From IMG/VR virus record IMGVR_UViG_3300020470_000006, positions 1-56,294 of that record: a DNA stretch of 56,294 bases; one strand, given 5' to 3'. This stretch comes from a virus. Position numbers and translations under genes: made by a program. This document shows, one piece after another, positions 1-56,294 of the stretch. Position 1 is the first letter of the stretch; every line of letters begins with the position of its first letter. A model generated the notes under the pieces. That model worked only from the letters and a program-made list of their open reading frames with translations. It was not told where the DNA came from and did not search any database.

Positions 1-116
1 GAAAATGGGTTCAAAATTGGAATCTGACGATTTCAGGTCTGAGTCCTGACTTTGGGGGAAGGTAGGTTGGCTTAAATAGGTCGTAGGTGTTATTGAAATT
101 AGCAGAAGGTTTCAAA

Positions 117-665
117 ATGAAAACAGAAATAGTTCTAACAGAAGGAGAATTGGAATGGTGTAAAAATCATGCTGAAGAAATAGTAGAATATTATGGGGGT
201 AATGGAACACAAGGTTCAGGAACATACAATCATAATAAAATAAGTAGTAATTTGGTGGGGGTCAAATCCGAAGTAGCCACCGCTAAATGGTTGAAAGATA
301 CTATCCGAGAGTGTAAATTAGTGGAGAATTACAAAACCTACAAGAGAAGAGGGCTGAAAGGAGATATACAATACAATAGGAAAATAATTGAGGTCAAGGG
401 GCTAAGACCTCATCAATGGGATAAGTTCAAGCGGATGATACCTCCGAAACAATTGACTTATTGTGTGAGGAATAAGGCCATCGTGGTTTGGACTTTAGCA
501 ACAGGAGATTCTACAAATCCTACGGTGTCCTTGATGGGTTGGAATCACGCTTCAGAAGTGGAACAATATGGGGTAGAAATCAGGACAATCTGTGATAATA
601 TTTGGTTGGCAGAAGATAAAATGATGCACTCGATGGATGAGTTGTGTGAATATTTAATGAGTTGA
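117..665 (+). CDS. Predicted PD-(D/E)XK-type nuclease
   Basis: The 182-residue protein has the arrangement of a restriction-endonuclease-like fold: a helix with Glu (SEVATAKWL), then G-D at residues 82-83, then I-E-V-K-G with E92 and K94, the classic D...ExK metal site. A DNA nuclease role (repair, resolvase-like or restriction) follows from the fold; the substrate cannot be told. ATG 117 is preferred because a TTAAATA box at 72 predicts transcription from about 100 and AGAAGGT lies just before it as a ribosome site. An upstream TTG in frame at 87 is possible but less likely. The two genes after it are on the other strand. Confidence 0.6.
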   Translation: MKTEIVLTEGELEWCKNHAEEIVEYYGGNGTQGSGTYNHNKISSNLVGVKSEVATAKWLKDTIRECKLVENYKTYKRRGLKGDIQYNRKIIEVKGLRPHQWDKFKRMIPPKQLTYCVRNKAIVVWTLATGDSTNPTVSLMGWNHASEVEQYGVEIRTICDNIWLAEDKMMHSMDELCEYLMS

Positions 666-666
666 G

Positions 667-798
667 TCATTTAGGTGAAGTCCACCAAAAATATCCACAA
701 TTTTTACATTTGTGATAATCCCAATCTCCATCTGCATTTTTTTGGGTGCTGATTCTTCGTGAACCACAACTATTACATACTGACTTGGAGTTAATCAT
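667..798 (-). CDS. Small zinc-ribbon protein (43 aa)
   Basis: A very short gene encodes a protein with two CxxC pairs (C8/C11 and C31/C34), spaced as in a single zinc ribbon, and a C-terminal aromatic patch (YFWW). It begins one base after the end of the 115-residue gene upstream on the same strand, so the two form an operon. Likely a nucleic-acid or protein adaptor; no function can be assigned. Confidence 0.6.
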   Translation of the reverse strand: MINSKSVCNSCGSRRISTQKNADGDWDYHKCKNCGYFWWTSPK

Positions 799-799
799 T

Positions 800-1147
800 T
801 TATCGCCTCTTTCTGTGTGGATTATATCCTACTAATGATTTGTATGACCTTAATTGTTCACACTTGCAGAGAGAACACTTTTCCCTATCAGTTTTCTCTT
901 GATACTTGTAGTGTTGTTGAAATGCAACATTCTCTACCCATTTCCATTGATGTTTCCCATTTGAAGATAGGGGGCATTCTAATTGTGTAGCATCTTCTGT
1001 AACTACTTCTATCTCTTTACACCGCCTACATCTATACATTGTTTTCCTTTGTCCCTCACCAACTAATTGTGTTTTGAAAAACTTGATTATACAAGGTCTG
1101 CCTTTCGCTGATTTCGGGCATGGTTCTTCACTAAATCTAATCGCCAT
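800..1147 (-). CDS. Zinc-finger protein (115 aa)
   Basis: Several Cys motifs are visible: C10 with C19 near the N-terminus, CRRCK near residue 40, and CSLCKC near 92, which suggests two metal sites. The protein is basic (C-terminal HRKRR), consistent with nucleic-acid binding. A minus-strand TATA element (TTAATAA, starting at 1177) lies exactly 30 nt before the ATG, supporting both the gene and a leaderless start. It leads the two-gene operon with the 43-residue zinc ribbon. Confidence 0.65.
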   Translation of the reverse strand: MAIRFSEEPCPKSAKGRPCIIKFFKTQLVGEGQRKTMYRCRRCKEIEVVTEDATQLECPLSSNGKHQWKWVENVAFQQHYKYQEKTDREKCSLCKCEQLRSYKSLVGYNPHRKRR

Positions 1148-1244
1148 AATTACATCAAGAGTTCTTCTCCTTATTAACCTTTATCATCTGACGCTTTATT
1201 GTCCTCTACCCCATAAATATGACTCTAAAGGGTCAATATTTACC

Positions 1245-1343
1245 ATGAGCAATAATTTACAAGACCTAAGAGAGTTGAAATTGACCGTTAAGCGTCAGGT
1301 TGCCAAATACTCCATCTTTCAAACCAAGCATAAAAGAATATGA
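1245..1343 (+). CDS. Possible 32-residue protein
   Basis: A short basic open frame begins with ATG 1245, with an ATAAATA box starting at 1213, 32 nt upstream. It overlaps the 3' end of the convergent membrane-protein gene by 56 nt. The peptide is Lys/Arg-rich and has no recognisable domain. The promoter-like spacing is the only support, so this may be chance. Confidence 0.25.
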   Translation: MSNNLQDLRELKLTVKRQVAKYSIFQTKHKRI

Positions 1344-1497
1344 GATAAATAGTGATGGCAATTTGAAGCCCCCAACCTGTCGAAAGATATTCTTTCCAAC
1401 TAAATGTCCCTATTACTAATAAATATACAATTACCACAGGTTGTAATCCAATAAGACCTACGATTGGTCTAACTAAATCCTTTGTCGTCAAATCCAT
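1288..1497 (-). CDS. Small two-helix membrane protein (69 aa)
   Basis: Two hydrophobic stretches (about residues 13-31 and 44-60) separated by a short charged loop predict a two-pass membrane protein. A TTTATTA box starting at 1528 on the minus strand is 31 nt from the ATG. It is divergent from the winged-helix gene. No family recognised. Confidence 0.55.
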   Translation of the reverse strand: MDLTTKDLVRPIVGLIGLQPVVIVYLLVIGTFSWKEYLSTGWGLQIAITIYLIFFYAWFERWSIWQPDA

Positions 1498-1558
1498 ATT
1501 TACTCAGTTGAGGTTCGACCATAATAAAGATTTGTATTGGGTGATTTTTCCGTTAGCA

Positions 1559-1565
1559 TTAAATA
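1559..1565 (+). promoter_or_regulatory. TATA box of the winged-helix gene
   Basis: TTAAATA begins 30 nt before a TTG (1589) and 39 nt before ATG 1598, both in frame. The spacing rule seen elsewhere in the window would favour TTG as a leaderless start, so the true start is 1589 or 1598. Confidence 0.55.
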
Positions 1566-1597
1566 CGAGAACGCAAAATGGAGTATTGTTGAGTCGT

Positions 1598-2485
1598 ATG
1601 GAAGAACTGTATGAATTGTTTAATCAATTGTCTGAGAGGCAAAGAAAATTAGTTCTTGAAACCCCTACACTATTGGATGCTTTTTGTATTGAGGCTTCAG
1701 ATAAAATTGGCGTAGATATTGATATACTCAGGGCGCATCTAATGAAACTTGATGCTTATGCGAAGGGCGAAGTAGATAGAGTAGTGAAGTTGAGTAATTC
1801 GGTTGAGGTTATCAAAGATAAAGGTATGCGACTTATTGAGAGGCAAAGCGATAGAGAACTGTGGTATAACCAAATGATAGTAGCCCCATTGGTTGAAGCA
1901 CTTACAATTAGAGAATTGATGGATGAGGGGAAGAGTTTTGAGGATTCTTTGACCTTACTTTCTGAAGATAAGTGCGAAGATGTTAAGGCTGACGCAAAAA
2001 GGAGAGTAATAGGTGCGAGAGATTTGAGTTCTCTTGTAAAGAAACCCACATTGGTTAGGTGGGATGATGGTTCATCTCGATTGGAGAGGGAAAAAAAGGC
2101 CACACTATACCATGAAATCTTGAATATAATGAAGGATGATGATGGGTCAGGTCATACCAAGACCGAACTTTTGAGGATATTGAGGAAGGACAATTCTTCG
2201 TGGCGAACCATGTGTGATGAAGTCCTCAAATATATGGAATCAAGAGAAATCATCATCAAACAAAATCGAAAGTATTTTTATGCCAAAACATTCCATAGTC
2301 GAGAACATGGATACCATAGAGAAGTTTATGAATTACTTATCGAAGAGGCTTTGAGTAAAACTGCAATTTTGAATATCATGGGTTATAACAATACAAAAGG
2401 TAGGTTGAAATTGTCTAATGCTCTTAATCAGTTAATGATAGAAGGGTTAGTGCAAACTGATGGAAGAAGGTGGAGTGTAATTTAA
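1598..2485 (+). CDS. Winged-helix-like regulatory protein
   Basis: The 295-residue protein has no enzyme motifs. Residues about 200-245 (a helical run with HTKTELLRILRKDN, then a short helix and a strand pair ending KQNRKYFYA) and the C-terminal 50 residues (SKTAILNIMGYNNTKGR... then LIEGLVQTDGRRWSV) both look like winged helix-turn-helix units. A DNA-binding regulator or replication-initiation-type protein is plausible. The start is decided by the TATA box at 1559; TTG 1589 is an alternative. Confidence 0.5.
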   Translation: MEELYELFNQLSERQRKLVLETPTLLDAFCIEASDKIGVDIDILRAHLMKLDAYAKGEVDRVVKLSNSVEVIKDKGMRLIERQSDRELWYNQMIVAPLVEALTIRELMDEGKSFEDSLTLLSEDKCEDVKADAKRRVIGARDLSSLVKKPTLVRWDDGSSRLEREKKATLYHEILNIMKDDDGSGHTKTELLRILRKDNSSWRTMCDEVLKYMESREIIIKQNRKYFYAKTFHSREHGYHREVYELLIEEALSKTAILNIMGYNNTKGRLKLSNALNQLMIEGLVQTDGRRWSVI

Positions 2486-2524
2486 CCGAAGTATTCATAA
2501 AGGTGAAGTGAAACTTAGGGGGTT

Positions 2525-2881
2525 GTGAAAGAAATGTCGATGGTGCTTGTAATAAGGTATAATGATGAAGAATTGTGTTCTTCCAAACAAATGACTGAGT
2601 GGTTTGAAAATAAATCCTATTCAGTTTCAGAAACAAAAATTGAAGGTAATGGATTCTCTTTTGATTGGACTAACATGAAGTTAGTAAATAGCCTCATGTT
2701 TGTTATTGATGCGGAAAATGATGATGATTTTCCTCCTGTATTATTCGATTATATTCAAGCCCTCAAAAGAGATGATACAATTGTATCCCTTGCCGAAGAA
2801 GGAATGGGTAATTATGATTTGATTTTTGAGGCGAATCTGCCCAAGTTTATTGCCGAATTGACGAAGGATGTGGAAGCATGA
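2525..2881 (+). CDS. Hypothetical protein (118 aa)
   Basis: An acidic protein that I do not recognise. It begins with GTG 2525 after a purine-rich TAGGGGG, or with ATG 2534 three codons later. Its last codons overlap the start of the next gene (ATGA), so the two are translated together. No signal peptide or membrane helix is evident. Confidence 0.6.
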   Translation: MKEMSMVLVIRYNDEELCSSKQMTEWFENKSYSVSETKIEGNGFSFDWTNMKLVNSLMFVIDAENDDDFPPVLFDYIQALKRDDTIVSLAEEGMGNYDLIFEANLPKFIAELTKDVEA

Positions 2882-3201
2882 GTAAGGTGAGTTATTATTG
2901 GATTTGCGATGAATGTGAAAGTAAGGCATCACATAAAGGATTATGTAGAGAATGCTCAACCTATGATTCAGATGGGAAGGTTGTTAATCCCGTTAGGAGA
3001 ACTAAAATGAATCGAGATGGAACTCCATACATAAAGCAAACTAATCGACCTATTATTCCAATTCACGAAAGAGATGGATTTCGGAGGAGGAAAAAACCTA
3101 CAAAGAAACAGATGGCCGAAATGGAAAAAACAATGGCAAGATTCCGACCACCTACTGATGGAGTAGTATCACTCTTGGGGGAATCAGATGAAGAAGAATG
3201 A
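2878..3201 (+). CDS. Zinc-ribbon protein (107 aa)
   Basis: Two Cys pairs, CDEC at residues 10-13 and LCREC near 23, form a compact zinc site at the N-terminus. The rest is basic and probably disordered (FRRRKKPTKKQ) with an acidic tail. It overlaps the previous gene by four bases. Likely a nucleic-acid-associated adaptor; function unknown. Confidence 0.65.
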   Translation: MSKVSYYWICDECESKASHKGLCRECSTYDSDGKVVNPVRRTKMNRDGTPYIKQTNRPIIPIHERDGFRRRKKPTKKQMAEMEKTMARFRPPTDGVVSLLGESDEEE

Positions 3202-3262
3202 TGTAAGTGGATTTCAGGATTGAAACCAAGTTCAGATAGCCCTTAAATTGGAGTGAGGAATT

Positions 3263-3361
3263 ATGGTTCATAGGAATTGGGATGACGAGCCTGAGCCAAT
3301 TATACCTCTGTTGATGATGATATTGGTTCTTATTTTAATTGTGTTTAGTTTTATGGCATAG
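3263..3361 (+). CDS. Single-pass micro-protein (32 aa)
   Basis: A short charged N-terminus (HRNWDDEPEP) is followed by about 20 hydrophobic residues to the end, a typical tail-anchored micro-protein. GAGTGAGG precedes the ATG as a ribosome site. One of several such genes in this window. Confidence 0.5.
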   Translation: MVHRNWDDEPEPIIPLLMMILVLILIVFSFMA

Positions 3362-3376
3362 GAAGGAGTTGTATGT

Positions 3377-3697
3377 ATGGAATTAAACGAATATCAAAAT
3401 GAGGCATTGAAAACGGCAATTTACCCCAAAGATGAGAAGTTCATCTATACCGTTTTGGGATTAGTGGGTGAATCAGGCGAAGTAGCGGAGAAGGTAAAAA
3501 AAATGATGAGAGATAATACTCCTCAAGAAGAATGTTATCGAGATATTGCTCTTGAATTAGGTGATGTGTTATGGTATGTTGCGAATCTTTCACAGGAAAT
3601 TGGTATGTCCTTAGAGGAGGTGGCAACCCTAAACTTGATAAAGGTGAATGATAGAGTATCAAGAAACACAATAAGTGGGAGTGGTGATAATAGATGA
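3377..3697 (+). CDS. MazG-like nucleotide pyrophosphohydrolase
   Basis: The 106-residue protein has the MazG-family metal site: GESGEVAEKVKK (about residues 31-42) and ELGDVLWYVANL (about 60-71), giving the E-x-x-E and E-x-x-D pairs. Members hydrolyse NTPs or dNTPs to monophosphates and are common on viruses, where they clean or alter the nucleotide pool. The next gene starts four bases inside its end. It fits with the ribonucleotide reductase, Nudix and deoxyribosyltransferase-like genes further along. Confidence 0.85.
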   Translation: MELNEYQNEALKTAIYPKDEKFIYTVLGLVGESGEVAEKVKKMMRDNTPQEECYRDIALELGDVLWYVANLSQEIGMSLEEVATLNLIKVNDRVSRNTISGSGDNR

Positions 3698-4089
3698 TTA
3701 CAGTAAATATGAATGATTTGGAAAAATTGTATGCAGATTTTGGATGCAAGATTATCAATGACTATGAAGAAACAGAAAGGATGAAAGTATTCAACATCAA
3801 TGATATTGATAATGAAGATATGATTGAAAGATATGGAAAGGTCAATTGGGATATTGAAACTTTGAGAGAAGATGAGATAGAAGTTACATTGACGGCTATG
3901 GAATCTCTTCTCAACGGTTATGGGTATAGTATTGTAGAAGATATTGAGGATTCAACAAATGAAAATGAAGTCGATGATTCTAACCATCAATATTTAGAGA
4001 GTAGGATGGCTGAAATGGCTTTGTTTAGGACTATTTTTTCATTCTTATCCTTAGTAGTTTCAGGCGTAGTTTTATGGAAGGTATGGTGA
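3694..4089 (+). CDS. Tail-anchored hypothetical protein (131 aa)
   Basis: A soluble acidic domain of about 110 residues is followed by a C-terminal hydrophobic helix (ALFRTIFSFLSLVVSGVVLW). This predicts a C-terminally anchored membrane protein facing the cytosol. It overlaps the MazG-like gene by four bases. No family recognised. Confidence 0.6.
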   Translation: MITVNMNDLEKLYADFGCKIINDYEETERMKVFNINDIDNEDMIERYGKVNWDIETLREDEIEVTLTAMESLLNGYGYSIVEDIEDSTNENEVDDSNHQYLESRMAEMALFRTIFSFLSLVVSGVVLWKVW

Positions 4090-4093
4090 GTGA

Positions 4094-4372
4094 ATGAGTA
4101 TTAAATTATATGCGATGGCTGATAAACAAGCACAAAAAAAGGGATACCCTACCTCACCCACAGGAATGTATCAATGTGAAGAATATGATATGATTGATGA
4201 AAACGGTAAGGGAAAAGGATTGATTGAAAGAATGAACATTTGTGCTATTTGTCTTTTCTTAGAAGATGAGCCTTACAATTATGGAGATATGATTATTCCT
4301 ACCTCCTATGATGGAGATTGTGATGATTGTGGGATGGATTCAAGATTTTATTGTGAAGAGGGAGATGAGTGA
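4094..4372 (+). CDS. Cys-rich, probably zinc-binding protein (92 aa)
   Basis: Cys residues occur as C28, CAIC near 49-52, CDDC near 76-79 and a last Cys near 87, which could bind one or two zinc ions. The gene follows the previous stop by four bases and runs into the next gene, so it belongs to the same operon. Function unknown. Confidence 0.6.
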   Translation: MSIKLYAMADKQAQKKGYPTSPTGMYQCEEYDMIDENGKGKGLIERMNICAICLFLEDEPYNYGDMIIPTSYDGDCDDCGMDSRFYCEEGDE

Positions 4373-4374
4373 TT

Positions 4375-4599
4375 ATGGATGTGGAAATGGCTACAATAAT
4401 TGCCTTAGTTGCCTTGTATATGGGTGGTTTTGGTGGCCTTTATTGGCACTTTATGACCTTGATTAATCAACAATTGAACTTTAATGACTTGGTATTGAAA
4501 CGGATGGGAGAAATAGAAAATCCTGAAAGGGATGATATTAGCGTCATCGTCAATAGTTCTGAGTTTCAGGTTCAACAACTACATGGGGAGGAGGAATAA
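4375..4599 (+). CDS. Small N-terminal-anchor membrane protein (74 aa)
   Basis: One hydrophobic helix (about residues 5-27, TIIALVALYMGGFGGLYWHF) is followed by a polar tail. ATG 4375 is chosen over the GTG at 4369 because the preceding gene ends at 4372. Unknown function. Confidence 0.5.
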   Translation: MDVEMATIIALVALYMGGFGGLYWHFMTLINQQLNFNDLVLKRMGEIENPERDDISVIVNSSEFQVQQLHGEEE

Positions 4600-4602
4600 T
4601 AA

Positions 4603-4704
4603 ATGTCTGAGCAAGAGTTTATTGGTTTTCTTGTAGGTATGGTAATAATTTACCTTACACAACTCATAGTTTTTGGTGAAAAAAATGTCGAAAGAAAAAA
4701 ATAA
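4603..4704 (+). CDS. Single-pass micro-protein (33 aa)
   Basis: MSEQEFIG then a hydrophobic helix (FLVGMVIIYLTQLIVF) and a charged basic tail (EKNVERKK). A GGAGGAGG ribosome site lies upstream, within the end of the previous gene. It overlaps the next gene by 20 nt in another frame, typical of the tight packing here. Confidence 0.55.
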   Translation: MSEQEFIGFLVGMVIIYLTQLIVFGEKNVERKK

Positions 4705-5062
4705 GTTGAAATTAACCAATCAGCAAGTAGAGCGACAAGTCAGACGACTAAAGGAGATTATTTTTGACGATTATTCAGAAAATAGTGATGGAAGTTATGA
4801 GGGAACACTAAATGAAAATGTGTTGAAAATCATACAAAGCATCATTCTGAGCGAGGCTGAAATCAATGAGTTACAATTTCTTCAAATGATTACGGAAGGA
4901 ACAAAACAATTAGTAGTATATCTTATGGAAAACATTGATAGTGTTGATGAGAGAGTGATTAATTTTTTCGCATTTGATTTTATGACTCAGAGTATAGATT
5001 TCATGTATAAAATCGAAGTTCAAGAAATGGATGGAGAAGAATATAATCCGATGTATGGGTAG
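4685..5062 (+). CDS. Hypothetical helical protein (125 aa)
   Basis: The N-terminal 30 residues are strongly basic and helical (NKLKLTNQQVERQVRRLKE); the rest is acidic and alpha-helical. ATG 4685 is preferred over an upstream in-frame start at 4673, which would lie deeper in the preceding micro-gene. I do not recognise the family. Confidence 0.5.
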   Translation: MSKEKNKLKLTNQQVERQVRRLKEIIFDDYSENSDGSYEGTLNENVLKIIQSIILSEAEINELQFLQMITEGTKQLVVYLMENIDSVDERVINFFAFDFMTQSIDFMYKIEVQEMDGEEYNPMYG

Positions 5063-5070
5063 GTGCTATT

Positions 5071-5277
5071 ATGACTTATGATTCAAGAAGAAACAAGAAG
5101 AGAGATAAGAAATGGAAAGGGCGAAATCATAAAAAGGATGCTCATTACCACGATAAGGATTTAGATGATGAAGAAATCTTGAGGATACAGGGATTATGCA
5201 GATGCAAGATTTGTGATAGTGTCTTTCCATTAGAAGATTTGGAATGTCCTTTTTGTGATATTACCCATAACAGTTAA
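5071..5277 (+). CDS. Small zinc-ribbon protein (68 aa)
   Basis: A very basic N-terminus (RRNKKRDKKWKGRNHKK) precedes a zinc ribbon made of CRCKIC and CPFC (CxxC pairs about 17 residues apart). Probably a nucleic-acid-binding micro-protein. It ends 26 nt before the TBP gene and its 3' end contains that gene's TATA box. Confidence 0.6.
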   Translation: MTYDSRRNKKRDKKWKGRNHKKDAHYHDKDLDDEEILRIQGLCRCKICDSVFPLEDLECPFCDITHNS

Positions 5278-5280
5278 ATA
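5274..5280 (+). promoter_or_regulatory. TATA box of the TBP gene
   Basis: TTAAATA begins exactly 30 nt before the TBP ATG, so the transcript should be leaderless or nearly so. Confidence 0.75.
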
Positions 5281-5303
5281 CCTCATCTACACAATCTCCC
5301 ATT

Positions 5304-5858
5304 ATGGCTGAAGTAGTAAATATTGTTGCCTCAATGAGATTGACGAATAGTATAGATGTGAATGCAGTTGCAGACGAATTGCATATTGATTATGAACAAG
5401 AACAATTTCCCGGTATGGTTTATCGAGTCGATGAACCGAAAGTATGCCTCCTATTGTTCAGGAGTGGGAAGGCCGTTGCGACAGGGGCTAAAGATGTTGA
5501 TTCAGTTCATGTTGCTTTCAAAAAATTGAGAGAAGATTTGATTAACAATGATTTTGATTTGTGGGCTGAAGAAGATTGCGAAGTTCACCTCCATAATATT
5601 GTAATGACTTCAGATTTATCTGAAATTGTAGCAGGGAAGATTGACCTTTCTAATTTGATGTTATACTTACCTTTCGATAAAACGGAATATGAACCTGAAC
5701 AATTTCCGGGTTTGATTTATCGGTTAGACGACCCTGCCGTTGTTTTCCTTATTTTCTCAAGTGGGCGATGTGTTATCACAGGTGCTAATGAGTTCGATGA
5801 AGCAGAACGGGCTGAAGCCGTATTGAAAAGCGAATTAAATACCTTCTTGAATGATTGA
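5304..5858 (+). CDS. tbp: TATA-binding protein (TBP)
   Basis: The 184-residue protein is a two-fold repeat as in archaeal and eukaryotic TBP. The first half has EQFPGMVYR from residue 33 followed by a strand pair ending RSGKAVATGAK; the second half repeats this 99 residues later as EQFPGLIYR from residue 132, ending SSGRCVITGAN. The P-G-(M/L)-(V/I)-Y-R and G-K/R-x-V-x-T-G-A motifs are diagnostic. TBP binds the TATA box and recruits TFB and RNA polymerase. Length matches normal archaeal TBP. An element-borne copy can change promoter choice, relevant because two TATA-box types are seen here. It has its own TATA box at -30 and overlaps the next gene by eight bases. Confidence 0.95.
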   Translation: MAEVVNIVASMRLTNSIDVNAVADELHIDYEQEQFPGMVYRVDEPKVCLLLFRSGKAVATGAKDVDSVHVAFKKLREDLINNDFDLWAEEDCEVHLHNIVMTSDLSEIVAGKIDLSNLMLYLPFDKTEYEPEQFPGLIYRLDDPAVVFLIFSSGRCVITGANEFDEAERAEAVLKSELNTFLND

Positions 5859-6099
5859 TATGGAAGTATGCCAAGAGGGGATTGAAGGTGTGCTACCTTC
5901 ATGGTGTGTTGAAATGGACTTAGGATGGGAAACATGGGTTCAACTCGCCTTAGAATTAGGGTTATTACTTGTTTTGTTTTCTATCTCTTACGCATATTTT
6001 CGATGGCGAAAGAAAATGCAAATCGAGAAAGAAATGCTGAAAAAAATGGAAGAAGAACAAAAGCACAAGGCTCATATAGATAGTAGGTTAAAGGACTAA
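5851..6099 (+). CDS. Single-pass membrane protein with basic coiled tail (82 aa)
   Basis: A hydrophobic helix (about residues 33-50, ALELGLLLVLFSISYAYF) follows an acidic N-terminus containing two Cys, and precedes a charged helical tail (KKMQIEKEMLKKMEEEQK). It overlaps the end of the TBP gene by eight bases and probably shares its transcript. Start is ATG 5851 or ATG 5860. Function unknown. Confidence 0.55.
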   Translation: MIDMEVCQEGIEGVLPSWCVEMDLGWETWVQLALELGLLLVLFSISYAYFRWRKKMQIEKEMLKKMEEEQKHKAHIDSRLKD

Positions 6100-6112
6100 A
6101 CGAGGGATTGTT

Positions 6113-7417
6113 GTGGATGATATTTTGCCTGTATCCCCCCGAAAGGTGGGCGGTAGTTTCAATAGTGCGTGGGAAGCAAAGGCTTCAGATTACGAAACGA
6201 GTATTAAGGTAGGTCGCCCTGTCGGTGAAAATAGGAAGGGTAGCGGAATAGATGATATTGTTAATTTATTCGCTGAAAGGTATGATTCTATGAGGAAACT
6301 CATTAGGCAACAATGTGGTTTTAGGGAATCCAATACCATATCTGAAGTATCCAAAGAACGAAGGAATTACAGACAGTATAATGTGATTGGTATAATCTCA
6401 AGTAGGAGGAGGACTAAATCAGGTGGCCTAATGATTGAGATTGAAGATAAAACAGGAACTTTGATGGCTTTTGTTAAGAAAGAAGATTCAGCATCGCAGA
6501 CATTGTTGTGTGATGATGTAGTTGGTCTGAGTGGGTCTTTTGGTAAGGACTCCGATATTTTTTGGGTAGATAGAGTTCAATTTGGAGATATTCTACCTAA
6601 ACATCAGAACAAAGGAGGGGCAGAATATGACCCTGTTTCTATTGCGTTTATTTCTGATATTCACATGGGTTCAAAATATTTCCTTGAACACACATGGGAT
6701 AAGATGATGAAGTGGCTCAATGAGGCTGAACTTGCTAAGAACATCAAGTATCTTGTGATGGCAGGTGATGTGTGTGATGGCATAGGTATTTATCCCGGTC
6801 AAGAAAATAATCTTATTTTTGATAATGCTTACGACCAATATGAGATGTGTGCAAGGAAACTTGATGAATTACCCGACCATATTACACCAATAATTTTGCC
6901 GGGTAATCACGATGCAGTAAGACCTGCACAACCTCAGCCTATGCTTGAGCATACAATTCAACAACAATTCAATTCAGCCATCCATACGGGGAATCCTTGT
7001 AGAGCGCAACTTAGTGGTATTGATTTGCTTGCCTATCATGGGCAGGGGATGGATGATATTATCCCTCAAATCGACCATGTAACTTATGAAAACTCTATCG
7101 AAGGAATGAAAGAAATGTTAAAGAAAAGGCACATGACTCCACAATGGGGTGAAAGAAGTGCTTTATCTCCTGAAGAACAAGATGATATGATTATTAGAGA
7201 ACTCCCTGATGTTTTCGTTACAGGCCATACACATAGTCATGGTTTTGAGTGGTATAGAGGCGTAGCAAATGTTGTTTCATCAACAATGCAAGGTCAGACA
7301 GATTTTATGAATATGCTTGGTTATGCTTCACAGAAGGGACATTTGACTATTTACAATATTCAAAATAGAGAGGCTAAGGTAGTTTCATTCCATGCGAATG
7401 ATGATATTAATTTTTGA
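6113..7417 (+). CDS. polB: DNA polymerase D small subunit (DP1)
   Basis: The 434-residue protein has an OB-fold region (about 90-150) followed by a calcineurin-like phosphoesterase domain: DIHMGS (182-187), GDVCDG (218-223), GNHD (264-267) and GHTH (371-374). The segment GIYPGQE...AYDQYE and PGNHDAVRPAQPQP is specific to PolD small subunits. All metal ligands of the 3'-5' exonuclease are present, so proofreading activity is expected. It is shorter than many cellular DP1 proteins, lacking a long N-terminal part. The large catalytic subunit DP2 is not in the window. GTG 6113 follows GAGGG. The next gene overlaps or abuts it, linking replication to the sugar cassette. Confidence 0.93.
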   Translation: MDDILPVSPRKVGGSFNSAWEAKASDYETSIKVGRPVGENRKGSGIDDIVNLFAERYDSMRKLIRQQCGFRESNTISEVSKERRNYRQYNVIGIISSRRRTKSGGLMIEIEDKTGTLMAFVKKEDSASQTLLCDDVVGLSGSFGKDSDIFWVDRVQFGDILPKHQNKGGAEYDPVSIAFISDIHMGSKYFLEHTWDKMMKWLNEAELAKNIKYLVMAGDVCDGIGIYPGQENNLIFDNAYDQYEMCARKLDELPDHITPIILPGNHDAVRPAQPQPMLEHTIQQQFNSAIHTGNPCRAQLSGIDLLAYHGQGMDDIIPQIDHVTYENSIEGMKEMLKKRHMTPQWGERSALSPEEQDDMIIRELPDVFVTGHTHSHGFEWYRGVANVVSSTMQGQTDFMNMLGYASQKGHLTIYNIQNREAKVVSFHANDDINF

Positions 7418-7428
7418 GAGGTAGAGTT

Positions 7429-8145
7429 ATGGGTAAATATGTTCATCCAAAGGCACAGATTTGGGGCGATGTTAAGGTGGGTGAAGGCACAATTATTGAG
7501 CCTTTTTGTGTGATTCATGGCCCTGTAATCATAGGCGAAAATAATAGAATCCAAACAGGAACAGTTATTGGTTGCCCTGCCGAACATAGGACTAAAGAAA
7601 CAGGATTATCCGTCATCATTGGTGATGATAATATCATTGGCCCTCATTGTGTGATAACAGGGGCGACTGATATTAGACCAACTCAAATTGGTGATGGAAA
7701 TATGTTGATGAGTGGAGTTCATATTTCACATGATTGTATCATTGGTGATGGAAATACTTTATCTCACAAGGTCATCTTGGCAGGTGAGTGTAATGTGATG
7801 AATGGAGTGAACATGGGTTCAGGGTCTATGGCACATCAAGGCTCGGTTATTGGTTCTTATTCAATGATTGGCATGGGTTCTGTTGTTGTTAAAGATGTAT
7901 GCCCTTACTTGGTAGTTTGTGGAAATCCCGCCAAGTTTCTGCGAATTAATATTCATCACTTAAAAGGTTATGGGTGGAATAATGATAATAAGCATAACTC
8001 AGAACTTTTTCATCAATTAGTAAAGGAAAAAGAACCGACTATTTTGGATGAAATAATTTCTTTCCATGAAATTGCAGGTAATCGAGGAAAGGATAGAATC
8101 ATATACTTCTTCGATGAATTAGAGGTTAATTGTGAGGAGGAATAA
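7429..8145 (+). CDS. LpxA-like acyl- or acetyltransferase (left-handed beta helix)
   Basis: The 238-residue protein consists of hexapeptide repeats (IGEN, IGDD, IGDGN-type turns), beginning V-H-P-K-A like UDP-GlcNAc acyltransferases. HISHDCIIGDGN (about residue 101) matches the catalytic His segment of LpxA. The C-terminal part after NPAKFLR is helical, as in LpxA. It probably transfers an acyl or acetyl group to a nucleotide-activated sugar. ATG 7429 is chosen because GAGGTAG precedes it. The neighbouring aminotransferase and dehydrogenase suggest a Wlb/Wbp-like amino-sugar pathway. Confidence 0.8.
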   Translation: MGKYVHPKAQIWGDVKVGEGTIIEPFCVIHGPVIIGENNRIQTGTVIGCPAEHRTKETGLSVIIGDDNIIGPHCVITGATDIRPTQIGDGNMLMSGVHISHDCIIGDGNTLSHKVILAGECNVMNGVNMGSGSMAHQGSVIGSYSMIGMGSVVVKDVCPYLVVCGNPAKFLRINIHHLKGYGWNNDNKHNSELFHQLVKEKEPTILDEIISFHEIAGNRGKDRIIYFFDELEVNCEEE

Positions 8146-8147
8146 GG

Positions 8148-8435
8148 ATGATTGATGAAATTATATTGATGGCTATGGTAGGTCAAATGGTTTTGACTTG
8201 TGCGATGATTTGGAAATTGATACTCTTAGATAGAAAACAACAAAGTAATATTTATGGCGTATCTCATGTTTGGGGTTCACTTATGGAATTGAGGCAAGAA
8301 CTCAAAAACTATGGTATTTTACCTCCTATTCCTCCACCTCCTGTTTTGAATGATATGATAGATTCAGAAGCAGATACGGAAGAGGCTGAATTGCCTATCC
8401 CTCCGCCTCCTCCTATTGTCGAATCTACCCCTTAG
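8148..8435 (+). CDS. Membrane-anchored proline-rich protein (95 aa)
   Basis: An N-terminal hydrophobic helix (about residues 4-26) is followed by a polar segment and two proline clusters (PPIPPPPV and PIPPPPPIV) separated by an acidic stretch. The proline runs may be a stalk or docking site. It lies between the acyltransferase and the glycosyltransferase-like genes. Function unknown. Confidence 0.55.
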   Translation: MIDEIILMAMVGQMVLTCAMIWKLILLDRKQQSNIYGVSHVWGSLMELRQELKNYGILPPIPPPPVLNDMIDSEADTEEAELPIPPPPPIVESTP

Positions 8436-8465
8436 TTTGATATACTTATTCGGTGATGTGATTGT

Positions 8466-9404
8466 ATGGGTGAGAGGGAGAAGTCGGAAATATTAATGAT
8501 TCTTCAACCAAGAGCAATTCCTGAAGCAATTGACTCCTTGAACAAACTTGATATTGAAAAGGTTTGGTTTAGGGGGTTTGATGAATATAATGTAGTCCAA
8601 AGAATCAATCAATTCATTGAAGAAACAAACTATGATTATTATTGGATTATTGCAGACGATGTAGTAGTGGATGGCAAACCCATAGAACTATTACGGCCTT
8701 TGATGTATGAGGGAGATGTAGTTACAGGATATTGTAGAATGGCTATGGATACTGAGATAACGAATGTCTGTGCTGAACCATTAGTTTATCAGCCTTATCA
8801 CGAATGGGATAAGTGGGAGTTTTTCAATAAGTTGAAACTTCACAGTCCAAAAAAATATGCGTGGATGGATGGTTTGCCTTCACCACACCCCCCTAAGAAC
8901 TCCTCTGAGTGGTGGAGTTATCTATGGTATGATTTTGATAAGTGTTCATTTTTGACGATGGAAGATATTGAAAACAAATCTGAAAGTGTTTTTCAAACTT
9001 ACTTGACGGGGTGGGCATTCACAGGGGCTTCAAGAGATATATGGGTAAAATACCCATTTGAAGTTACATTATTTGGTGGGCAATCTGATGTGCAATTTTC
9101 CCTCAGATATGCACATAGAGATAGCAAAAAAATATATTCACACAAGGATGCTTATTTTACACACTTGAAAAATAGTGTAACAGAAGTATTGACGAAGGAA
9201 TGGTTAGTGGGGGTTGAGCCTCCAATGATATATCGAGGAGAGGGCATCAGATTAAGAGAGCAAATAAGTGAACAGAATATTGTGTGGAATGAAAATGAAG
9301 TGAACTTCTCACCATACGATAAGTTCACAACTATTTTTCCTTATGAGTATAACATCTATGCTGATGAACACAATATGGAGGAGGATGATGATTTTGATTT
9401 CTAA
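8466..9404 (+). CDS. Glycosyltransferase-like protein, copy 1
   Basis: The 312-residue protein starts with EILMILQPRAIPEAIDSL, shared almost exactly by the next two genes. YYWIIADDVVVD carries a D-D-V motif (D64, D65) in the position of the GT-A DxD metal site. QTYLTGWAFTGASRDIW and a later SDVQFSLRYAH with a following HKD resemble the acceptor/metal half of GT-A enzymes. A sugar transfer role is inferred from fold-like features and the sugar-cassette context, not proven. A weak TATA-like TTTGATATA lies 30 nt upstream. First of three tandem paralogs. Confidence 0.65.
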   Translation: MGEREKSEILMILQPRAIPEAIDSLNKLDIEKVWFRGFDEYNVVQRINQFIEETNYDYYWIIADDVVVDGKPIELLRPLMYEGDVVTGYCRMAMDTEITNVCAEPLVYQPYHEWDKWEFFNKLKLHSPKKYAWMDGLPSPHPPKNSSEWWSYLWYDFDKCSFLTMEDIENKSESVFQTYLTGWAFTGASRDIWVKYPFEVTLFGGQSDVQFSLRYAHRDSKKIYSHKDAYFTHLKNSVTEVLTKEWLVGVEPPMIYRGEGIRLREQISEQNIVWNENEVNFSPYDKFTTIFPYEYNIYADEHNMEEDDDFDF

Positions 9405-10257
9405 TGAGAATGAGATTTTAATGATTCTCCAACCGAGAGCCATACCTGAAGCAATTGAATCCTTGAATAAACTTGATATTGAAAAGGTTTGGTTTAGAGG
9501 ATATACGGAGATGGAATTAGAAATTGTTTTGAATGAGTTCATCAAGAATACAGATTATGATTATTATTGGATTATAGCAGATGATGTGGTAGTGGATAAT
9601 CAACCACTTGAAGTATTAAGGCCGAAGTTATATCAAGGTGAGGTCGTTACAGGATACTGTAATTTGTATCAAGGGTCTAATTTTGTTAATCTTAGTTTAA
9701 GCAGAATACCCTATTTATTTCAGGAAAGTGAGGTTCATCATCATTATCAACAAATTAAGCATCAAGGACTTCATTTAGAGGAGAATGTTGATGATGAATA
9801 TGAGGAGTTTTGCTCAAGATTAATCAAAAATAAAGATTATGATTTTTGGAAACATCGACTCCAAGAGTTGCATCTTCACCCTCCTTACTTTATGAGTCAA
9901 GAACAAGTGGATTTTATGGGTGATAAATATTTCCAAACCTATTTTGCAGGGTGGTCTTTTACAGGTATGTCTAAGGAGATTTGGTTAAAATACCCATATC
10001 AATGTTCATTAAAAGGAGGTGGAACTGATGCTCAATTTGCTATGAGGTTTTTTGAAAAAGAACATGAGGGTAAAATATTTACACACAAAGATAGTGGGTT
10101 CTTTCACATAAAGGATGTAAATGCGGCAGAGGGAGGTTTCCTGAAAAGAAATTGGTTAGTGGGAGTGGAAGAACCTTTAGTTCATTTTGGTGAAGGAAAG
10201 GTTTCAAGAGAAGAAGTAGATGAAAAAGATATTTACCTTGTAAATGATTATGAATGA
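9388..10257 (+). CDS. Glycosyltransferase-like protein, copy 2
   Basis: Second tandem paralog (289 residues), with EILMILQPRAIPEAIESL, the IADDVVVD acidic motif (D65, D66), AGWSFTGMSKEIW and TDAQFAMRFF followed by HKD. It overlaps the 3' end of copy 1 by 17 nt. Start is ATG 9385 or 9388; upstream in-frame ATGs lie too far inside copy 1. The middle (about residues 90-180) is quite different from the other copies, so acceptor choice probably differs. Confidence 0.65.
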   Translation: MILISNENEILMILQPRAIPEAIESLNKLDIEKVWFRGYTEMELEIVLNEFIKNTDYDYYWIIADDVVVDNQPLEVLRPKLYQGEVVTGYCNLYQGSNFVNLSLSRIPYLFQESEVHHHYQQIKHQGLHLEENVDDEYEEFCSRLIKNKDYDFWKHRLQELHLHPPYFMSQEQVDFMGDKYFQTYFAGWSFTGMSKEIWLKYPYQCSLKGGGTDAQFAMRFFEKEHEGKIFTHKDSGFFHIKDVNAAEGGFLKRNWLVGVEEPLVHFGEGKVSREEVDEKDIYLVNDYE

Positions 10258-11164
10258 AATTGGAGGATTTTATTTGCCGAATGAAATATTGATGATTCTT
10301 CAACCGAGAGCCATACCTGAAGCAATCGAATCCTTGAATAAACTTGATATTGAAAAGGTTTGGTTTAGGGGATTTAATGAACCTTATTTATGTGAAGTTC
10401 TCAACACATTTATTCAAGAAACTAATTATGATTACTATTGGATTATTGCTGATGATGTAATTGTGTCTGCAAAACCCTTGCACAAATTAAGACCCATAAT
10501 GTATGAGGGTAATGTAGTTACAGGATATTGTAAATGGCATCAAGAATCCCAATATGTTAATATCTTACATACACCCCTCAAGTCATGTTATGGTGCTGAA
10601 CACCCTAACTACCATTTTTGGAAACGATTGAATAATGCCAATAATAGTAGGAATCAATGGGTTAATGATATACCACACCCAAAACCTAATAAGATAGAAG
10701 AACAAAAAAGGTATTTGATTTATGATATTGATATTCCTCAAATGTGTTATTCCTTAGAAGATTTAGAACGCTCACCCACAGATATTATTGAATCTTGTTT
10801 TGGCGGGTGGTCTTTTACAGGGGCATCAAGAGATATATGGCTCAATTATCCTTTCCAATGTAGTATCAAGGGTTGTGAGAGTGATATGAACTTTGCACAT
10901 AGATTCGTCAATGAAGATGGCAACATAATTTTAACTCACAAGGAAGCGGATTTTGAACACCTAAAAAATAACCAATATATTTTAACTAAAGATTGGTTAG
11001 TGGGATTAGAAGCACCTCTAATTTACAAAGGACAAGGAAAAATACAGAGAGAAGATATTGAATTAGATAACATACATTTTGAAGCCTCTGACTTTGAACC
11101 ATCTCTTATTGATTCTGATATTGTTCGTGAAGGTATTCACCATAGCACGATTGAGAGAAATTAA
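10244..11164 (+). CDS. Glycosyltransferase-like protein, copy 3
   Basis: Third tandem paralog (306 residues), with EILMILQPRAIPEAIESL, YYWIIADDVIV, GGWSFTGASRDIW and ESDMNFAHRF followed by HKE. It overlaps copy 2 by 14 nt (start ATG 10244 or 10250). A C-terminal extension (FEPSLIDSDIVREGIHH) is not found in copies 1 or 2. The acidic motif is kept in all three copies, so all may be active. Confidence 0.65.
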   Translation: MIMNEIGGFYLPNEILMILQPRAIPEAIESLNKLDIEKVWFRGFNEPYLCEVLNTFIQETNYDYYWIIADDVIVSAKPLHKLRPIMYEGNVVTGYCKWHQESQYVNILHTPLKSCYGAEHPNYHFWKRLNNANNSRNQWVNDIPHPKPNKIEEQKRYLIYDIDIPQMCYSLEDLERSPTDIIESCFGGWSFTGASRDIWLNYPFQCSIKGCESDMNFAHRFVNEDGNIILTHKEADFEHLKNNQYILTKDWLVGLEAPLIYKGQGKIQREDIELDNIHFEASDFEPSLIDSDIVREGIHHSTIERN

Positions 11165-11172
11165 GCGAATCC

Positions 11173-11180
11173 TTCAAATA
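11173..11180 (+). promoter_or_regulatory. TATA box of the aminotransferase gene
   Basis: TTCAAATA begins 30 nt before ATG 11203, separating the downstream part of the sugar cassette as its own transcription unit. Confidence 0.5.
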
Positions 11181-11202
11181 GGTTATCTCATAATCACTCA
11201 TT

Positions 11203-12348
11203 ATGTTTAATGATATGATTCCGAGAACATTAGTAGATTATGATAAAGAAAGATTGATTGATGCCGTTATCGAGGTTATTGAGTCAGGGCAATTCGTAAA
11301 TGGGCCAAAAGCAAAAGAGTTTGAACAAGCCATTTGCGAATATACGGGGGCTGAAAATTGTGTGGCAGTTAATTCGGGAACTTCAGCATTGATAATGGCT
11401 TACAAATTATGTGGGGCTAAGAAGATTTTGACTACTCCTTTTACATTTTCGGCAACTTCAATGGCCGCTAAGTTTTTGGATATTGAAGTCATCTATTGCG
11501 ACATCGACCCTGATACATTGTGTATGGATATGAATGAGGCAGAAAGATTATGCGAACTACATCAGGATATTGATGCAATTGTTCCTGTTCATATCTTCGG
11601 AATTAGTGCAGATTTAGATGCTCTTGCACCCATAAAAGAAAAGTATGATTTATGCGTTATTGATGATTGCGCTCAGGCTTTCGGGGCGTATAATGGAGAG
11701 TATCATGTAGGGGCGCATCCTGTCGTAGATATGGGTTGTTATTCCCTATACCCTACGAAAAACTTATCTTGTGCAGGGGATGGTGGATTCATCACCTGTA
11801 AAGACGCATATTATGAGGGCTTAATTAGAATGCGAGATAATGGGCGATTCCCGAATAAGGGTGTTATGGGTGTTGCAGGTAATTTTAGATTGAGTGAGTT
11901 TCAAGCCTCGATTGCTTTGTATAATCTTTTACAATTTGATTATCAACAAGAACGAAGAAATGAAAATGCAGAATATTATTTGAATCAACTTGAACTCTTA
12001 GAAAAGGAAGGAATCATTAAATTGCCTTATGGAGTTCAACAAACTAATGGGTATTCAGGTAAGGCAGGTCGAAACCATACTTACCATTTGTTTTGCGTTG
12101 AATTGCTGAAGCATGATGTAACTGAAATCATAGAAAAAATGAAGGAGAAAGGAGTAGGTTGCACAATGGCTTATGGGAATCTTGTATCAGATTATATTTT
12201 GGGTGATGATGACGCAAATAGAAAATATCCTGTGGCAAGAAAAATGACGGAAAACTTAATTGCGTTGCCGATGAGTCAGTTTATGACTGAAAAAATGTGT
12301 AGGAAAGTAATTCACGATTTTTCTGATTGTTTGTGTGGTGAAGAATAA
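11203..12348 (+). CDS. DegT/DnrJ/EryC1-family sugar aminotransferase
   Basis: A full-length (381 aa) PLP-dependent aminotransferase. Family motifs include GPKAKEFEQAICEYTGAENC near the start, VNSGTSAL (about 59-66), VIDDCAQAFGAY (about 151-162) and YSLYPTKNL with the PLP lysine at K186, followed by GDGG and RMRDNGR. It converts a keto-sugar nucleotide to an amino sugar. It is followed directly by a small gene and the Gfo/Idh dehydrogenase, which in known pathways supplies the 3-keto intermediate. Confidence 0.92.
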   Translation: MFNDMIPRTLVDYDKERLIDAVIEVIESGQFVNGPKAKEFEQAICEYTGAENCVAVNSGTSALIMAYKLCGAKKILTTPFTFSATSMAAKFLDIEVIYCDIDPDTLCMDMNEAERLCELHQDIDAIVPVHIFGISADLDALAPIKEKYDLCVIDDCAQAFGAYNGEYHVGAHPVVDMGCYSLYPTKNLSCAGDGGFITCKDAYYEGLIRMRDNGRFPNKGVMGVAGNFRLSEFQASIALYNLLQFDYQQERRNENAEYYLNQLELLEKEGIIKLPYGVQQTNGYSGKAGRNHTYHLFCVELLKHDVTEIIEKMKEKGVGCTMAYGNLVSDYILGDDDANRKYPVARKMTENLIALPMSQFMTEKMCRKVIHDFSDCLCGEE

Positions 12349-12584
12349 TGAGTTGGAGAAAGTTCATAGGAAAATTAACTTCCCCTATTTTTGTCCCTCT
12401 GAGGAAGTTTGTTATTTGGATGGATAATAAATTAGGAACTTGTGAATACAAATTAAGTTTAGAACCTCGATGGGAAAGTGAAGAGGAAACAGAAAATGTT
12501 AATAAGGATGATAACAAGATTTCCGAATTGATGCAAAAGGTTTCCAAAGATAAGGCGGCTCTTGCAGATTGGGGGGATAACTAA
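12348..12584 (+). CDS. Hypothetical protein (78 aa)
   Basis: Short protein with a basic, aromatic N-terminal half (WRKFIGKL...RKFVIWMDNKLG) and an acidic helical C-terminal half. It overlaps the aminotransferase stop and the dehydrogenase start by one base each, so all three are translationally coupled. Not recognised; may be peripheral to the membrane. Confidence 0.55.
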   Translation: MSWRKFIGKLTSPIFVPLRKFVIWMDNKLGTCEYKLSLEPRWESEEETENVNKDDNKISELMQKVSKDKAALADWGDN

Positions 12585-13627
12585 TGAAAGTTGCAGTAGT
12601 AGGTTATGGGCATATTGGAAAACAACATTGTGCTAATGTTTTGAGTTCAGATAATATGAGCCTTACACATATCTGCGACCCATATATCACACAAAATGAT
12701 ATACCTGATGGAGTTGTTTGGGTTGCCGACTATGATTCATGGATTGAAAGTTTAGAGGCGCACGATATTGATTTACTCATTATTGCTACTCCTAATCATT
12801 TACATCATCCGATGCTTGTAAAGGCGATGACGACCTATCCCTTTGCAGGGACACCAATATTGGCAGAGAAACCCATCGTCTTGCATGAAGAAGAAATCCA
12901 AGAGATTGAATATCTCCAAGACCAAAGGTTAGATGAGGGAAAAAGTGAAATCCCCATTTTTGTGAATTATCCGTTGAGATTCTTGCCTTCAGTTATGAAA
13001 CTTAAAGAAGAGTGGAGTAGTATCGGGGAAATCAAATTAGTGAATACAGGAGTATTTTGGAATCGAAATGAAGGCTATTATGAAGCCTCAGAATGGAGAG
13101 GAAAACTTGTGGAAGAGGGTGGGCCTTTGTTTAATGAGTTTATTCATCACCTCGATTTGATTACTTATTTATGTGGAGATATTTCTTCAGTAGGTGGGGC
13201 TATTAGGGACTTCGCTCACGATTATACAGAAGTAGAAGATACAGGAATAATCAATCTCACTTTCAACACAGGTGGGGTAGGGACTATGAGTTATTCTGTT
13301 GCATCACCTAAGAAATCTTTTGATGTTAATTTTCACTTTATGGGTGATGAAGGTTGTGCCAAACTCACAGGATTATACAATAATCAATTATTCATAAATG
13401 AGGATGGATTTATTTTTGAAATCAATAGGAATCATTATGGTGCAGTATTAGATGCAATATATGAGAATCTATTCAATAATGTGTCTGATGAGAGATTAGC
13501 CTCTTGGGAGGATGGGATTAAATCAGTCCGAACCATAAATCAATATTATCATCGAGTTAGAAAGCATAATCTTGATAAAGGTGATTGGAACACAACCATA
13601 TTAACTGAAGAAAATAGGAGTCGATAA
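12584..13627 (+). CDS. Gfo/Idh/MocA-family oxidoreductase
   Basis: The 347-residue protein starts with the nucleotide-binding motif VAVVGYGHIGKQH, then IATPNHLHHPM, AEKPIV (about 99-104) and GGPLFNEFIHHLDLITYL, where the conserved catalytic-region His residues lie. These are hallmarks of NAD(P)-dependent sugar dehydrogenases. With the aminotransferase and the acyltransferase it resembles WlbA/WlbC/WlbB-type synthesis of a 3-acetamido sugar nucleotide; the exact sugar is inference. Confidence 0.88.
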   Translation: MKVAVVGYGHIGKQHCANVLSSDNMSLTHICDPYITQNDIPDGVVWVADYDSWIESLEAHDIDLLIIATPNHLHHPMLVKAMTTYPFAGTPILAEKPIVLHEEEIQEIEYLQDQRLDEGKSEIPIFVNYPLRFLPSVMKLKEEWSSIGEIKLVNTGVFWNRNEGYYEASEWRGKLVEEGGPLFNEFIHHLDLITYLCGDISSVGGAIRDFAHDYTEVEDTGIINLTFNTGGVGTMSYSVASPKKSFDVNFHFMGDEGCAKLTGLYNNQLFINEDGFIFEINRNHYGAVLDAIYENLFNNVSDERLASWEDGIKSVRTINQYYHRVRKHNLDKGDWNTTILTEENRSR

Positions 13628-13628
13628 A

Positions 13629-13907
13629 ATGGAAAGTAGTGAATTGAAAAAGATGTTGAACGAAATCTTACACAGGTTGGAAAAAATTGAAAGAAAAATA
13701 GATAAGATGAAATACGGTCAGTATGATAGACCTATGCCACCGTATGTGCCTCCCTTTGATGAAGAAGATGATGAGAGGAATCCTTATCCTTATGACCCTT
13801 TCAAGAGGGATAGGGGAACTGACCCTAAGCGAAGGAAGAGATTTCCTTACCGAGATGATGATTATGACGATGAAAATAGCGGAGGAGTAGCCCCCCATCA
13901 GAGGTGA
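13629..13907 (+). CDS. Coiled-coil protein with charged low-complexity tail (92 aa)
   Basis: Residues 1-28 form a heptad-like helix (LKKMLNEILHRLEKIERKID); the rest alternates Pro/Tyr-rich and acidic/basic stretches (PMPPYVPPFDEEDDE). Probably an oligomerising helix with a disordered tail. It follows the dehydrogenase by one base. Function unknown. Confidence 0.5.
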   Translation: MESSELKKMLNEILHRLEKIERKIDKMKYGQYDRPMPPYVPPFDEEDDERNPYPYDPFKRDRGTDPKRRKRFPYRDDDYDDENSGGVAPHQR

Positions 13908-13912
13908 AAAAA

Positions 13913-14065
13913 ATGAGAGATGATTGTGGTAGAGTCAATTGTAAAGGGTGTGGGAAAATGGGTTATACTGATGAGTTCCAAAGAGAGAAAAAGGGACATC
14001 TTTGTGTAAGGTGTGCAAGACCTGATTTGAATTGGGATAGGTGGGATAAAGGGGGTTCACTCTGA
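13913..14065 (+). CDS. Small zinc-ribbon protein (50 aa)
   Basis: Two CxxC pairs (C10/C13 and C31/C34) with an extra C5, in a single zinc ribbon. GAGGTG upstream is a good ribosome site and its last base overlaps the ATG of the next gene. Function unknown. Confidence 0.6.
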   Translation: MRDDCGRVNCKGCGKMGYTDEFQREKKGHLCVRCARPDLNWDRWDKGGSL

Positions 14066-14370
14066 TGCCATATATCCATGATACTCACAGAAAAAAATAT
14101 GAACAACCAATTAAGGAGATTGTAAATCAACTTAATTTAGATGGCACTTCAGGACTTTACCCTGTCGGAAATCTAAATTACATTATTTCTGAAATCATCA
14201 ATGAAACTCTCAAAAGACAAGGGTTGCGATACCAAACCTTGAATGCAATTGTGGGTGCTTTAGAGTGTTGTAAATTAGAACTCTATCGAAAAATTGCTAT
14301 TCCTTATGAGGATGAGAAGTGTAAAATAAATGGTGAGGTCTATGATATTCTATCAAAGGAGGAATCATAG
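14065..14370 (+). CDS. Conserved phage-type hypothetical protein (101 aa)
   Basis: The pattern MPYI..., GNLNYIISEI, NAIVGALECCKLELYRK and IPYEDEKCKINGEVYD resembles a family widespread in phages and mobile elements (DUF6899, from memory). No enzyme residues are evident and no role is known. It overlaps the previous gene by one base and abuts the next. Confidence 0.6.
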   Translation: MPYIHDTHRKKYEQPIKEIVNQLNLDGTSGLYPVGNLNYIISEIINETLKRQGLRYQTLNAIVGALECCKLELYRKIAIPYEDEKCKINGEVYDILSKEES

Positions 14371-14610
14371 ATGAGAGCCAAAACCCAAATCCATGTAGAA
14401 TATGAAGTTTTCAAGGCTTTACTTGACTCAGATTATATCGGAGAAGTAATGGTCGATGTAAAAAATGAATTAGTTCCAAACAATGATGAGATTGCACTCA
14501 AGAGATTCAATGAAGGGGTCAAAAGTGCGGCAAAACTAATTCATAACCTTATGGAAAGAAGAATACATAGGCTACCTCAAGACCATCCTGATTTCCATGA
14601 GAAGGTGTGA
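14371..14610 (+). CDS. Hypothetical protein (79 aa)
   Basis: Small mixed-charge, helical protein with no recognised motif. It begins directly after the previous stop, with AAAGGAGG inside that gene's end as ribosome site, and its stop overlaps the possible GTG start of the next gene. Confidence 0.55.
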   Translation: MRAKTQIHVEYEVFKALLDSDYIGEVMVDVKNELVPNNDEIALKRFNEGVKSAAKLIHNLMERRIHRLPQDHPDFHEKV

Positions 14611-14612
14611 GA

Positions 14613-14981
14613 ATGAAACCTCCCGTTTTGCACATCATTGGAAGTGGTGAACAAGATGCAATCAATGGTCTGCGATGGCTATGTGGTAGAGTCGAAGATG
14701 GTTCTAATTGGCCTGAAAAATATATGGATGATGAAGTAGCAAGGTTCTTAGATTTTTGTGAAGATTGTGAGAGAGTATATGTTGAAAAATACGGTAGAGA
14801 AAAAATGGATGAAAAAATCAATAGATTGAGAGGGTTCGACTCTCACAATCATGTTTGCCCTTGTGGATGCCATCCTGAAGGAGAATATGTGCCACGAAAT
14901 GTAGCGGTGAAAGACACTAAACCGAAGGAGAGGGTAAGGACATTACGGATGTATCTTGAAGGTGGTGAGGATGGTGATTGA
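14613..14981 (+). CDS. Hypothetical protein with C-terminal Cys cluster (122 aa)
   Basis: CEDCERVYVEKYG lies mid-protein and HNHVCPCGCHPEGE near residue 80, a His/Cys cluster likely to hold zinc. ATG 14613 is preferred, with GTG 14607 as the alternative. It overlaps the next gene by 11 nt. Not recognised. Confidence 0.55.
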   Translation: MKPPVLHIIGSGEQDAINGLRWLCGRVEDGSNWPEKYMDDEVARFLDFCEDCERVYVEKYGREKMDEKINRLRGFDSHNHVCPCGCHPEGEYVPRNVAVKDTKPKERVRTLRMYLEGGEDGD

Positions 14982-15252
14982 AGCAGGTTCACTCTATTTA
15001 GTTCAACATGAGGGTCAGCACCCTACATATCAGACGGAGGATTTGATATTCAAGGTTTATGTGAAAGACCAAACGGGGGCAGGGGTAAAATTGGTTTGGT
15101 TTTGGCGACCCGAAACTATCACTATGTTAGCGATGAAGAATCTTGATACAGTAGTGGCAATCGACTTACATGGATATACTTACACAGGACAAAGGGTATT
15201 GAACTTGATTATTCAATCTAAGAAGAATGATTATTCAATAGTTCAAGATTGA
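14971..15252 (+). CDS. Hypothetical beta-rich protein (93 aa)
   Basis: Mostly short beta-strand-like segments (SLYLVQHEG, FKVYVKDQTG, KLVWFWRPE, RVLNLIIQS). ATG 14971 follows GGTGGTGAGG. It overlaps the previous gene by 11 nt. No family recognised. Confidence 0.5.
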   Translation: MVIEAGSLYLVQHEGQHPTYQTEDLIFKVYVKDQTGAGVKLVWFWRPETITMLAMKNLDTVVAIDLHGYTYTGQRVLNLIIQSKKNDYSIVQD

Positions 15253-15284
15253 TAGTCCACAACATTGATATACGAGGCCGACAA

Positions 15285-15545
15285 ATGAAGGATATGGATG
15301 ATAAAATGGCTTTGGAAATAAGTGATGATGTAAAGGAAAAGATTGCGGAAAAGGATGCGCTTTTGATAAAACTCAAATCATTAGAGGCTGAAGTTGCCAC
15401 TCTAAACAAAGAAAAAATGAGTGTGTGGAAAGAGGTGCGTCAGGTCTATCATGTATTGAAGGCGATTTGTCCTCACGAATGGAAAAGAGAGCCATATCCT
15501 TATGCCCCACTTTATTGTTCTATTTGTGGTTATGAGAAACCATAA
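15285..15545 (+). CDS. Coiled-coil zinc-finger protein (86 aa)
   Basis: A long charged helix (about residues 8-50) ends in a small zinc site: CPHEW with CSICGYEKP, an arrangement seen in several small proteins here. The helix probably dimerises. Start ATG 15285 gives the helix intact; an upstream TTG at 15249 is in frame but overlaps the previous stop. Confidence 0.5.
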   Translation: MKDMDDKMALEISDDVKEKIAEKDALLIKLKSLEAEVATLNKEKMSVWKEVRQVYHVLKAICPHEWKREPYPYAPLYCSICGYEKP

Positions 15546-15584
15546 TGCGAAATCCTTATTAATGAGTGCAAGGTAGGGAGGAGT

Positions 15585-17315
15585 ATGGTGAAGAGAGTTA
15601 CCAAGTTTGCACAAGCCCACAGAATTGCTAATTTTGAGAAGAATCTCAAAAGGATGAAAAGGGCGGCTGATGCCCGAAAGGTTCACTTTGAATACAATAT
15701 TGCGCCTCTCATCACGCAAACTATGAATCGAGAAGAATATCTTGAAGCATGGGGGAAGGATGGATACAAGTGGGATGCGGCCAATCAATATCCTATGGGT
15801 AGTGAAGAACGGTTCAAGATACAGAAAATGCTCGATGCAGAAGAATCGAGTTGGAAAGCATATCCAAGACCTAATGTTTCACTCAAAAGGGAGGAATTGC
15901 CCTCAGAATTGAAAGATATAGTCGATGATGATAATTTTTATGCTTATTCTCCAATTAACGGTCATCCTGAATACGCTTCCTTCGGAGGGTTAAGATTAGG
16001 TCAAGTATTGAATCTTGAAGAGGTCAGAAATGATGGTGCATCACCAATCTATGACCCAACTTACATTATCATTCAAAGACCCATTTACAAGAGGCGAGGC
16101 CATGTTGTTAATGTTGAATATGGTGATTTTGCCGACTCTTCGTGGGAAGTTTTGGCCGTTCTTGAGCCACTTCTTCAGATGTATTTTGGTAAGAAAAAAC
16201 AACCTTACATCATTAACAAAATGCCTCACTTAGATGAAGGTTTGAGTGAGGGTGAAGAGGTAAATATTCACGAACTACTTCCTTCTGAAGTTGCATCAGT
16301 ATGTGAACATTGTAATACTGTGCGGGAACGAAAAAAGTTGGTTTTAGTGAAGAATAAAGAAACAGGAGAACTAAGAACAGTTGGAACTAATTGTCTATTT
16401 GAATATACAAACATTGAACCTGAATTGATTATGAAATTATATCAAACTCTTAATACACCCTTGTATGGGCCATCAGATTATCGACACTCATTAGAACAAT
16501 ATGATTTGCATGACTTCATAGTAAGGGCGCACCGATTATTCGGCTACAATGGGGTCTATCAAAAAAAGATGGGTTGGACTATTTTCGATACTCAGAATAG
16601 GTTTGTTCACCCTTTGATTGGGTTTGAGTGGGAAGAGGCTGAAGGCGATGCACGACCTAAGAAGAAATATCTGTGGGATGAAAATATTTCTTTCTTTGGG
16701 GATTGGGAGTGGGACAAAACGAACTTCCATTTTGTTTTTTCAGAGGATAATTTGAGAAAGTCAGGAAAGCCAAGTTTGCCTTTGACTCCTGAAGTAGAAG
16801 AAGTGGCGAGTGAGATTATTACTTATTGTGCTAATCTTGAAGGAAGAAGTGATTTTGAAAGAAATCTAAAATTGATTGCAGAAAATGGAATTGCCACCAA
16901 GAAAAACTCAGGATTAGCCGCATCCATGTGGTTTGTTTGGAATCGAGCAAGAGAGGAAGGAAAATTGGCATCTATGTTCGGAGTTCAACCTATTGAAGAG
17001 GCAAGTGTTGAGGATATTCCCGTTAGTGAGCATCTTGGCGAGATAGGAGAGAGAATCGAGTTCACAGGAGTATTGATGAGAAAATCCTCAAGAGAAAGTC
17101 AATGGGGTATGACTCATTTATTGGTTTTCACAACCGTTGAAGGTGGTAATTACCCTGCGGGTAGTGAAGTCGTTTGGTGGGCATCCACTAATAAGAGATT
17201 ACCAAATGTCGGTGATTTAGTTAGGGTAAGAGGGACAGTAAAAAGGCATGGTGAGTTTAAGGGAGTTCCGAATACAACTATTGGTCGAGGCCACCTCACG
17301 ATTCTTGAAGAATAA
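15585..17315 (+). CDS. Large zinc-binding, possibly nucleic-acid-binding protein (576 aa)
   Basis: Around residue 240 the protein has CEHCNTVRERKK followed by VGTNCLFEY, a Cys-xx-Cys...Cys zinc motif that I recognise from a poorly characterised family on phages and plasmids (a treble-clef-like site with a T/R-x-G-x-x-C element). The last 80 residues (from GERIEFTGVLMRKS to GDLVRVRGTVKRHGEFKG) look like an OB-fold, suggesting nucleic-acid binding. A role in element replication or transcription is inferred. A TTATTAAT box lies about 30 nt before the ATG, and AGGTAGGGAGG is a strong ribosome site. Confidence 0.6.
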   Translation: MVKRVTKFAQAHRIANFEKNLKRMKRAADARKVHFEYNIAPLITQTMNREEYLEAWGKDGYKWDAANQYPMGSEERFKIQKMLDAEESSWKAYPRPNVSLKREELPSELKDIVDDDNFYAYSPINGHPEYASFGGLRLGQVLNLEEVRNDGASPIYDPTYIIIQRPIYKRRGHVVNVEYGDFADSSWEVLAVLEPLLQMYFGKKKQPYIINKMPHLDEGLSEGEEVNIHELLPSEVASVCEHCNTVRERKKLVLVKNKETGELRTVGTNCLFEYTNIEPELIMKLYQTLNTPLYGPSDYRHSLEQYDLHDFIVRAHRLFGYNGVYQKKMGWTIFDTQNRFVHPLIGFEWEEAEGDARPKKKYLWDENISFFGDWEWDKTNFHFVFSEDNLRKSGKPSLPLTPEVEEVASEIITYCANLEGRSDFERNLKLIAENGIATKKNSGLAASMWFVWNRAREEGKLASMFGVQPIEEASVEDIPVSEHLGEIGERIEFTGVLMRKSSRESQWGMTHLLVFTTVEGGNYPAGSEVVWWASTNKRLPNVGDLVRVRGTVKRHGEFKGVPNTTIGRGHLTILEE

Positions 17316-17330
17316 GGTTGAGGAGAAAAA

Positions 17331-18068
17331 ATGAGGATTATATCTCACGATGTTGAAGGGTTCATTAAACCTCCGAATGGGAGATGGAAAATATTCCGAA
17401 AGGTGGGGAGATTTTTTCGATATAGAGGCATACAGTATTTAGGAATATGGCAAGAAAAACAAATTAAGAATGCCTACAAGCCTGATATTTATTTCATACA
17501 GAATATATTCTTCAAAGGCAAAAGAAAAGTTCCACAAATTGATTTGTTTAGGAGTGAATTACTTGAAAACATTAATGTTCTAACTCCTTACACTCAGTAT
17601 GAAGAAAAACGATTTTTTGGACTCTTACCAAATAGAGTTTATTCGATTGGTGCTTTCACACCCTACCCCACAAGGGCAGTTCAGATGACGAAAGAAAGTA
17701 GTATGTTAGAAACAAGTGTTGATGACCTTTCCATCATATCTTTCAATCTTTCCAAAAAGAAAAAACATCGAAGAGAACAATTACGATTCTTAGAAGGATA
17801 CATCAACCATAATATTCACAGAAAGTTTATCGTCATAGGTGCATTTAATATCAAACGAGATTCAGAATTATTTTCCCTCACCAAACATTGTAGCCTTTAC
17901 AAAGCACCACTATCTGCAACCTATCCTGTTAAAAAACCTAAGCATCACTCAACAATGATTCTCTACGATAACTCTATAATGGTGTCTGCATCAAAAACTA
18001 TACAAGATTCATGTTCTAACCATTTACCTGTGGTCTTAGATTGTGAAATAAGAAAGGAGTTGAGATGA
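17331..18068 (+). CDS. Degenerate endonuclease/exonuclease/phosphatase (EEP) fold protein
   Basis: The 245-residue protein follows the EEP fold order: a first strand IISHDVEGF, a middle strand PDIYFIQN where active enzymes have the catalytic Glu, EQLRFLEGYI...FIVIGAFN at about 149-173, then STMILYDNSIMV and SCSNHLPVVLD at about 227-237. Active enzymes have GDFN and SDH in the last two positions; here they are GAFN (A171) and SNH (N230), and the Glu is missing. It is therefore probably a catalytically dead member used for binding. GAGG precedes the ATG, 15 nt after the previous gene. Confidence 0.65.
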   Translation: MRIISHDVEGFIKPPNGRWKIFRKVGRFFRYRGIQYLGIWQEKQIKNAYKPDIYFIQNIFFKGKRKVPQIDLFRSELLENINVLTPYTQYEEKRFFGLLPNRVYSIGAFTPYPTRAVQMTKESSMLETSVDDLSIISFNLSKKKKHRREQLRFLEGYINHNIHRKFIVIGAFNIKRDSELFSLTKHCSLYKAPLSATYPVKKPKHHSTMILYDNSIMVSASKTIQDSCSNHLPVVLDCEIRKELR

Positions 18069-18365
18069 GTGAAGTTTGTAGTATCGAGAGATAAATCTAC
18101 TGAATGTTTGTTAGTAGAATGTTTCAATAAAAGGAAGATGGTAAGTTCACAATCAGTATTTGATGATGACTTATTGAGTTTTATTGGGAGTTATATCAAG
18201 ATGATGAAAGTTGAACCTTTGAGTGCTTTGGGCGTTACTGAATGGTGGATAACGGATTCTGAAGGTATGATGGTAGAAGGACATTTTAATGATGTTGAGG
18301 CGGCTCACATAAGATGTAATGAGATTAAACGAGAAAAACCCACAATCGAATGGGAAACCTTTTAA
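18069..18365 (+). CDS. Hypothetical protein (98 aa)
   Basis: Compact alpha/beta protein without known motifs. It begins with GTG directly after the stop of the EEP-like gene, with AAGGAG upstream, so the two are co-translated. Function unknown. Confidence 0.55.
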   Translation: MKFVVSRDKSTECLLVECFNKRKMVSSQSVFDDDLLSFIGSYIKMMKVEPLSALGVTEWWITDSEGMMVEGHFNDVEAAHIRCNEIKREKPTIEWETF

Positions 18366-18399
18366 GGGTCATTGGATAAATTAGCAAATAGGTGAGAAA

Positions 18400-19014
18400 A
18401 TGACCGAAAATGGAGATTTAGATGATGTCTTGAATGCCATGACTACCAAAAGCGGGAAAAAGAAGAAGAAGCAAAATAGGTTGAAAGGCTTGAGGGTTTA
18501 TCTCGCAGGGCCAATCGACCATGCTAAGGATGATGGAATCGGGTGGAGAGATAGTTTGAAGCCTTATTTGAGGAGAAGGGGGATGAAACCTCTTGACCCT
18601 TGCGCCAAGCCCATTTCCTATGCTACCTATGGAGAAGTTGGTGATGAAAAGGAAAAAATGATGGAACTCAAAAAAATGGGTCGATTCTTTGAACTTTCCG
18701 AACAAATGAGAGCAATTTGCCATGTTGATTTGAGAATGACTGATGTTTCTGATTGTGTTATTGTGTATATCAATCCTAAGATTCCTATGTGTGGAACTAT
18801 TCACGAACTTGTAAATAGCCTACAACAACGGAAGCCCACTCTTGTAGTAATTGAAGGAGGGAAAAAGAACGCCCCTAATTGGCTATTTGGTATCATGGAT
18901 TTTAATTTTATGTTTGATTCTTTTGATGACTTGAAGGACTTCTTGACCTTAGTTGATGAGGCTTCTTTCAATCCTGATATGACTCGATGGGTGTTCTTTG
19001 ACTTTGATTGTTGA
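18400..19014 (+). CDS. Nucleoside 2-deoxyribosyltransferase-like protein
   Basis: After a basic N-terminal tail (SGKKKKKQNRLKG), the 204-residue protein shows LRVYLAGPIDHAKDDGIGWRD and a later DVSDCVIVYINP...MCGTIHELVNS, the nucleotide-binding start and the G-T-x-x-E-L catalytic-region motif of the family. Such enzymes swap bases on deoxyribose or hydrolyse deoxynucleotides, and are common on phages for nucleotide salvage. The Glu in GTIHEL is retained. Precise substrate unknown. Confidence 0.75.
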   Translation: MTENGDLDDVLNAMTTKSGKKKKKQNRLKGLRVYLAGPIDHAKDDGIGWRDSLKPYLRRRGMKPLDPCAKPISYATYGEVGDEKEKMMELKKMGRFFELSEQMRAICHVDLRMTDVSDCVIVYINPKIPMCGTIHELVNSLQQRKPTLVVIEGGKKNAPNWLFGIMDFNFMFDSFDDLKDFLTLVDEASFNPDMTRWVFFDFDC

Positions 19015-19023
19015 AGGCGAAAC

Positions 19024-19035
19024 TTTATGTATCGG
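19024..19035 (+). promoter_or_regulatory. Second-class promoter box (TTTATGTATCGG)
   Basis: Starts 32 nt before ATG 19056. It is the first of a series of TTTA(T/A)NTATC boxes in this window, and it decides the start codon of the following gene against the in-frame TTG at 19008. Confidence 0.75.
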
Positions 19036-19055
19036 AAAGTAAAACCTATCTTTTG

Positions 19056-19622
19056 ATGTTTGGAGTTGATGTTTTCGGCTATGGAGGATATACCTCTCCC
19101 ACTATTACTATGAAAAGGGCTGAATGGGCCGACATTGACCCTGTGGAAAAGCCAACAATCTATGAAAAGTGTATTTCCGATTCAGATTTTAATGATGGAT
19201 GGAATGAAACTCTTTCCGAAGGTGAAAATGTTATTGTAGAAGATAAGCAAAGTTTCAAGTCCATTTCTGTTCCTGATGGTTATGTGGTTAAACTATTTTC
19301 ACCTACGGCAGAAGAAGGTGATGACCCTATTTCAACCTACACAGGGCCGCAAAACGATAGTATTGGTTGTGATGTTGAAACCACCGACCTCGTTGGAAAA
19401 ATAATAGTGATTAAGCAACAAACTTGTGATGACCTAAACAGGGTCAAAGAAGATGAGGCAGGTTCAGATTATCTTTGTGGAGATTGTGCAGAAGGTTATG
19501 TTCTTGATGAGGATGAAGAAAGTGAAACTTACGGACAATGTGTTGAAGAAGATAATACATTATTGTATGCGGCAATTGGTGGTGTTAGCCTCCTTTTGCT
19601 CATCGCAGTCGTGAGTAGATAA
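19056..19622 (+). CDS. MFG-family tail-anchored surface protein 1
   Basis: The 188-residue protein starts MFGVDVFGYGG, the N-terminal signature shared with eight others. The middle is acidic and beta-like; a Cys motif LCGDCAEGYVLDEDE...YGQCV (about 146-171) resembles an EGF-like C-x-x-C...GY...C unit; it ends with a membrane helix LYAAIGGVSLLLLIAVV and a two-residue basic tail. No N-terminal signal peptide is visible, so insertion would be through the C-terminal helix. Starting at ATG 19056 is supported by the promoter box at 19024 and by the shared MFG motif. Probably a particle or surface protein (inference). Confidence 0.7.
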   Translation: MFGVDVFGYGGYTSPTITMKRAEWADIDPVEKPTIYEKCISDSDFNDGWNETLSEGENVIVEDKQSFKSISVPDGYVVKLFSPTAEEGDDPISTYTGPQNDSIGCDVETTDLVGKIIVIKQQTCDDLNRVKEDEAGSDYLCGDCAEGYVLDEDEESETYGQCVEEDNTLLYAAIGGVSLLLLIAVVSR

Positions 19623-19633
19623 TCCCCCATAGT

Positions 19634-19645
19634 TTTATCTATCGA
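19634..19645 (+). promoter_or_regulatory. Second-class promoter box (TTTATCTATCGA)
   Basis: Begins exactly 30 nt before ATG 19664, which yields the MLGNDLW family start. The ATG at 19652 would be only 18 nt away. Confidence 0.75.
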
Positions 19646-19663
19646 AACAGAATGTATTCATTT

Positions 19664-20503
19664 ATGCTTGGTAATGATTTGTGGGCTAATGTGAATTGGG
19701 TTAATACTTACAACCCTACCCCTAACCTCACTAAAGCGGCCGATACAATCTCATTTTCACAAGAATCTGAAGAACAATTTCCTTCAGAAGTAAAATGGAC
19801 TGATACTACCTTCACATATACTGTCCCTGCTGATAAGAGTATGCGAGTCCTCGTCAAATTGCCTTCTCAATTCATGCCATATATCGTTTCCTCAGATGGG
19901 TTAGCCTTCTACGATTTGACGAAGAAAATATTCAATAAATCTAAAACATCTCTCAGGATTGAATTAGGTCAGGGAGATAGCATCAATATTGGTGGTTCAA
20001 AAACTATTACGATGAATGATTATGGAAACTATCCTCAAGGGAAGCGATGGAAACACTTCAATGGGTATTTCAAGAAAATTAATGGGATAGATACATATTT
20101 CTCTCATTGGAGGCAACTTCAGCAATTCAAAAGGCCGATGGCAACACAAGTCGCCATGACTGTTCCATTATTTTCATTCACTTCTTGTGGAGTATCATAC
20201 TATCTTGATTGGAATAAGTTTGCTCAAGAAAGAAATATTGCTAAAGGCGCATTCAATGGTGAGTGGGGATACTCAACACCCAATAATCCTACTGATGGGG
20301 TGGCGGGACTTTATGAGGGTGCATCCATTGTAGAACTCGATTGGGGCAACTTGATTGATAGTCAAGGATGCTCATGCCCATCAGGATATGAGAAAGATGA
20401 AGATGGAAATTGTGTCCCGCTTGAAGAAGAAGATGAAGAGAATAATTGGTGGTTATTGGCAATCATAGCGGCCGTAGCGACATTCGGATTTATTGGTGGG
20501 TAG
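19664..20503 (+). CDS. MFG-family tail-anchored surface protein 2
   Basis: The 279-residue protein begins MLGNDLWANVNW, a variant of the family signature. A long beta-rich region (about 30-230) with many aromatic residues is followed by SCSCPSGYEKDEDGNC, a short EGF-like Cys motif, an acidic stretch and a C-terminal helix NWWLLAIIAAVATFGFIGG. It is the largest of the set and may be a main structural or receptor-type protein. Start chosen from the promoter box at 19634. Confidence 0.65.
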   Translation: MLGNDLWANVNWVNTYNPTPNLTKAADTISFSQESEEQFPSEVKWTDTTFTYTVPADKSMRVLVKLPSQFMPYIVSSDGLAFYDLTKKIFNKSKTSLRIELGQGDSINIGGSKTITMNDYGNYPQGKRWKHFNGYFKKINGIDTYFSHWRQLQQFKRPMATQVAMTVPLFSFTSCGVSYYLDWNKFAQERNIAKGAFNGEWGYSTPNNPTDGVAGLYEGASIVELDWGNLIDSQGCSCPSGYEKDEDGNCVPLEEEDEENNWWLLAIIAAVATFGFIGG

Positions 20504-20700
20504 CGTAAGGTTTAATTAGTTGAAACACAAAATCAACTATGAGCCTACTCTTTGTAATGGTTTTTTGTGTTAGTAGTTTTTCGCTTTAGATGATTGAGGA
20601 GGAAAGTAGCGTGGATAGGCTTTCGGGCTAAAGTCGCATCTTGAATGGCTCAACCTTATTCTCCCATAGTTTTAACTATCGAAACATTTCATCCCCTATT
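20504..20700 (+). other. Intergenic region: possible structured transcript or 16-residue peptide
   Basis: TTTAATTA at 20511 is placed 28 nt before an ATG (20539) that opens a 16-codon hydrophobic frame ending at 20589. After it comes GAGGAGGAAAGTAGCG and a hairpin GGCT-TTCG-GGCT (about 20617-20628) with a UUCG loop. This could be a small RNA, a leader peptide or only spacer. The promoter box of the next gene is at 20671. Confidence 0.25.
20671..20682 (+). promoter_or_regulatory. Second-class promoter box (TTTAACTATCGA)
   Basis: Begins 30 nt before ATG 20701 and decides it against the upstream in-frame codon at 20641. Confidence 0.75.
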
Positions 20701-21255
20701 ATGTTTGGCATAGATATTTTCAATTATGGAAATGTTGTGCAATTCAAAGGCGAAAATGATTACAGAACTATTGATGACTATGAGGGAATCAAATATTGGT
20801 GTATAGAGGGCGAATACAAAGATGATGGTAGCGGCACTAAGAAATTATGGGTAAATGGAATATCTGATGTAAAGCCACCACAAGGTAAGAACATCAATGA
20901 TAGGTTAAATCAAGAAACACCACATGGGGGGAGGTATGAAGAAAGCATTAGAGAAGTTTTCGACTATGATGAGGATTGGGTCGAAGATTGCACCAAAGCG
21001 AAACAAACTGTCGATGAACAGAATGCAGGGGAAAATGAAAGTAAAAATTGTTCCGATACAAACCAAGAAACCAAAGATGATGGCACTTGTGGAGAATGTT
21101 TAGATGGATATGTTCTCAATGATGATGACTCAAGTTCTGACTATGGAAAATGTGTAGAAGATGAAGAGGAAGAATCTGATAATCTGATACTCTATGGGAG
21201 TTTGATTGGAGTAGTAGGATTAGTCGTAATAATGGGTATAATGAGGAAAGGGTGA
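20701..21255 (+). CDS. MFG-family tail-anchored surface protein 3
   Basis: The 184-residue protein starts MFGIDIFNYG. After a polar, acidic domain there is NCSDTNQETKDDGTCGECL followed by GYVLNDD...YGKCV, the EGF-like stalk, then an acidic run and the helix LILYGSLIGVVGLVVIMGIM with a basic end (RKG). Very similar in layout to proteins 4 and 5, which follow directly. The three together look like duplicates diverged mainly in the N-terminal domain. Confidence 0.7.
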   Translation: MFGIDIFNYGNVVQFKGENDYRTIDDYEGIKYWCIEGEYKDDGSGTKKLWVNGISDVKPPQGKNINDRLNQETPHGGRYEESIREVFDYDEDWVEDCTKAKQTVDEQNAGENESKNCSDTNQETKDDGTCGECLDGYVLNDDDSSSDYGKCVEDEEEESDNLILYGSLIGVVGLVVIMGIMRKG

Positions 21256-21261
21256 TAATGA

Positions 21262-21858
21262 ATGTTCGGAATTGATACTTTTAATTATGGGCAAACATTC
21301 CATGCCCCCATAACAGATTATACCGACCCTGATGATGAGAAATATTATTGTATCACTCACCCCGACTTAGAGGAGGGGTATGATGCAAGCGAGTTATTCC
21401 TAACAGGGGGGAGAATCTTGTATATCAACGGAGATAATAACATCACCAATACAGACGGGAGTTTAATGAATCAACGATTGGATTCAATCTCGGATAGAGA
21501 ATACCTACCTGCGAGTTGGGCTAATGCAAGCCTGATACTTGAATTAGAAGGATTAGGATTTGTAAAGGATTGTGAAAAGGCACTACAACCACAGAACCAA
21601 AGTTCCAATAATCAAAATAACAACACCAACAATAACAACAACAATGCAAACGATAATTTGTGTGAAGATACAAACCAAGAAACAAACGAAGATGGTAGTT
21701 GTGGTGATTGCTTAGATGGATATGTCGTAGATGATAATGAAAATAGTGATTCTTACGGCTCTTGTGTAGAAGAAAGCGATGATGAGAATATGAATGATAT
21801 GATTCTTTATGGGGCTATTGGATTAGGTGCTTTGTTATTGATTAGTAGCATAATTTGA
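21262..21858 (+). CDS. MFG-family tail-anchored surface protein 4
   Basis: The 198-residue protein starts MFGIDTFNYG and contains an Asn-rich linker (about residues 114-134, mostly N with Q, S, T, A) before CEDTNQETNEDGSCGDCL, GYVVDDN...YGSCV and the helix MILYGAIGLGALLLISSII. The linker probably acts as a flexible stalk. It follows protein 3 by six bases without its own promoter box, so it is in the same operon. Confidence 0.7.
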   Translation: MFGIDTFNYGQTFHAPITDYTDPDDEKYYCITHPDLEEGYDASELFLTGGRILYINGDNNITNTDGSLMNQRLDSISDREYLPASWANASLILELEGLGFVKDCEKALQPQNQSSNNQNNNTNNNNNNANDNLCEDTNQETNEDGSCGDCLDGYVVDDNENSDSYGSCVEESDDENMNDMILYGAIGLGALLLISSII

Positions 21859-21867
21859 GGTGTAATG

Positions 21868-22593
21868 ATGTTTGGAGTAGATATATTCAATTATGGGCAT
21901 AATATTTCTTTTGCCAATGAAGAAAGTGGAACAACATCATGGTTCAATGGAACTAAGATTAAAATTGGGCGATATTGTATCACAGATGAATATAGATTTC
22001 AAAAAGGTGTAGAGGAAGGAAACAATGAAGAATTAGTCATAAATATGAATAAGGAATCAATTGTGTTATTCCCTAACGAATTGCCCGGCGGTGGTGCGAT
22101 GTTAAAAGCAATCTACATCCCCAATAATAAATATCGAATCACTATTAGCACCACTAATGGGGAGGAAGTGGTTCTCGATACGGCACAAAATATCGGATGC
22201 CTTGTTGGAATCATAAGTGGTGTAGCAGGTGATTCACTAAATCTCGATAACCAAGATTCAATTGACTCTATTAAAATTGAAGATAAAAATTGGGTTGAGT
22301 GCTTCAACCAAAACCGAATTGAGAATGATGATGGCTCATGTGGAGTTTGTGATAAGGGTTATTTTGAAAATAATAATCAAGAGTGCGTTACTTGTGCGGC
22401 CGCAAACCAACTTCAATTAGATGATAAAACCTGTGGAGGTTGTTTAGAAGGATTTGTAGTGGATGAAGTTGAAGGTAGTCCTACTTACGGACAATGTGTT
22501 TCTGAAACACCAAAAGATAACACACTTTTGTATGTTGGTGGGGGTCTTTTAGGTGTGGGAGTTCTTGCTTCAGTATTGATGGGTAAGAAGTAA
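21868..22593 (+). CDS. MFG-family tail-anchored surface protein 5
   Basis: The 241-residue protein starts MFGVDIFNYG (a second ATG three bases upstream would add one Met). It has two successive Cys modules: DDGSCGVCDKGYFENNNQEC and a later DDKTCGGCLEGFVVDE...YGQCV, then the helix LLYVGGGLLGVGVLASVLMG and a KK tail. The doubled module shows that the stalk is a repeatable unit. Third gene of the operon starting at 20701. Confidence 0.7.
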   Translation: MFGVDIFNYGHNISFANEESGTTSWFNGTKIKIGRYCITDEYRFQKGVEEGNNEELVINMNKESIVLFPNELPGGGAMLKAIYIPNNKYRITISTTNGEEVVLDTAQNIGCLVGIISGVAGDSLNLDNQDSIDSIKIEDKNWVECFNQNRIENDDGSCGVCDKGYFENNNQECVTCAAANQLQLDDKTCGGCLEGFVVDEVEGSPTYGQCVSETPKDNTLLYVGGGLLGVGVLASVLMGKK

Positions 22594-22596
22594 AGA

Positions 22597-22608
22597 TTTA
22601 TGTATCGG
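22597..22608 (+). promoter_or_regulatory. Second-class promoter box (TTTATGTATCGG)
   Basis: Begins 29 nt before GTG 22626 and 41 nt before ATG 22638; GAAGGAG between them could be a ribosome site for the ATG. Confidence 0.65.
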
Positions 22609-22625
22609 AAGCGATTAGTGAAGGA

Positions 22626-22883
22626 GTGTTGAATAATATGAACCCGTTTGAACTACCTATCAAATATTACAAAACTGAAGATAAGCCAATCCATAAATTA
22701 GGCTACACTCTTGCACTTGGTATGATTGGAGTAGGAGTTGTAGAAACCGTTCACTCACTACCTTACATTTTCAAAGGTCAAAGTAATTTTACACAAATGG
22801 CATTAGGGCCTTTAGGTGTAGTTGCAGGTGGATACATGGCTTACTTGTATCTAAATGAAGCAGGTGTAGTTGGGGGATATTAA
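22626..22883 (+). CDS. Membrane protein with two or three helices (up to 85 aa)
   Basis: Hydrophobic segments at about residues 27-45 (GYTLALGMIGVGVVETV) and 58-82 (LGPLGVVAGGYMAYLYL) predict a small multi-pass membrane protein. It lacks the MFG signature but shares the promoter class and lies within the family cluster, so it is likely a partner, perhaps a membrane scaffold. Start GTG 22626 or ATG 22638. The size and layout resemble the membrane protein at 48604. Confidence 0.6.
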   Translation: MLNNMNPFELPIKYYKTEDKPIHKLGYTLALGMIGVGVVETVHSLPYIFKGQSNFTQMALGPLGVVAGGYMAYLYLNEAGVVGGY

Positions 22884-22892
22884 GCCCAACCC

Positions 22893-22904
22893 TTTATCTA
22901 TCAG
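22893..22904 (+). promoter_or_regulatory. Second-class promoter box (TTTATCTATCAG)
   Basis: Begins exactly 30 nt before ATG 22923. Confidence 0.75.
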
Positions 22905-22922
22905 AAACAATTCATGTGAGTT

Positions 22923-23711
22923 ATGGTGTTTGGAAATCAACTCATTGATTTTGCCGCTAATAGTATAATCAAAGACGACAACCAACCATCTGTGTTCGTA
23001 ATAGATGAACCACTAAAACTGAATGTGGAACAAATAACAGTTTCAGAATCGGGTTGGGTATTCACCGTTTCCTTAGAAAATAATTCATGGATAGGTTGTG
23101 GGCCTGATGATGAACAAGGAAACCTTGTTGATTGGGGGGTGTGTGTTAGTTATGATAAAAATGAATATACCACAAAACAAATTGAAAAACTGCTGAAAGA
23201 AATAATTATACAAGGGCAAGAAAATCTCCAACAACAACAAGAATATGAAGAGAAACTAAGCGATTGGAATAAGAGGAAGGAAGATTGTGAATCGCAAATT
23301 AAAGAGGGTTCAACATTTCAATGGGTGAATAGGGATAGAAATGATGCCCCCGATATAGGCCCTATTGATGAAGATTGGTATTGTTTAGAAACAATAACGG
23401 CCATAGAAAATGAGGTTGAAGGAGAAGCGACACCTGACGAGGGGGAGGGTGAGGAGGATGACGAGGAAGTATCCACCACTACTGTTCCTGTGGTAAGTTC
23501 TCAAAGTAAGAATAAAATCAGTATTGGGTTTGGAAGTGGTTTCAAAGATGTCCTCAACAAAGGGTTGTTAGGAATCGGTATATTGGTTATTGGTTATGGG
23601 GCATACAAGGTAGAGGAAAGGTCATCTCTATTCTCTAATTTATTCAAAAAAATCGTGCCTAAAAAAGATGCGAGTTATGAGGGCAAAAAAAATGGGCCTC
23701 AAAAGGCATAG
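22923..23711 (+). CDS. MFG-family tail-anchored surface protein 6
   Basis: The 262-residue protein starts MVFGNQLIDFA. A beta-rich domain with two Trp-containing strands is followed by a coiled-coil-like segment (about 80-125, rich in Q, E and K), an acidic linker (EGEGEEDDEEV) and a membrane helix KGLLGIGILVIGYGAYKV near residue 220. A basic cytosolic tail of about 35 residues (FKKIVPKKDASYEGKKNG) follows, longer than in proteins 1-5. It has Cys residues but no clear EGF-like unit. Confidence 0.65.
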   Translation: MVFGNQLIDFAANSIIKDDNQPSVFVIDEPLKLNVEQITVSESGWVFTVSLENNSWIGCGPDDEQGNLVDWGVCVSYDKNEYTTKQIEKLLKEIIIQGQENLQQQQEYEEKLSDWNKRKEDCESQIKEGSTFQWVNRDRNDAPDIGPIDEDWYCLETITAIENEVEGEATPDEGEGEEDDEEVSTTTVPVVSSQSKNKISIGFGSGFKDVLNKGLLGIGILVIGYGAYKVEERSSLFSNLFKKIVPKKDASYEGKKNGPQKA

Positions 23712-23715
23712 AAAA

Positions 23716-23734
23716 AATAGGAAAAAGACCTATT
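23716..23734 (+). terminator. Possible terminator hairpin
   Basis: AATAGG and CCTATT form a six-pair stem with a purine loop just after the stop of the previous gene. There is no strong T-run after it, so it may instead be an mRNA end-stabilising hairpin. Confidence 0.3.
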
Positions 23735-23783
23735 AATCCCAATCCTTAAATATGATGAGTAATCAATCCCCCAAACCATCATC

Positions 23784-23795
23784 TTTATCTATCAG
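23784..23795 (+). promoter_or_regulatory. Second-class promoter box (TTTATCTATCAG)
   Basis: Begins 31 nt before ATG 23815. A TTAAATA box at 23746 lies further upstream, so this gene may have two promoters of different classes. Confidence 0.7.
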
Positions 23796-23814
23796 CATGG
23801 TTGATTAGATGAGT

Positions 23815-24543
23815 ATGGTGTTTGGAAATCAGAGTTGGGATTTACCTAATTGGAGAGTAAGTTCAAGCCCCATACCTATGAGGGGGGCTACAACTCAACC
23901 TACAAAGGTTGTTTCATATCTGAGTGATGGTGAAGAACTTCCTACTCTAAGTTCTGATGAAAGGATAAATGAGAATGGCTATATCACTAATGCACCAAAA
24001 GAGTTGGCCGCAGGGGATTTCCTACACCGAATTGTGTATGCAACGGGCGGCTCAGGTAATTTCCAAATTATTATGGACTCTAAGTTCACAGATAATTGTG
24101 GGGGAGGCGTTTCATCATTTTCACACCATCATTATACCTCAAAAAAAGTGCGAGATAACGAACTACCTGAGAGGATAAGTTATTTGGAAGATAGTTGTGA
24201 TGAGCCTTTTGTGGAATATGGTGAACATTATTGGGTCGATGAAACGCAAGGCCCATTTACGGTTGGGTGTGAAGATGTAGATGCAGATAATTTTTCTGAA
24301 GATGCTGATTATTATGATGATTCTTTATGCACCTATTCCTGTAATGACCCAAATAGGAATGTTACGGATGTAGGGGCTTGTGGCGATTGTAAAGAAGGTT
24401 ATGAATTAAATGATGATGGGGTGTGTGAACAAGGCATCGCAAGTAGATTTGTAACGGGAATCAAAGACCTTCCCTGGGAAATGATGGGGGCAGGTTTAGC
24501 ACTCTTGGTTATGGCAAGATTTGTTTTAGGAGGAAAAAAATAA
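23815..24543 (+). CDS. MFG-family tail-anchored surface protein 7
   Basis: The 242-residue protein starts MVFGNQSWDLPNW. A His/Cys-containing beta domain is followed by an acidic segment, CNDPNRNVTDVGACGDC with KEGYELNDDGVCEQG (the EGF-like unit), and a C-terminal helix WEMMGAGLALLVMARFVLG with GKK. Start ATG 23815 is chosen over ATG 23809 by the family motif. The last base of its stop is the first base of the next small gene. Confidence 0.65.
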   Translation: MVFGNQSWDLPNWRVSSSPIPMRGATTQPTKVVSYLSDGEELPTLSSDERINENGYITNAPKELAAGDFLHRIVYATGGSGNFQIIMDSKFTDNCGGGVSSFSHHHYTSKKVRDNELPERISYLEDSCDEPFVEYGEHYWVDETQGPFTVGCEDVDADNFSEDADYYDDSLCTYSCNDPNRNVTDVGACGDCKEGYELNDDGVCEQGIASRFVTGIKDLPWEMMGAGLALLVMARFVLGGKK

Positions 24544-24689
24544 TGAAATTGAATAGTGATGGATTTAACCTTGATGTAAATGTGGAAAAATATACGGCTA
24601 TTGCCTTTGGCTTGGTGGGTGTTTTGGCACTTTATTACAGGACAAGGTATAAAATGTTGAAAAATAAATTGAGTAAATTAGGTGATTGA
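24543..24689 (+). CDS. Single-pass micro-protein (48 aa)
   Basis: MKLNSDGFNLDVNVEKY then a hydrophobic helix (TAIAFGLVGVLALYY) and a basic tail (RTRYKMLKNKLSKLG). Its start overlaps the stop of protein 7 and its stop overlaps the next gene, so it is translated as part of the cluster. A likely small membrane partner. Confidence 0.6.
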   Translation: MKLNSDGFNLDVNVEKYTAIAFGLVGVLALYYRTRYKMLKNKLSKLGD

Positions 24690-24690
24690 T

Positions 24691-25056
24691 TTGGTGTTCG
24701 GCCACGACCCATTCAACCATCTTGTGTTCAATCTCAAGGCTGAAGAAAAACCAAAAGTATCTTTGAAAGAACTTTTGGATTCTGACCCTTATGGTGCGCT
24801 AAAGGCTAATTTCTCGATTGGTGGGAGTTGGGATGCTCAAGGTAATGTTGTGGTTCTTGCAGAAGGGGATGGATTCTATGTTATTACGAATAATGATTGG
24901 GAATTGAAAGTTAGAGTTAAGGATTTAGGAACAGGAGAAACACAAATCTTGGTTGCCAATAGTAAGAACCCTGCAATTGAGGCAGAAGGAAATAATGTCG
25001 CAGTCAGGATTCTCGCACTCAAAGGGCCTGATGTATCATTTTCATATCCCGCCTGA
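24691..25056 (+). CDS. MFG-family protein 8, without membrane helix
   Basis: The 121-residue protein starts (M)VFGHDPFNHLVFNL from TTG 24691 (GTG 24682 and GTG 24694 are alternatives). The remainder is a compact beta-rich domain (GSWDAQGNVVVLAEG, YVITNNDWELKVRVKD) ending in SFSYPA with no transmembrane segment or Cys motif. It keeps the family N-terminus without the anchor, which argues that the N-terminal motif itself has a role, such as targeting or assembly. Confidence 0.55.
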   Translation: MVFGHDPFNHLVFNLKAEEKPKVSLKELLDSDPYGALKANFSIGGSWDAQGNVVVLAEGDGFYVITNNDWELKVRVKDLGTGETQILVANSKNPAIEAEGNNVAVRILALKGPDVSFSYPA

Positions 25057-25116
25057 CGAAAACCTTATTAGGGTGATTAGAGGAAGGTATAATGCTGAAA
25101 GGCGGAGATTGATAAA

Positions 25117-25440
25117 ATGAAAAGATACAGATTTGGAATATGGCCTAACCATGCAATTTGGAATAACTATGAATCAGATTGGATGAAAAGGCATCAAGAC
25201 ATTATGAATGCGGCATTCGGTTCATTGGGAGAACAAGCCCCAAAGATGGATGTAAATGAAGTAGCAACAATTACGCTGAAGAAGGATGGTAGGATTTACA
25301 AGGTTAAAATCCAAGATATTACTGACCTTCAAGAAGAAAAGGATGAAATCATTTCTATTGAGATTGATTCTTCTAAGGATGATGCTCAGGCTGAAAATAA
25401 GAATGATAGTGCTGATGCTAATGACTATTACACCGAATGA
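25117..25440 (+). CDS. Hypothetical protein with acidic tail (107 aa)
   Basis: Starts MKRYRFGIWPNHAIWNNYE, with an F-G-x-x-P-N pattern only loosely like the MFG family. A small beta domain (VATITLKKDGRIYKVKIQD) and a strongly acidic C-terminus follow. It overlaps the next zinc-ribbon gene by 20 nt. Function unknown. Confidence 0.5.
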   Translation: MKRYRFGIWPNHAIWNNYESDWMKRHQDIMNAAFGSLGEQAPKMDVNEVATITLKKDGRIYKVKIQDITDLQEEKDEIISIEIDSSKDDAQAENKNDSADANDYYTE

Positions 25441-25582
25441 GTTTCCACTAAAAATTACTTGTCCTGTTTGTTCCTCTTGCCGAAAGACAAGGGAAATCAA
25501 ATTAGTAAATGATACCTACGAATGTGGGTGTGGATATGCAATCACTACGAAGGGTTTGATGATTAAAAGTAAAAACCGATGA
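25421..25582 (+). CDS. Small zinc-ribbon protein (53 aa)
   Basis: CPVCSSCRK and a later YECGCGYA form one zinc ribbon; the layout resembles small RNA-polymerase-associated ribbons. It begins inside the end of the previous gene. Function unknown. Confidence 0.55.
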   Translation: MTITPNEFPLKITCPVCSSCRKTREIKLVNDTYECGCGYAITTKGLMIKSKNR

Positions 25583-25619
25583 AATGAGTAGAAAATGAAC
25601 AGGAATTGTTCGGCAAAGA

Positions 25620-25626
25620 TTTAATA
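25620..25626 (+). promoter_or_regulatory. TATA box of the flap-nuclease gene
   Basis: TTTAATA begins 30 nt before ATG 25650, deciding it against the GTG at 25629. Confidence 0.7.
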
Positions 25627-25649
25627 GAGTGAACATTGATTTCTCTCTA

Positions 25650-26444
25650 ATGGCGACATTGTTAATTGACGGAGGATACTTTGTTGGCCGATTTGAAAAA
25701 CATTGGTGGAACAACCCACGAAGAAAAAATATGAAGTATTGGTGGGAACAAGGAAAAAAACACCTGATTTCTAAAGAAGAAAGAGATAATCACCTCCACA
25801 GATTATTTTCCTATGATTTGGGATACCTACAAATGAAAATCAATGAACTCGGATTCGTGAGTGAAATTATCGTTTGCTATGATGGTATCTATGGTCGAAG
25901 GCCGAGAGGGGCAGTTTATCCTGAATACAAACAGAATCGGAGGGGTGGAGTTTTGGCTACCGAACATAAGGGAATAGATGTGAGGGAAAGAATCAAAAAA
26001 ACACTACACAATCCTGATGCTTTGGTGTTAGGGTGGAAGGCATTGTATGATGAAAATATGGAGGCTGATGACTTGATTGGGGAATACTGTTTGAATGCAC
26101 CTGAGAGTGAAGATATAATTGTGATGAGTAAAGACAAAGATTTACTCCAATTGATGTGTATGCCTAATGTTGAAATCCATGATTTTACTAACTTGATAAC
26201 TAAAAAAATGTTCTTAGAGGAACATGGTGTTGAGCCTGAACAATATCTTGACTTGAAGGCGTTGGCGGGAGATAAATCCGACAATATTCCGGGCATAAAG
26301 GGGGTTGGCCCGAAAACTGCCGCAAAGTATTTAACTGAGTATGGAAGGATTGAAGATTTCCCCCCTGAAATCCTAAATGCTGAGGACTTAATCAGGGTGA
26401 AAAAATGGAAATCTATCTCTAAAGTTCCTTTCCATCAGTATTAA
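25650..26444 (+). CDS. 5'-3' exonuclease / flap endonuclease, bacterial-phage type
   Basis: The 264-residue protein begins MATLLIDGGYF (metal-binding Asp), continues with FVSEIIVCYDG, YPEYKQNRR, MEADDLIG (about 137-144) and SKDKDLLQL, and has the helix-hairpin-helix LAGDKSDNIPGIKGVGPKTA (about 205-224). These are the motifs of the N-terminal nuclease of bacterial PolI and of T5/T4-type flap nucleases, not of archaeal Fen1. It removes primers or flaps during replication. A cellular archaeon would use Fen1, so this gene was probably acquired from a bacterial or phage pool. Confidence 0.9.
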   Translation: MATLLIDGGYFVGRFEKHWWNNPRRKNMKYWWEQGKKHLISKEERDNHLHRLFSYDLGYLQMKINELGFVSEIIVCYDGIYGRRPRGAVYPEYKQNRRGGVLATEHKGIDVRERIKKTLHNPDALVLGWKALYDENMEADDLIGEYCLNAPESEDIIVMSKDKDLLQLMCMPNVEIHDFTNLITKKMFLEEHGVEPEQYLDLKALAGDKSDNIPGIKGVGPKTAAKYLTEYGRIEDFPPEILNAEDLIRVKKWKSISKVPFHQY

Positions 26445-26447
26445 ATA
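26441..26447 (+). promoter_or_regulatory. TATA box of the gene at 26471
   Basis: TTAAATA begins exactly 30 nt before ATG 26471, deciding it against the TTG at 26468. The box overlaps the stop codon of the flap-nuclease gene. Confidence 0.75.
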
Positions 26448-26470
26448 GGTCATACGGAGATGATTGGTTG

Positions 26471-26929
26471 ATGTCGGTTAGAAAACGATTTAGCAAACGG
26501 CTTTTTGAAGATAATGATGACCTTGCGAGGATTACTGTGGAAAAATTAAGACACCACTTTGGCGTAGATGAGTTCAAAGATTCCAAAACAAGATATACAG
26601 TAGATAGAGAAGGGTGGAGAGAGAATAAACATTTGATGAATGTAGAAGTAGAAGTTAAGCATAATTGGAAAAAGGGAATGAAAGAGTTTCCTTATGAAAC
26701 GATTCACTTACCTCAACGGAAGGAAAAATATCTCAATATGGAACAACCCACTCATTTTGTAATCTTTAGTTCTGACTTAGGAGGGGCGATTGTATTTTCT
26801 GATAGAACTGTAAATGAATATGGTGAATTGAAGGAAGTTCCCAATAAGTTTGTCCCAAAGGGTGAAATGTTTTTCAATATTCCTGTGGATAAAACTGCAT
26901 GGTTGAAACTTGGTGTGGAGGAGGTCTAA
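26471..26929 (+). CDS. Possible PD-(D/E)XK-like nuclease (152 aa)
   Basis: VEVEVKHNW (residues 58-66) gives an E-x-K core strand, followed by FPYETIHLPQRKEKYL and THFVIFSSDLGGAIVF, a layout seen in small restriction-endonuclease-like proteins on mobile elements. The upstream Asp may be in the segment DEFKDSKTRYTVDREGW. Enzyme activity is inferred. It follows the flap nuclease and begins a run of three overlapping or adjacent genes. Confidence 0.5.
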   Translation: MSVRKRFSKRLFEDNDDLARITVEKLRHHFGVDEFKDSKTRYTVDREGWRENKHLMNVEVEVKHNWKKGMKEFPYETIHLPQRKEKYLNMEQPTHFVIFSSDLGGAIVFSDRTVNEYGELKEVPNKFVPKGEMFFNIPVDKTAWLKLGVEEV

Positions 26930-26931
26930 TT

Positions 26932-27189
26932 ATGGATTTGTTAATTTGTGAAGCCACCTTGAATGAATATATCGAAATGACTTCAATTGGAGGAGATTTA
27001 GAACACAAAGGAGTTCACAATTTATTGAAAGATTTTGCTATGTTAGGGTATTTGTTTCGGAGTAATCATACAATTACGCTACTAAATGGGAAGGTTAATA
27101 GTGAAGATGATGAAGATTATCAAAAATACCTTGATTTGAAAGCAAGCGGAATGCAACCTGATAATTGGGAGGATATGGAACATGATTGA
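26932..27189 (+). CDS. Hypothetical protein (85 aa)
   Basis: Small acidic protein, not recognised. ATG 26932 is preferred because it follows GGAGGAGGT; upstream in-frame codons lie inside the previous gene. It overlaps the next gene by eight bases. Confidence 0.5.
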   Translation: MDLLICEATLNEYIEMTSIGGDLEHKGVHNLLKDFAMLGYLFRSNHTITLLNGKVNSEDDEDYQKYLDLKASGMQPDNWEDMEHD

Positions 27190-27556
27190 ATTAGAATCAA
27201 TTTTTTTCCAAATATTACAACCTCACAAACACTTATTGAATCAAATGAGTAGGGAAGATATAGAAAATCTTTCACTCGGAATCAATGAGTTCATTATGAA
27301 GCGGGATGAGGAAGTATATGATTTCTCTAAGCATGACCTCTTGTTTGGTGAAGTATTCGCTTACAATTTGAATGAACTTCAAATACATGAGGGAACAGAA
27401 TGGTTAGATGTAGATTTCTTTGATTTTTCATCATGTGTAGGTGCGGGAATAAACATGACCCTTAAACAAATGATTGAAGGACAAGGTTTTCAAATATTTG
27501 AATGTAATGGGAATGATGTTATCACTTGGGATTCAGGCATCAGCCTTGATGAATAA
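27182..27556 (+). CDS. Hypothetical acidic protein (124 aa)
   Basis: An acidic helical N-terminal half and a mixed C-terminal half; no signal or membrane segment and no known motif. It ends one base before the convergent minus-strand gene, so the two share a tail-to-tail junction at 27556/27557. Confidence 0.5.
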   Translation: MIELESIFFQILQPHKHLLNQMSREDIENLSLGINEFIMKRDEEVYDFSKHDLLFGEVFAYNLNELQIHEGTEWLDVDFFDFSSCVGAGINMTLKQMIEGQGFQIFECNGNDVITWDSGISLDE

Positions 27557-27805
27557 TCATTCTAAAGGATGTGGGACATTTTTATCTCCCAAAGTCCATC
27601 TTAGCGTTTTCACAACACCTTGCATAGCCTTGAAGTTCCGAGCGTGATACCACCAATCTTTAGATTTTGGCCTACAATTATTCATCCCAACAGAATGATG
27701 ATTTAATTGTCTTTCCGCCTTATCAAGCATATTCTCAATATCATCCCATGTTCGATTATATGAAAAACAATCGGATTCTTGATGGTCGGACAGTAATTTT
27801 CCCAT
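27557..27805 (-). CDS. Hypothetical protein (82 aa)
   Basis: Basic helical protein with His, Trp and Cys residues (WWYHARNFK, LRWTLGDKN). A minus-strand TTAAATA starting at 27833 lies 28 nt before the ATG, supporting it as a real gene. It is divergent from the gene at 27890, with both promoters inside 85 bases. Function unknown. Confidence 0.55.
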   Translation of the reverse strand: MGKLLSDHQESDCFSYNRTWDDIENMLDKAERQLNHHSVGMNNCRPKSKDWWYHARNFKAMQGVVKTLRWTLGDKNVPHPLE

Positions 27806-27826
27806 GAGGTGCGGTTTATGTTCATC

Positions 27827-27833
27827 TATTTAA
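27827..27833 (-). promoter_or_regulatory. TATA box of the minus-strand gene at 27805
   Basis: TTAAATA on the minus strand, 28 nt before the ATG. Confidence 0.6.
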
Positions 27834-27859
27834 GGCTTAGGGGTGTGAGGGGAGAAAGG

Positions 27860-27866
27860 TTTAATA
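27860..27866 (+). promoter_or_regulatory. TATA box of the gene at 27890
   Basis: TTTAATA begins exactly 30 nt before ATG 27890; divergent from the box at 27833, leaving about 26 bp between them. Confidence 0.7.
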
Positions 27867-27889
27867 ATCAGATTCTACTCCATTGAGTT

Positions 27890-28567
27890 ATGCAAACATA
27901 CCGATACTCATTTAATCCTGAAGGAAAAACTAAGGTAGAAGGAAAATCCTACCTTACAATGACGGGTTATTTTCCAAAAATCGGAAAAAGAAAAACTATT
28001 CCAATCGAACTTTCTGAATATTGGATTAGCGATGAAAACCCTGAAGATACCTATGGGTCGGTAAGAAACATAGGAAGGGTGGTATTACAAGATGCAACAA
28101 GAGATTATCACAGAGAACTGAACCGTAAGGGTCATCAATATGAATATGATTATGGAGATAGAATGTGGGAATGTTTCATCTATATTGAAGGGTATTCTCA
28201 ATTCCAAACATGGACTTTCATTAAGGCTATTATCAAAAAAGGCCGATTTGTAGAACAAACAGGGAGTAAATATATGTTCGACATTGAGAAAATCGTGCAA
28301 AAAGAGAGAGGTGGCGAGGATGAGAATGTTGAGATTAACCATCGAGGGGGCAGAGGATTTAATTACAAAATCAAAACCCAAAGAGAAACCTTAGAAAATA
28401 TTATTGAAGCGGCAGAGAATAGCATTGGGCGGAAAAAATACCAAGTGGTTAAACATGAAATTGAGCCTGAACCTGACCCATACATTGAGGATAAAAAAAG
28501 ATGGCGAATACCTATCATTGGAGGGGCGGTTGCTTTGGCAAGTGCCTTGATTTACCGAAACAAATGA
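27890..28567 (+). CDS. Tail-anchored hypothetical protein (225 aa)
   Basis: A soluble region of about 200 residues with many aromatic and charged residues (YLTMTGYFPKIGKRKT, WTFIKAIIKKGRFVEQ) ends in a C-terminal helix RWRIPIIGGAVALASALIY with a basic RNK end. The layout is like the MFG proteins but without the N-terminal signature and with an ordinary TATA box. Function unknown. Confidence 0.6.
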   Translation: MQTYRYSFNPEGKTKVEGKSYLTMTGYFPKIGKRKTIPIELSEYWISDENPEDTYGSVRNIGRVVLQDATRDYHRELNRKGHQYEYDYGDRMWECFIYIEGYSQFQTWTFIKAIIKKGRFVEQTGSKYMFDIEKIVQKERGGEDENVEINHRGGRGFNYKIKTQRETLENIIEAAENSIGRKKYQVVKHEIEPEPDPYIEDKKRWRIPIIGGAVALASALIYRNK

Positions 28568-28998
28568 GAGAAATATTTAAGAATGTGAAGAGTATCCTCT
28601 GTAATATGGAACAATACAGAAATGCCGCAGGGTGTGTAGTTTTCGATGAAGATAAGGTCTTACTTTTGAGAAGGTCTAAATTAGAAACATCTAAACATGG
28701 ACTCTACGAATTGCCCGGTGGGAAGCAAGAGGATAATGAAAATCCTATGGATACTGCCCGAACCGAAACAGAAGAAGAATCGGGATTGGTGGTTAAGGTT
28801 ATTAAAAAACTCGACCCTCATATCGACCACAATATGAAAAAAATATATCATGGTTTTACTGCCATTATTGAAGGTGAAAACAATGTGCAATTATCTGAAG
28901 AACATGATGAATACAAATGGATGACGATTAGGGAAGCATTGAGTATGAGTGAACCTCTTAGTCATCACGCAGAATACTTATTCAAGCAAATCGTCTAA
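28564..28998 (+). CDS. Nudix hydrolase
   Basis: The Nudix box is readable as GGKQEDNENPMDTARTETEE followed by ESGL: G-x5-E-x7-(T)-E-x-x-E-E-x-G-L, with Thr in place of the usual Arg before the first Glu. The preceding NAAGCVVFDEDKVLLLRRSK is the typical start of the fold. Nudix enzymes clean or hydrolyse nucleoside diphosphate derivatives. ATG 28564 overlaps the stop of the previous gene by four bases; an internal ATG 28606 is an alternative. Confidence 0.88.
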   Translation: MREIFKNVKSILCNMEQYRNAAGCVVFDEDKVLLLRRSKLETSKHGLYELPGGKQEDNENPMDTARTETEEESGLVVKVIKKLDPHIDHNMKKIYHGFTAIIEGENNVQLSEEHDEYKWMTIREALSMSEPLSHHAEYLFKQIV

Positions 28999-29005
28999 CC
29001 GACCT

Positions 29006-29017
29006 TTTATGTATCAG
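29006..29017 (+). promoter_or_regulatory. Second-class promoter box (TTTATGTATCAG)
   Basis: Begins exactly 30 nt before ATG 29036, deciding it against the in-frame codon at 29027. Confidence 0.75.
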
Positions 29018-29035
29018 AAGCATTAAGTGAACTTT

Positions 29036-29659
29036 ATGTCGTTTGGAAATAATACCATTGATTTTAGAGGACTTGGAATTAAGAAACCTGCCATGAATGT
29101 TTTCCAAGCCTCAATGGTGGCAGTAGCGACACCCCACACCACAACAGTTGAAAACGCAGTTCAAGTGCAACCGAGATACCAAATTGAGTATGATTGGGAA
29201 ACCAACCCCGATGGTTTAGATGCCAATAGTGGAATAGCAGGTCAGCCAATATCTGAACCTCTCACAATTGTATCGAATGATTCCAATACAAGCGGAACTA
29301 ACGAAATAACCATAGTTCAAGACAATCCTGATAATACCTCTACGAATAATGAAGAAACGATTCAAGAAGAGAACAACTCCAATAGTGAACAAGATGCTAC
29401 TACCTCAACATCCACAGAGAGTGGGATGTCGAGAGGCGATGAAGAAGCACTTGCACGAAAAGAGGATGAAACTCATGTAAAGGGAGGAACACAAGAACTC
29501 TCTAACCAAAATGAGGAATCAAATACAGAAAATGTTGCAGTCCTAAGTTTATCACTTATTGCTATTGGTGGTCTTGCTTATTATTTGGAAAGTAAAAATA
29601 AAACATTTACTAAGTTGTATGGTGATTTGAGTAAGAGATTTTCCAAATCAGTTAAGTAG
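29036..29659 (+). CDS. MFG-family tail-anchored surface protein 9
   Basis: The 207-residue protein starts MSFGNNTIDFRGLG. A long Ser/Thr/Asn/Glu-rich segment (about 75-165), probably a disordered and possibly glycosylated stalk, leads to the helix VAVLSLSLIAIGGLAYYL and a basic tail (SKNKTFTKLYGDLSKRFSKS). No Cys motif. It lies 4 kb from the main cluster, between Nudix and ERCC4 genes, yet has the same promoter box, so promoter and N-terminus travel together. Confidence 0.65.
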   Translation: MSFGNNTIDFRGLGIKKPAMNVFQASMVAVATPHTTTVENAVQVQPRYQIEYDWETNPDGLDANSGIAGQPISEPLTIVSNDSNTSGTNEITIVQDNPDNTSTNNEETIQEENNSNSEQDATTSTSTESGMSRGDEEALARKEDETHVKGGTQELSNQNEESNTENVAVLSLSLIAIGGLAYYLESKNKTFTKLYGDLSKRFSKSVK

Positions 29660-29671
29660 GAAAAATCATAG

Positions 29672-30379
29672 ATGCTGAGTATGGTTCTCAGCGTGGACTC
29701 TAATGAACCTTCCTATTTTGGAAATAATTTAGAATGTGAAATAAAACCTCTGCCTGAAGGGGATTTTTGGATAGAGATAGGCGAAAGAAGAATAGTTGTG
29801 GAACGGAAAACATGGGATGATGCCTATAACTCTTGGATGCAAAAAAGGCTTGAAGAACAGATTTCAAGAATATTGGAAAACCATGAAGATTATATTCTCC
29901 TTATCGAAGGCAACAAACAAAGTTCAAGATTGTGGAGAAATAAACAATTTCATCAACTTGATTCTCTTCAAAAGTTCCTGAATAGAATGTCGCTTGAGGC
30001 GATTCCTGTGATTTACACCTCATCGAAGAAAGATACTTGCTCGTATTTGAATTATTTATCCAAAAGGGTTGAGGAGGGGAAGTTTATGCACCTAATTAGA
30101 AAGACGACTGTTCTAAAATCTTCAAGAAACAAGTATCACAATATTATGAGTATGATACCGGGAATTACCATTGATAGGTCTAAATCTCTCTATGACTTTT
30201 TTGATAGTTTGCCTGATTTCATTAACAATGTAGAAAGGGCTAAGGAACTCGATGAGGAAAATAAGAGATGGCATACTAATGTGGATAAAATAAAGATTTT
30301 CATTGATAGGGCTTGGGAAATTATCGGTAACGAAAGGGAAATAATCATTGATAAAGGAAGTCATAAGGGCAATAGTTAA
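29672..30379 (+). CDS. ERCC4-domain (XPF/Mus81-like) nuclease
   Basis: The 235-residue protein starts MVLSVDSNEP (after a short alternative start), and has IVVERKTWDDAYNSW with the nuclease motif E-R-K-x-x-x-D at residues 44-50, then LEEQISRILENHEDYILLIEG, as in XPF-type nucleases that cut branched DNA. A helix-hairpin-helix-like segment MSMIPGITIDRSKSLYDFF follows. No helicase domain, so this is the short form. It precedes PCNA, with which archaeal XPF nucleases interact. Confidence 0.88.
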   Translation: MLSMVLSVDSNEPSYFGNNLECEIKPLPEGDFWIEIGERRIVVERKTWDDAYNSWMQKRLEEQISRILENHEDYILLIEGNKQSSRLWRNKQFHQLDSLQKFLNRMSLEAIPVIYTSSKKDTCSYLNYLSKRVEEGKFMHLIRKTTVLKSSRNKYHNIMSMIPGITIDRSKSLYDFFDSLPDFINNVERAKELDEENKRWHTNVDKIKIFIDRAWEIIGNEREIIIDKGSHKGNS

Positions 30380-30382
30380 ATA
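30376..30382 (+). promoter_or_regulatory. TATA box of the PCNA gene
   Basis: TTAAATA begins exactly 30 nt before ATG 30406 and overlaps the ERCC4 gene's stop codon. Confidence 0.75.
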
Positions 30383-30405
30383 CCTCAAAACAATAATCAG
30401 CAATT

Positions 30406-31194
30406 ATGGGGCTAAATGATAGTGAAACTGAGAATGTGTCTGAAAAATCAGGGAAGATTAAACTGAAGATGAGTGCATCTTTAGCAAAGGAAATAGTCAA
30501 AGCAATTGAGAATACTGATGAGCAAGCCGTATTTGTTTTTGATAAATATGGATTATTTGTGAGGGTTGCCGACCCACTTCACGCAAGGGTTGTGGAATTG
30601 ATGGTAGAGCCACCACATTTTGAGGAGTATGATTTTACTCCTTCGCAACAAAATAATCTTGGGCAAATACGGTTAGGTGTTGTTATTTCAAGGTTGAAGG
30701 ACATAACCAAAACATTAGTGAAAAAGGATTATTTGGATTTTGAATATGTAGAAGGTATGAATCGAGTTACAACAACAGGCAAGGGGATTCAGAGAACAAT
30801 TAGATTGATTAGGTCGGATTTGATGAATGCGATTCCTGAGATTAAGGTAGCCCACCTTTTTTCTGCGGAATTGGAATCCGATAATCTCAAATCATTTTTG
30901 AAAGCCTCCAATGTAAAGGGTGGGATGGTAGATATTATCACAGATAATAGATTCATATTATCTTCTGAAACAGATGAGGGAACAGTTCAAATCAATCTTG
31001 ATTCTGAAGATGTGAACTTATCTCCTTCAGATTATATTTCTATGACTTCTTTTTCTGTTGAGGAAATAAGTAAAGCCACTTCCACATCCGAAGGTATAAT
31101 TTCAATACAAGGGAAACAGAATGCACCTGTGGAGTTTAGATGGCACACTAAAACAGGAATGGGTTTGAAGGCTTGGGTAGCCCCCCGATTGTGA
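30406..31194 (+). CDS. pcn: DNA sliding clamp (PCNA)
   Basis: The 262-residue protein has the order of archaeal PCNA: after an N-terminal extension of about 20 residues, SASLAKEIVKAI, VFDKYGLFVRVADPLHARVV (the clamp's first-domain signature with A-D-P), MNRVTTTGKGIQRTIRLI in the linker, then a second domain with FLKASNVKGG and DEGTVQIN, ending VEFRWHTKTGMGLKAWVAPRL. It forms a trimeric ring around DNA and tethers polymerase and nucleases. Preceded by its own TATA box. Confidence 0.93.
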   Translation: MGLNDSETENVSEKSGKIKLKMSASLAKEIVKAIENTDEQAVFVFDKYGLFVRVADPLHARVVELMVEPPHFEEYDFTPSQQNNLGQIRLGVVISRLKDITKTLVKKDYLDFEYVEGMNRVTTTGKGIQRTIRLIRSDLMNAIPEIKVAHLFSAELESDNLKSFLKASNVKGGMVDIITDNRFILSSETDEGTVQINLDSEDVNLSPSDYISMTSFSVEEISKATSTSEGIISIQGKQNAPVEFRWHTKTGMGLKAWVAPRL

Positions 31195-31204
31195 GTGTGG
31201 TATT

Positions 31205-31417
31205 ATGAGAACGAAACCTACTAACTTTGAAGCGGCTAAATCAGTCATTACGATTGGAGAGGGTATTACTGCCGACCAAATTATTGACCGAATGCTCACT
31301 ATGGGGCGAAGAGAAGTGCCTACAAAAAAGGCTATCGCAGTTAAGTTCCGATGCGACCCCGACATTAAAGTGGTAAAAAGAGGGCGAGAGGCCACGATTT
31401 TCTATCGAGTGAAATAA
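31205..31417 (+). CDS. Hypothetical small protein (70 aa)
   Basis: Basic protein: EAAKSVITIGEGITADQIIDRML looks like a helix-turn-helix, and KAIAVKFRCDPDIKVVKRGR like a wing, so a small winged-helix DNA-binding protein is possible. It follows PCNA by 10 bases and probably shares its transcript. Confidence 0.5.
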   Translation: MRTKPTNFEAAKSVITIGEGITADQIIDRMLTMGRREVPTKKAIAVKFRCDPDIKVVKRGREATIFYRVK

Positions 31418-31426
31418 CCAACACCA

Positions 31427-31433
31427 TTAAATA
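31427..31433 (+). promoter_or_regulatory. TATA box of the 2084-residue gene
   Basis: TTAAATA begins 29 nt before ATG 31456; it is followed by TCAAAG, so it reads as a hybrid with the second promoter class (TATC plus purines). Confidence 0.7.
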
Positions 31434-31455
31434 TCAAAGAGAATAAAGATTCGAT

Positions 31456-34400
31456 ATGGCTGAAAAGAGTGTTGAAGTCATTCCTATTATTCAGGAAGCA
31501 GAAATATATCCTGATGACCCTAATTATGACTTCCCTGAAGGGGTGAAAACTCTCGACCAAAAGGCGGAATATTGGTTTCGGAAAAGTGTCGAAGAGTTCG
31601 ATGAGTTTCCCGGAAGCCCTAATAGTAATTGGAACAGGAATGGATATGATTCTACTGAATACGGAGGAATCCCCTGGGAATCTGTTAAGAACAGGTCAGT
31701 AGGTAATAGCGATTTTGAAACTATGTGGAGAAAGAACCACAAAACGAGGATTTCTTCCTTCAAATCCGATAATCCTGATAAAAATGGATACAAGGTTTTT
31801 AGAAAAGTTACAGGATATTACAAGGTTCAAATTAAAAATGAAAAGGTTCTCGCAAAACAAAGGGCGAGGATGGAACAGATTTTACAATTGATTGGAAGGA
31901 GTGAATATGGTTCAATTGACCCTTTAACCAAACGGGAAGCAACTGTTCCGCTTGAGAATAAAGATGGGAAAATAGAGTATTATCTTCTGAAAGATGTATC
32001 AAACCCATCACTTATCGGATATGATGTTTTAGAGGCTGAGGAAGCCCCCGTCATTATGACGGATACTCTTATTGAATCTCAGTTGAAAGGCCATATTTTC
32101 AAATTGATTGTGGAAAATGGTGAAATCCCAAGTGCCTACAAAGGAAAGGATGCAATATTCCCATCCATAATGAGATTAGGAGATAGTGGTGAGGCTTCTG
32201 CCCCTGTTTTCAAGGCTATGCGAGTTAATATTCAAGAAACAAAGGGATTGATAGAAGGGATGATTCAAGAATTATCTGAGTTGGAATTAAGTCAAGTAAA
32301 GGAAATGGCCGAAGAGTATGAGCCTGAAGCGATTCAATTTGGGGATATGGGAGAGTTGGAACTTGTAAGTAAGGAAATTACTCTCAAGGCTCTTTTGACT
32401 TTACCTTACGAAAATAGAGAAACCAAAGTTCAATTGAATAAATGGCGACCTCCTGTGGATAATATGAAAAGAGGAGAAGGTTGGCCTGTTTCCGATGCAG
32501 GGGATTACATTATTCATATCACTCAAGACCCTTTGGAGATTATTTTCAAATCTTCCAATCGAGGATGGGCTAATCAATCCTGTGAAGCATTATATGGTGG
32601 TTCTTACAAAAAGGGATGTTTTGATGATTTCAAAGTAGGTAATGGAATATGTATGGTTTATCGAGCCTCTGATTTACTTGATGCTGAAGGTTCACTCAGA
32701 GTCGATAGAAGTAAAGCCATCGGGAGATTCATGCTTAGATGGGGAATGGGTAGAGATGCTTCGGGAAATCACTTAGGGCCGAGAATAGGTATTGAGAGGA
32801 CTTGTTACAGTATCAGAGAAGATGGTAGTTCCCAAAAGGTAGGGAATGCGGCATGGATTAATAGTATTGGTGCAGGTTTGATTTCGATTTTTACTAAGGC
32901 AGGTTTGTGGGATTTTACTAATCTAACTACTCCTTATGTGTATGGTGGTTATGCCGACACAGGAGGGTCATCCAACAAAAAAATCCACTATACTAATCGG
33001 GCATTCGGGGCTACTGAGGGGGCAGGTATGGGTGAGGAACAAAGAGTATTGGATTATAACACTCAATATGATTTGTCCTATAACGAACAACTAAGAATAT
33101 TGAGGCAAGATGATGATGAAGTTACACTCAATTTGTGCCAAAATCCTCTTGTGTGGAATTATGAGAGGGTGATAGGGCAATTGATGGGGAAGATATACAC
33201 ACTCTATGAGGAATCAAATAGGCAAGTATTGATGCAATTATTGTTAGGGCATGATTATGCGAATCCTGAGTTGATGCTTTCAGCACTTGATACGATTGAG
33301 ATGATTCAGCCTGATTACAAAAATATCCTTATGGATGAGAATATACCAAAGATGTTTGTATATCACCCCCGAAGTAGTGCAGTAATTCACGAAAAAATTG
33401 TAGATATAATGGGTAGTGAGGCAAAGGAATTGTATGCTCAACCTGCCTCCATTTACTTATCGAACCATAACTTATTAGATTCTGAAAGTTTCATATTTGC
33501 ACCTGAAACTTTGTGGCAACCTTATGTGGATGAGTTGAAAGGAATAGTAGGAGTTTCCAAAGGATTGATTCAAGGTGGAGGAGAGGAATTATCGCAAGCC
33601 GAAAGGGATTTATTGATAGAGATTCAAAGAGGTCGAGAAATTGAAAACGAAAACTATGTGTGGGAAACTCCTCTTGGTGAATATCAAGGAGATTTAATGG
33701 GATTAACTAAGGATAATCTTCAAGAAATGGCCGCAGGTAGAGGACTTAGCCAATCAGGTAATAAGAGTGAATTGGTAGAAAGAATAGTTGCACATGAACG
33801 AGGATATGAAGTAGGAGAAACCCCCTCAATTTACACTCGATTCGCAGAATGGTATTTACCTGTCCTTCAAACATGGGCGAGCCGAAGCACAAGTCAAATT
33901 GAATTGTTAGACGCTATGAATGCCCATCCTTTAGGGGTTGGTTATTGGGGTTCAATCGAATTGGCATTTATGCTGATGAATCAACCTAATATCGGGCAAG
34001 AAAACTTTGATTGGCTCTTGAGATATTGGATAGAAGCAACTGAACTTATGGGTGAAGAGGATGATTCCACTCAACCATTGTGGGACAGATACAAACAAAT
34101 GCGAGATGGCATTGTTTCGCTTATGACTTTCAGTTTCAGCCAAGAAGAAAATTATGGGTGGGAATTGTTCAATGGTGGATGTCCGAGCATTAAGAGAACT
34201 AAAAATCATGTTCCAAGAACTACGGAAAACTTAGTCCTGATGTTGAATTACTTGTATAATTTGTCCTTTGATGAATTAGGTTGGGAGGAAGGTGGATATG
34301 AAATCACGAATGTTAAATTAGATTATATCCACAAACTATACACAGGAAATAAAAACACCGAAGAAATGAAGGTTTTCTTTGATTTCATAATGAGTATGAA

Positions 34401-37400
34401 TAATCCTGAAGAACAAGCCCAATATCTTCCTATGCTATTTTTGAGGTCTGCAAAAAGAAGTAATCCAACAAAGATGGGGTTAGAATTACTCCCACAATCT
34501 GCCTTACCTGTGATTTTTGATGTTCTCATTAATAACCCTTATGGTGAATACTACTATGATTGTGTTTTCGTTCAATATGTTGGACTTACTGATGGCACAG
34601 ATAGAGGATATGGAAGATATGTAAAGAGGTTGAAAAGGGGTAGTATCGCAGACATTTTAATTCGTAACCTAAGCATGGCAACCAATACAAGTAGTGCCTT
34701 CAGAGAAGAGGGAATCAAAGTTAGAAAAGAATTGAGTGAGGAAATGGCTTTTAATATCCTCACGAATATTGATGTGTTGGAAAATATGAGTTCCTTAGAA
34801 TTAATTGCATCTAAATTGCCTAATAGTGAAGATTTATTTTATGTTATGGAAGATATTGTATTGACTCATTATCTTGAGGACTTGTATAATCCTGAAGGCG
34901 ACAAACCCTTTAGAAGTTTGAGTCCTGAAGAGTTTGACGATTTTGAAATCATTAGAACGATAAATGATGGATTGCCTCCGATTAAAGAAATGATTCTCGG
35001 TTTCGCCCACAACCAATATACTCCAAGTGAAATCCTTGAAAGGATTGTGCAAAAGCCACGAATGGATGGAAAAAGTGTAGGGTATAGGAGAATGTTCGAT
35101 TACTATGGTATTAATGGGAACATCCTAAGCGATAGTGAAGAACAATTTGAAGAAACTATCTTGAAACAGATTGCTCAGAATGACGGTGTAAGGGGAAGAT
35201 TACTGAAATACCTATACGATAATTATTCGGCTTTGCATGAATCCCTAATTATGAATCCAAATATTGTTGAGGCTCGATTGTTTGAGAGATTGGCTGAAGC
35301 GTATCCCATTAAAATATTAAACAATAATAGGATAACGAAGAGAGCATATATGAGGCATCTAAGGAAGATGGTTGATACTATCAAATTAACCCCCACAAGT
35401 GAGTTTGACTTGTCTATCTCAGGATTTTGGGATTCGATGAGATATATTCTTGCAGGTAATTACATCAAAAATAATGCAGAAAGATTTATTTCAAAGGTTC
35501 TTGAAGAACCCTACACTCATAACTTCGTGAGAGCAGGGAGGTGTAGATTCGGAACAGGGCTTCCTACTGCCTCTCATAATGAACCTGAAGGTCAAAATCA
35601 ATCCTACACAGGGTCGATTATCGAATATCCTCAACTTCCTATTACGGGGATGATAGAGGGGCGACCATTTACAGATAAGCCATATTTCCTTTATCGAGGA
35701 TTGAATGTGAAAGGGAGGGGTGAATCTCCTAATTTCTTAATAGATGAGGTAGGACAACATTGGTATCTTAGGAAGGGTTTAACCTCAATTTTGAATGAAA
35801 TCAAAGAAATAAACAGAAGTGATAATGCAAATGCGCTTTGTGTTCCTGAATCTACTATTGATGATGAATCAGAATCATCTAATCTGCCAAGTTCGACATC
35901 AATTTATCAAAACAATAATTATGATTACGCCTATGATGGTGTAGGTCTAACATCATTGATGTTTATTCTTGATTCGGTTTATGAGCCTCAAGATGAAGAT
36001 TTTGAAAGGCGGGTAAATGAAAATCCAAGTTTAACTAATTTGAGAAATGCAGGGATTTCTAATAAGGCATATATGAGGGGTATCAATTTGGAAGGTTCTT
36101 CTAATAAAATCAGAGATTATTTGGCAAACAATTTAGCAAGCAGATTAAGAACTCCTATCGAGCGAGAAGCACTTTCTGACTTGATTGATATTTTCCCTGA
36201 TAAAACAAGGTTCTTGTTTAATTCTGAAAATCCAATCAATATCATAGAAATGGTAGATGAAGATGGTGTAAGCGTCATACCGAACATTGAAGAGTTCGAT
36301 AAACCTTCAATAAGGAACTTACTCAGAAAACTTACAGATATGACTTTTGAAAACTTTATTGAGCAGTATGAACGAAATTACCCCTCACTTCTTGTGCAGA
36401 ATATTTTGATGTATAATCTATTGACGGGATACCTTAATCCTTCTCGACTCAGAGCAGGGACAGGTGGATTTCAAATCGTAAATGGAGTATATGATTTAGA
36501 GGAAGTATTTGGGTGGATTCCTCCTGAAGAAAGATTACATATCCGAAATTATGATAGCAACGGTAGGTTCAATGATAGAATGTCTGCCTTCGCAGTAGAT
36601 TTCGTCTTTACCCTAAACGATACAAGGCTTGATAGATTTGTGAATGAGGTGGATGAAACTGAAATAGAAATACCTGAGTGGCGAGTTCAATTAACAAGGG
36701 ATGGAGAAAATGGTTTGTTTAGGATATTTAATGCGATGTATCTAAACCCTAAATTGGATTATAACGATTGGGCAGACATTCTTACGATTTTTACTGATGC
36801 TATTGAAACGGAAGGTTGTGTATTGTTCCCTCTAAGAAATCCTGAAAATCCAAGAAATGCCATAGATACCGTTGATAGACAATGGGATAGGTTCAGCGAA
36901 AATATTTACTGCTATGATTTAGATGGAAGGAGTGGGTTTAGTGATGTGAAATCTATGACTGTGAAAGAAATACAAAAACAATTCGATGAATCCTACCCTT
37001 ACCTCTATTCTATGTTCCTTTTGGGTAATTACACATCTCAGGGATTAAGGCCATACACAATAGAAAGATTTAGGGAAAAATGGGTAGAAAGAAACGGGGC
37101 GAAACAAGATTGGGAAAAATTGATGTGGTCGAATAACATATCCTCTGAAGTGCAAGAAATCGGTAAAGAATTAGTAGATTTATTGATAGGGTTGGATATG
37201 AATGAACATGGGCATCTATATGATGATAATAATGAACCAACTGATGAGGAGTTGGCAAAATACCAAAGGCAGAAGTTTGTATCGACAAGGCGAAGAATAA
37301 ATGAGTTATTCGGAGGAATGGGGCTTTACAGACAATATCTCAGAATACTTACTCCTATTATTCGACAAAGAATGCGAAGAGATGGATATAGAAGTAACCA

Positions 37401-37710
37401 AATTGATACAATGCTTGACTTCAAAAAACCGCCCACACAGGATAAGGAACTTATCAACGCCCTATTCTCCAATATGATTAGGGGATACAAGAGATACCTT
37501 GAGGGTGGATTTGATGCAAATATGCAATTAGAATGGAGAGATTTCCTATTGATGATATATTTACTCCGAGTCGAAACTCCTGAAGGTATAACGGGATTGC
37601 CTGAGCCAATTAGGGCGCAACTCTTGGGAATAAGAGATGCCAACCTCCCTCTGTTTATTCAAGCCTTGAGATACACTCAAGTTAGAGAAGGGGAAGAGTT
37701 TATTGAATAG
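31456..37710 (+). CDS. Giant multidomain protein with SAP DNA-binding motif (2084 aa)
   Basis: The largest gene in the window. Residues about 355-440 (ITQDPLEIIFKSSNRGWANQ, then SCEALYGG and GNGICMVYRASDL) resemble a domain seen in proteins of large phages where W-x-S-C is conserved; the function of that domain is unknown. A SAP motif (LTKDNLQEMAAGRGLSQSGN followed by KSELVERI, about 747-781) predicts DNA binding. The rest, especially 1000-1350, is made of helical pairs reminiscent of ARM/HEAT-like repeats. No catalytic site, signal peptide or membrane helix is recognised. It could be a virion-associated, DNA-organising or injected protein. It forms an apparent two-gene block with the 776-residue gene. 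Confidence 0.65.
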   Translation: MAEKSVEVIPIIQEAEIYPDDPNYDFPEGVKTLDQKAEYWFRKSVEEFDEFPGSPNSNWNRNGYDSTEYGGIPWESVKNRSVGNSDFETMWRKNHKTRISSFKSDNPDKNGYKVFRKVTGYYKVQIKNEKVLAKQRARMEQILQLIGRSEYGSIDPLTKREATVPLENKDGKIEYYLLKDVSNPSLIGYDVLEAEEAPVIMTDTLIESQLKGHIFKLIVENGEIPSAYKGKDAIFPSIMRLGDSGEASAPVFKAMRVNIQETKGLIEGMIQELSELELSQVKEMAEEYEPEAIQFGDMGELELVSKEITLKALLTLPYENRETKVQLNKWRPPVDNMKRGEGWPVSDAGDYIIHITQDPLEIIFKSSNRGWANQSCEALYGGSYKKGCFDDFKVGNGICMVYRASDLLDAEGSLRVDRSKAIGRFMLRWGMGRDASGNHLGPRIGIERTCYSIREDGSSQKVGNAAWINSIGAGLISIFTKAGLWDFTNLTTPYVYGGYADTGGSSNKKIHYTNRAFGATEGAGMGEEQRVLDYNTQYDLSYNEQLRILRQDDDEVTLNLCQNPLVWNYERVIGQLMGKIYTLYEESNRQVLMQLLLGHDYANPELMLSALDTIEMIQPDYKNILMDENIPKMFVYHPRSSAVIHEKIVDIMGSEAKELYAQPASIYLSNHNLLDSESFIFAPETLWQPYVDELKGIVGVSKGLIQGGGEELSQAERDLLIEIQRGREIENENYVWETPLGEYQGDLMGLTKDNLQEMAAGRGLSQSGNKSELVERIVAHERGYEVGETPSIYTRFAEWYLPVLQTWASRSTSQIELLDAMNAHPLGVGYWGSIELAFMLMNQPNIGQENFDWLLRYWIEATELMGEEDDSTQPLWDRYKQMRDGIVSLMTFSFSQEENYGWELFNGGCPSIKRTKNHVPRTTENLVLMLNYLYNLSFDELGWEEGGYEITNVKLDYIHKLYTGNKNTEEMKVFFDFIMSMNNPEEQAQYLPMLFLRSAKRSNPTKMGLELLPQSALPVIFDVLINNPYGEYYYDCVFVQYVGLTDGTDRGYGRYVKRLKRGSIADILIRNLSMATNTSSAFREEGIKVRKELSEEMAFNILTNIDVLENMSSLELIASKLPNSEDLFYVMEDIVLTHYLEDLYNPEGDKPFRSLSPEEFDDFEIIRTINDGLPPIKEMILGFAHNQYTPSEILERIVQKPRMDGKSVGYRRMFDYYGINGNILSDSEEQFEETILKQIAQNDGVRGRLLKYLYDNYSALHESLIMNPNIVEARLFERLAEAYPIKILNNNRITKRAYMRHLRKMVDTIKLTPTSEFDLSISGFWDSMRYILAGNYIKNNAERFISKVLEEPYTHNFVRAGRCRFGTGLPTASHNEPEGQNQSYTGSIIEYPQLPITGMIEGRPFTDKPYFLYRGLNVKGRGESPNFLIDEVGQHWYLRKGLTSILNEIKEINRSDNANALCVPESTIDDESESSNLPSSTSIYQNNNYDYAYDGVGLTSLMFILDSVYEPQDEDFERRVNENPSLTNLRNAGISNKAYMRGINLEGSSNKIRDYLANNLASRLRTPIEREALSDLIDIFPDKTRFLFNSENPINIIEMVDEDGVSVIPNIEEFDKPSIRNLLRKLTDMTFENFIEQYERNYPSLLVQNILMYNLLTGYLNPSRLRAGTGGFQIVNGVYDLEEVFGWIPPEERLHIRNYDSNGRFNDRMSAFAVDFVFTLNDTRLDRFVNEVDETEIEIPEWRVQLTRDGENGLFRIFNAMYLNPKLDYNDWADILTIFTDAIETEGCVLFPLRNPENPRNAIDTVDRQWDRFSENIYCYDLDGRSGFSDVKSMTVKEIQKQFDESYPYLYSMFLLGNYTSQGLRPYTIERFREKWVERNGAKQDWEKLMWSNNISSEVQEIGKELVDLLIGLDMNEHGHLYDDNNEPTDEELAKYQRQKFVSTRRRINELFGGMGLYRQYLRILTPIIRQRMRRDGYRSNQIDTMLDFKKPPTQDKELINALFSNMIRGYKRYLEGGFDANMQLEWRDFLLMIYLLRVETPEGITGLPEPIRAQLLGIRDANLPLFIQALRYTQVREGEEFIE

Positions 37711-37715
37711 GAACA

Positions 37716-37722
37716 TTTATTA
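37716..37722 (+). promoter_or_regulatory. TATA box of the 776-residue gene
   Basis: TTTATTA begins exactly 30 nt before ATG 37746. Confidence 0.6.
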
Positions 37723-37745
37723 GTGAAAATGAAGGAAATGGTAAT

Positions 37746-40076
37746 ATGGTGTCGAAAAGATATGAATGTGGGACTTGCCAAGCAGAGTTTCCCTCAAAAA
37801 ATCAATTGAAAAAACACCAAAGAAAACAAAATCCAAGACATCAAGGAATCATCCCTATACTTGATATGACTTCGGATAATAAAAAGACATCTTCTACCAC
37901 AACTAAGAGTTCAAAAGCAAAAGGCGGAACTACAAAAGGTAAAAAGGTGAAAACCGCAGGGAATCGAGCATCAGGAAGTGGAGGAAATTGGAGAACTCCT
38001 AAACCTTCAGGCCCATTAGAGCCTGTATATCAATCAGGTTTTATCCGAATCTCCGCAGACAAATGGGAAGAGATAAGTGATAAACTTCCTGATGGTGCAT
38101 CCCACCATATTGTAGAAGAAACTAATCATCACATTATTGAGTTCACAGGGGAGGCATACGAAGGTATAGATTACCTCATGTATTTGCATAATTTTGTAGA
38201 ACTTGAAATGTATTATCAAGATATTCTATTCTGCATTAGTATGATGCCTCCTGAAGAAAATATTTCTGTATTGGATATATGCGAACTTGGAAAAAGTAAA
38301 ATCCTGAGTGTAGATGATGGTATCATAATGACTGAATATAGAGATTCAGGAAATGATAGTATTTCCAATGAAGAGTTGAAGGAAGCAATTTCAAACCTAA
38401 CAGGTATTGCCGTAGCATTTGGAAAGTTCAAAAAGGATTCATCAAGAAAGGCCACTTCTACAACTGCAAAGAAAACTACTACACCTAAGAAAACTACTGC
38501 CGTTTCTTCACCACCTAAACCTAAACCTGTTGTTGATACATCAGAAAAATGGATTATGCAAGACACCGTAATCGAAGATGACCCTATTGATGAGGCAGGG
38601 GAATGGTATCTTAATGAATGGGGTGTATGGGCGAAGAAAGATGACGATAAATATTGTGTATTCTGCGGGGGAGAATTGGGAATTAGCGGGATGGATACAG
38701 TTTGTGTAGAGTGTGGATTACCTCAACCTGCGGAAGAAGATGAATGGCAGACATCACTAAATGATTTCTCATTCCATGCTCAAGAAATTGGTTATGGAGG
38801 TGGATGGAGTGGAAGTCGAGGATGGGGCTATGGTGGCAGAAGCACATATACACCTCCGCCTCCTGTTATTCCTAAATATCATCCCATCTTTGGTATTAGA
38901 GGAAATATGTTAGCGGTGGATAGAATCGTGGACTTGACCCCTCTTATCGAAGCAAGTGCAACTGAAGAAACTGAAGTAGAGATTACAGAGGAATCCTCGC
39001 TACCTCCAAGCCCCGTAGTGGGTGAAGGTGGAAATGAAACGGTAATGAATCAAGAGCGATTGAATGAATACAACAAACCACCATCTGCGAAGGAAGGCAA
39101 CTCTGATGACCCTGATTTTGACCCTGTTAAGGCAGACCGAAACAAAGATGGTGAAATATCTGAATGGGAAAGAAAAGTAGGGAATGCCGTTGCTAAGGGA
39201 ATCAGAGAAAGCAAGGATAAGAAGGGTGCTGAAGAGGTTTTTGAGGCTCAGGGTATGATGGGAGATTCGCCATTACTCAGAGGAAGAAATAGGGAATTGA
39301 GGATACGGCAAAGTATTGCGAAAAATTGGAAACCCGATAGTCAAGTATCGCAATTAAATGTGGCTACTACTCCTGTTCAACAAGCGTATGAATGGAGTAA
39401 GAAACAATTCCAAGAACGAGGATTGGTTATGAAAGATTATATTCCTCACTTCAAGGAAAATTATCTTTCCCTTCAAGAAGAATGTAGGTTAGCAATTGAT
39501 ATTCCACGAATTGATATGCCTGTGATAGACCCTCAAGAGTTAGATGATTTTGCAGAAAAACTTAGGGCAGGGGCATTAGATGTTTTTGAACCGTTTGCAT
39601 TGGATAATGAGGTAATGTATTCTCCACGAAATCTTGTTGTAGATAGTCCTGAAGCAATCAATTTCCTATTTTTGGGATACAAAGATGGAAAATTAGATGA
39701 CGATGTAGTAAATGCGAAAATAATGAATACTGCCGTAGGTTTGCTCAGACCAACACAATCACAGATTTGGCTGAACAAAATCATTGATAATATCATAGAG
39801 TATGGCAATCCTACTTCTACCGCAGATGGAGTCAAGAAAGGGGCTTTTAATTCTGCCTCACTTATTTTGAGAAAAACAATTGCTATCAGTCAGGAAGGTT
39901 ATATTCTTGACGGACACCATAGGTATGCTCAAATTGCATTGGTTAATCCAAGTTTGAAAATGATGACTCTCTATATTGGGTTGCCGATTAGAAGGTTAAT
40001 TGAGATAGCAAGACCTTATGGGAACGCCATTGGAAACGAACAAAGGGCGGCAGAGGATAGCACTCAGACGAATTGA
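37746..40076 (+). CDS. Multidomain protein: C2H2 finger, zinc ribbon, EF-hand-like loop and ParB/Srx-like domain
   Basis: Domains in order: a C2H2-type finger (YECGTCQAEF...LKKHQRKQNPRH, about 5-30); a basic Ser/Thr/Lys linker; an alpha/beta domain (90-210); a second Lys/Thr linker; a zinc ribbon with CVFCGGE and CVECGLP (about 305-325); a Gly/Tyr/Trp-rich stretch; an EF-hand-like loop DRNKDGEISEWE from D464; and a C-terminal domain with EGYILDGHHRYAQIAL (DGHHR at 722-726). The last motif matches the ParB/sulfiredoxin-like superfamily, whose members use a G-x-x-R loop to bind nucleotide. A role in DNA partition, host takeover or modification is possible; none is shown. Confidence 0.65.
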   Translation: MVSKRYECGTCQAEFPSKNQLKKHQRKQNPRHQGIIPILDMTSDNKKTSSTTTKSSKAKGGTTKGKKVKTAGNRASGSGGNWRTPKPSGPLEPVYQSGFIRISADKWEEISDKLPDGASHHIVEETNHHIIEFTGEAYEGIDYLMYLHNFVELEMYYQDILFCISMMPPEENISVLDICELGKSKILSVDDGIIMTEYRDSGNDSISNEELKEAISNLTGIAVAFGKFKKDSSRKATSTTAKKTTTPKKTTAVSSPPKPKPVVDTSEKWIMQDTVIEDDPIDEAGEWYLNEWGVWAKKDDDKYCVFCGGELGISGMDTVCVECGLPQPAEEDEWQTSLNDFSFHAQEIGYGGGWSGSRGWGYGGRSTYTPPPPVIPKYHPIFGIRGNMLAVDRIVDLTPLIEASATEETEVEITEESSLPPSPVVGEGGNETVMNQERLNEYNKPPSAKEGNSDDPDFDPVKADRNKDGEISEWERKVGNAVAKGIRESKDKKGAEEVFEAQGMMGDSPLLRGRNRELRIRQSIAKNWKPDSQVSQLNVATTPVQQAYEWSKKQFQERGLVMKDYIPHFKENYLSLQEECRLAIDIPRIDMPVIDPQELDDFAEKLRAGALDVFEPFALDNEVMYSPRNLVVDSPEAINFLFLGYKDGKLDDDVVNAKIMNTAVGLLRPTQSQIWLNKIIDNIIEYGNPTSTADGVKKGAFNSASLILRKTIAISQEGYILDGHHRYAQIALVNPSLKMMTLYIGLPIRRLIEIARPYGNAIGNEQRAAEDSTQTN

Positions 40077-40100
40077 GGAGGGGATGGTATTTCCGTATCC

Positions 40101-40505
40101 TTGAGTCGAGGTGAGCGATACAAGCGTATGGCGAATGATTTGATTTCTCAAGGTTCGCTTATGGAGGGTGAGAATTATGGAACGCATTGGACTTGGGCAA
40201 TCCTTCTTGAAAATGATAAAGTAGTTGTCGTATTAGAGGCAGATGAGAATGACCCCTTTATGAATCTTGAAGAAATCTATTCGTTTGAGAGAGGAAAGGG
40301 TCATGCAAGTAAGGCGATGGCTAAAGTGATTAATTCTGCTGATAGGTGGGAAGTAAATATGGAGTTGGATGTCGAGCCTTTTTCGTATGGTGAAGGTGAT
40401 GAAGAGATATTGGATGGTGTATCTCTTGAAAGATTCTATGAAAGATTTGGATTTACGAAAACTGAAATGGATGGATTATCGTATTTTCATAGATTGGTTG
40501 AATAG
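40101..40505 (+). CDS. GNAT-family acetyltransferase
   Basis: FERGKGHASKAMAKVI is the acetyl-CoA-binding R/Q-x-x-G-x-G/A loop, and ERFYERFGFTKTE the C-terminal motif of the family. 134 residues is normal for the fold. The start is uncertain: TTG 40101 or ATG 40128. A good ribosome site (GAGGAGGGG) lies just before ATG 40090, whose frame closes after six codons, so a frameshift or sequencing error near 40100 may hide the natural start. Substrate unknown. Confidence 0.7.
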   Translation: MSRGERYKRMANDLISQGSLMEGENYGTHWTWAILLENDKVVVVLEADENDPFMNLEEIYSFERGKGHASKAMAKVINSADRWEVNMELDVEPFSYGEGDEEILDGVSLERFYERFGFTKTEMDGLSYFHRLVE

Positions 40506-40543
40506 CCTTTAGTGGGTCTTTGACCTACCAACAACCGATTATG

Positions 40544-40550
40544 TTAAATA
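40544..40550 (+). promoter_or_regulatory. TATA box of the ribonucleotide reductase gene
   Basis: TTAAATA lies 33 nt before an in-frame GTG (40577) and 42 nt before ATG 40586. It makes the TTG at 40520 and ATG at 40541 unlikely starts because they precede the expected transcript. Confidence 0.6.
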
Positions 40551-40585
40551 TCTGTTCGCAAACATTGGTGAAAACGGTGAAAACG

Positions 40586-42517
40586 ATGAATGATATTTAC
40601 GAACCAAAGGGTTTTGCGGAAACAATTTTTAGACAAAGATATGCAATTAAGGATGATGAAACATTCTTAGAGGCTTGTGAACGAGTAGCAAGTCATGTGG
40701 CACAGGCTGAGAATGGAAAGCGAGATAAATGGACTGAGAGGTTTGTAGAAGTTTTGAGTCAAAACAGATTTATTCCCGGCGGTAGGATTTGGTATGGCGC
40801 AGGTAGAGCAAAGGGGCAGTTGCTCAATTGTTTTGTAGTTCCAACGGCTGATAGTAGAGAAGGTTGGGCGCAAGCCGTTTCGGATATGTTGATAATTAGT
40901 GGAACAGGTGGAGGAGTAGGTATGAACTTCTCTCCTGTGCGGCCAAGAGGCACACCCATCAGAGGAACAGGAGGAGAAGCCACAGGTGCAGTATCATTGA
41001 TGGAGGTTATCAATCAAACAGGAGAAGTTATCAAAGCAGGGGGAGGTCGAAGAACTGCCTTAATGATGTGTTTGCGATACGACCATGCTGATGTCTTAGA
41101 GTTTATGCAAAGGAAGTTTAATAAAATGGACTTAGATGGAGATGGTATTTCATCAGCAATCATGGATGCCTTTCCTAATCTCCCCCCTGCTGAATTGAAA
41201 GAAATCGTAGAACTCTATACTGCGGATAATGAGTCCATCTTCAAGCATTTGATTAAGCACCAACTTGATTTGAGATTGAAGAATGCTAATGTATCTATTC
41301 TTGTCGATGATGAGTTCTTTAGTAAGGTAATGGATGATGGTGAGATTGAGTTTTCTTGGAGGAATAATGAAGTGGGTTCAATCAAGGCGAGAGAACTATG
41401 GGACTTGATGGTTCACAACTCATACCAATCAGGAGAACCCGGAATCCTTAATGAAGGACTCGCCAATAAGATGAATAATATTTGGTATCATAAGCCTTTG
41501 ATTAGCACCAACCCTTGTGGGGAGATTTGGCTTGAAGCCTATGGATGTTGTGATTTAGGTGCAATCAATCTTTCTACACATCTACTCCCTGATAAGTCCG
41601 ATTATGATTGGGACAAGTTAGCCGATTCATGTTTAGTGGGGGTAAGGTTTCTCGACAATGTTCTTGATGTTAATACTTACCCTACTCCTGAGATTGAGAA
41701 GAATTGCATGGAAGTGCGGAGGCTTGGACTTGGAATTATGGGACTCGGCCATAGTTTAATTCACTTAGGATTGAGATACGATTCTGCTGAGGGTAGAAAA
41801 AAGGTAGAACAATTATTCAACTTTATCAAGAAGAAATCCTACGAAGCCTCTACTTACCTTGCCGTAGAACGAGGCCCATTTGAAGCGTTTGATGCCGATA
41901 AGTTTTTAGAATCAGGTTTCTGTAAGACATTAACAAAAGGTATGCAATCGAAAATTAGAGAATACGGTATGAGGAATTGTGCCGTTCTTACGATAGCACC
42001 CACAGGAACAACTTCTATTCTTGCAGGGACTTCAAGTGGTATCGAACCTGTTTTTGCCGCAGGTTATCTGCGAAGATATTATGCCGATTCTGAAACAAGT
42101 AATGAAAGAGTTCTGAAAGAGGAAATCGTAATTGACCCTATGTTTGAGCAGATGTATAATGAAGGTGTAGATGTTTCGGCCTTTGTATCAGCCCATGAGA
42201 TTTCAGTAGAAGAACACTTGAAGATGCAAGTAAGTGTGCAAAAGCATATTGATAATGCAGTATCAAAGACAATCAATATCCCTAATGACTATGATATTGA
42301 TAAATACGGTGATTTGTTATTGAAATATGCACCGAAACTAAAGGGAACAACTGTGTATAGGTCAGGTTCAAGAGGTAATGAGCCTTTGACCCCTCTCTCG
42401 GCTGAGGAGGCAGTTCAGCATCTTACGGAAACAGAAGAAACCGTTATTGGAACTGCTCAAAGTGATTGTCCGAGTGGCGTTTGTGAGATTTCTGAACCCA
42501 TTGAGAGCAACAGTTAA
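40586..42517 (+). CDS. nrdJ: Ribonucleotide reductase, class II (adenosylcobalamin-dependent) type
   Basis: The 643-residue protein carries the catalytic-subunit motifs FIPGGRIWYGAGR, GTGGGVGMNFSPVR, the active-site loop NPCGE (C311) with YGCCDLGAINLS after it, LGIMGLGHSL, and IAPTGTTSILAGTSSGIEP. The layout, the phosphate-binding PTGT loop and the C-terminal Cys pair (SDCPSGVCE) fit the monomeric/dimeric B12-dependent class, which needs no separate radical subunit or oxygen. It makes dNTPs for replication. GTG 40577 is an alternative start. B12 must come from the host or environment. Confidence 0.92.
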   Translation: MNDIYEPKGFAETIFRQRYAIKDDETFLEACERVASHVAQAENGKRDKWTERFVEVLSQNRFIPGGRIWYGAGRAKGQLLNCFVVPTADSREGWAQAVSDMLIISGTGGGVGMNFSPVRPRGTPIRGTGGEATGAVSLMEVINQTGEVIKAGGGRRTALMMCLRYDHADVLEFMQRKFNKMDLDGDGISSAIMDAFPNLPPAELKEIVELYTADNESIFKHLIKHQLDLRLKNANVSILVDDEFFSKVMDDGEIEFSWRNNEVGSIKARELWDLMVHNSYQSGEPGILNEGLANKMNNIWYHKPLISTNPCGEIWLEAYGCCDLGAINLSTHLLPDKSDYDWDKLADSCLVGVRFLDNVLDVNTYPTPEIEKNCMEVRRLGLGIMGLGHSLIHLGLRYDSAEGRKKVEQLFNFIKKKSYEASTYLAVERGPFEAFDADKFLESGFCKTLTKGMQSKIREYGMRNCAVLTIAPTGTTSILAGTSSGIEPVFAAGYLRRYYADSETSNERVLKEEIVIDPMFEQMYNEGVDVSAFVSAHEISVEEHLKMQVSVQKHIDNAVSKTINIPNDYDIDKYGDLLLKYAPKLKGTTVYRSGSRGNEPLTPLSAEEAVQHLTETEETVIGTAQSDCPSGVCEISEPIESNS

Positions 42518-42526
42518 ATATCGGAA
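42514..42526 (+). promoter_or_regulatory. Hybrid promoter box (TTAAATATCGGAA)
   Basis: A TTAAATA core extended by TCGGAA, so it has features of both promoter classes. It begins 31 nt before ATG 42545 and overlaps the reductase stop. Confidence 0.65.
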
Positions 42527-42544
42527 AGATAAAAAAAACTATTG

Positions 42545-43207
42545 ATGACTACTTTCGCAGAATGTGGATGGCCTTATTATTTTGCATCTTTAGTGGAAGA
42601 AAATCAAGAAACCTATGGTGAAGTAAGTTCCTACTACATAGGAAAAGATACCGTTTGTCGAAGGCTAACAGTTGAAACGGATATGTTAAACTTTGATATT
42701 GAGATGATGGCGGCTATTCAATCTCCTGATACTACTGTTAAACCTCAAGGTGTTTGGATTGAAATTGATAACGATAATCTCCAAGAATATATGGATATGC
42801 CTATTGAGGTAGGGATGTTGATTTATGTAGTCAGAAAAGGTGTAGGGTGGGGAAGCAAAGACCAAGTTATCTATATTCAAGCCACCACCGACAGTTTTGA
42901 AGAGGGAGAGATACAATATTTTCGGGGGAGTAGTGATACGGAGATATTAGCGAAGCCCTCTATTCTAAAGATGGAAATACAAGAATATAATGCTAAACAA
43001 TACTCATCAATTCGGAAAAGGAATCCTGATTATGTAGTTACTCTTGGTAATGTATTGTCGGATTTTGCATTTTTGAAAAAAATAGAAAGGGAATATCAGA
43101 TTATTCCTTCATTGAATAGTGAAATCACACTATTTGCGAGGTTGAATGATAGAAATGATGCCCCTATAATCCCAATGAATTATGCTAAAGGAGGAGTGTG
43201 GTTATGA
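42545..43207 (+). CDS. Hypothetical protein, first of a related pair (220 aa)
   Basis: Beta-rich protein with no signal or membrane helix. Near the C-terminus APIIPMNYAKGGVW matches EVILPLNYALKGFD in the next gene, and both end within 12 residues of that motif, so the two may be distant paralogs or share an assembly motif. They overlap by four bases. Not recognised; a structural role is possible. Confidence 0.55.
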   Translation: MTTFAECGWPYYFASLVEENQETYGEVSSYYIGKDTVCRRLTVETDMLNFDIEMMAAIQSPDTTVKPQGVWIEIDNDNLQEYMDMPIEVGMLIYVVRKGVGWGSKDQVIYIQATTDSFEEGEIQYFRGSSDTEILAKPSILKMEIQEYNAKQYSSIRKRNPDYVVTLGNVLSDFAFLKKIEREYQIIPSLNSEITLFARLNDRNDAPIIPMNYAKGGVWL

Positions 43208-43860
43208 CTGAGAGTGAGTTCGACCAAAGAATAGATAGGGCGTTGGAACTACTATCCCGACTCGGAATAATTGGGTTAATTGATAGGAAGGAGTTCAATA
43301 ACAAAATCAATCAAGTGTTTGATGGAGATAGATTTTCCCAACTATATCAAGTATCAAGAAATCGAGAAAGATTGTCTGATTTTCAAGACGATATTATTAT
43401 CCAAAAGGCGGATAAGTTCTCCAATTTCCGAAGAGATTATATTTACATTTGGTGGAACGGTTTAGAAGTAGGACAATATGCTCAATCAACTCCTTTCATA
43501 TTTATCCCTGCTCAGACGATAAGGATGGGGGTTATGGCGGCAATCGCCAATGATAAAGAGGTTCAGGGTTTGGGTTTAGCATTCCCCAATTGGAGTAATG
43601 GTTATTGGGTTTCTAATGGACTACCGAGCCAAAGGATTCTTCAAACAGGATATTTTCGATGGACTCTAAATGTTCATCAGGGCTTCGACATCATACGGAG
43701 TATTTGGGGAGAGGGAAAGGTAGGTTCTGAGTCGCAGGGAGGATACAGGGCTTACGCCATTAAAATAGAAGATTGGAATGAATCTAAATTAGGTGAAGTT
43801 ATTCTACCTTTGAATTACGCCCTCAAGGGATTTGACCTAAACAGAGATACGCAAGTTTAA
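43204..43860 (+). CDS. Hypothetical protein, second of a related pair (218 aa)
   Basis: A helical N-terminal third (ESEFDQRIDRALELLSRLG) and a beta-rich remainder with many aromatic residues (IYIWWNGLEVGQ, FPNWSNGYWVSNG). The C-terminal motif EVILPLNYALKGFD is shared with the preceding gene. Starts at ATG 43204 after GGAGGAG, overlapping it by four bases. Not recognised. Confidence 0.55.
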   Translation: MTESEFDQRIDRALELLSRLGIIGLIDRKEFNNKINQVFDGDRFSQLYQVSRNRERLSDFQDDIIIQKADKFSNFRRDYIYIWWNGLEVGQYAQSTPFIFIPAQTIRMGVMAAIANDKEVQGLGLAFPNWSNGYWVSNGLPSQRILQTGYFRWTLNVHQGFDIIRSIWGEGKVGSESQGGYRAYAIKIEDWNESKLGEVILPLNYALKGFDLNRDTQV

Positions 43861-43899
43861 TAAGTGATACTCTACTACTACATAGTAAGGGGAACAATA

Positions 43900-44121
43900 A
43901 TGAAGTTGAATGCAGACCAAAATAGAAATGTAAGATACGAAGCAAGCCTCCGACAAATGGGGCAACAGGCTAAAGATGAATTGGAATCGAATCCTGAACT
44001 TTGCACCTGTAAAGAGGCGGATTACACAGTAGGGGTTTATGCACACCAATGCCTTCATCACCAATTGATTGATTGGGTAAAGGTTCTTGATTATGAAATA
44101 GCAACAGGAGAGGTGGTTTGA
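43900..44121 (+). CDS. Small helical protein with Cys/His residues (73 aa)
   Basis: Charged helical N-terminal half, then CTCKEADYTVGVYAHQCLHH, which may bind a metal. ATG 43900 follows AAGGGGAAC. Its last base overlaps the start of the next tiny gene. Function unknown. Confidence 0.5.
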   Translation: MKLNADQNRNVRYEASLRQMGQQAKDELESNPELCTCKEADYTVGVYAHQCLHHQLIDWVKVLDYEIATGEVV

Positions 44122-44222
44122 TGAGTGATATACACAAAGAAATGTCGGCATGGCGAAAACATTTACGAGAATGCCGAGAAAGAGATGAAGAACTAAGAAA
44201 GGAACGGGAGGAGGGCGCATGA
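44121..44222 (+). CDS. Charged helical micro-protein (33 aa)
   Basis: A single highly charged helix (WRKHLRECRERDEELRKERE). It overlaps the genes on both sides by one to four bases, which supports real translation in an operon. Function unknown. Confidence 0.5.
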   Translation: MSDIHKEMSAWRKHLRECRERDEELRKEREEGA

Positions 44223-44338
44223 ATATGGTTGATTATCTTCCTATTTTTGCAGTCATCGGCATTTTCTCTATTATTTTTTTGAGGCTTTGTTGGGAATCTT
44301 ATTTGGCATGGAAACTCAGAGGTGAAAATAATGAATAG
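44219..44338 (+). CDS. Single-pass micro-protein (39 aa)
   Basis: MNMVDYL then a hydrophobic helix (PIFAVIGIFSIIFLRL), then a polar tail. GGGAGGAGG precedes the ATG and it overlaps the previous stop by four bases. Confidence 0.55.
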   Translation: MNMVDYLPIFAVIGIFSIIFLRLCWESYLAWKLRGENNE

Positions 44339-44474
44339 AATTAGTATGTGGGATAGACCGTTGGTTGGGCTTCTAACCATCATGCGAGATAAACTTGAAA
44401 ATGGTGATGTGGAAGGTGCGAAAGAAAGTATCACAAACCTCATAATTCAGATAGAAGGGTGGGGCGAAGAATGA
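44331..44474 (+). CDS. Small helical protein (47 aa)
   Basis: Two short amphipathic helices (VGLLTIMRDKLENGDVEG and AKESITNLIIQIEGW). It overlaps both neighbours (eight and four bases). Similar short helix pairs occur in phage accessory proteins; function unknown. Confidence 0.5.
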   Translation: MNRISMWDRPLVGLLTIMRDKLENGDVEGAKESITNLIIQIEGWGEE

Positions 44475-44800
44475 AGAACTTAACTGATAAAGAATGGGAA
44501 ATCATCGAATGGATTAGTGATGAAACTGAAAGTATGGGTTGTGCCGACTACATTTATTTTAGTGATTGGAATATGAATATTTATCGAGGCGTAATTAGTT
44601 CCTTGATACAAAAGGGAATCTGCAAAATAGATGAAAATTGCACAGACCCAAAGGAAGGGTATATGTGGCTTTATGTAGTAGATGAAGAGATTATACAAGA
44701 GATGGAATCACGAAAGGAAACAGTAATGGGATGCAAAAGACAATGCGATATTGATAGAAATACTAATATATGCGATACTTGTGGGATGGATTACAACTGA
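44471..44800 (+). CDS. Small protein with C-terminal zinc site (109 aa)
   Basis: The N-terminal half (LTDKEWEIIEWISDETESMG...SSLIQKGICKIDEN) resembles a winged-helix unit; the C-terminus has CKRQCDIDRNTNICDTCGMD, two Cys pairs for a zinc ion. A small DNA-binding regulator is plausible. ATG 44471 overlaps the previous gene by four bases. Confidence 0.55.
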   Translation: MKNLTDKEWEIIEWISDETESMGCADYIYFSDWNMNIYRGVISSLIQKGICKIDENCTDPKEGYMWLYVVDEEIIQEMESRKETVMGCKRQCDIDRNTNICDTCGMDYN

Positions 44801-44883
44801 TGTGTGGGTTTTTATACTCTCGACATTATGATAAGAATAACGGAAAGGTGAGAAAAGATGAGCGAATTGAAATTGAAGATTGA
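44800..44883 (+). CDS. Possible 27-residue peptide starting MCGF
   Basis: The frame overlaps the previous stop by one base and the next small frame by 26. It begins MCGFLYSRHYDKN, like the N-terminus of class II glutamine amidotransferases where Cys2 is catalytic, but ends after 27 residues. It could be a remnant or a coincidence. Confidence 0.25.
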   Translation: MCGFLYSRHYDKNNGKVRKDERIEIED

Positions 44884-44923
44884 AACTGAAGAATGGATTT
44901 ATTGGGAATATGTGGAGGCTTGA
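44858..44923 (+). CDS. Possible 21-residue peptide
   Basis: A short acidic, Trp/Tyr-containing frame preceded by AAAGGTGAG and followed two bases later by the next gene. Tight spacing supports translation, but the length is at the limit of what can be called. Confidence 0.3.
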   Translation: MSELKLKIETEEWIYWEYVEA

Positions 44924-44925
44924 AA

Positions 44926-45303
44926 ATGACTGAATTGAAGATTTCCAACCATGTATTTGATAGAATGGGAATTAGGTTGGACTCGGCTGAAGAACGGCAA
45001 GTGATTCATGCCATCCGAACCAAGTGGAACAGATTGGAAAATAATACTTTGAAGGACTTTGCGATTATTGCGATGACTCTTGATGGAATTAGAAAAACCG
45101 ATACTTCTGATTGGGAAAGTAATGGAGATGGCGTAGTAGGAATTGTAAGGAAAGGAGAACTCCTTACAGTAATGCTAAGGAGATTCAACCAACCCATGAC
45201 GAAAGAAGCACTTAGAGTAGATTCAGTAAAGTGGGCAATCAAAGCCCCAATACAATACAGAAAAATGGGTCGAAGAGTGAAAAATTGGCGAAGAAAGCAG
45301 TAA
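44926..45303 (+). CDS. Basic hypothetical protein, phage type (125 aa)
   Basis: KISNHVFDRMGIR at the start and GVVGIVRKGELLTVMLRR in the middle, then NQPMTKEALRVDSV, resemble a small family on phages with a fold like DUF4258/toxin-type domains (from memory; weak). The C-terminus is strongly basic (RKMGRRVKNWRRKQ), suggesting RNA or DNA contact. ATG 44926 fits the end of the preceding short frame. Confidence 0.5.
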   Translation: MTELKISNHVFDRMGIRLDSAEERQVIHAIRTKWNRLENNTLKDFAIIAMTLDGIRKTDTSDWESNGDGVVGIVRKGELLTVMLRRFNQPMTKEALRVDSVKWAIKAPIQYRKMGRRVKNWRRKQ

Positions 45304-45306
45304 GAA

Positions 45307-45319
45307 TTAAATATCAGAA
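45307..45319 (+). promoter_or_regulatory. Hybrid promoter box (TTAAATATCAGAA)
   Basis: Begins 29 nt before ATG 45336 and has the TATC-AGAA extension of the second promoter class on a TTAAATA core. It decides the start of the next gene. Confidence 0.65.
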
Positions 45320-45335
45320 AGCAAACCAATGTGGT

Positions 45336-45629
45336 ATGCTCATTGATATGACTAAGAAAGCCCACCGAATACTCAATGAACTTCCTGAAAGAGAAGCAGT
45401 TTATCAAACATTAGGAAACATTGAATTGATGTTGGGGCAAACCCACCTGTTAGGAAATATTGAAGTGGATGAAAAAGAAAATGGGATTGGGTTGAAAATC
45501 AATCATACCAATTTTGCAGGGCCTCCGTTTGTGAAAGATTTATGCGAACAATTGAACTACCTTATTGAGTGTAGTCCACAACTTGAAATCCCAATTGAAA
45601 TAAAAATCAACCGAGTTTCCACTAAATAG
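45336..45629 (+). CDS. Hypothetical protein (97 aa)
   Basis: A helical first half (TKKAHRILNELPEREAVYQT) and a beta-like second half (GIGLKINHTNFAGPPF). No recognised family. Start ATG 45336 is set by the promoter box; an upstream in-frame ATG at 45231 would lie before it. The end overlaps the convergent gene by eight bases. Confidence 0.55.
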   Translation: MLIDMTKKAHRILNELPEREAVYQTLGNIELMLGQTHLLGNIEVDEKENGIGLKINHTNFAGPPFVKDLCEQLNYLIECSPQLEIPIEIKINRVSTK

Positions 45630-46251
45630 AATACACAATTATTGTATTTTTCGGGTAATTATCACCCTTCAAATAAACTGTGTTGAGGAGTATTTTATCA
45701 GGATTTCTGTTCAGTAAAGAAAACACAAATGGATACCTTTTTGACCGAGAAGAAAACTTAATTTTCTGTGAAGTAATCAAGTTTGCATAATCTTCAAATG
45801 GACTATACACATTATGATTTTTTAGTCGGATTTTCAAAGCATCTTCTTGTATTTTTCTTCTCTCTTTAGGCGACATTTTATTCAAAATAGAAACTATCCC
45901 TCTCCTTTGTTTGATTGCTGAATCTGCGACATTAAGAATCAGTTGAATTGTTGCCTTTCCATAGTTCTTATCACCATTGTTTTTTTCCATTTGTTCAATA
46001 AATCCAACTAACTTTGTTATTTCCTCATCTGAAAAAAATCTTGAAAATAATTTCTTGGAGGTATCAAGAGATTGAACTCTTCGATAGGCTGATTCAAAAA
46101 AATGAGGAGGAACATAAACCATGATTCCTTGTGTTGATTTCAAATTGTATGCCCACTCAGGATAACGAGCCAAACCCTCTCGGAATAGGGTTTTAGCCTT
46201 GAAACCGTTAATTTCTCTCTCATATATTTTTTGAGGTTTTTGAGAAGGCAT
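45622..46251 (-). CDS. Hypothetical basic protein (209 aa)
   Basis: Basic helical protein with repeated Lys/Arg (KMSPKERRKIQEDALKIRLK) and hydrophobic patches; no transmembrane helix or known motif. A TTTATTA box starting at 46281 on the minus strand is exactly 30 nt before the ATG at 46251, which rules out the upstream Met at 46299. It is divergent from the gene at 46329. Confidence 0.55.
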   Translation of the reverse strand: MPSQKPQKIYEREINGFKAKTLFREGLARYPEWAYNLKSTQGIMVYVPPHFFESAYRRVQSLDTSKKLFSRFFSDEEITKLVGFIEQMEKNNGDKNYGKATIQLILNVADSAIKQRRGIVSILNKMSPKERRKIQEDALKIRLKNHNVYSPFEDYANLITSQKIKFSSRSKRYPFVFSLLNRNPDKILLNTVYLKGDNYPKNTIIVYSI

Positions 46252-46274
46252 ATTATGTAGTGATACCTTCACCC

Positions 46275-46281
46275 TAATAAA
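46275..46281 (-). promoter_or_regulatory. TATA box of the minus-strand gene at 46251
   Basis: TTTATTA on the minus strand, 30 nt before the ATG. Confidence 0.6.
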
Positions 46282-46298
46282 GAAAACGGTGCGGAACA

Positions 46299-46310
46299 TT
46301 TAACTATCAA
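46299..46310 (+). promoter_or_regulatory. Second-class promoter box (TTTAACTATCAA)
   Basis: Begins exactly 30 nt before ATG 46329; nearly identical to the box at 20671. It is divergent from the ordinary box at 46281, 18 bp away. Confidence 0.7.
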
Positions 46311-46328
46311 AACAACCAAGAAATCATT

Positions 46329-46613
46329 ATGAATATCTCCAATATGGATTTTGAAGAAGTTAGACAACACGCCATTTCAGCGACCACGCTTGCATCTGTG
46401 GTTATGTCGCAAGTGGATGAAGTAGCCGTATATGCACCCGTAGCAGGTGCAATTGCATTCTTGTTTGCGGCAACAGGATACAGTTCATTTTTCAAAGCGG
46501 CAGATGGAGTCATTGATGCACTTGAAGAAGCAAATGTAATTGATGAAGAACTTGCTGATAAAGTCGAAGAAGTAATGGATAAAGTCGAAGAGATTATCGA
46601 AGATAAAGAATAA
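46329..46613 (+). CDS. Small membrane protein with acidic helical tail (94 aa)
   Basis: A central hydrophobic segment (VYAPVAGAIAFLFAATGY, about 34-52) with a polar N-terminus and an acidic heptad-like tail (ADKVEEVMDKVEEIIEDKE). No signal peptide. It belongs to the second promoter class, like the MFG set, and is a plausible membrane component of the same assembly. Confidence 0.6.
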   Translation: MNISNMDFEEVRQHAISATTLASVVMSQVDEVAVYAPVAGAIAFLFAATGYSSFFKAADGVIDALEEANVIDEELADKVEEVMDKVEEIIEDKE

Positions 46614-46627
46614 TCAAAGCGAAAGCC

Positions 46628-46634
46628 TTAAATC
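46628..46634 (+). promoter_or_regulatory. TATA box of the 645-residue surface protein
   Basis: TTAAATC begins 29 nt before ATG 46657. Confidence 0.55.
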
Positions 46635-46656
46635 TCCGAGAAGAGATACCTACATT

Positions 46657-48594
46657 ATGGATGAGGAAAATGTCGATTCTTCAGAAATAGAAGAACGAGC
46701 AAAAAAACTTGCTGACTTAACAGGAAGAGATTATGAAGATGTTCTTGCTGATTTGTTGGATGATGGTAAATTGAATCAATCAAATACAGATTCTCCTGAT
46801 TTAGTCGAGCAATTGAAAGATGCGGCAGAACTAATTGCTACGGTGCAAAACATTAGCAAAGACATAAGCGACAATACAGTTCTCAATGGTGGAGATAATG
46901 AAACCGTTCTTGAAGTGAAAACTACTCTTGAAGGAGATATTGTTGATAGGGCAATTGAGTCGGTTCAAAGAAAGGCGGAAAATATCAAAAAAATCTTAAT
47001 TATCTTATCGCCATTATTCTTACTCTTAGGTGGAGGAAGTTTAGAAGCAATCGGATGGATTGACTTAATGGGTGCAGACGAAGATGAATGGGAAGATGAT
47101 TACCCGATAGAATATTGGGGATGTATGAATCCTGATGCGCTTAATTATGATGAATATGCTACGCATGATGATGGGTCTTGTGAGTTTGATGATAATGGAG
47201 GTGGGGGTGGCCCACCCGTAAATTGTAATTGGGCTTGGCAAGATGAGTCCTTCATGGATAATGATAATTTCTTAGTTGTGAGGGGTGTTTTCTCAAGTCC
47301 AAATTGCCCTCACGAAATGGAAGGAGATTTTACTGTTGAACTCATAAAAGATAATGAATATCACGATGAAGAAGAAAGAAACGGCATTAGATTCAAACAC
47401 AGTTATACCTTAGAACATTCCTTCTCTGACTTAGAAGCAGGGGTGTATAGAAATCATTTCAGTTTCTACACATACGATGGCTCTAATTGGAATTGGGATT
47501 CGCCTGAAACACATGAAGTATTTGATGATACTTGTTACTCACAAACGGAATTAGATACGCCTACACTCAGTTCAGACGGTAATGATTTGATTGTGGACTT
47601 AGTGTTTTCAGATTTAGAAGGTTGCGGCCAAGATATTGAAATCAGTATGGAAGTATGGAATGGAGGGGAATTGCATGATACCTTAGAATATGGAGAAGTC
47701 CATGATGGGGTCTTTTGGATTGAACCTGATGGCGATACAACGATGAGAGTTCAAGGAAAGGCTGAATTAAGCGACCTTCCTGATGGGGATGATTGGATAA
47801 TCAAAGCAAAGTATTCTCACGCTAACGCTGATGATGCACCCTATGAAAGTGGATGGTTTGAATCCAATTCTATCGTGATTGATGAAATAGAAGATGTGCC
47901 TTGTTCAATCGGAATACATAATCACTATCGAGGTCATGTAGCAGAAGATGAAGAACAGGATGCAATATTGGTAGCATTCAAAGTTATCCCTTCAAATTGC
48001 GAAGGAGAAAATATTGATATTGATATTGAATTATACCAAAATGGATATGATGCAAATTACACCGAATCACGAATTGTAAGTGGTGGGGAGGAGAGCGATG
48101 TATCTCATGTTTTCGATGGTGTTGCAGTAGGTAATAGTTGGACTCCGAGAATTACTGCCTCCCTTGATGGTGAAGTATTGGAACAAGTATTGTTTTGGGG
48201 GATAGATGTGGTAGAACAAGAGCCTGAAATCTGTGAAATTAACTTATTTTGGATTGATATTGGAACAAATGCCACTCATGCTTCCGTAGGTTATGACCTT
48301 GATTGTGGATATGAAAACAATAATCTTGAGGGCTATAATGTATCAGTTCAATTCTTAGTATATGAAGTTAATGGAACAAACTCAGGGCCTAATGCCACAG
48401 GGCCAATCAATTATGGGACAGGATTCCACTACATTCAAGGATGGGTGGAAGATAATCACTTCATTACTCTCACTAACTTCACCGAATCTAATGCAACCCA
48501 TTATGACTTCTATTGGTATGCCACATGGGTAGATGGCGAAGGGCAGAATCAAATGTTAGAGAGGAAGTGGCTGAATCGAGAAATCAATGCTTAG
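46657..48594 (+). CDS. Large surface protein with one internal membrane helix (645 aa)
   Basis: A cytosolic-type acidic helical N-terminus (1-105) is followed by a membrane helix (KKILIILSPLFLLLGGGSLE, about 108-127). Next come GCMNPDALNYDEYATHDDGS with a following C, a Gly-rich hinge, and about 450 residues of beta-sandwich-like repeats with paired Cys and several N-x-S/T sequons near the end (NAT, NVS, NGT, NFT). The outer part is therefore probably extracellular and N-glycosylated. The GCMNP...DDGSC motif is, from memory, typical of marine archaeal and bacterial surface proteins. A host-derived or spike-like role is inferred. Confidence 0.7.
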   Translation: MDEENVDSSEIEERAKKLADLTGRDYEDVLADLLDDGKLNQSNTDSPDLVEQLKDAAELIATVQNISKDISDNTVLNGGDNETVLEVKTTLEGDIVDRAIESVQRKAENIKKILIILSPLFLLLGGGSLEAIGWIDLMGADEDEWEDDYPIEYWGCMNPDALNYDEYATHDDGSCEFDDNGGGGGPPVNCNWAWQDESFMDNDNFLVVRGVFSSPNCPHEMEGDFTVELIKDNEYHDEEERNGIRFKHSYTLEHSFSDLEAGVYRNHFSFYTYDGSNWNWDSPETHEVFDDTCYSQTELDTPTLSSDGNDLIVDLVFSDLEGCGQDIEISMEVWNGGELHDTLEYGEVHDGVFWIEPDGDTTMRVQGKAELSDLPDGDDWIIKAKYSHANADDAPYESGWFESNSIVIDEIEDVPCSIGIHNHYRGHVAEDEEQDAILVAFKVIPSNCEGENIDIDIELYQNGYDANYTESRIVSGGEESDVSHVFDGVAVGNSWTPRITASLDGEVLEQVLFWGIDVVEQEPEICEINLFWIDIGTNATHASVGYDLDCGYENNNLEGYNVSVQFLVYEVNGTNSGPNATGPINYGTGFHYIQGWVEDNHFITLTNFTESNATHYDFYWYATWVDGEGQNQMLERKWLNREINA

Positions 48595-48603
48595 GTGGAT
48601 ACA

Positions 48604-48999
48604 ATGAATAAAATCGTGGTCGGAACAGTCGTAGTAGGTGGCTCATTGGGGTGGAAGGCTATCAAAGATATGGAAGCGAATAGAAAATATCTTGATGAGA
48701 AATATGGTAGAAAAATTATGGATGGTGTAGGGTATCTTGGTGGTGCTTTACAACTTGGCGCAGTCGTGGCCGTATCGAGAGGTTGGGTTAGTAATACTTC
48801 TTTCCTTTATCATGGAATCAGTTTTGTAGGTTCTTCGGGATTATTGGCTACTGCTTATTATCACGATGCTCTTGCCCCTGTATTGGTGAATATGATTTGG
48901 ATGGGGATGAATGTTGTAGGGATGTTGGAAGGTATTTCCAATCAAGCGGCCATTGATTTGATTGTAGATGAGAAGTCGTATTTGCCTACTGTTGCGTAG
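48604..48999 (+). CDS. Multi-pass small membrane protein (131 aa)
   Basis: Hydrophobic stretches at about residues 3-17, 43-60, 70-85 and 90-112, with a charged loop (MEANRKYLDEKYGRK) between the first two. It starts 10 bases after the large surface protein, so the two form an operon (GTG 48595 is an alternative start). Layout resembles the membrane protein at 22626. Confidence 0.6.
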   Translation: MNKIVVGTVVVGGSLGWKAIKDMEANRKYLDEKYGRKIMDGVGYLGGALQLGAVVAVSRGWVSNTSFLYHGISFVGSSGLLATAYYHDALAPVLVNMIWMGMNVVGMLEGISNQAAIDLIVDEKSYLPTVA

Positions 49000-49035
49000 A
49001 AACACTAATAAGGGTCATTAGAATTATTTACCGAT

Positions 49036-49302
49036 ATGGGTGAAATAGATTCTGAAACTCTTGATGAAGATAAAATAGAAGATAAGGAAATCCCCTCAGA
49101 TGAGTGGGTTGGTATGCCTGAGTTCAATCAACAAAAGAAAGAACCATTCAGTAAAATCATTATTCGATTTGAAACGGCTGAGGATTTGGAGGAGTTTGCC
49201 GAAATGATTGGGCAGAAATTAACGCCTAAGACCAAGAGTATTTGGCATCCTTATCGGCCACATAGGAGTGGAGTTGTGAGGAGATGGGTCGATGAATCCT
49301 GA
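49036..49302 (+). CDS. Conserved phage-type hypothetical protein (88 aa)
   Basis: DEWVGMPEFNQQ, then IIIRFETAEDLEEFAEMIGQ and TKSIWHPYRPH, is a pattern that I recognise from phage and plasmid genes of unknown function, often next to the glycosyltransferase that follows here. It overlaps that gene by 11 nt. A CTAATAAG TATA-like box lies about 31 nt upstream. No activity known. Confidence 0.65.
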   Translation: MGEIDSETLDEDKIEDKEIPSDEWVGMPEFNQQKKEPFSKIIIRFETAEDLEEFAEMIGQKLTPKTKSIWHPYRPHRSGVVRRWVDES

Positions 49303-50194
49303 ATATCCTATCTATGTGGTTTCCAAAGGTCGATGGAAAAGTAGATTGACGGTAAAGGCATTGGAATATATGAAAGTTCCTTATCACCTTATTGTCGAAG
49401 CATCCGAATATGAAGAATATGCTAAGGTTGTGGATGCTGAGAAAATATTGGTTACTCCTGAAAAATACAACAAAGAATATGATGTTTTTTGGGATGATGA
49501 TGACCCACGAATCGGACCCGGTGCGGCAAGGAACTTCGCATGGGAACATTCCATCGAGAGAGGATATGATTGGCATTGGGTCATGGATGATAATTTAGAT
49601 GCCTTCCATAGATTAAATAGAAATACTAAAGCGTTGGTTACGAGTGGGACAATCTTCAAGTGTATGGAAGATTTCGTTCAGAGATATGATAATATCGCCA
49701 TAGCAGGGCCAAATTATTATTCTTTTTGTAAGGCTAATGATGCTCTCCCACCATTCGTGAAAAATACAAGAATATACAGTTGCCTCCTTATCCGAAACGA
49801 TATTCCTTATCGGTGGAGGGGGCGGTATAATGAAGATACAGATTTATCATTAAGGGTTCTCAAAGATGGATGGGCTACTCTCCAATTCAATGCTTTCTTA
49901 CAAGGAAAAGTTACTACTCAGAGAATGAGTGGAGGCAACCATCAACAATTTTACTCTCAAGATGGAACTTACTTGAAATCTAAGATGTTAGAAGATATGC
50001 ACCCTGATGTAGCAAAGGTGGTATGGAGATTCAATAGATGGCATCATCATGTTAATTACAAACCTTTTAAGGAAAATAAATTAGTTAGAAAGAAGGACAT
50101 CGAAATCCCAACAGGTATCAATAATTATGGCCTTCGACTAATTGAAAGTAGTGAATATCCCGCAGATATTAAGGAATGGAGGAGTAAAAAATGA
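49292..50194 (+). CDS. TET-associated-type glycosyltransferase (GT-A fold)
   Basis: The 300-residue protein starts YPIYVVSKGRWKSRLTVKAL, then WDDDDPRIGPGAARNFAWEH, the metal motif MDDN (98-101) and RYNEDTDLSLRVLKDGW (about 178-194). These match the phage family described as TET/JBP-associated glycosyltransferases, proposed to glucosylate hydroxymethylated bases. No TET/JBP oxygenase is in the window, so either it lies outside or the acceptor differs. The last four bases overlap the methyltransferase gene. Confidence 0.8.
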   Translation: MNPEYPIYVVSKGRWKSRLTVKALEYMKVPYHLIVEASEYEEYAKVVDAEKILVTPEKYNKEYDVFWDDDDPRIGPGAARNFAWEHSIERGYDWHWVMDDNLDAFHRLNRNTKALVTSGTIFKCMEDFVQRYDNIAIAGPNYYSFCKANDALPPFVKNTRIYSCLLIRNDIPYRWRGRYNEDTDLSLRVLKDGWATLQFNAFLQGKVTTQRMSGGNHQQFYSQDGTYLKSKMLEDMHPDVAKVVWRFNRWHHHVNYKPFKENKLVRKKDIEIPTGINNYGLRLIESSEYPADIKEWRSKK

Positions 50195-51051
50195 AAACTA
50201 TGAAACCCAAAGAAATAATCAAGATGTTCATTGATGATTATGGTGAGATGTTCGGAATAGACAAGGAACTCGCACTCATTGAGGCACATAATTTAGTAGG
50301 AAAGTGTAATAGAAATAAATATGATGAATCCCTCATAGTTGAAGTAAAACGAATCGAAAAAGAATGGTATGATGCCTTAATGGAGGGCGACCCTGATTAC
50401 TCTTGCTATGATGATGATTACTATTTCATAGATTTGATTACTTGTTTCGTAACTTACAGTCGAAGTTATTTACGGACTATTGAGAATCCTAAATCATACG
50501 ATGGAAATACATCCCTTTTTGAGTTTTTGGGAGAGGTAAATAAGGTGGCCGACTTGGGTTGTGGGATGGGTTATACGAGTGCTTACTTGAAAGAAATATG
50601 GCCTAACTCTGAAGTATATGGAACGAATATTAAAAATACAAAGCAATATCAGTTCTGTGAAAAAGTAAGTTCTGACTATGATTTCTCCATCGTGGAGGAT
50701 ACAACTCAGATTGGTAAAGGGGTGGATTTTGTTTTTGCTTCCGAATATTTTGAACATTTTGAAAATCCAATGGAACACTTAGATAAAGTCATAGAAGATA
50801 TGCAACCTAACTATTTGTTTTTGGCTAATTCCTTCAATACTTATTCTATCGGCCATTTTACTTCATACAAGCATGGAGAGGAAATTATTCCTCAGAAGTT
50901 TATTTCAAGGGCTTTCAATAACCACTTATCTCAGAAGGGTTATCAACAAGTGAAAACAAAGGTATGGAACAATAAACCTGCGTTATGGGTTCGGAATCCC
51001 ACCAATGATGCAAATAGCAAAGTTAATAAGGGTAGCACAACACAGGACTAA
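50191..51051 (+). CDS. SAM-dependent methyltransferase (286 aa)
   Basis: A long N-terminal helical region of about 115 residues precedes the Rossmann motif VADLGCGMGYTSAYL (about 119-133), the acidic strand end VYGTNIK, DFVFASEYFEHFENP (motif IV region) and NYLFLANSFNTYS. No DPPY/NPPY or PC motif is seen, so it is not an obvious DNA adenine or cytosine methylase. Coupling to the glycosyltransferase suggests joint modification of a small molecule, nucleotide or sugar. Confidence 0.78.
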   Translation: MKTMKPKEIIKMFIDDYGEMFGIDKELALIEAHNLVGKCNRNKYDESLIVEVKRIEKEWYDALMEGDPDYSCYDDDYYFIDLITCFVTYSRSYLRTIENPKSYDGNTSLFEFLGEVNKVADLGCGMGYTSAYLKEIWPNSEVYGTNIKNTKQYQFCEKVSSDYDFSIVEDTTQIGKGVDFVFASEYFEHFENPMEHLDKVIEDMQPNYLFLANSFNTYSIGHFTSYKHGEEIIPQKFISRAFNNHLSQKGYQQVKTKVWNNKPALWVRNPTNDANSKVNKGSTTQD

Positions 51052-51072
51052 TTACCAAAGGGGGAAAAACCT

Positions 51073-51303
51073 ATGAAGATTATGAAAGGAAAAACACAAA
51101 AGGAACTGCTATTGAGCCATTTTGATACTGCTAATAGTATCAGTAATGTGGAGGCACAGGCGATTTACAAGATTCGGGCTTTGCCACGAAGAATTAGTGA
51201 TTTGAAGGAAGAAGGATATTCTTTTGAGCATGAGTGGAGAACTGACCCAACAGGCCAAAGATATATGCGATACTATCTTGTGGGAAGGCCAACTACTGAA
51301 TGA
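51073..51303 (+). CDS. Helix-turn-helix protein (76 aa)
   Basis: KTQKELLLSHFDTANSISNV followed by EAQAIYKIRALPRRISDLKE is a winged-helix unit common in small phage and plasmid proteins (the ALPRRISDLKEEGY pattern is characteristic), followed by a wing ending RYYLVGRP. It probably binds DNA or RNA. Its stop codon sits in the loop of a strong hairpin (51292-51313) just before the tRNA-Lys gene. Confidence 0.7.
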   Translation: MKIMKGKTQKELLLSHFDTANSISNVEAQAIYKIRALPRRISDLKEEGYSFEHEWRTDPTGQRYMRYYLVGRPTTE

Positions 51304-51327
51304 TTTCGGTAGTGGAACAAACACTAC
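51292..51327 (+). promoter_or_regulatory. Alternative-hairpin region before tRNA-Lys
   Basis: ACTACTGAA (51292-51300) pairs with TTCGGTAGT (51305-51313) around the loop TGAT, which contains the stop codon. The same GTAGTG (51309-51314) can instead pair with CACTAC (51322-51327). The two stems exclude each other, as in attenuators or processing switches. No T-run follows. Confidence 0.4.
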
Positions 51328-51330
51328 TAC

Positions 51331-51407
51331 GGGTCTATGGCGCAGTCAGGTAGCGCAACGGGCTTTTAACCCGTTGGTCTTGGGTTCAAATCCCAATAGA
51401 CCCTCCA
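51331..51407 (+). tRNA. tRNA-Lys (anticodon TTT)
   Basis: The 77-nt sequence folds to a complete cloverleaf: acceptor GGGTCTA/TAGACCC, D arm GCGC...GCGC, anticodon stem ACGGG/CCCGT with loop CTTTTAA (anticodon TTT, reads AAA and AAG), T arm TTGGG/CCCAA with GTTCAAATC-like loop, and CCA encoded. The discriminator base is T, unusual for tRNA-Lys. AAA codons are frequent in the window. First of three tRNA genes in 300 bases. Confidence 0.93.
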
Positions 51408-51431
51408 ACACACCACCATACCAAACATTAA

Positions 51432-51448
51432 TAAGGGAGTAGCCCTTA
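51432..51448 (+). terminator. Possible hairpin after tRNA-Lys
   Basis: TAAGGG/CCCTTA stem with loop AGTAG between the first and second tRNA genes. It overlaps a TTAATAAG element (about 51428) that could be a promoter for the second tRNA, so its role is unclear. Confidence 0.25.
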
Positions 51449-51459
51449 GACAATAATAC

Positions 51460-51536
51460 GGGGATGTAGTTTAATCAGGAAAAACAACCGTTTGCGGAAC
51501 GGGAAACTGCGGGTTCAAATCCCGCCTTCTCCACCA
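51460..51536 (+). tRNA. tRNA with anticodon GCG (Arg by anticodon; Ala-like acceptor stem)
   Basis: The 77-nt sequence has acceptor GGGGATG/CTTCTCC, a D arm, anticodon stem ACCGT/ACGGG with loop TTGCGGA (anticodon GCG, reads CGC/CGU), T arm GCGGG/CCCGC and encoded CCA. The acceptor stem has G3-T70 wobble, A73 and a T6-T67 mismatch. G3-U70 with A73 is the main identity signal for alanyl-tRNA synthetase, so its charging is uncertain. Stem pairing around the anticodon is weaker (A27/G43). Confidence 0.8.
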
Positions 51537-51552
51537 ACTCTTAAATCAATAT

Positions 51553-51629
51553 GGGCGTATAGTGTAGTTTGGATAGCACATTGGCCTCCTAAGCCGATAA
51601 CAGGGGTTCAAATCCCCTTATGCCCGCCA
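51553..51629 (+). tRNA. tRNA-Arg (anticodon CCT)
   Basis: Complete 77-nt cloverleaf: acceptor GGGCGTA/TATGCCC, D arm GTGT...GCAC, anticodon stem TTGGC/GCCGA with loop CTCCTAA (anticodon CCT, reads AGG), T arm AGGGG/CCCCT, discriminator G and encoded CCA. AGG is a common Arg codon in this window, so the gene probably supports element translation. Its last 22 bases overlap the 3' end of the minus-strand gene. Confidence 0.93.
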
Positions 51630-52933
51630 AATGAAAATCCGAATCTTGAATAATTCATAAATGTTGATAGTTCTTGAGAGGCATCTACTCCCCCATATTC
51701 AATCGGAGGCAAATTATCATTAGTAGGAGGTTCATAGGATATAATCAATCGAGATGATGCCCAATCTCTACCAAATGCTCTACCGTTTGGTATGGATGTC
51801 CAAAGGGAATAAACGGCATAAAACTCATCAGCCGATGCGGATTCAAGCCGTAAATCACCGATTGTGGAAATATATTTGATAGGGAACAAAGGATTATTTG
51901 AGCATACATCGCTTTCTACCCTCATGGAATCCCCCCACTCTACTATTCCAATCGACTCACCACTTATCAAAAATGGTAGCATAATAGAGGCGATTTTGTA
52001 ATGTGGATTCCATTCTCCTCCGCACCGATGATGTGGCAAATCCCAATCACTTGAGGCTAATGATATGGCAAACCTTATTTGAGAAACAAGGTTCTCTCGT
52101 AATTGGGAAGAGGGCAGAACACTTCTTGCTTCGCTTGAGAGAATACCACTTGAATTGATTACATAATAAGTAAGTGCAACTGCATAATTGTAAAGGGCGA
52201 ATCGACCAATCAACTTCTTCATCTCATTAAATAGTTGTGCCAACTTTACTTGTTTTCTGTAATTAGGGTCGGATAAATCAGGTTTCAAATCATGCGTAAT
52301 TAGGTTGTTGATTGTGGCAGACATCCAAGATGGGTATGATGTGCCTAAGATAGATTCAGAGATGTAATCTTGCACCAAAGGCATTTCCCTCAATAGTGTA
52401 TGGTTTGGATTATAGGATGAGAGGGTTTTGTCTAATAACATCCTATTGAGTCGGGACTGAAATGATTGGGAAATTAATTCTTCCTCTATCAAAGCGTAAG
52501 CATTTTCTGATTCTCCATTATCAGAGTAATTAATAATCGTAGCATTAGGCGATAATCTTTCATACCACTCCTGAGCCAACTCTATGAGGTTGTTGTAATA
52601 ACTCAATATGGAAATAGTATGTTTGCATAAAAACAAGAAGAAAGGAGAGAAGTATATTGCACCCTCTAAATCATTTTCTGTATTGGTTTCTCGTCTAACT
52701 GAGGGAAAATCTTTGGGAGGCAACTTGTTTAATGTAGCCTTTACTCCATTCTCAAAACTCGATGAAATTGGTGAGAAGTCAGAATCGGAGGTGATGTAGA
52801 TGTAAGAATTAGCAAGAGTAGAAACTTGCTCAAGTGGTGTTAAGTTGTAAAACCATGCCTTATCTTTTTCAAAATCTTCAAGATGAGGCGATAAAATATA
52901 TGAGCCATGAAATCCGTCATATTTCTGTGGCAT
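51608..52933 (-). CDS. Hypothetical protein under a second-class promoter (441 aa)
   Basis: A mid-sized protein with aromatic-rich, probably beta/alpha mixed structure (EWNPHYKIASIMLPFLISGE, DEFYAVYSLWTSIPNGRAFG). A few moderately hydrophobic stretches (SPFFLFLCKHTISILSYY near 98-115) are not clear membrane helices. No family recognised. It is the only large minus-strand gene and has a TTTATTTATC box exactly 30 nt upstream, so it is likely expressed with the MFG membrane proteins. The C-terminal codons overlap the tRNA-Arg gene in antisense. Confidence 0.6.
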   Translation of the reverse strand: MPQKYDGFHGSYILSPHLEDFEKDKAWFYNLTPLEQVSTLANSYIYITSDSDFSPISSSFENGVKATLNKLPPKDFPSVRRETNTENDLEGAIYFSPFFLFLCKHTISILSYYNNLIELAQEWYERLSPNATIINYSDNGESENAYALIEEELISQSFQSRLNRMLLDKTLSSYNPNHTLLREMPLVQDYISESILGTSYPSWMSATINNLITHDLKPDLSDPNYRKQVKLAQLFNEMKKLIGRFALYNYAVALTYYVINSSGILSSEARSVLPSSQLRENLVSQIRFAISLASSDWDLPHHRCGGEWNPHYKIASIMLPFLISGESIGIVEWGDSMRVESDVCSNNPLFPIKYISTIGDLRLESASADEFYAVYSLWTSIPNGRAFGRDWASSRLIISYEPPTNDNLPPIEYGGVDASQELSTFMNYSRFGFSFGGHKGI

Positions 52934-52951
52934 AAAGTGGATTTCCTCTTT

Positions 52952-52963
52952 TTGATAAATAAA
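52952..52963 (-). promoter_or_regulatory. Second-class promoter box (TTTATTTATCAA), minus strand
   Basis: Begins exactly 30 nt before the ATG of the minus-strand 441-residue gene (52933). Confidence 0.7.
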
Positions 52964-53004
52964 GATTGCGAAGTTTCAAATACTATGACTACATTATAGG
53001 CGGT

Positions 53005-53112
53005 ATGGAGTATATTTCATGCTTTTCAATATGTGGTGGTATTGGAATACTCATACTTATTTGGATTGTCTATGCGATTGCTACTGATGAACCAATAGAA
53101 ATGAAGTGGTAG
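53005..53112 (+). CDS. Single-pass micro-protein (35 aa)
   Basis: MEYISCFSICGG then a hydrophobic helix (IGILILIWIVYAIAT) and a short acidic tail. It is followed one base later by the next membrane gene. Function unknown. Confidence 0.5.
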   Translation: MEYISCFSICGGIGILILIWIVYAIATDEPIEMKW

Positions 53113-53113
53113 T

Positions 53114-53320
53114 TTGACGGAAAATAAAGAAATATTGAAGAAGGTAATATCTTGGAGAATATGTTCTATTCTCTTAACTTTAATGACGATATGGCTTGTA
53201 GAAGGTGATATTAAGGAGGCTACCTACCTTACTTTCTTTTTGCACTTCATCTTAATCATTTCTCATTGGATATTTGAATATGTATGGGAGGTCAGAAAAA
53301 ATGAAAAACAATCCTCTTGA
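53114..53320 (+). CDS. DUF2061-like small membrane protein (68 aa)
   Basis: EILKKVISWRICSILLTLMT, then a second helix (ATYLTFFLHFILIISHWIFE), matches the layout of the DUF2061 family: K-x-x-x-W-R before helix one and an H...E before the end of helix two. Family function unknown. Probable TTG start, one base after the previous stop; it overlaps the next gene by 20 nt. Confidence 0.6.
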   Translation: MTENKEILKKVISWRICSILLTLMTIWLVEGDIKEATYLTFFLHFILIISHWIFEYVWEVRKNEKQSS

Positions 53321-53414
53321 TTGGTGGTTTGAATCAACTGAAGAAAACTTCATATTCGGCTTTGTTATTATGTTTGTTGTGGCTTTCACACTTATGTTGT
53401 TAATTTTCCAATGA
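53301..53414 (+). CDS. Single-pass micro-protein (37 aa)
   Basis: MKNNPLDWWFESTEEN then a hydrophobic helix (FIFGFVIMFVVAFTLMLLIF) to the C-terminus. Tail-anchored type, with GGGAGGTC upstream as a ribosome site. Confidence 0.55.
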   Translation: MKNNPLDWWFESTEENFIFGFVIMFVVAFTLMLLIFQ

Positions 53415-53421
53415 CGACATC

Positions 53422-53433
53422 TTTATGTATCAG
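53422..53433 (+). promoter_or_regulatory. Second-class promoter box (TTTATGTATCAG)
   Basis: Begins exactly 30 nt before ATG 53452. An ATG at 53425 lies inside this box, so it cannot be the start if the box is the promoter. Confidence 0.75.
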
Positions 53434-53451
53434 TTTTTCCAAAGTAATTTT

Positions 53452-55299
53452 ATGCCTCAAGGTTGGGACAAGATTTTATTAGGTGGTTTGGGGGCATTAG
53501 TCGCCTTCAAGGGTCTTGACCTATTAACTAAACCTAAATCACGATTTAGTGCGGAAGATTGGAGTGGAAGCCAAGATGATATTCCGATTGCAGTTGATTA
53601 TTTCTGCGCTCTTGAAGTATTGAAAAATAATGGTAAAATGAAACAAGGAAAAAAAGGTCAATACCAACAAGCAGTAAAAATGGTTCAAAATCAAATTACT
53701 CAAGGGGCTTTTCCATTCTTGATATTCAATCGGAAACAAACCGTTTTCTTGATGAATCTTATCAATGATAGGCTAATCCATTACAATGAGAAGTTTCATA
53801 GTGAAGGTAGAAAAAGTGTCGAAAAAATGGTAGAAATGTTGAAGCCACGATTGATGCAAGTATCTTCTAAAGAATTGAATAATTACTTTGCTCAACAAGC
53901 CTTGAAGGTAGAATTGAGAGGATTGCCTCCACTACCGCAAGGAACTACGAACAATGGAGTCCGAGTTAGGTTCGCCCCGAATCCGAATGGCCCACTTAGT
54001 ATGGGACACTCTTTTGGTATCATCGTGAATAATACTTATGCAAACGCATACAATGGAGATTACATTCTTAGATTCGATGATACTGACCCCGACCAAAAAA
54101 GGCCATTAAGAGAATTATATCCTCAAATTATTGAAGAGTTTGAGTTCTTGACTGATAGAACAGAAGATGATTATGAACTTCATATCGCTTCTGAAAATAA
54201 AGAGAGATACATTTCTCTTGCTCGGAAATTGATTGGTGAGGGAAAGGCTTATGTATCATGTATCCCACATAAGATATTTGCAGAAGAATATCAACAATAT
54301 TTGACTCCTGAAGAAATTGCAGAAGGAAAAACACCTCTTCAATCTGCACAAGCAAAATCGAATCCTGATAGAGAAAAATCTATTGAAACTAATTTGAAAC
54401 AATTCGATGAAATGGTAGAAACGGGAAGTTATGTTGCAGAGGATGGCACATTATGTTCTCCAACACAAGGACACTTTATCAAGATAGGACAAGAAGCCAA
54501 AGTTTATGAAGAGGTGGGAACAATAGTTCCTACGGTTTATTTGAAAACTCCATTAGATACAGGAAAATCTAAGTGGAGAGATATTAAAATTATGAGGGCT
54601 ACTGCACGAAGCCACCCTAATGAAACAGGGTTTGTTTGGCCTTATTTGGCGTTTCAAGGTGCTATTGACGACCACGATTTGAGAATCACACACATGATTA
54701 GAGGGTCGGACTTGTGGGAAACCGAAGAAGCCTATCCTTTCATTTGGAATGCTCTTGGGTGGGATTTAAGTGGACTCCCAACTTTCCTATATTGGCCGAG
54801 ATTATTCTTCAAGGACTTTTCAATACCATACACCGATTTGGAAACAGGAGATAAAAAATATTTGAAAGCCATAGGAACATCTAAAATGGCTCTCTTGATT
54901 GCGAACCAACCTGAGTTTCAAGGAAATTGGTGTAATCCTTTGTTCCCAACCGTTTGTTCCTACATGGCTAAAGGGTATCCCGCTTCCTACTTACAGGACT
55001 TTTGGTTAGAGGATGTGTGGGGGCAAACCTTCCCATTCTTTAATGGTGAAAAAATAGCGATGAAGAAAGACGGGAAAGTTGTCGGAGAGATACCTGCACT
55101 CAGCAAAATTATGAGTGAGGCCAAGATTTCAATGAGAGAAGGTGCAGGGAGTTTAGGTGCTAAACCTAATTACAGGAAGAATCAAGCACAAGTTCCTTAT
55201 CCACTTACTAAAGATGGTGGGATGAGAGGTGTGCCGACTATTACACCAAATACGATAAGAGAGTATGAGCCACGACCTATCCCAATGATTCCTGTTTGA
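53452..55299 (+). CDS. Membrane-anchored glutamyl-tRNA-synthetase-like protein
   Basis: The 615-residue protein has an N-terminal membrane helix (ILLGGLGALVAFKGLDLL, about 8-25), a helical region to about 165, and a class I synthetase domain of archaeal GluRS type. It reads RFAPNPNGPLSMGH (R173-H186; HIGH-like), ILRFDDTDP, FQGAIDDHDLRITHMIRGSD and IGTSKM (about 474-479; KMSKS-like). Only about 135 residues follow, shorter than an anticodon-binding domain and ending in a Pro-rich tail. It may charge tRNA, or transfer glutamate or glutamine to something other than translation at a membrane. Co-regulated with the MFG set by its promoter box. Confidence 0.8.
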   Translation: MPQGWDKILLGGLGALVAFKGLDLLTKPKSRFSAEDWSGSQDDIPIAVDYFCALEVLKNNGKMKQGKKGQYQQAVKMVQNQITQGAFPFLIFNRKQTVFLMNLINDRLIHYNEKFHSEGRKSVEKMVEMLKPRLMQVSSKELNNYFAQQALKVELRGLPPLPQGTTNNGVRVRFAPNPNGPLSMGHSFGIIVNNTYANAYNGDYILRFDDTDPDQKRPLRELYPQIIEEFEFLTDRTEDDYELHIASENKERYISLARKLIGEGKAYVSCIPHKIFAEEYQQYLTPEEIAEGKTPLQSAQAKSNPDREKSIETNLKQFDEMVETGSYVAEDGTLCSPTQGHFIKIGQEAKVYEEVGTIVPTVYLKTPLDTGKSKWRDIKIMRATARSHPNETGFVWPYLAFQGAIDDHDLRITHMIRGSDLWETEEAYPFIWNALGWDLSGLPTFLYWPRLFFKDFSIPYTDLETGDKKYLKAIGTSKMALLIANQPEFQGNWCNPLFPTVCSYMAKGYPASYLQDFWLEDVWGQTFPFFNGEKIAMKKDGKVVGEIPALSKIMSEAKISMREGAGSLGAKPNYRKNQAQVPYPLTKDGGMRGVPTITPNTIREYEPRPIPMIPV

Positions 55300-55305
55300 G
55301 TAATG

Positions 55306-55312
55306 TTTAATA
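55306..55312 (+). promoter_or_regulatory. TATA box of the 78-residue gene
   Basis: TTTAATA begins exactly 30 nt before ATG 55336. Confidence 0.65.
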
Positions 55313-55335
55313 AGGTATCACCTTACTGAACTGTT

Positions 55336-55572
55336 ATGGAAGATGTAGATTTTGGATTGGTTGTTAGAGTCATGGACTCTTGCATAAATGAAAACTGCTT
55401 GATGGAAAGATACTATTACCATACTGTCGAATTGTATAATTTATGCACCCATTGTGGGTGGAAATGGGAGTCAGAAGATTTTATTCCTGAGTTATATTCA
55501 GGTGATGATTGGAATGAAGAAGAAGGCTTCAAGCCCCCTGAATGTGAAGAAATAATCTCCCCAAATGATTAA
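55336..55572 (+). CDS. Small Cys-containing acidic protein (78 aa)
   Basis: C16 and C21 with CTHCGWKWE near 37-45 could form a zinc ribbon; the C-terminal part is acidic. It lies between the synthetase-like gene and the calcium-repeat protein, with its own TATA box. Function unknown. Confidence 0.6.
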   Translation: MEDVDFGLVVRVMDSCINENCLMERYYYHTVELYNLCTHCGWKWESEDFIPELYSGDDWNEEEGFKPPECEEIISPND

Positions 55573-55639
55573 ATAGTAGTAAGTTCAAACATTAAGGTAG
55601 AGGGAACAGAGGGTTCTCTATGAACGAAATGTGAACAAT

Positions 55640-56294
<655 letters not shown>

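What the first reader, a model, noticed from the sequence alone, without database searches (positions are those of the whole stretch)
51460..51536. tRNA with Arg anticodon but alanine identity elements
The anticodon loop reads GCG (Arg codons CGC/CGU), yet the acceptor stem has G3-U70 and A73, which are the dominant recognition elements of alanyl-tRNA synthetase regardless of anticodon. Such a chimera could insert Ala at CGC/CGU codons, compete for host AlaRS, or be a non-translational tRNA. A T6-T67 mismatch further marks it as unusual.
Basis: partly seen in the sequence, partly recalled or inferred. Interest (0 to 1): 0.6.

Follow-up and report, generated by a model that had tools for sequence, protein, structure and literature searches.

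The report
Two-faced viral tRNA, its codons purged
A virus that appears to infect archaea carries a transfer RNA with the recognition marks of both arginine and alanine, yet its genes have almost wholly dropped the two codons this tRNA reads, which is unexpected and makes a link between viral tRNAs and codon avoidance testable.

Summary
In detail: window 51460-51536 is a tRNA-Arg(GCG) with G3-U70, A73 and a U6.U67 mismatch; G2-C71 and G4-C69 complete the acceptor set of alanine tRNAs. G3-U70 also occurs in cellular arginine tRNAs, in four genomes apparently as the only ACG-type gene, so it need not mean alanine.

Two things change the picture. The record looks like an archaeal virus (TATA-binding protein, DNA polymerase D small subunit, TATA-like boxes), where GCG is the normal anticodon. 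And it has almost eliminated CGU/CGC: 7 of 697 arginine codons, in frame only, while CGA/CGG are used freely. A relative (G001) shows the same; a more distant one (G002) does not. None of 13 alignable leftover CGY codons faces arginine or alanine in the relative. So the tRNA is not there for bulk codon supply.

I favour a spare arginine tRNA in cells where CGY decoding is compromised (0.38). The boldest open reading is an Arg/Ala-ambiguous tRNA that corrupts host messages while the purged virus is spared. Host, charging and conservation of the tRNA are unknown.

The parts
51460..51536 (+). tRNA-Arg(GCG) gene with encoded CCA
51462..51462 (+). G3 of the G3.U70 pair (partner T70 at 51530); G2-C71 and G4-C69 flank it
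51533..51533 (+). discriminator A73
51480..51480 (+). A20, main arginine determinant (after G18 G19)
   Evidence: role from PMC9976931 passages
51494..51496 (+). anticodon GCG (C35 = arginine determinant); reads CGC/CGU
51465..51465 (+). T6, mismatched to T67 at 51527; a second mismatch is A27 (51487) to G43 (51503)
51331..51407 (+). tRNA-Lys(UUU), discriminator T73 (51404)
51553..51629 (+). tRNA-Arg(CCU), G73; reads AGG (189 codons in the window)
5304..5858 (+). TATA-binding protein, marks an archaeal virus
   Evidence: PF00352 E 2e-45; PDB TBPs
6113..7417 (+). DNA polymerase D small subunit-like protein (DP1); holds one leftover CGC codon (6215-6217; G001 has AAA, Lys)
   Evidence: PF04042 E 3.5e-16; 89% and 60% identical in G001 and G002
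1595..1597 (+). leftover CGT codon; G001 has CAC (His)
10769..10771 (+). leftover CGC codon; G001 has GAG (Glu)
11126..11128 (+). leftover CGT codon; G001 has ACT (Thr)
28124..28126 (+). leftover CGT codon, not in the aligned set
34663..34665 (+). leftover CGT codon, not in the aligned set
40125..40127 (+). leftover CGT codon just before an in-frame ATG, so it may lie outside the gene

Best explanation
It is an intact virus-encoded arginine tRNA whose acceptor stem has drifted into alanine identity, carried by an archaeal virus whose lineage has purged the two codons it reads. Shown: the two overlapping identity sets, the CGY purge in two related viruses, its absence in a more distant relative, and the archaeal gene content. 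Inferred: in infected cells CGU/CGC decoding is compromised, for example because a host defence destroys or blocks the host tRNA-Arg(GCG); the virus answered by recoding nearly all CGY arginines (now mostly AGA/AGG) and by keeping a divergent spare tRNA-Arg(GCG) for the few that remain. With so few cognate codons, selection on acceptor fidelity is weak and G3-U70 with A73 is tolerated.
For: A20, C35 and A73 are all present. The expected tRNA landmarks are kept: T8, A14, G18G19, A21, G53-C61, the T loop and CCA (landmark roles from general knowledge). CGT 5 and CGC 2 of 697 Arg codons in 51 ORFs, but 25+85 and 42+69 in the other two frames, so the avoidance is at codon level. G001: 9 of 381; G002: 205 of 604. 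CGT and CGC are the two outliers, about 17-fold down against G002 in the window, the next codon 2.6-fold. In G002, 42 aligned CGY codons face window R 20 times, written AGR 17 and CGR 3. Among 61 other viral loci with a tRNA-Arg(GCG), CGY/CGN is never below 0.41. Cellular Arg tRNAs with G3-U70 exist. Viral tRNAs that evade tRNA-targeting defences are published (PMC10264068 and PMC11555353, start of abstracts in the search listings).
Against: No defence system or tRNA cleavage was seen. The host is unknown, so the avoidance could be the host's own habit. A working spare tRNA would remove the need for a purge. The two mismatches and poor predicted fold leave open that it works badly. That no leftover CGY codon (0 of 13) faces Arg in the relative is odd if CGY simply means Arg.
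Confidence: 0.38

Rival explanations
1. Ambiguous missense tRNA: it is charged partly with alanine and puts Ala at CGU/CGC codons of host messages, weakening the host, while the virus is spared because it has almost no such codons.
For: The only one of 730 distinct non-Ala viral tRNAs with G2-C71, G3-U70, G4-C69 and A73 together. It explains both oddities at once: the tRNA and the purge coincide in 1 of 62 viral GCG loci. A C70-to-T change making G3-U70 in a yeast tRNA-Pro with intact anticodon gives 3.1% Pro-to-Ala (PMC8473984, passages). A G3-U70 tRNA reassigned CUU/CUA to Ala in Ashbya mitochondria (PMC3874161, passages).
Against: A20 and C35 should favour ArgRS. Cellular G3-U70/A73 tRNA-Arg genes exist, in four genomes apparently as the only ACG gene, though those lack G2-C71. 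It is not known whether purged G001 has this tRNA. No Ala faces a leftover CGY (0 of 13).
Confidence: 0.24
2. Host-matched codon bias and a passenger tRNA: the host itself nearly lacks CGU/CGC, the virus follows, and the tRNA is a host-derived passenger drifting under relaxed selection.
For: Mismatches at 6-67 and 27-43 and a poor predicted fold. Archaeal tRNA-Arg usually have G3-C70, one transition from G3-U70 (13 of 16 Asgard GCG tRNAs called were G-C and 2 were G-T).
Against: Twelve Asgard stretches have CGY/CGN 0.38 to 0.75, and the lowest value among the genome-contig loci is 0.20 on 5 codons; the window has 0.04 (51 ORFs) to 0.07 (automatic set). Tertiary landmarks and CCA are intact. 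But the true host was not found.
Confidence: 0.25
3. Codon change in progress: CGU/CGC no longer mean arginine in this lineage and are being captured by another amino acid through this tRNA.
For: 0 of 13 leftover CGY codons face Arg against about 70% for other Arg codons (chance about 1.6e-7 if CGY sites were like other Arg sites); in a substitution-matrix test His, Gln, Lys, Glu, Asn and Asp all fit better than Arg. Published early-stage reassignments of CGA/CGG likewise show very rare codons (PMC8629427, section 11).
Against: Only 13 sites, in more variable stretches than average (0.54 against 0.65 local identity). The 4 His matches are CAY against CGY, one A-to-G step at the second base, as recent mutations would give. 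Alanine fits worse than arginine. Arg identity is complete.
Confidence: 0.1

Closest known systems
tRNA-Arg(GCG) of archaea
   Same: Anticodon, A20, C35 and a GGG-starting acceptor stem; G3-T70 in 2 of 16 Asgard GCG tRNAs called.
   Different: Both Asgard G3-T70 cases have G73, not A73; and none comes from a genome shown to avoid CGY.
Spontaneous mistranslating tRNA-Pro with G3:U70 in yeast (PMC8473984, passages)
   Same: A non-alanine tRNA with intact anticodon made partly alanine-accepting by C70 to T.
   Different: A laboratory suppressor in a cell, measured at 3.1%; here natural, viral, Arg-reading, charging unmeasured.
Ashbya mitochondrial tRNA(UAG), CUU/CUA read as Ala (PMC3874161, passages)
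   Same: G3-U70 placed on a tRNA for codons of another amino acid.
   Different: There the tRNA is not a substrate of the ThrRS tested and Ala was shown by mass spectrometry; here Arg identity is complete and the codons are nearly gone.
CGA/CGG reassignments in bacteria (PMC8629427, section 11 and passages)
   Same: Arginine codons made very rare, with tRNAs of changed identity.
   Different: Those are CGA/CGG in low-GC bacteria; the paper's discussion contrasts CGG with CGC, which would have to change together with CGU. Here CGU/CGC are lost while CGA/CGG stay common at 38% GC.
Phage tRNAs that evade tRNA-targeting defence (PMC10264068, PMC11555353; start of abstracts only)
   Same: Viral tRNA of a kind not explained by codon supply.
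   Different: No defence nuclease known here; the virus looks archaeal; the purge of the cognate codons is additional.

Membership tests
tRNA-Arg | A20 in the D loop | tested here: met
   A20 at 51480; 52 of 52 distinct viral Arg(GCG) tRNAs have it, 3 of 31 Ala
tRNA-Arg | C35 with an arginine anticodon | tested here: met
   GCG anticodon; the review prints U/C36 for the main set and G36 or U36 for yeast; G36 here, as in any CGN reader
tRNA-Arg | A73 or G73 | tested here: met
   A73
tRNA-Arg | charged with arginine by ArgRS | not testable with these tools
   needs enzyme assay
tRNA-Ala (identity elements) | G3.U70 and A73 | tested here: met
tRNA-Ala (identity elements) | G2-C71 and G4-C69 | tested here: met
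   set as printed for bacteria in PMC9976931
tRNA-Ala (identity elements) | G20 | tested here: not met
   A20; 16 of 31 viral Ala tRNAs have G20
tRNA-Ala (identity elements) | alanine anticodon NGC | tested here: not met
   GCG
Codon-supply viral tRNA | cognate codons well used by the virus | tested here: not met
   7 CGY of 15,212 codons; CGY/CGN 0.41 or more in 61 other GCG-bearing loci
Sense-codon reassignment | leftover codons sit at conserved positions of the new amino acid | tested here: inconclusive
   13 sites: H 4, K 3, E 3, Q 1, T 1, G 1; none R, none A
Defence-evading viral tRNA | host nuclease that spares the viral tRNA | not tested
   host not identified
Archaeal virus | archaeal information-processing genes and promoters | tested here: met
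   TBP, PolD small subunit, TATA-like box in 12 of 51 upstream regions, 9 of them at -25 to -30, 1.0 expected (motif chosen after looking). Host not shown directly.

The most novel reading that the evidence does not exclude
A virus uses the genetic code as a weapon and a shield: it makes a tRNA that can be charged with both arginine and alanine, so that host CGU/CGC codons are misread during infection, and has removed those codons from its own genes so that only the host is harmed. It would be a natural counterpart of laboratory code-swap firewalls (recalled, not looked up) and a code disturbance specific to CGU/CGC.
Probability: 0.22. Interest if true: 0.92.

Novelty: new variant of a known kind. 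Interest (0 to 1): 0.63.

Why it matters
What viral tRNAs are for is a long-standing question; codon supply is the usual answer. Here is a tRNA that cannot be explained by bulk supply, in a virus lineage that has dropped exactly its two codons while keeping CGA and CGG. That separates supply from other functions and gives a clean assay: one transcript, two synthetases. If the tRNA is ambiguous, it would be a natural code-based barrier between virus and host; if it is a spare, it points to an undescribed archaeal attack on arginine tRNA. Either way, avoidance of a codon pair is a marker that can be searched for in other viral genomes.

Tried and rejected
Sequencing error or chance tRNA: not fully excluded (no reads), but the gene keeps the tertiary landmarks and scores 61 bits. 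DNA-motif avoidance (restriction, base modification by the TAGT system): rejected, off-frame CGT/CGC are common. AT-rich mutational bias: rejected, CGA/CGG and the C-ending codons of other boxes remain. CGY = Ala: disfavoured. 'Host tRNA-Arg normally has G3-U70': true of some cellular lineages such as SAR86, not general; the host is unknown. His as the meaning of CGY: best fit, but HisRS needs a G-1 element (PMC3874161, passage) and CAY to CGY is one transition, so I read these as recent mutations.

Led nowhere: viral scans with the GluRS-like protein, with P0002 and with the DP1 alignment gave no confirmed relatives; the close relative G001 ends before the tRNA region, so conservation of the tRNA could not be tested; a TBP search in phages found only three records of haloviruses at 34-36% identity, and in 99 Asgard genomes at most about 43% over most of the protein, so the host is open. 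Literature; no paper seen there reports CGU/CGC loss in a virus, but most listed papers were not read.

Count caveats: the 51-ORF set was picked by me from the mechanical list (66 ORFs); the automatic set of 54 ORFs gives 13 CGY of 732 because it includes more doubtful ORFs; both are extreme. In one search loci with fewer than 60 Arg codons were dropped (141 kept), 13 of 74 loci with fewer than 20 CGN codons were dropped. In some searches I used bases 1-40000 of 40,599 of G002. The Asgard pattern demands a CTGCG loop, matched 20 of 59 genomes and would not match this tRNA itself.

Full report
What is there. The tRNA is at the stated coordinates with the stated features: anticodon GCG, G3-U70, A73, U6.U67. 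It also has G2-C71, G4-C69, an A27.G43 mismatch, A20 and an encoded CCA. It is the middle one of three tRNA genes (Lys UUU, Arg GCG, Arg CCU). By free energy alone it folds poorly (z -0.28) compared with its neighbours (-3.51, -1.66).

How unusual. I collected viral contigs by relatives of the neighbouring glycosyltransferase and by two tRNA-Arg(GCG) patterns, and called tRNAs in all of them (939 calls; 761 distinct). G3-T70 marks Ala (30 of 31) and is otherwise rare (9 of 730). Of 52 distinct Arg(GCG) only this one has it. The combination G2-C71, G3-T70, G4-C69, A73 is found in 15 of 31 Ala and in this one of 730 others. The Arg(GCG) set has A73 by the design of the pattern. But A20, not imposed by the pattern, is in all 52 and in 3 of 31 Ala. 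So the tRNA carries a full arginine set (A20, C35, A73) and a full alanine acceptor set, lacking G20. The sets are as printed in the review PMC9976931 (passages).

G3-U70 is not proof of alanine. In 25 of them ARAGORN calls an ACG or GCG Arg tRNA with G3-T70: SAR86 bacteria, Halanaerobium, Baileyella, a Heimdallarchaeote and others; 19 have G73 and 6 have A73. In four of the genomes with A73 (G006, G007, G009, G010) the pattern search found this gene as the only ACG/GCG candidate, so it presumably serves arginine there. Those six lack G2-C71. In Asgard archaea, 13 of 16 called GCG tRNAs have G3-C70, 2 have G3-T70 (both G73), and one ill-folded call is A-T.

What carries it. The record is classed as a virus of 56,294 bases. 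It encodes a TATA-binding protein (PF00352, E 2e-45), a DNA polymerase D small subunit-like protein, a ribonucleotide reductase closest in the PDB to a B12-dependent enzyme and an archaeal-type GluRS-like protein. TATA-like boxes precede 12 of 51 ORFs, 9 of them at -25 to -30, where 1.0 is expected. These point to an archaeal host, for which GCG is the usual CGY-reading anticodon (general knowledge; seen in the Asgard genomes).

The codons it reads are nearly gone. In 51 ORFs (15,212 codons) there are CGT 5, CGC 2, CGA 142, CGG 35, AGA 324, AGG 189. In the two other frames of the same genes CGT and CGC occur 110 and 111 times. If CGN codons split like the least T/C-rich four-fold box (43% T or C, Gly), 7 or fewer of 184 has a chance of 2e-34. 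The other two tRNAs read common codons (AAA/AAG 938, AGG 189). Of 61 other viral loci with a tRNA-Arg(GCG) and at least 20 CGN codons, none has CGY/CGN below 0.41 (13 of 74 dropped). Twelve Asgard stretches have 0.38 to 0.75.

Relatives. A TBP search found two relatives. G001 (34.5 kb) is syntenic with window 87 to about 32,600 (TBP 85%, DP1 88%). It uses CGY 9 times in 381 Arg codons. G002 (TBP 55%, DP1 59%) uses it 205 times in 604. Against G002 the shares of CGT and CGC have fallen about 17-fold each in the window and 18- and 9-fold in G001; the next codon has fallen 2.6-fold. Where G002 has CGY (42 aligned sites) the window has arginine 20 times, as AGR 17 and CGR 3. So in G002 CGY behaves as Arg, and the window writes those arginines otherwise. 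No tRNA was found in the G001 or G002 records, but G001 ends before the tRNA region and both are fragments.

The leftovers. Of 13 CGY codons of the window (4) and G001 (9) that can be aligned between them, none faces Arg: His 4, Lys 3, Glu 3, Gln, Thr, Gly one each. Other Arg codons face Arg about 70% of the time. The sites lie in more variable stretches than average (0.54 against 0.65 local identity). A substitution-matrix score favours His, Gln, Lys, Glu, Asn and Asp over Arg, and Arg over Ala. I read them as short-lived mutations at variable positions. A changed meaning is not excluded; alanine is disfavoured.

Mechanism. Supply of CGY codons cannot be the main reason for the gene. Two facts that are rare on their own, an alanine-like acceptor and a purge of the cognate codons, meet in one genome; among the 62 viral GCG loci with enough codons it is the only one of either kind. 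Either the purge came first (CGY decoding is compromised in the cell, the virus recoded and keeps a spare, and the acceptor drifted), or the ambiguous tRNA came first and the purge protects the virus. Published work bears on both halves: viral tRNAs that evade tRNA-cutting defences (PMC10264068, PMC11555353; start of abstracts), and alanine charging of tRNAs given G3-U70 (PMC8473984 and PMC3874161; passages). I put the first slightly ahead because the arginine set is complete and cellular G3-U70 arginine tRNAs exist. Charging, host and conservation were not testable here.

Relation to known codes. PMC8629427 (passages and section 11) reports CGA/CGG reassignments in low-GC bacteria at very low codon frequency, and contrasts CGG with CGC, which would have to change together with CGU. 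The present pattern is the reverse: CGU/CGC lost, CGA/CGG kept, at 38% GC.

Noticed in passing
53425-55299: Archaeal-type GluRS/GlnRS-like catalytic domain (PF00749 E 2.7e-29; best PDB match 3aii) inside a 624-aa protein whose N-terminal part of about 130-170 residues is unmatched and looks membrane-anchored, with SMGH where HIGH is expected (by eye). Its substrate is unknown; it lies about 1.8 kb after the tRNA cluster.
   Followed up: partly
51331-51407: The tRNA-Lys(UUU) has T73; 45 of 46 distinct viral tRNA-Lys here have A73.
   Followed up: no
L210 707-782 and L284 4427-4502 (minus strand): Two Gracilibacteria MAGs carry a tRNA(UCG) with G2-C71, G3-U70, G4-C69 and A73 but T at position 20 (no A20), next to a normal tRNA-Arg(GCG), in loci where CGN codons are nearly absent (0 of 18 and 4 of 50 Arg codons). 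Possible capture of CGA/CGG by alanine; published predictions for CGG in this group are Trp or Arg.
   Followed up: partly
L181, L187, L206, L247, L248, L256, L265, L286, L290, L294: SAR86 bacteria share one identical tRNA-Arg(ACG) with G3-U70 and G73: a natural conserved exception to the rule that G3-U70 means alanine.
   Followed up: partly
49292-51051: TET-associated glycosyltransferase (TAGT) followed by a methyltransferase, suggesting hypermodified DNA in an archaeal virus; at least 598 relatives in viral contigs.
   Followed up: no
8466-11164: Three tandem paralogous genes of unknown function, each 42-80% alike to three copies in G001, with no PHROG or Pfam match.
   Followed up: no

Follow-up and report, generated by a model that had tools for sequence, protein, structure and literature searches.

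Synthetases carried by viruses are usually taken to be translation boosters. The Hokovirus GlnRS, the Edafosvirus GlnRS-like protein, the Yasminevirus GluRS and the HGTV-1 LysRS, one of them archaeal, are virus-carried like the protein described here. Other synthetase descendants, EpmA/PoxA among them, are paralogs that modify proteins, and have an amino-acid-activating core that works without canonical use of tRNA. The closest relatives by type are archaeal GluRS (gltX_arch, PRK04156, 3aii), with which the viral protein has in common an N-terminal helical domain, a class I core and the motifs PNPNGPL[ST]xGH, DDTD and a TS-type KMSKS, and GluQ-RS (YadB), a GluRS paralog which likewise has no anticodon-binding domain. 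GluQ-RS forms Glu-AMP without tRNA (PMC12736043); in ordinary GluRS, activation requires tRNA (PMC7373986).

We analyzed a 56,294-nt stretch of viral DNA (IMG/VR record IMGVR_UViG_3300020470_000006; hereafter the window) which carries a GluRS-derived gene near one end. We propose, at a probability of roughly 45%, that its product is a captured host GluRS which no longer charges tRNA canonically and has become a late protein, associated with assembly or with the membrane, that probably still activates glutamate. No viral GluRS of such a design is described in the open-access literature we searched. The gene has the following features:

53422 to 53431, + strand: promoter box TTTATGTATC of the surface/late class, 30 nt 5′ of the ATG at 53452
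53452 to 55299, + strand: GluRS-derived gene encoding 615 aa; its open frame runs from 53425, within the promoter
53452 to 53556, + strand: new 35-aa leader MPQGWDKILLGGLGALVAFKGLDLLTKPKSRFSAE, a short hydrophobic stretch and a basic stretch, then FSAE
53557 to 53934, + strand: divergent archaeal GluRS N-terminal helical domain (hhalign and AF2)
53935 to 55014, + strand: class I GluRS catalytic (Rossmann) core, including the acceptor-binding insert and the stem-contact region
53968 to 54030, + strand: HIGH block RFAPNPNGPLSMGHSFGIIVN (host PNPNGPL[ST]xGH[SA]R; R is replaced by F and I by V)
54076 to 54087, + strand: DDTD motif, without variation in the 78 host enzymes and the two viral proteins
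54874 to 54885, + strand: KMSKS-equivalent GTSK (host STS)
54928 to 54975, + strand: stem-contact region, host WDDPRLPT...RRRG replaced by viral WCNPLFPT...MAKG
55015 to 55296, + strand: tail of about 94 aa instead of the anticodon-binding domain, predicted mostly disordered

An archaeal GluRS-type protein without the anticodon-binding domain

The first-pass annotation had assigned the protein to the archaeal GluRS type, and family models, profile alignment and predicted fold all agree with this. The viral protein matches Pfam tRNA-synt_1c (2.7e-29) and the NCBIfam archaeal GluRS models PRK04156 (6.9e-54) and gltX_arch (3.6e-41), and hhalign aligns aa 53-530 to a Poseidoniales GluRS profile with an E-value of 1.5e-56. 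Archaeal GluRS 3aii is the closest solved structure in both sequence and fold, and is the first fold match in the structural comparison that the annotation had suggested (E 4.8e-18 with the AF2 model). The curated cut-offs for whole proteins are missed (TIGR00463, 141.3 vs 401.75 bits; PRK04156, 183.4 vs 516), and GluQRS models match far more weakly (at best 8.5e-14, with 51.6 bits vs a cut-off of 250).

About 140 N-terminal residues had been described as unknown; most of them turn out to be the ancestral GluRS N-terminal helical domain, and only the first 35 are new. In the full-length hhalign alignment this domain is colinear with archaeal GluRS from aa 53 on (the N-terminal part alone gives a weak match, p 0.0036), and AF2 models most of its helices with pLDDT of about 90. 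At the other end, hhalign stops at aa 530, corresponding to column 406 of the 588 in the profile, and AF2 shows no ordered domain past residue 547, with pLDDT <50 from 548 on. The host anticodon-binding domain, a C-terminal β-barrel of roughly 180 residues, is thus absent, as the first-pass annotation had supposed.

Relatives, origin and selection

A 123-kb relative (L003/G001) encodes a GluRS which is 55% identical over its full length and shares the leader-core-tail architecture, the tail being 40-44% identical. A further record, G002 (L004), shows no difference from G001 in that part of the gene which both contain, and our count of independent viral sequences is two (the window and G001). 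Scans of viral sequences with single proteins returned no relatives; scans with two-virus alignments returned G001 and G002 alone for GluRS, and for two other proteins one further record of 34 kb (IMG/VR 3300027779_002523).

The source was most likely the GluRS of an archaeal host of the Poseidoniales. This assignment comes from similarity rank and from the HIGH-block signature PNPNGPL[ST] rather than from the tree: in a first tree the virus grouped with long GlnRS-like rows, a placement we rejected, and a mixture-model tree without those rows settled no host clade (AU p 0.465). The host comparison set comprised 78 cellular archaeal GluRS; the Poseidoniales enzymes are L083-L162.

The viral stem is very long, at 3.8 changes per site vs a median of 0.26 for host tips. 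Such fast divergence is what a decaying passenger gene would show, but both independent viral lineages have an intact gene, with its promoter and start geometry kept. The nonsynonymous distance between the two viruses is 0.20-0.25 in the core with synonymous sites saturated, and the leader and tail are constrained as well (pN of about 0.2-0.4 including them, vs saturated pS). We therefore regard decay as extremely improbable.

Promoter class and start codon

In the 56,294-nt window, the + strand has nine copies of the 10-base box TTTA[AT]NTATC and the − strand none, with 0.8 expected (Poisson p of about 2e-7). These boxes stand about 30 nt 5′ of the start codons of surface- and membrane-type proteins. 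A guessed TATA pattern had no matches. One of the nine precedes the GluRS gene: the in-frame ATG at 53425 falls inside this box and the ATG at 53452 is at +30, and we therefore place the start at 53452. The relative has this box too, again at a spacing of 30, ahead of MDSRWK in its GluRS gene, which bears out both the start that the first-pass annotation had used and, since the box is that of the surface proteins, its assignment of the gene to a second promoter class shared with them. A separate upstream gene, with a start near 53900 for the synthetase, goes against both this geometry and the full-length conservation of leader, N-terminal domain, core and tail in the relative: this is one gene, not two.

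The surface-protein family itself occupies 19008-29659 of the window. Its members start with MFGxDxFNYG or M(V)FGNQ, many lie behind a TTTA[AT]NTATC box and several have a C-terminal hydrophobic segment.

The leader

The leader reads MPQGWDKILLGGLGALVAFKGLDLLTKPKSR followed by FSAE. It is found in none of the 78 cellular GluRS, and among the synthetases of other viral contigs that we checked none has a comparable N-terminal hydrophobic leader; the relative has the same fusion, with a leader 51% identical that ends in YLAE instead of FSAE. Host GluRS start with M-[DSE]-W exactly at the residue after the leader, which therefore replaces the initiator Met, and in both viruses the junction follows the pattern [FY]xAE|DWSG. 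A membrane anchor had been claimed for this region. The leader is hydrophobic; as a transmembrane helix it is borderline, with Kyte-Doolittle values of 1.68/1.37 over 19 residues, a Wimley-White octanol value of about +0.2 and pLDDT <50 in the AF2 model.

The end of the leader recalls a motif, AExFEA/FxAE, that is strongly enriched in structural-type proteins of the relative. In those of G001, AE[TSED]F[EGSN][AS] occurs 28 times vs 0.1 expected. Copies of the form AE[TSED]F[EG]A (L165-L168; G001 18191-24381 and 37952-70351) often lie between apparent modules and right after CNTCGC-type N-termini, and look like polyprotein or propeptide cleavage sites. The GluRS leaders hold only the shorter half of the motif (FSAED and YLAED), the full AExFEA not being found in them. 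In the two viruses this half-motif directly follows the hydrophobic stretch, which suggests a cleaved propeptide, and the leader may be a virion-targeting sequence which is removed during particle maturation. Cleavage after AE would give back a host-like N-terminus, DW, although DW may have been kept simply as an ancestral feature. Pfam and PHROGs searches of selected G001 proteins identified no maturation protease, the one hit being a general peptidase match, phrog_4191.

Active site and tRNA-binding features

Residue numbers such as R197 and D409 are counted in a 624-aa frame. The viral protein contains the host-type motifs RFAPNPNGPLSMGHS, DDTD and GTSK; the HIGH, DDT and KMSKS-type motifs are thus kept as host variants, apart from R197F and S484G. 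The SMGH form of HIGH had been considered as a sign of inactivation and was ruled out as such, host enzymes likewise having S or T at that position (PNPNGPL[ST]xGH in Poseidoniales). Loss of catalytic residues in relatives, which would have spoken against a synthetase, is not what we see: the protein of the 123-kb relative keeps RFAPNPNGPLSMGHS, DDTD and IRG. Among positions near-invariant in the host enzymes (at least 95% of the 78), the viral proteins retain 25 of the 30 that fall in the HIGH/DDT block vs 43 of the 112 elsewhere; the Fisher p of 1e-5 is indicative, as the limits of the block were set after viewing the alignment. R182 and R426, which by mapping from T. thermophilus GluRS we take to hold the substrate glutamate, are also kept. 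Near the glutamate pocket, both viruses carry L407Y, D409A and S412G; together with the change of the KMSKS-like S484 to G, these substitutions may weaken activation or alter specificity.

Elsewhere, conserved basic residues are lost in both viruses (R197, R258, R307, R372, K428, R435, K436, R506, K535, R558 and K619). The elements RRRG and DDPR have disappeared as well, and the catalytic domain has a net charge of −16/−9 vs a host mean of −1.4. Judging by the architecture of the enzyme class, several of the lost residues presumably face the tRNA. Conservation, charge and textbook topology together argue against ordinary tRNA charging.

These same losses, with D409A, S412G and S484G, the leader and the surface/structural promoter class, could also be accommodated by a main rival explanation in which the GluRS fold serves as a building block of the virion or membrane matrix, does no catalysis and keeps its active site as a relict or a ligand-binding stabilizer. 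There is a precedent in the mimivirus genomic fibre, which is reported to be formed by GMC-type oxidoreductases (PMC9512402). However, a purely structural role would not require that the best-kept parts over so long a branch be the Arg pair that binds glutamate and the HIGH/DDT block, and we consider it unlikely, if a serious contender.

A GluQ-RS-like enzyme that glutamylates a modified tRNA base would account for the missing domain, GluQ-RS being likewise a catalytic-domain-only GluRS paralog (PMC12736043), and many viral contigs do contain short GluRS-like genes of about 265-315 aa with no room for an anticodon-binding domain (L029, L034, L036 and L043-L079). We think this very unlikely here: the viral protein descends from archaeal GluRS, with an N-terminal domain and a leader, it matches GluQRS models at 8.5e-14 at best vs 6.9e-54 for the archaeal family, and the conserved basic residues are gone.

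tRNA genes and genomic neighborhood

About 2 kb from the GluRS gene, at 51331-51629 of the window, lie genes for tRNA-Lys(TTT), tRNA-Arg(GCG) and tRNA-Arg(CCT). The relative has Arg-TCT, Arg-GCG and Arg-CCT at the equivalent place and Ala-TGC elsewhere. Neither the window nor the 123-kb relative yielded a tRNA-Glu; we accordingly rejected the cluster as the substrate of the GluRS, and the earlier suggestion that the protein modifies these tRNAs finds no support as a glutamate link. The absence of tRNA-Glu also bears on the idea of a working synthetase of unusual design, which would charge tRNA-Glu or mischarge other tRNAs near the membrane and so aid late viral translation. Viruses do carry synthetases (giant-virus GluRS and GlnRS, HGTV-1 LysRS), the N-terminal domain and the acceptor-binding insert are retained, and tRNA genes are close by; but the tRNAs of the two viruses are for Lys, Arg and Ala, not Glu, the promoter is of the surface/structural class, and the protein has lost the anticodon domain, RRRG, DDPR and other basic residues and has an acidic catalytic domain. 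We judge this reading quite unlikely.

The GluRS gene of the relative adjoins that of a complete 566-aa TSP3-repeat protein; in the window, a TSP3-repeat protein (55631-56294), which contains a long GQ repeat, runs off the end. Apart from a SAP domain, the 2084-aa protein at 31456-37710 matches no family strongly; it is 37% identical over 706 residues to an 1822-aa protein of the relative. A TET-associated glycosyltransferase (TAGT) match (6e-48) lies at 49292-50194. The relative also encodes a HerA/FtsK-type ATPase (PHROG 2666 'terminase large subunit', 1.4e-18), PolD DP2, many proteins with terminal hydrophobic segments and an ArsA/Get3-like ATPase (G001 75342-76568; L168 15342-16568), possibly a virus-borne tail-anchor insertion factor, given the many tail-anchored surface proteins.

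Proposed function

Since the parts that grip tRNA are lost, the glutamate/ATP site is kept, a leader is gained and the promoter is that of surface proteins, the captured GluRS has probably been reused beyond ordinary tRNA charging. The history we envisage would have begun with capture of an archaeal host GluRS, likely from Poseidoniales, acquisition of the 35-residue leader exactly where the initiator Met stood, and placement of the gene under a surface/structural-protein promoter. Loss of the anticodon-binding domain and of many basic residues outside the active site, with strong divergence and then purifying selection, would have accompanied the abandonment of canonical tRNA charging. The present protein would act late, beside the membrane or within the assembling particle, its leader serving as a targeting or propeptide sequence that may be cut after [FY]xAE. 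It would still bind glutamate and ATP and probably make glutamyl-adenylate without tRNA, as GluQ-RS does; retention of the adenylate block with loss of canonical tRNA features fits such a diversion. A virion protein or some other non-canonical acceptor could then receive the glutamyl group. We infer the location, the cleavage, the tRNA independence and the acceptor from these sequence patterns, and the most specific version, a leader-targeted synthetase descendant inside an archaeal virion, cut at [FY]xAE|DW and glutamylating a virion or host target free of tRNA, seems doubtful to us.

In these viruses, whose hosts are abundant but uncultured marine archaea, the locus offers a testable case of how a core enzyme of translation can come to serve viral assembly or modification.

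Comparison with known synthetases

The viral protein belongs among virus-borne and paralogous synthetases, kinds that are already known. The synthetases of Hokovirus, Edafosvirus, Yasminevirus and HGTV-1 match it in fold at 12-20% identity. EpmA/PoxA is unlike it in being a class II enzyme, in using lysine and in having a known protein target. GluQ-RS differs in being of bacterial type and about 300 aa long, with no N-terminal domain or leader, and in acting on the queuosine of tRNA-Asp. Compared with archaeal GluRS, the viral protein has neither the anticodon domain nor many of the conserved basic residues, and is set apart by its 35-aa leader, its glutamate-pocket changes, its very long branch and its surface-class viral promoter.
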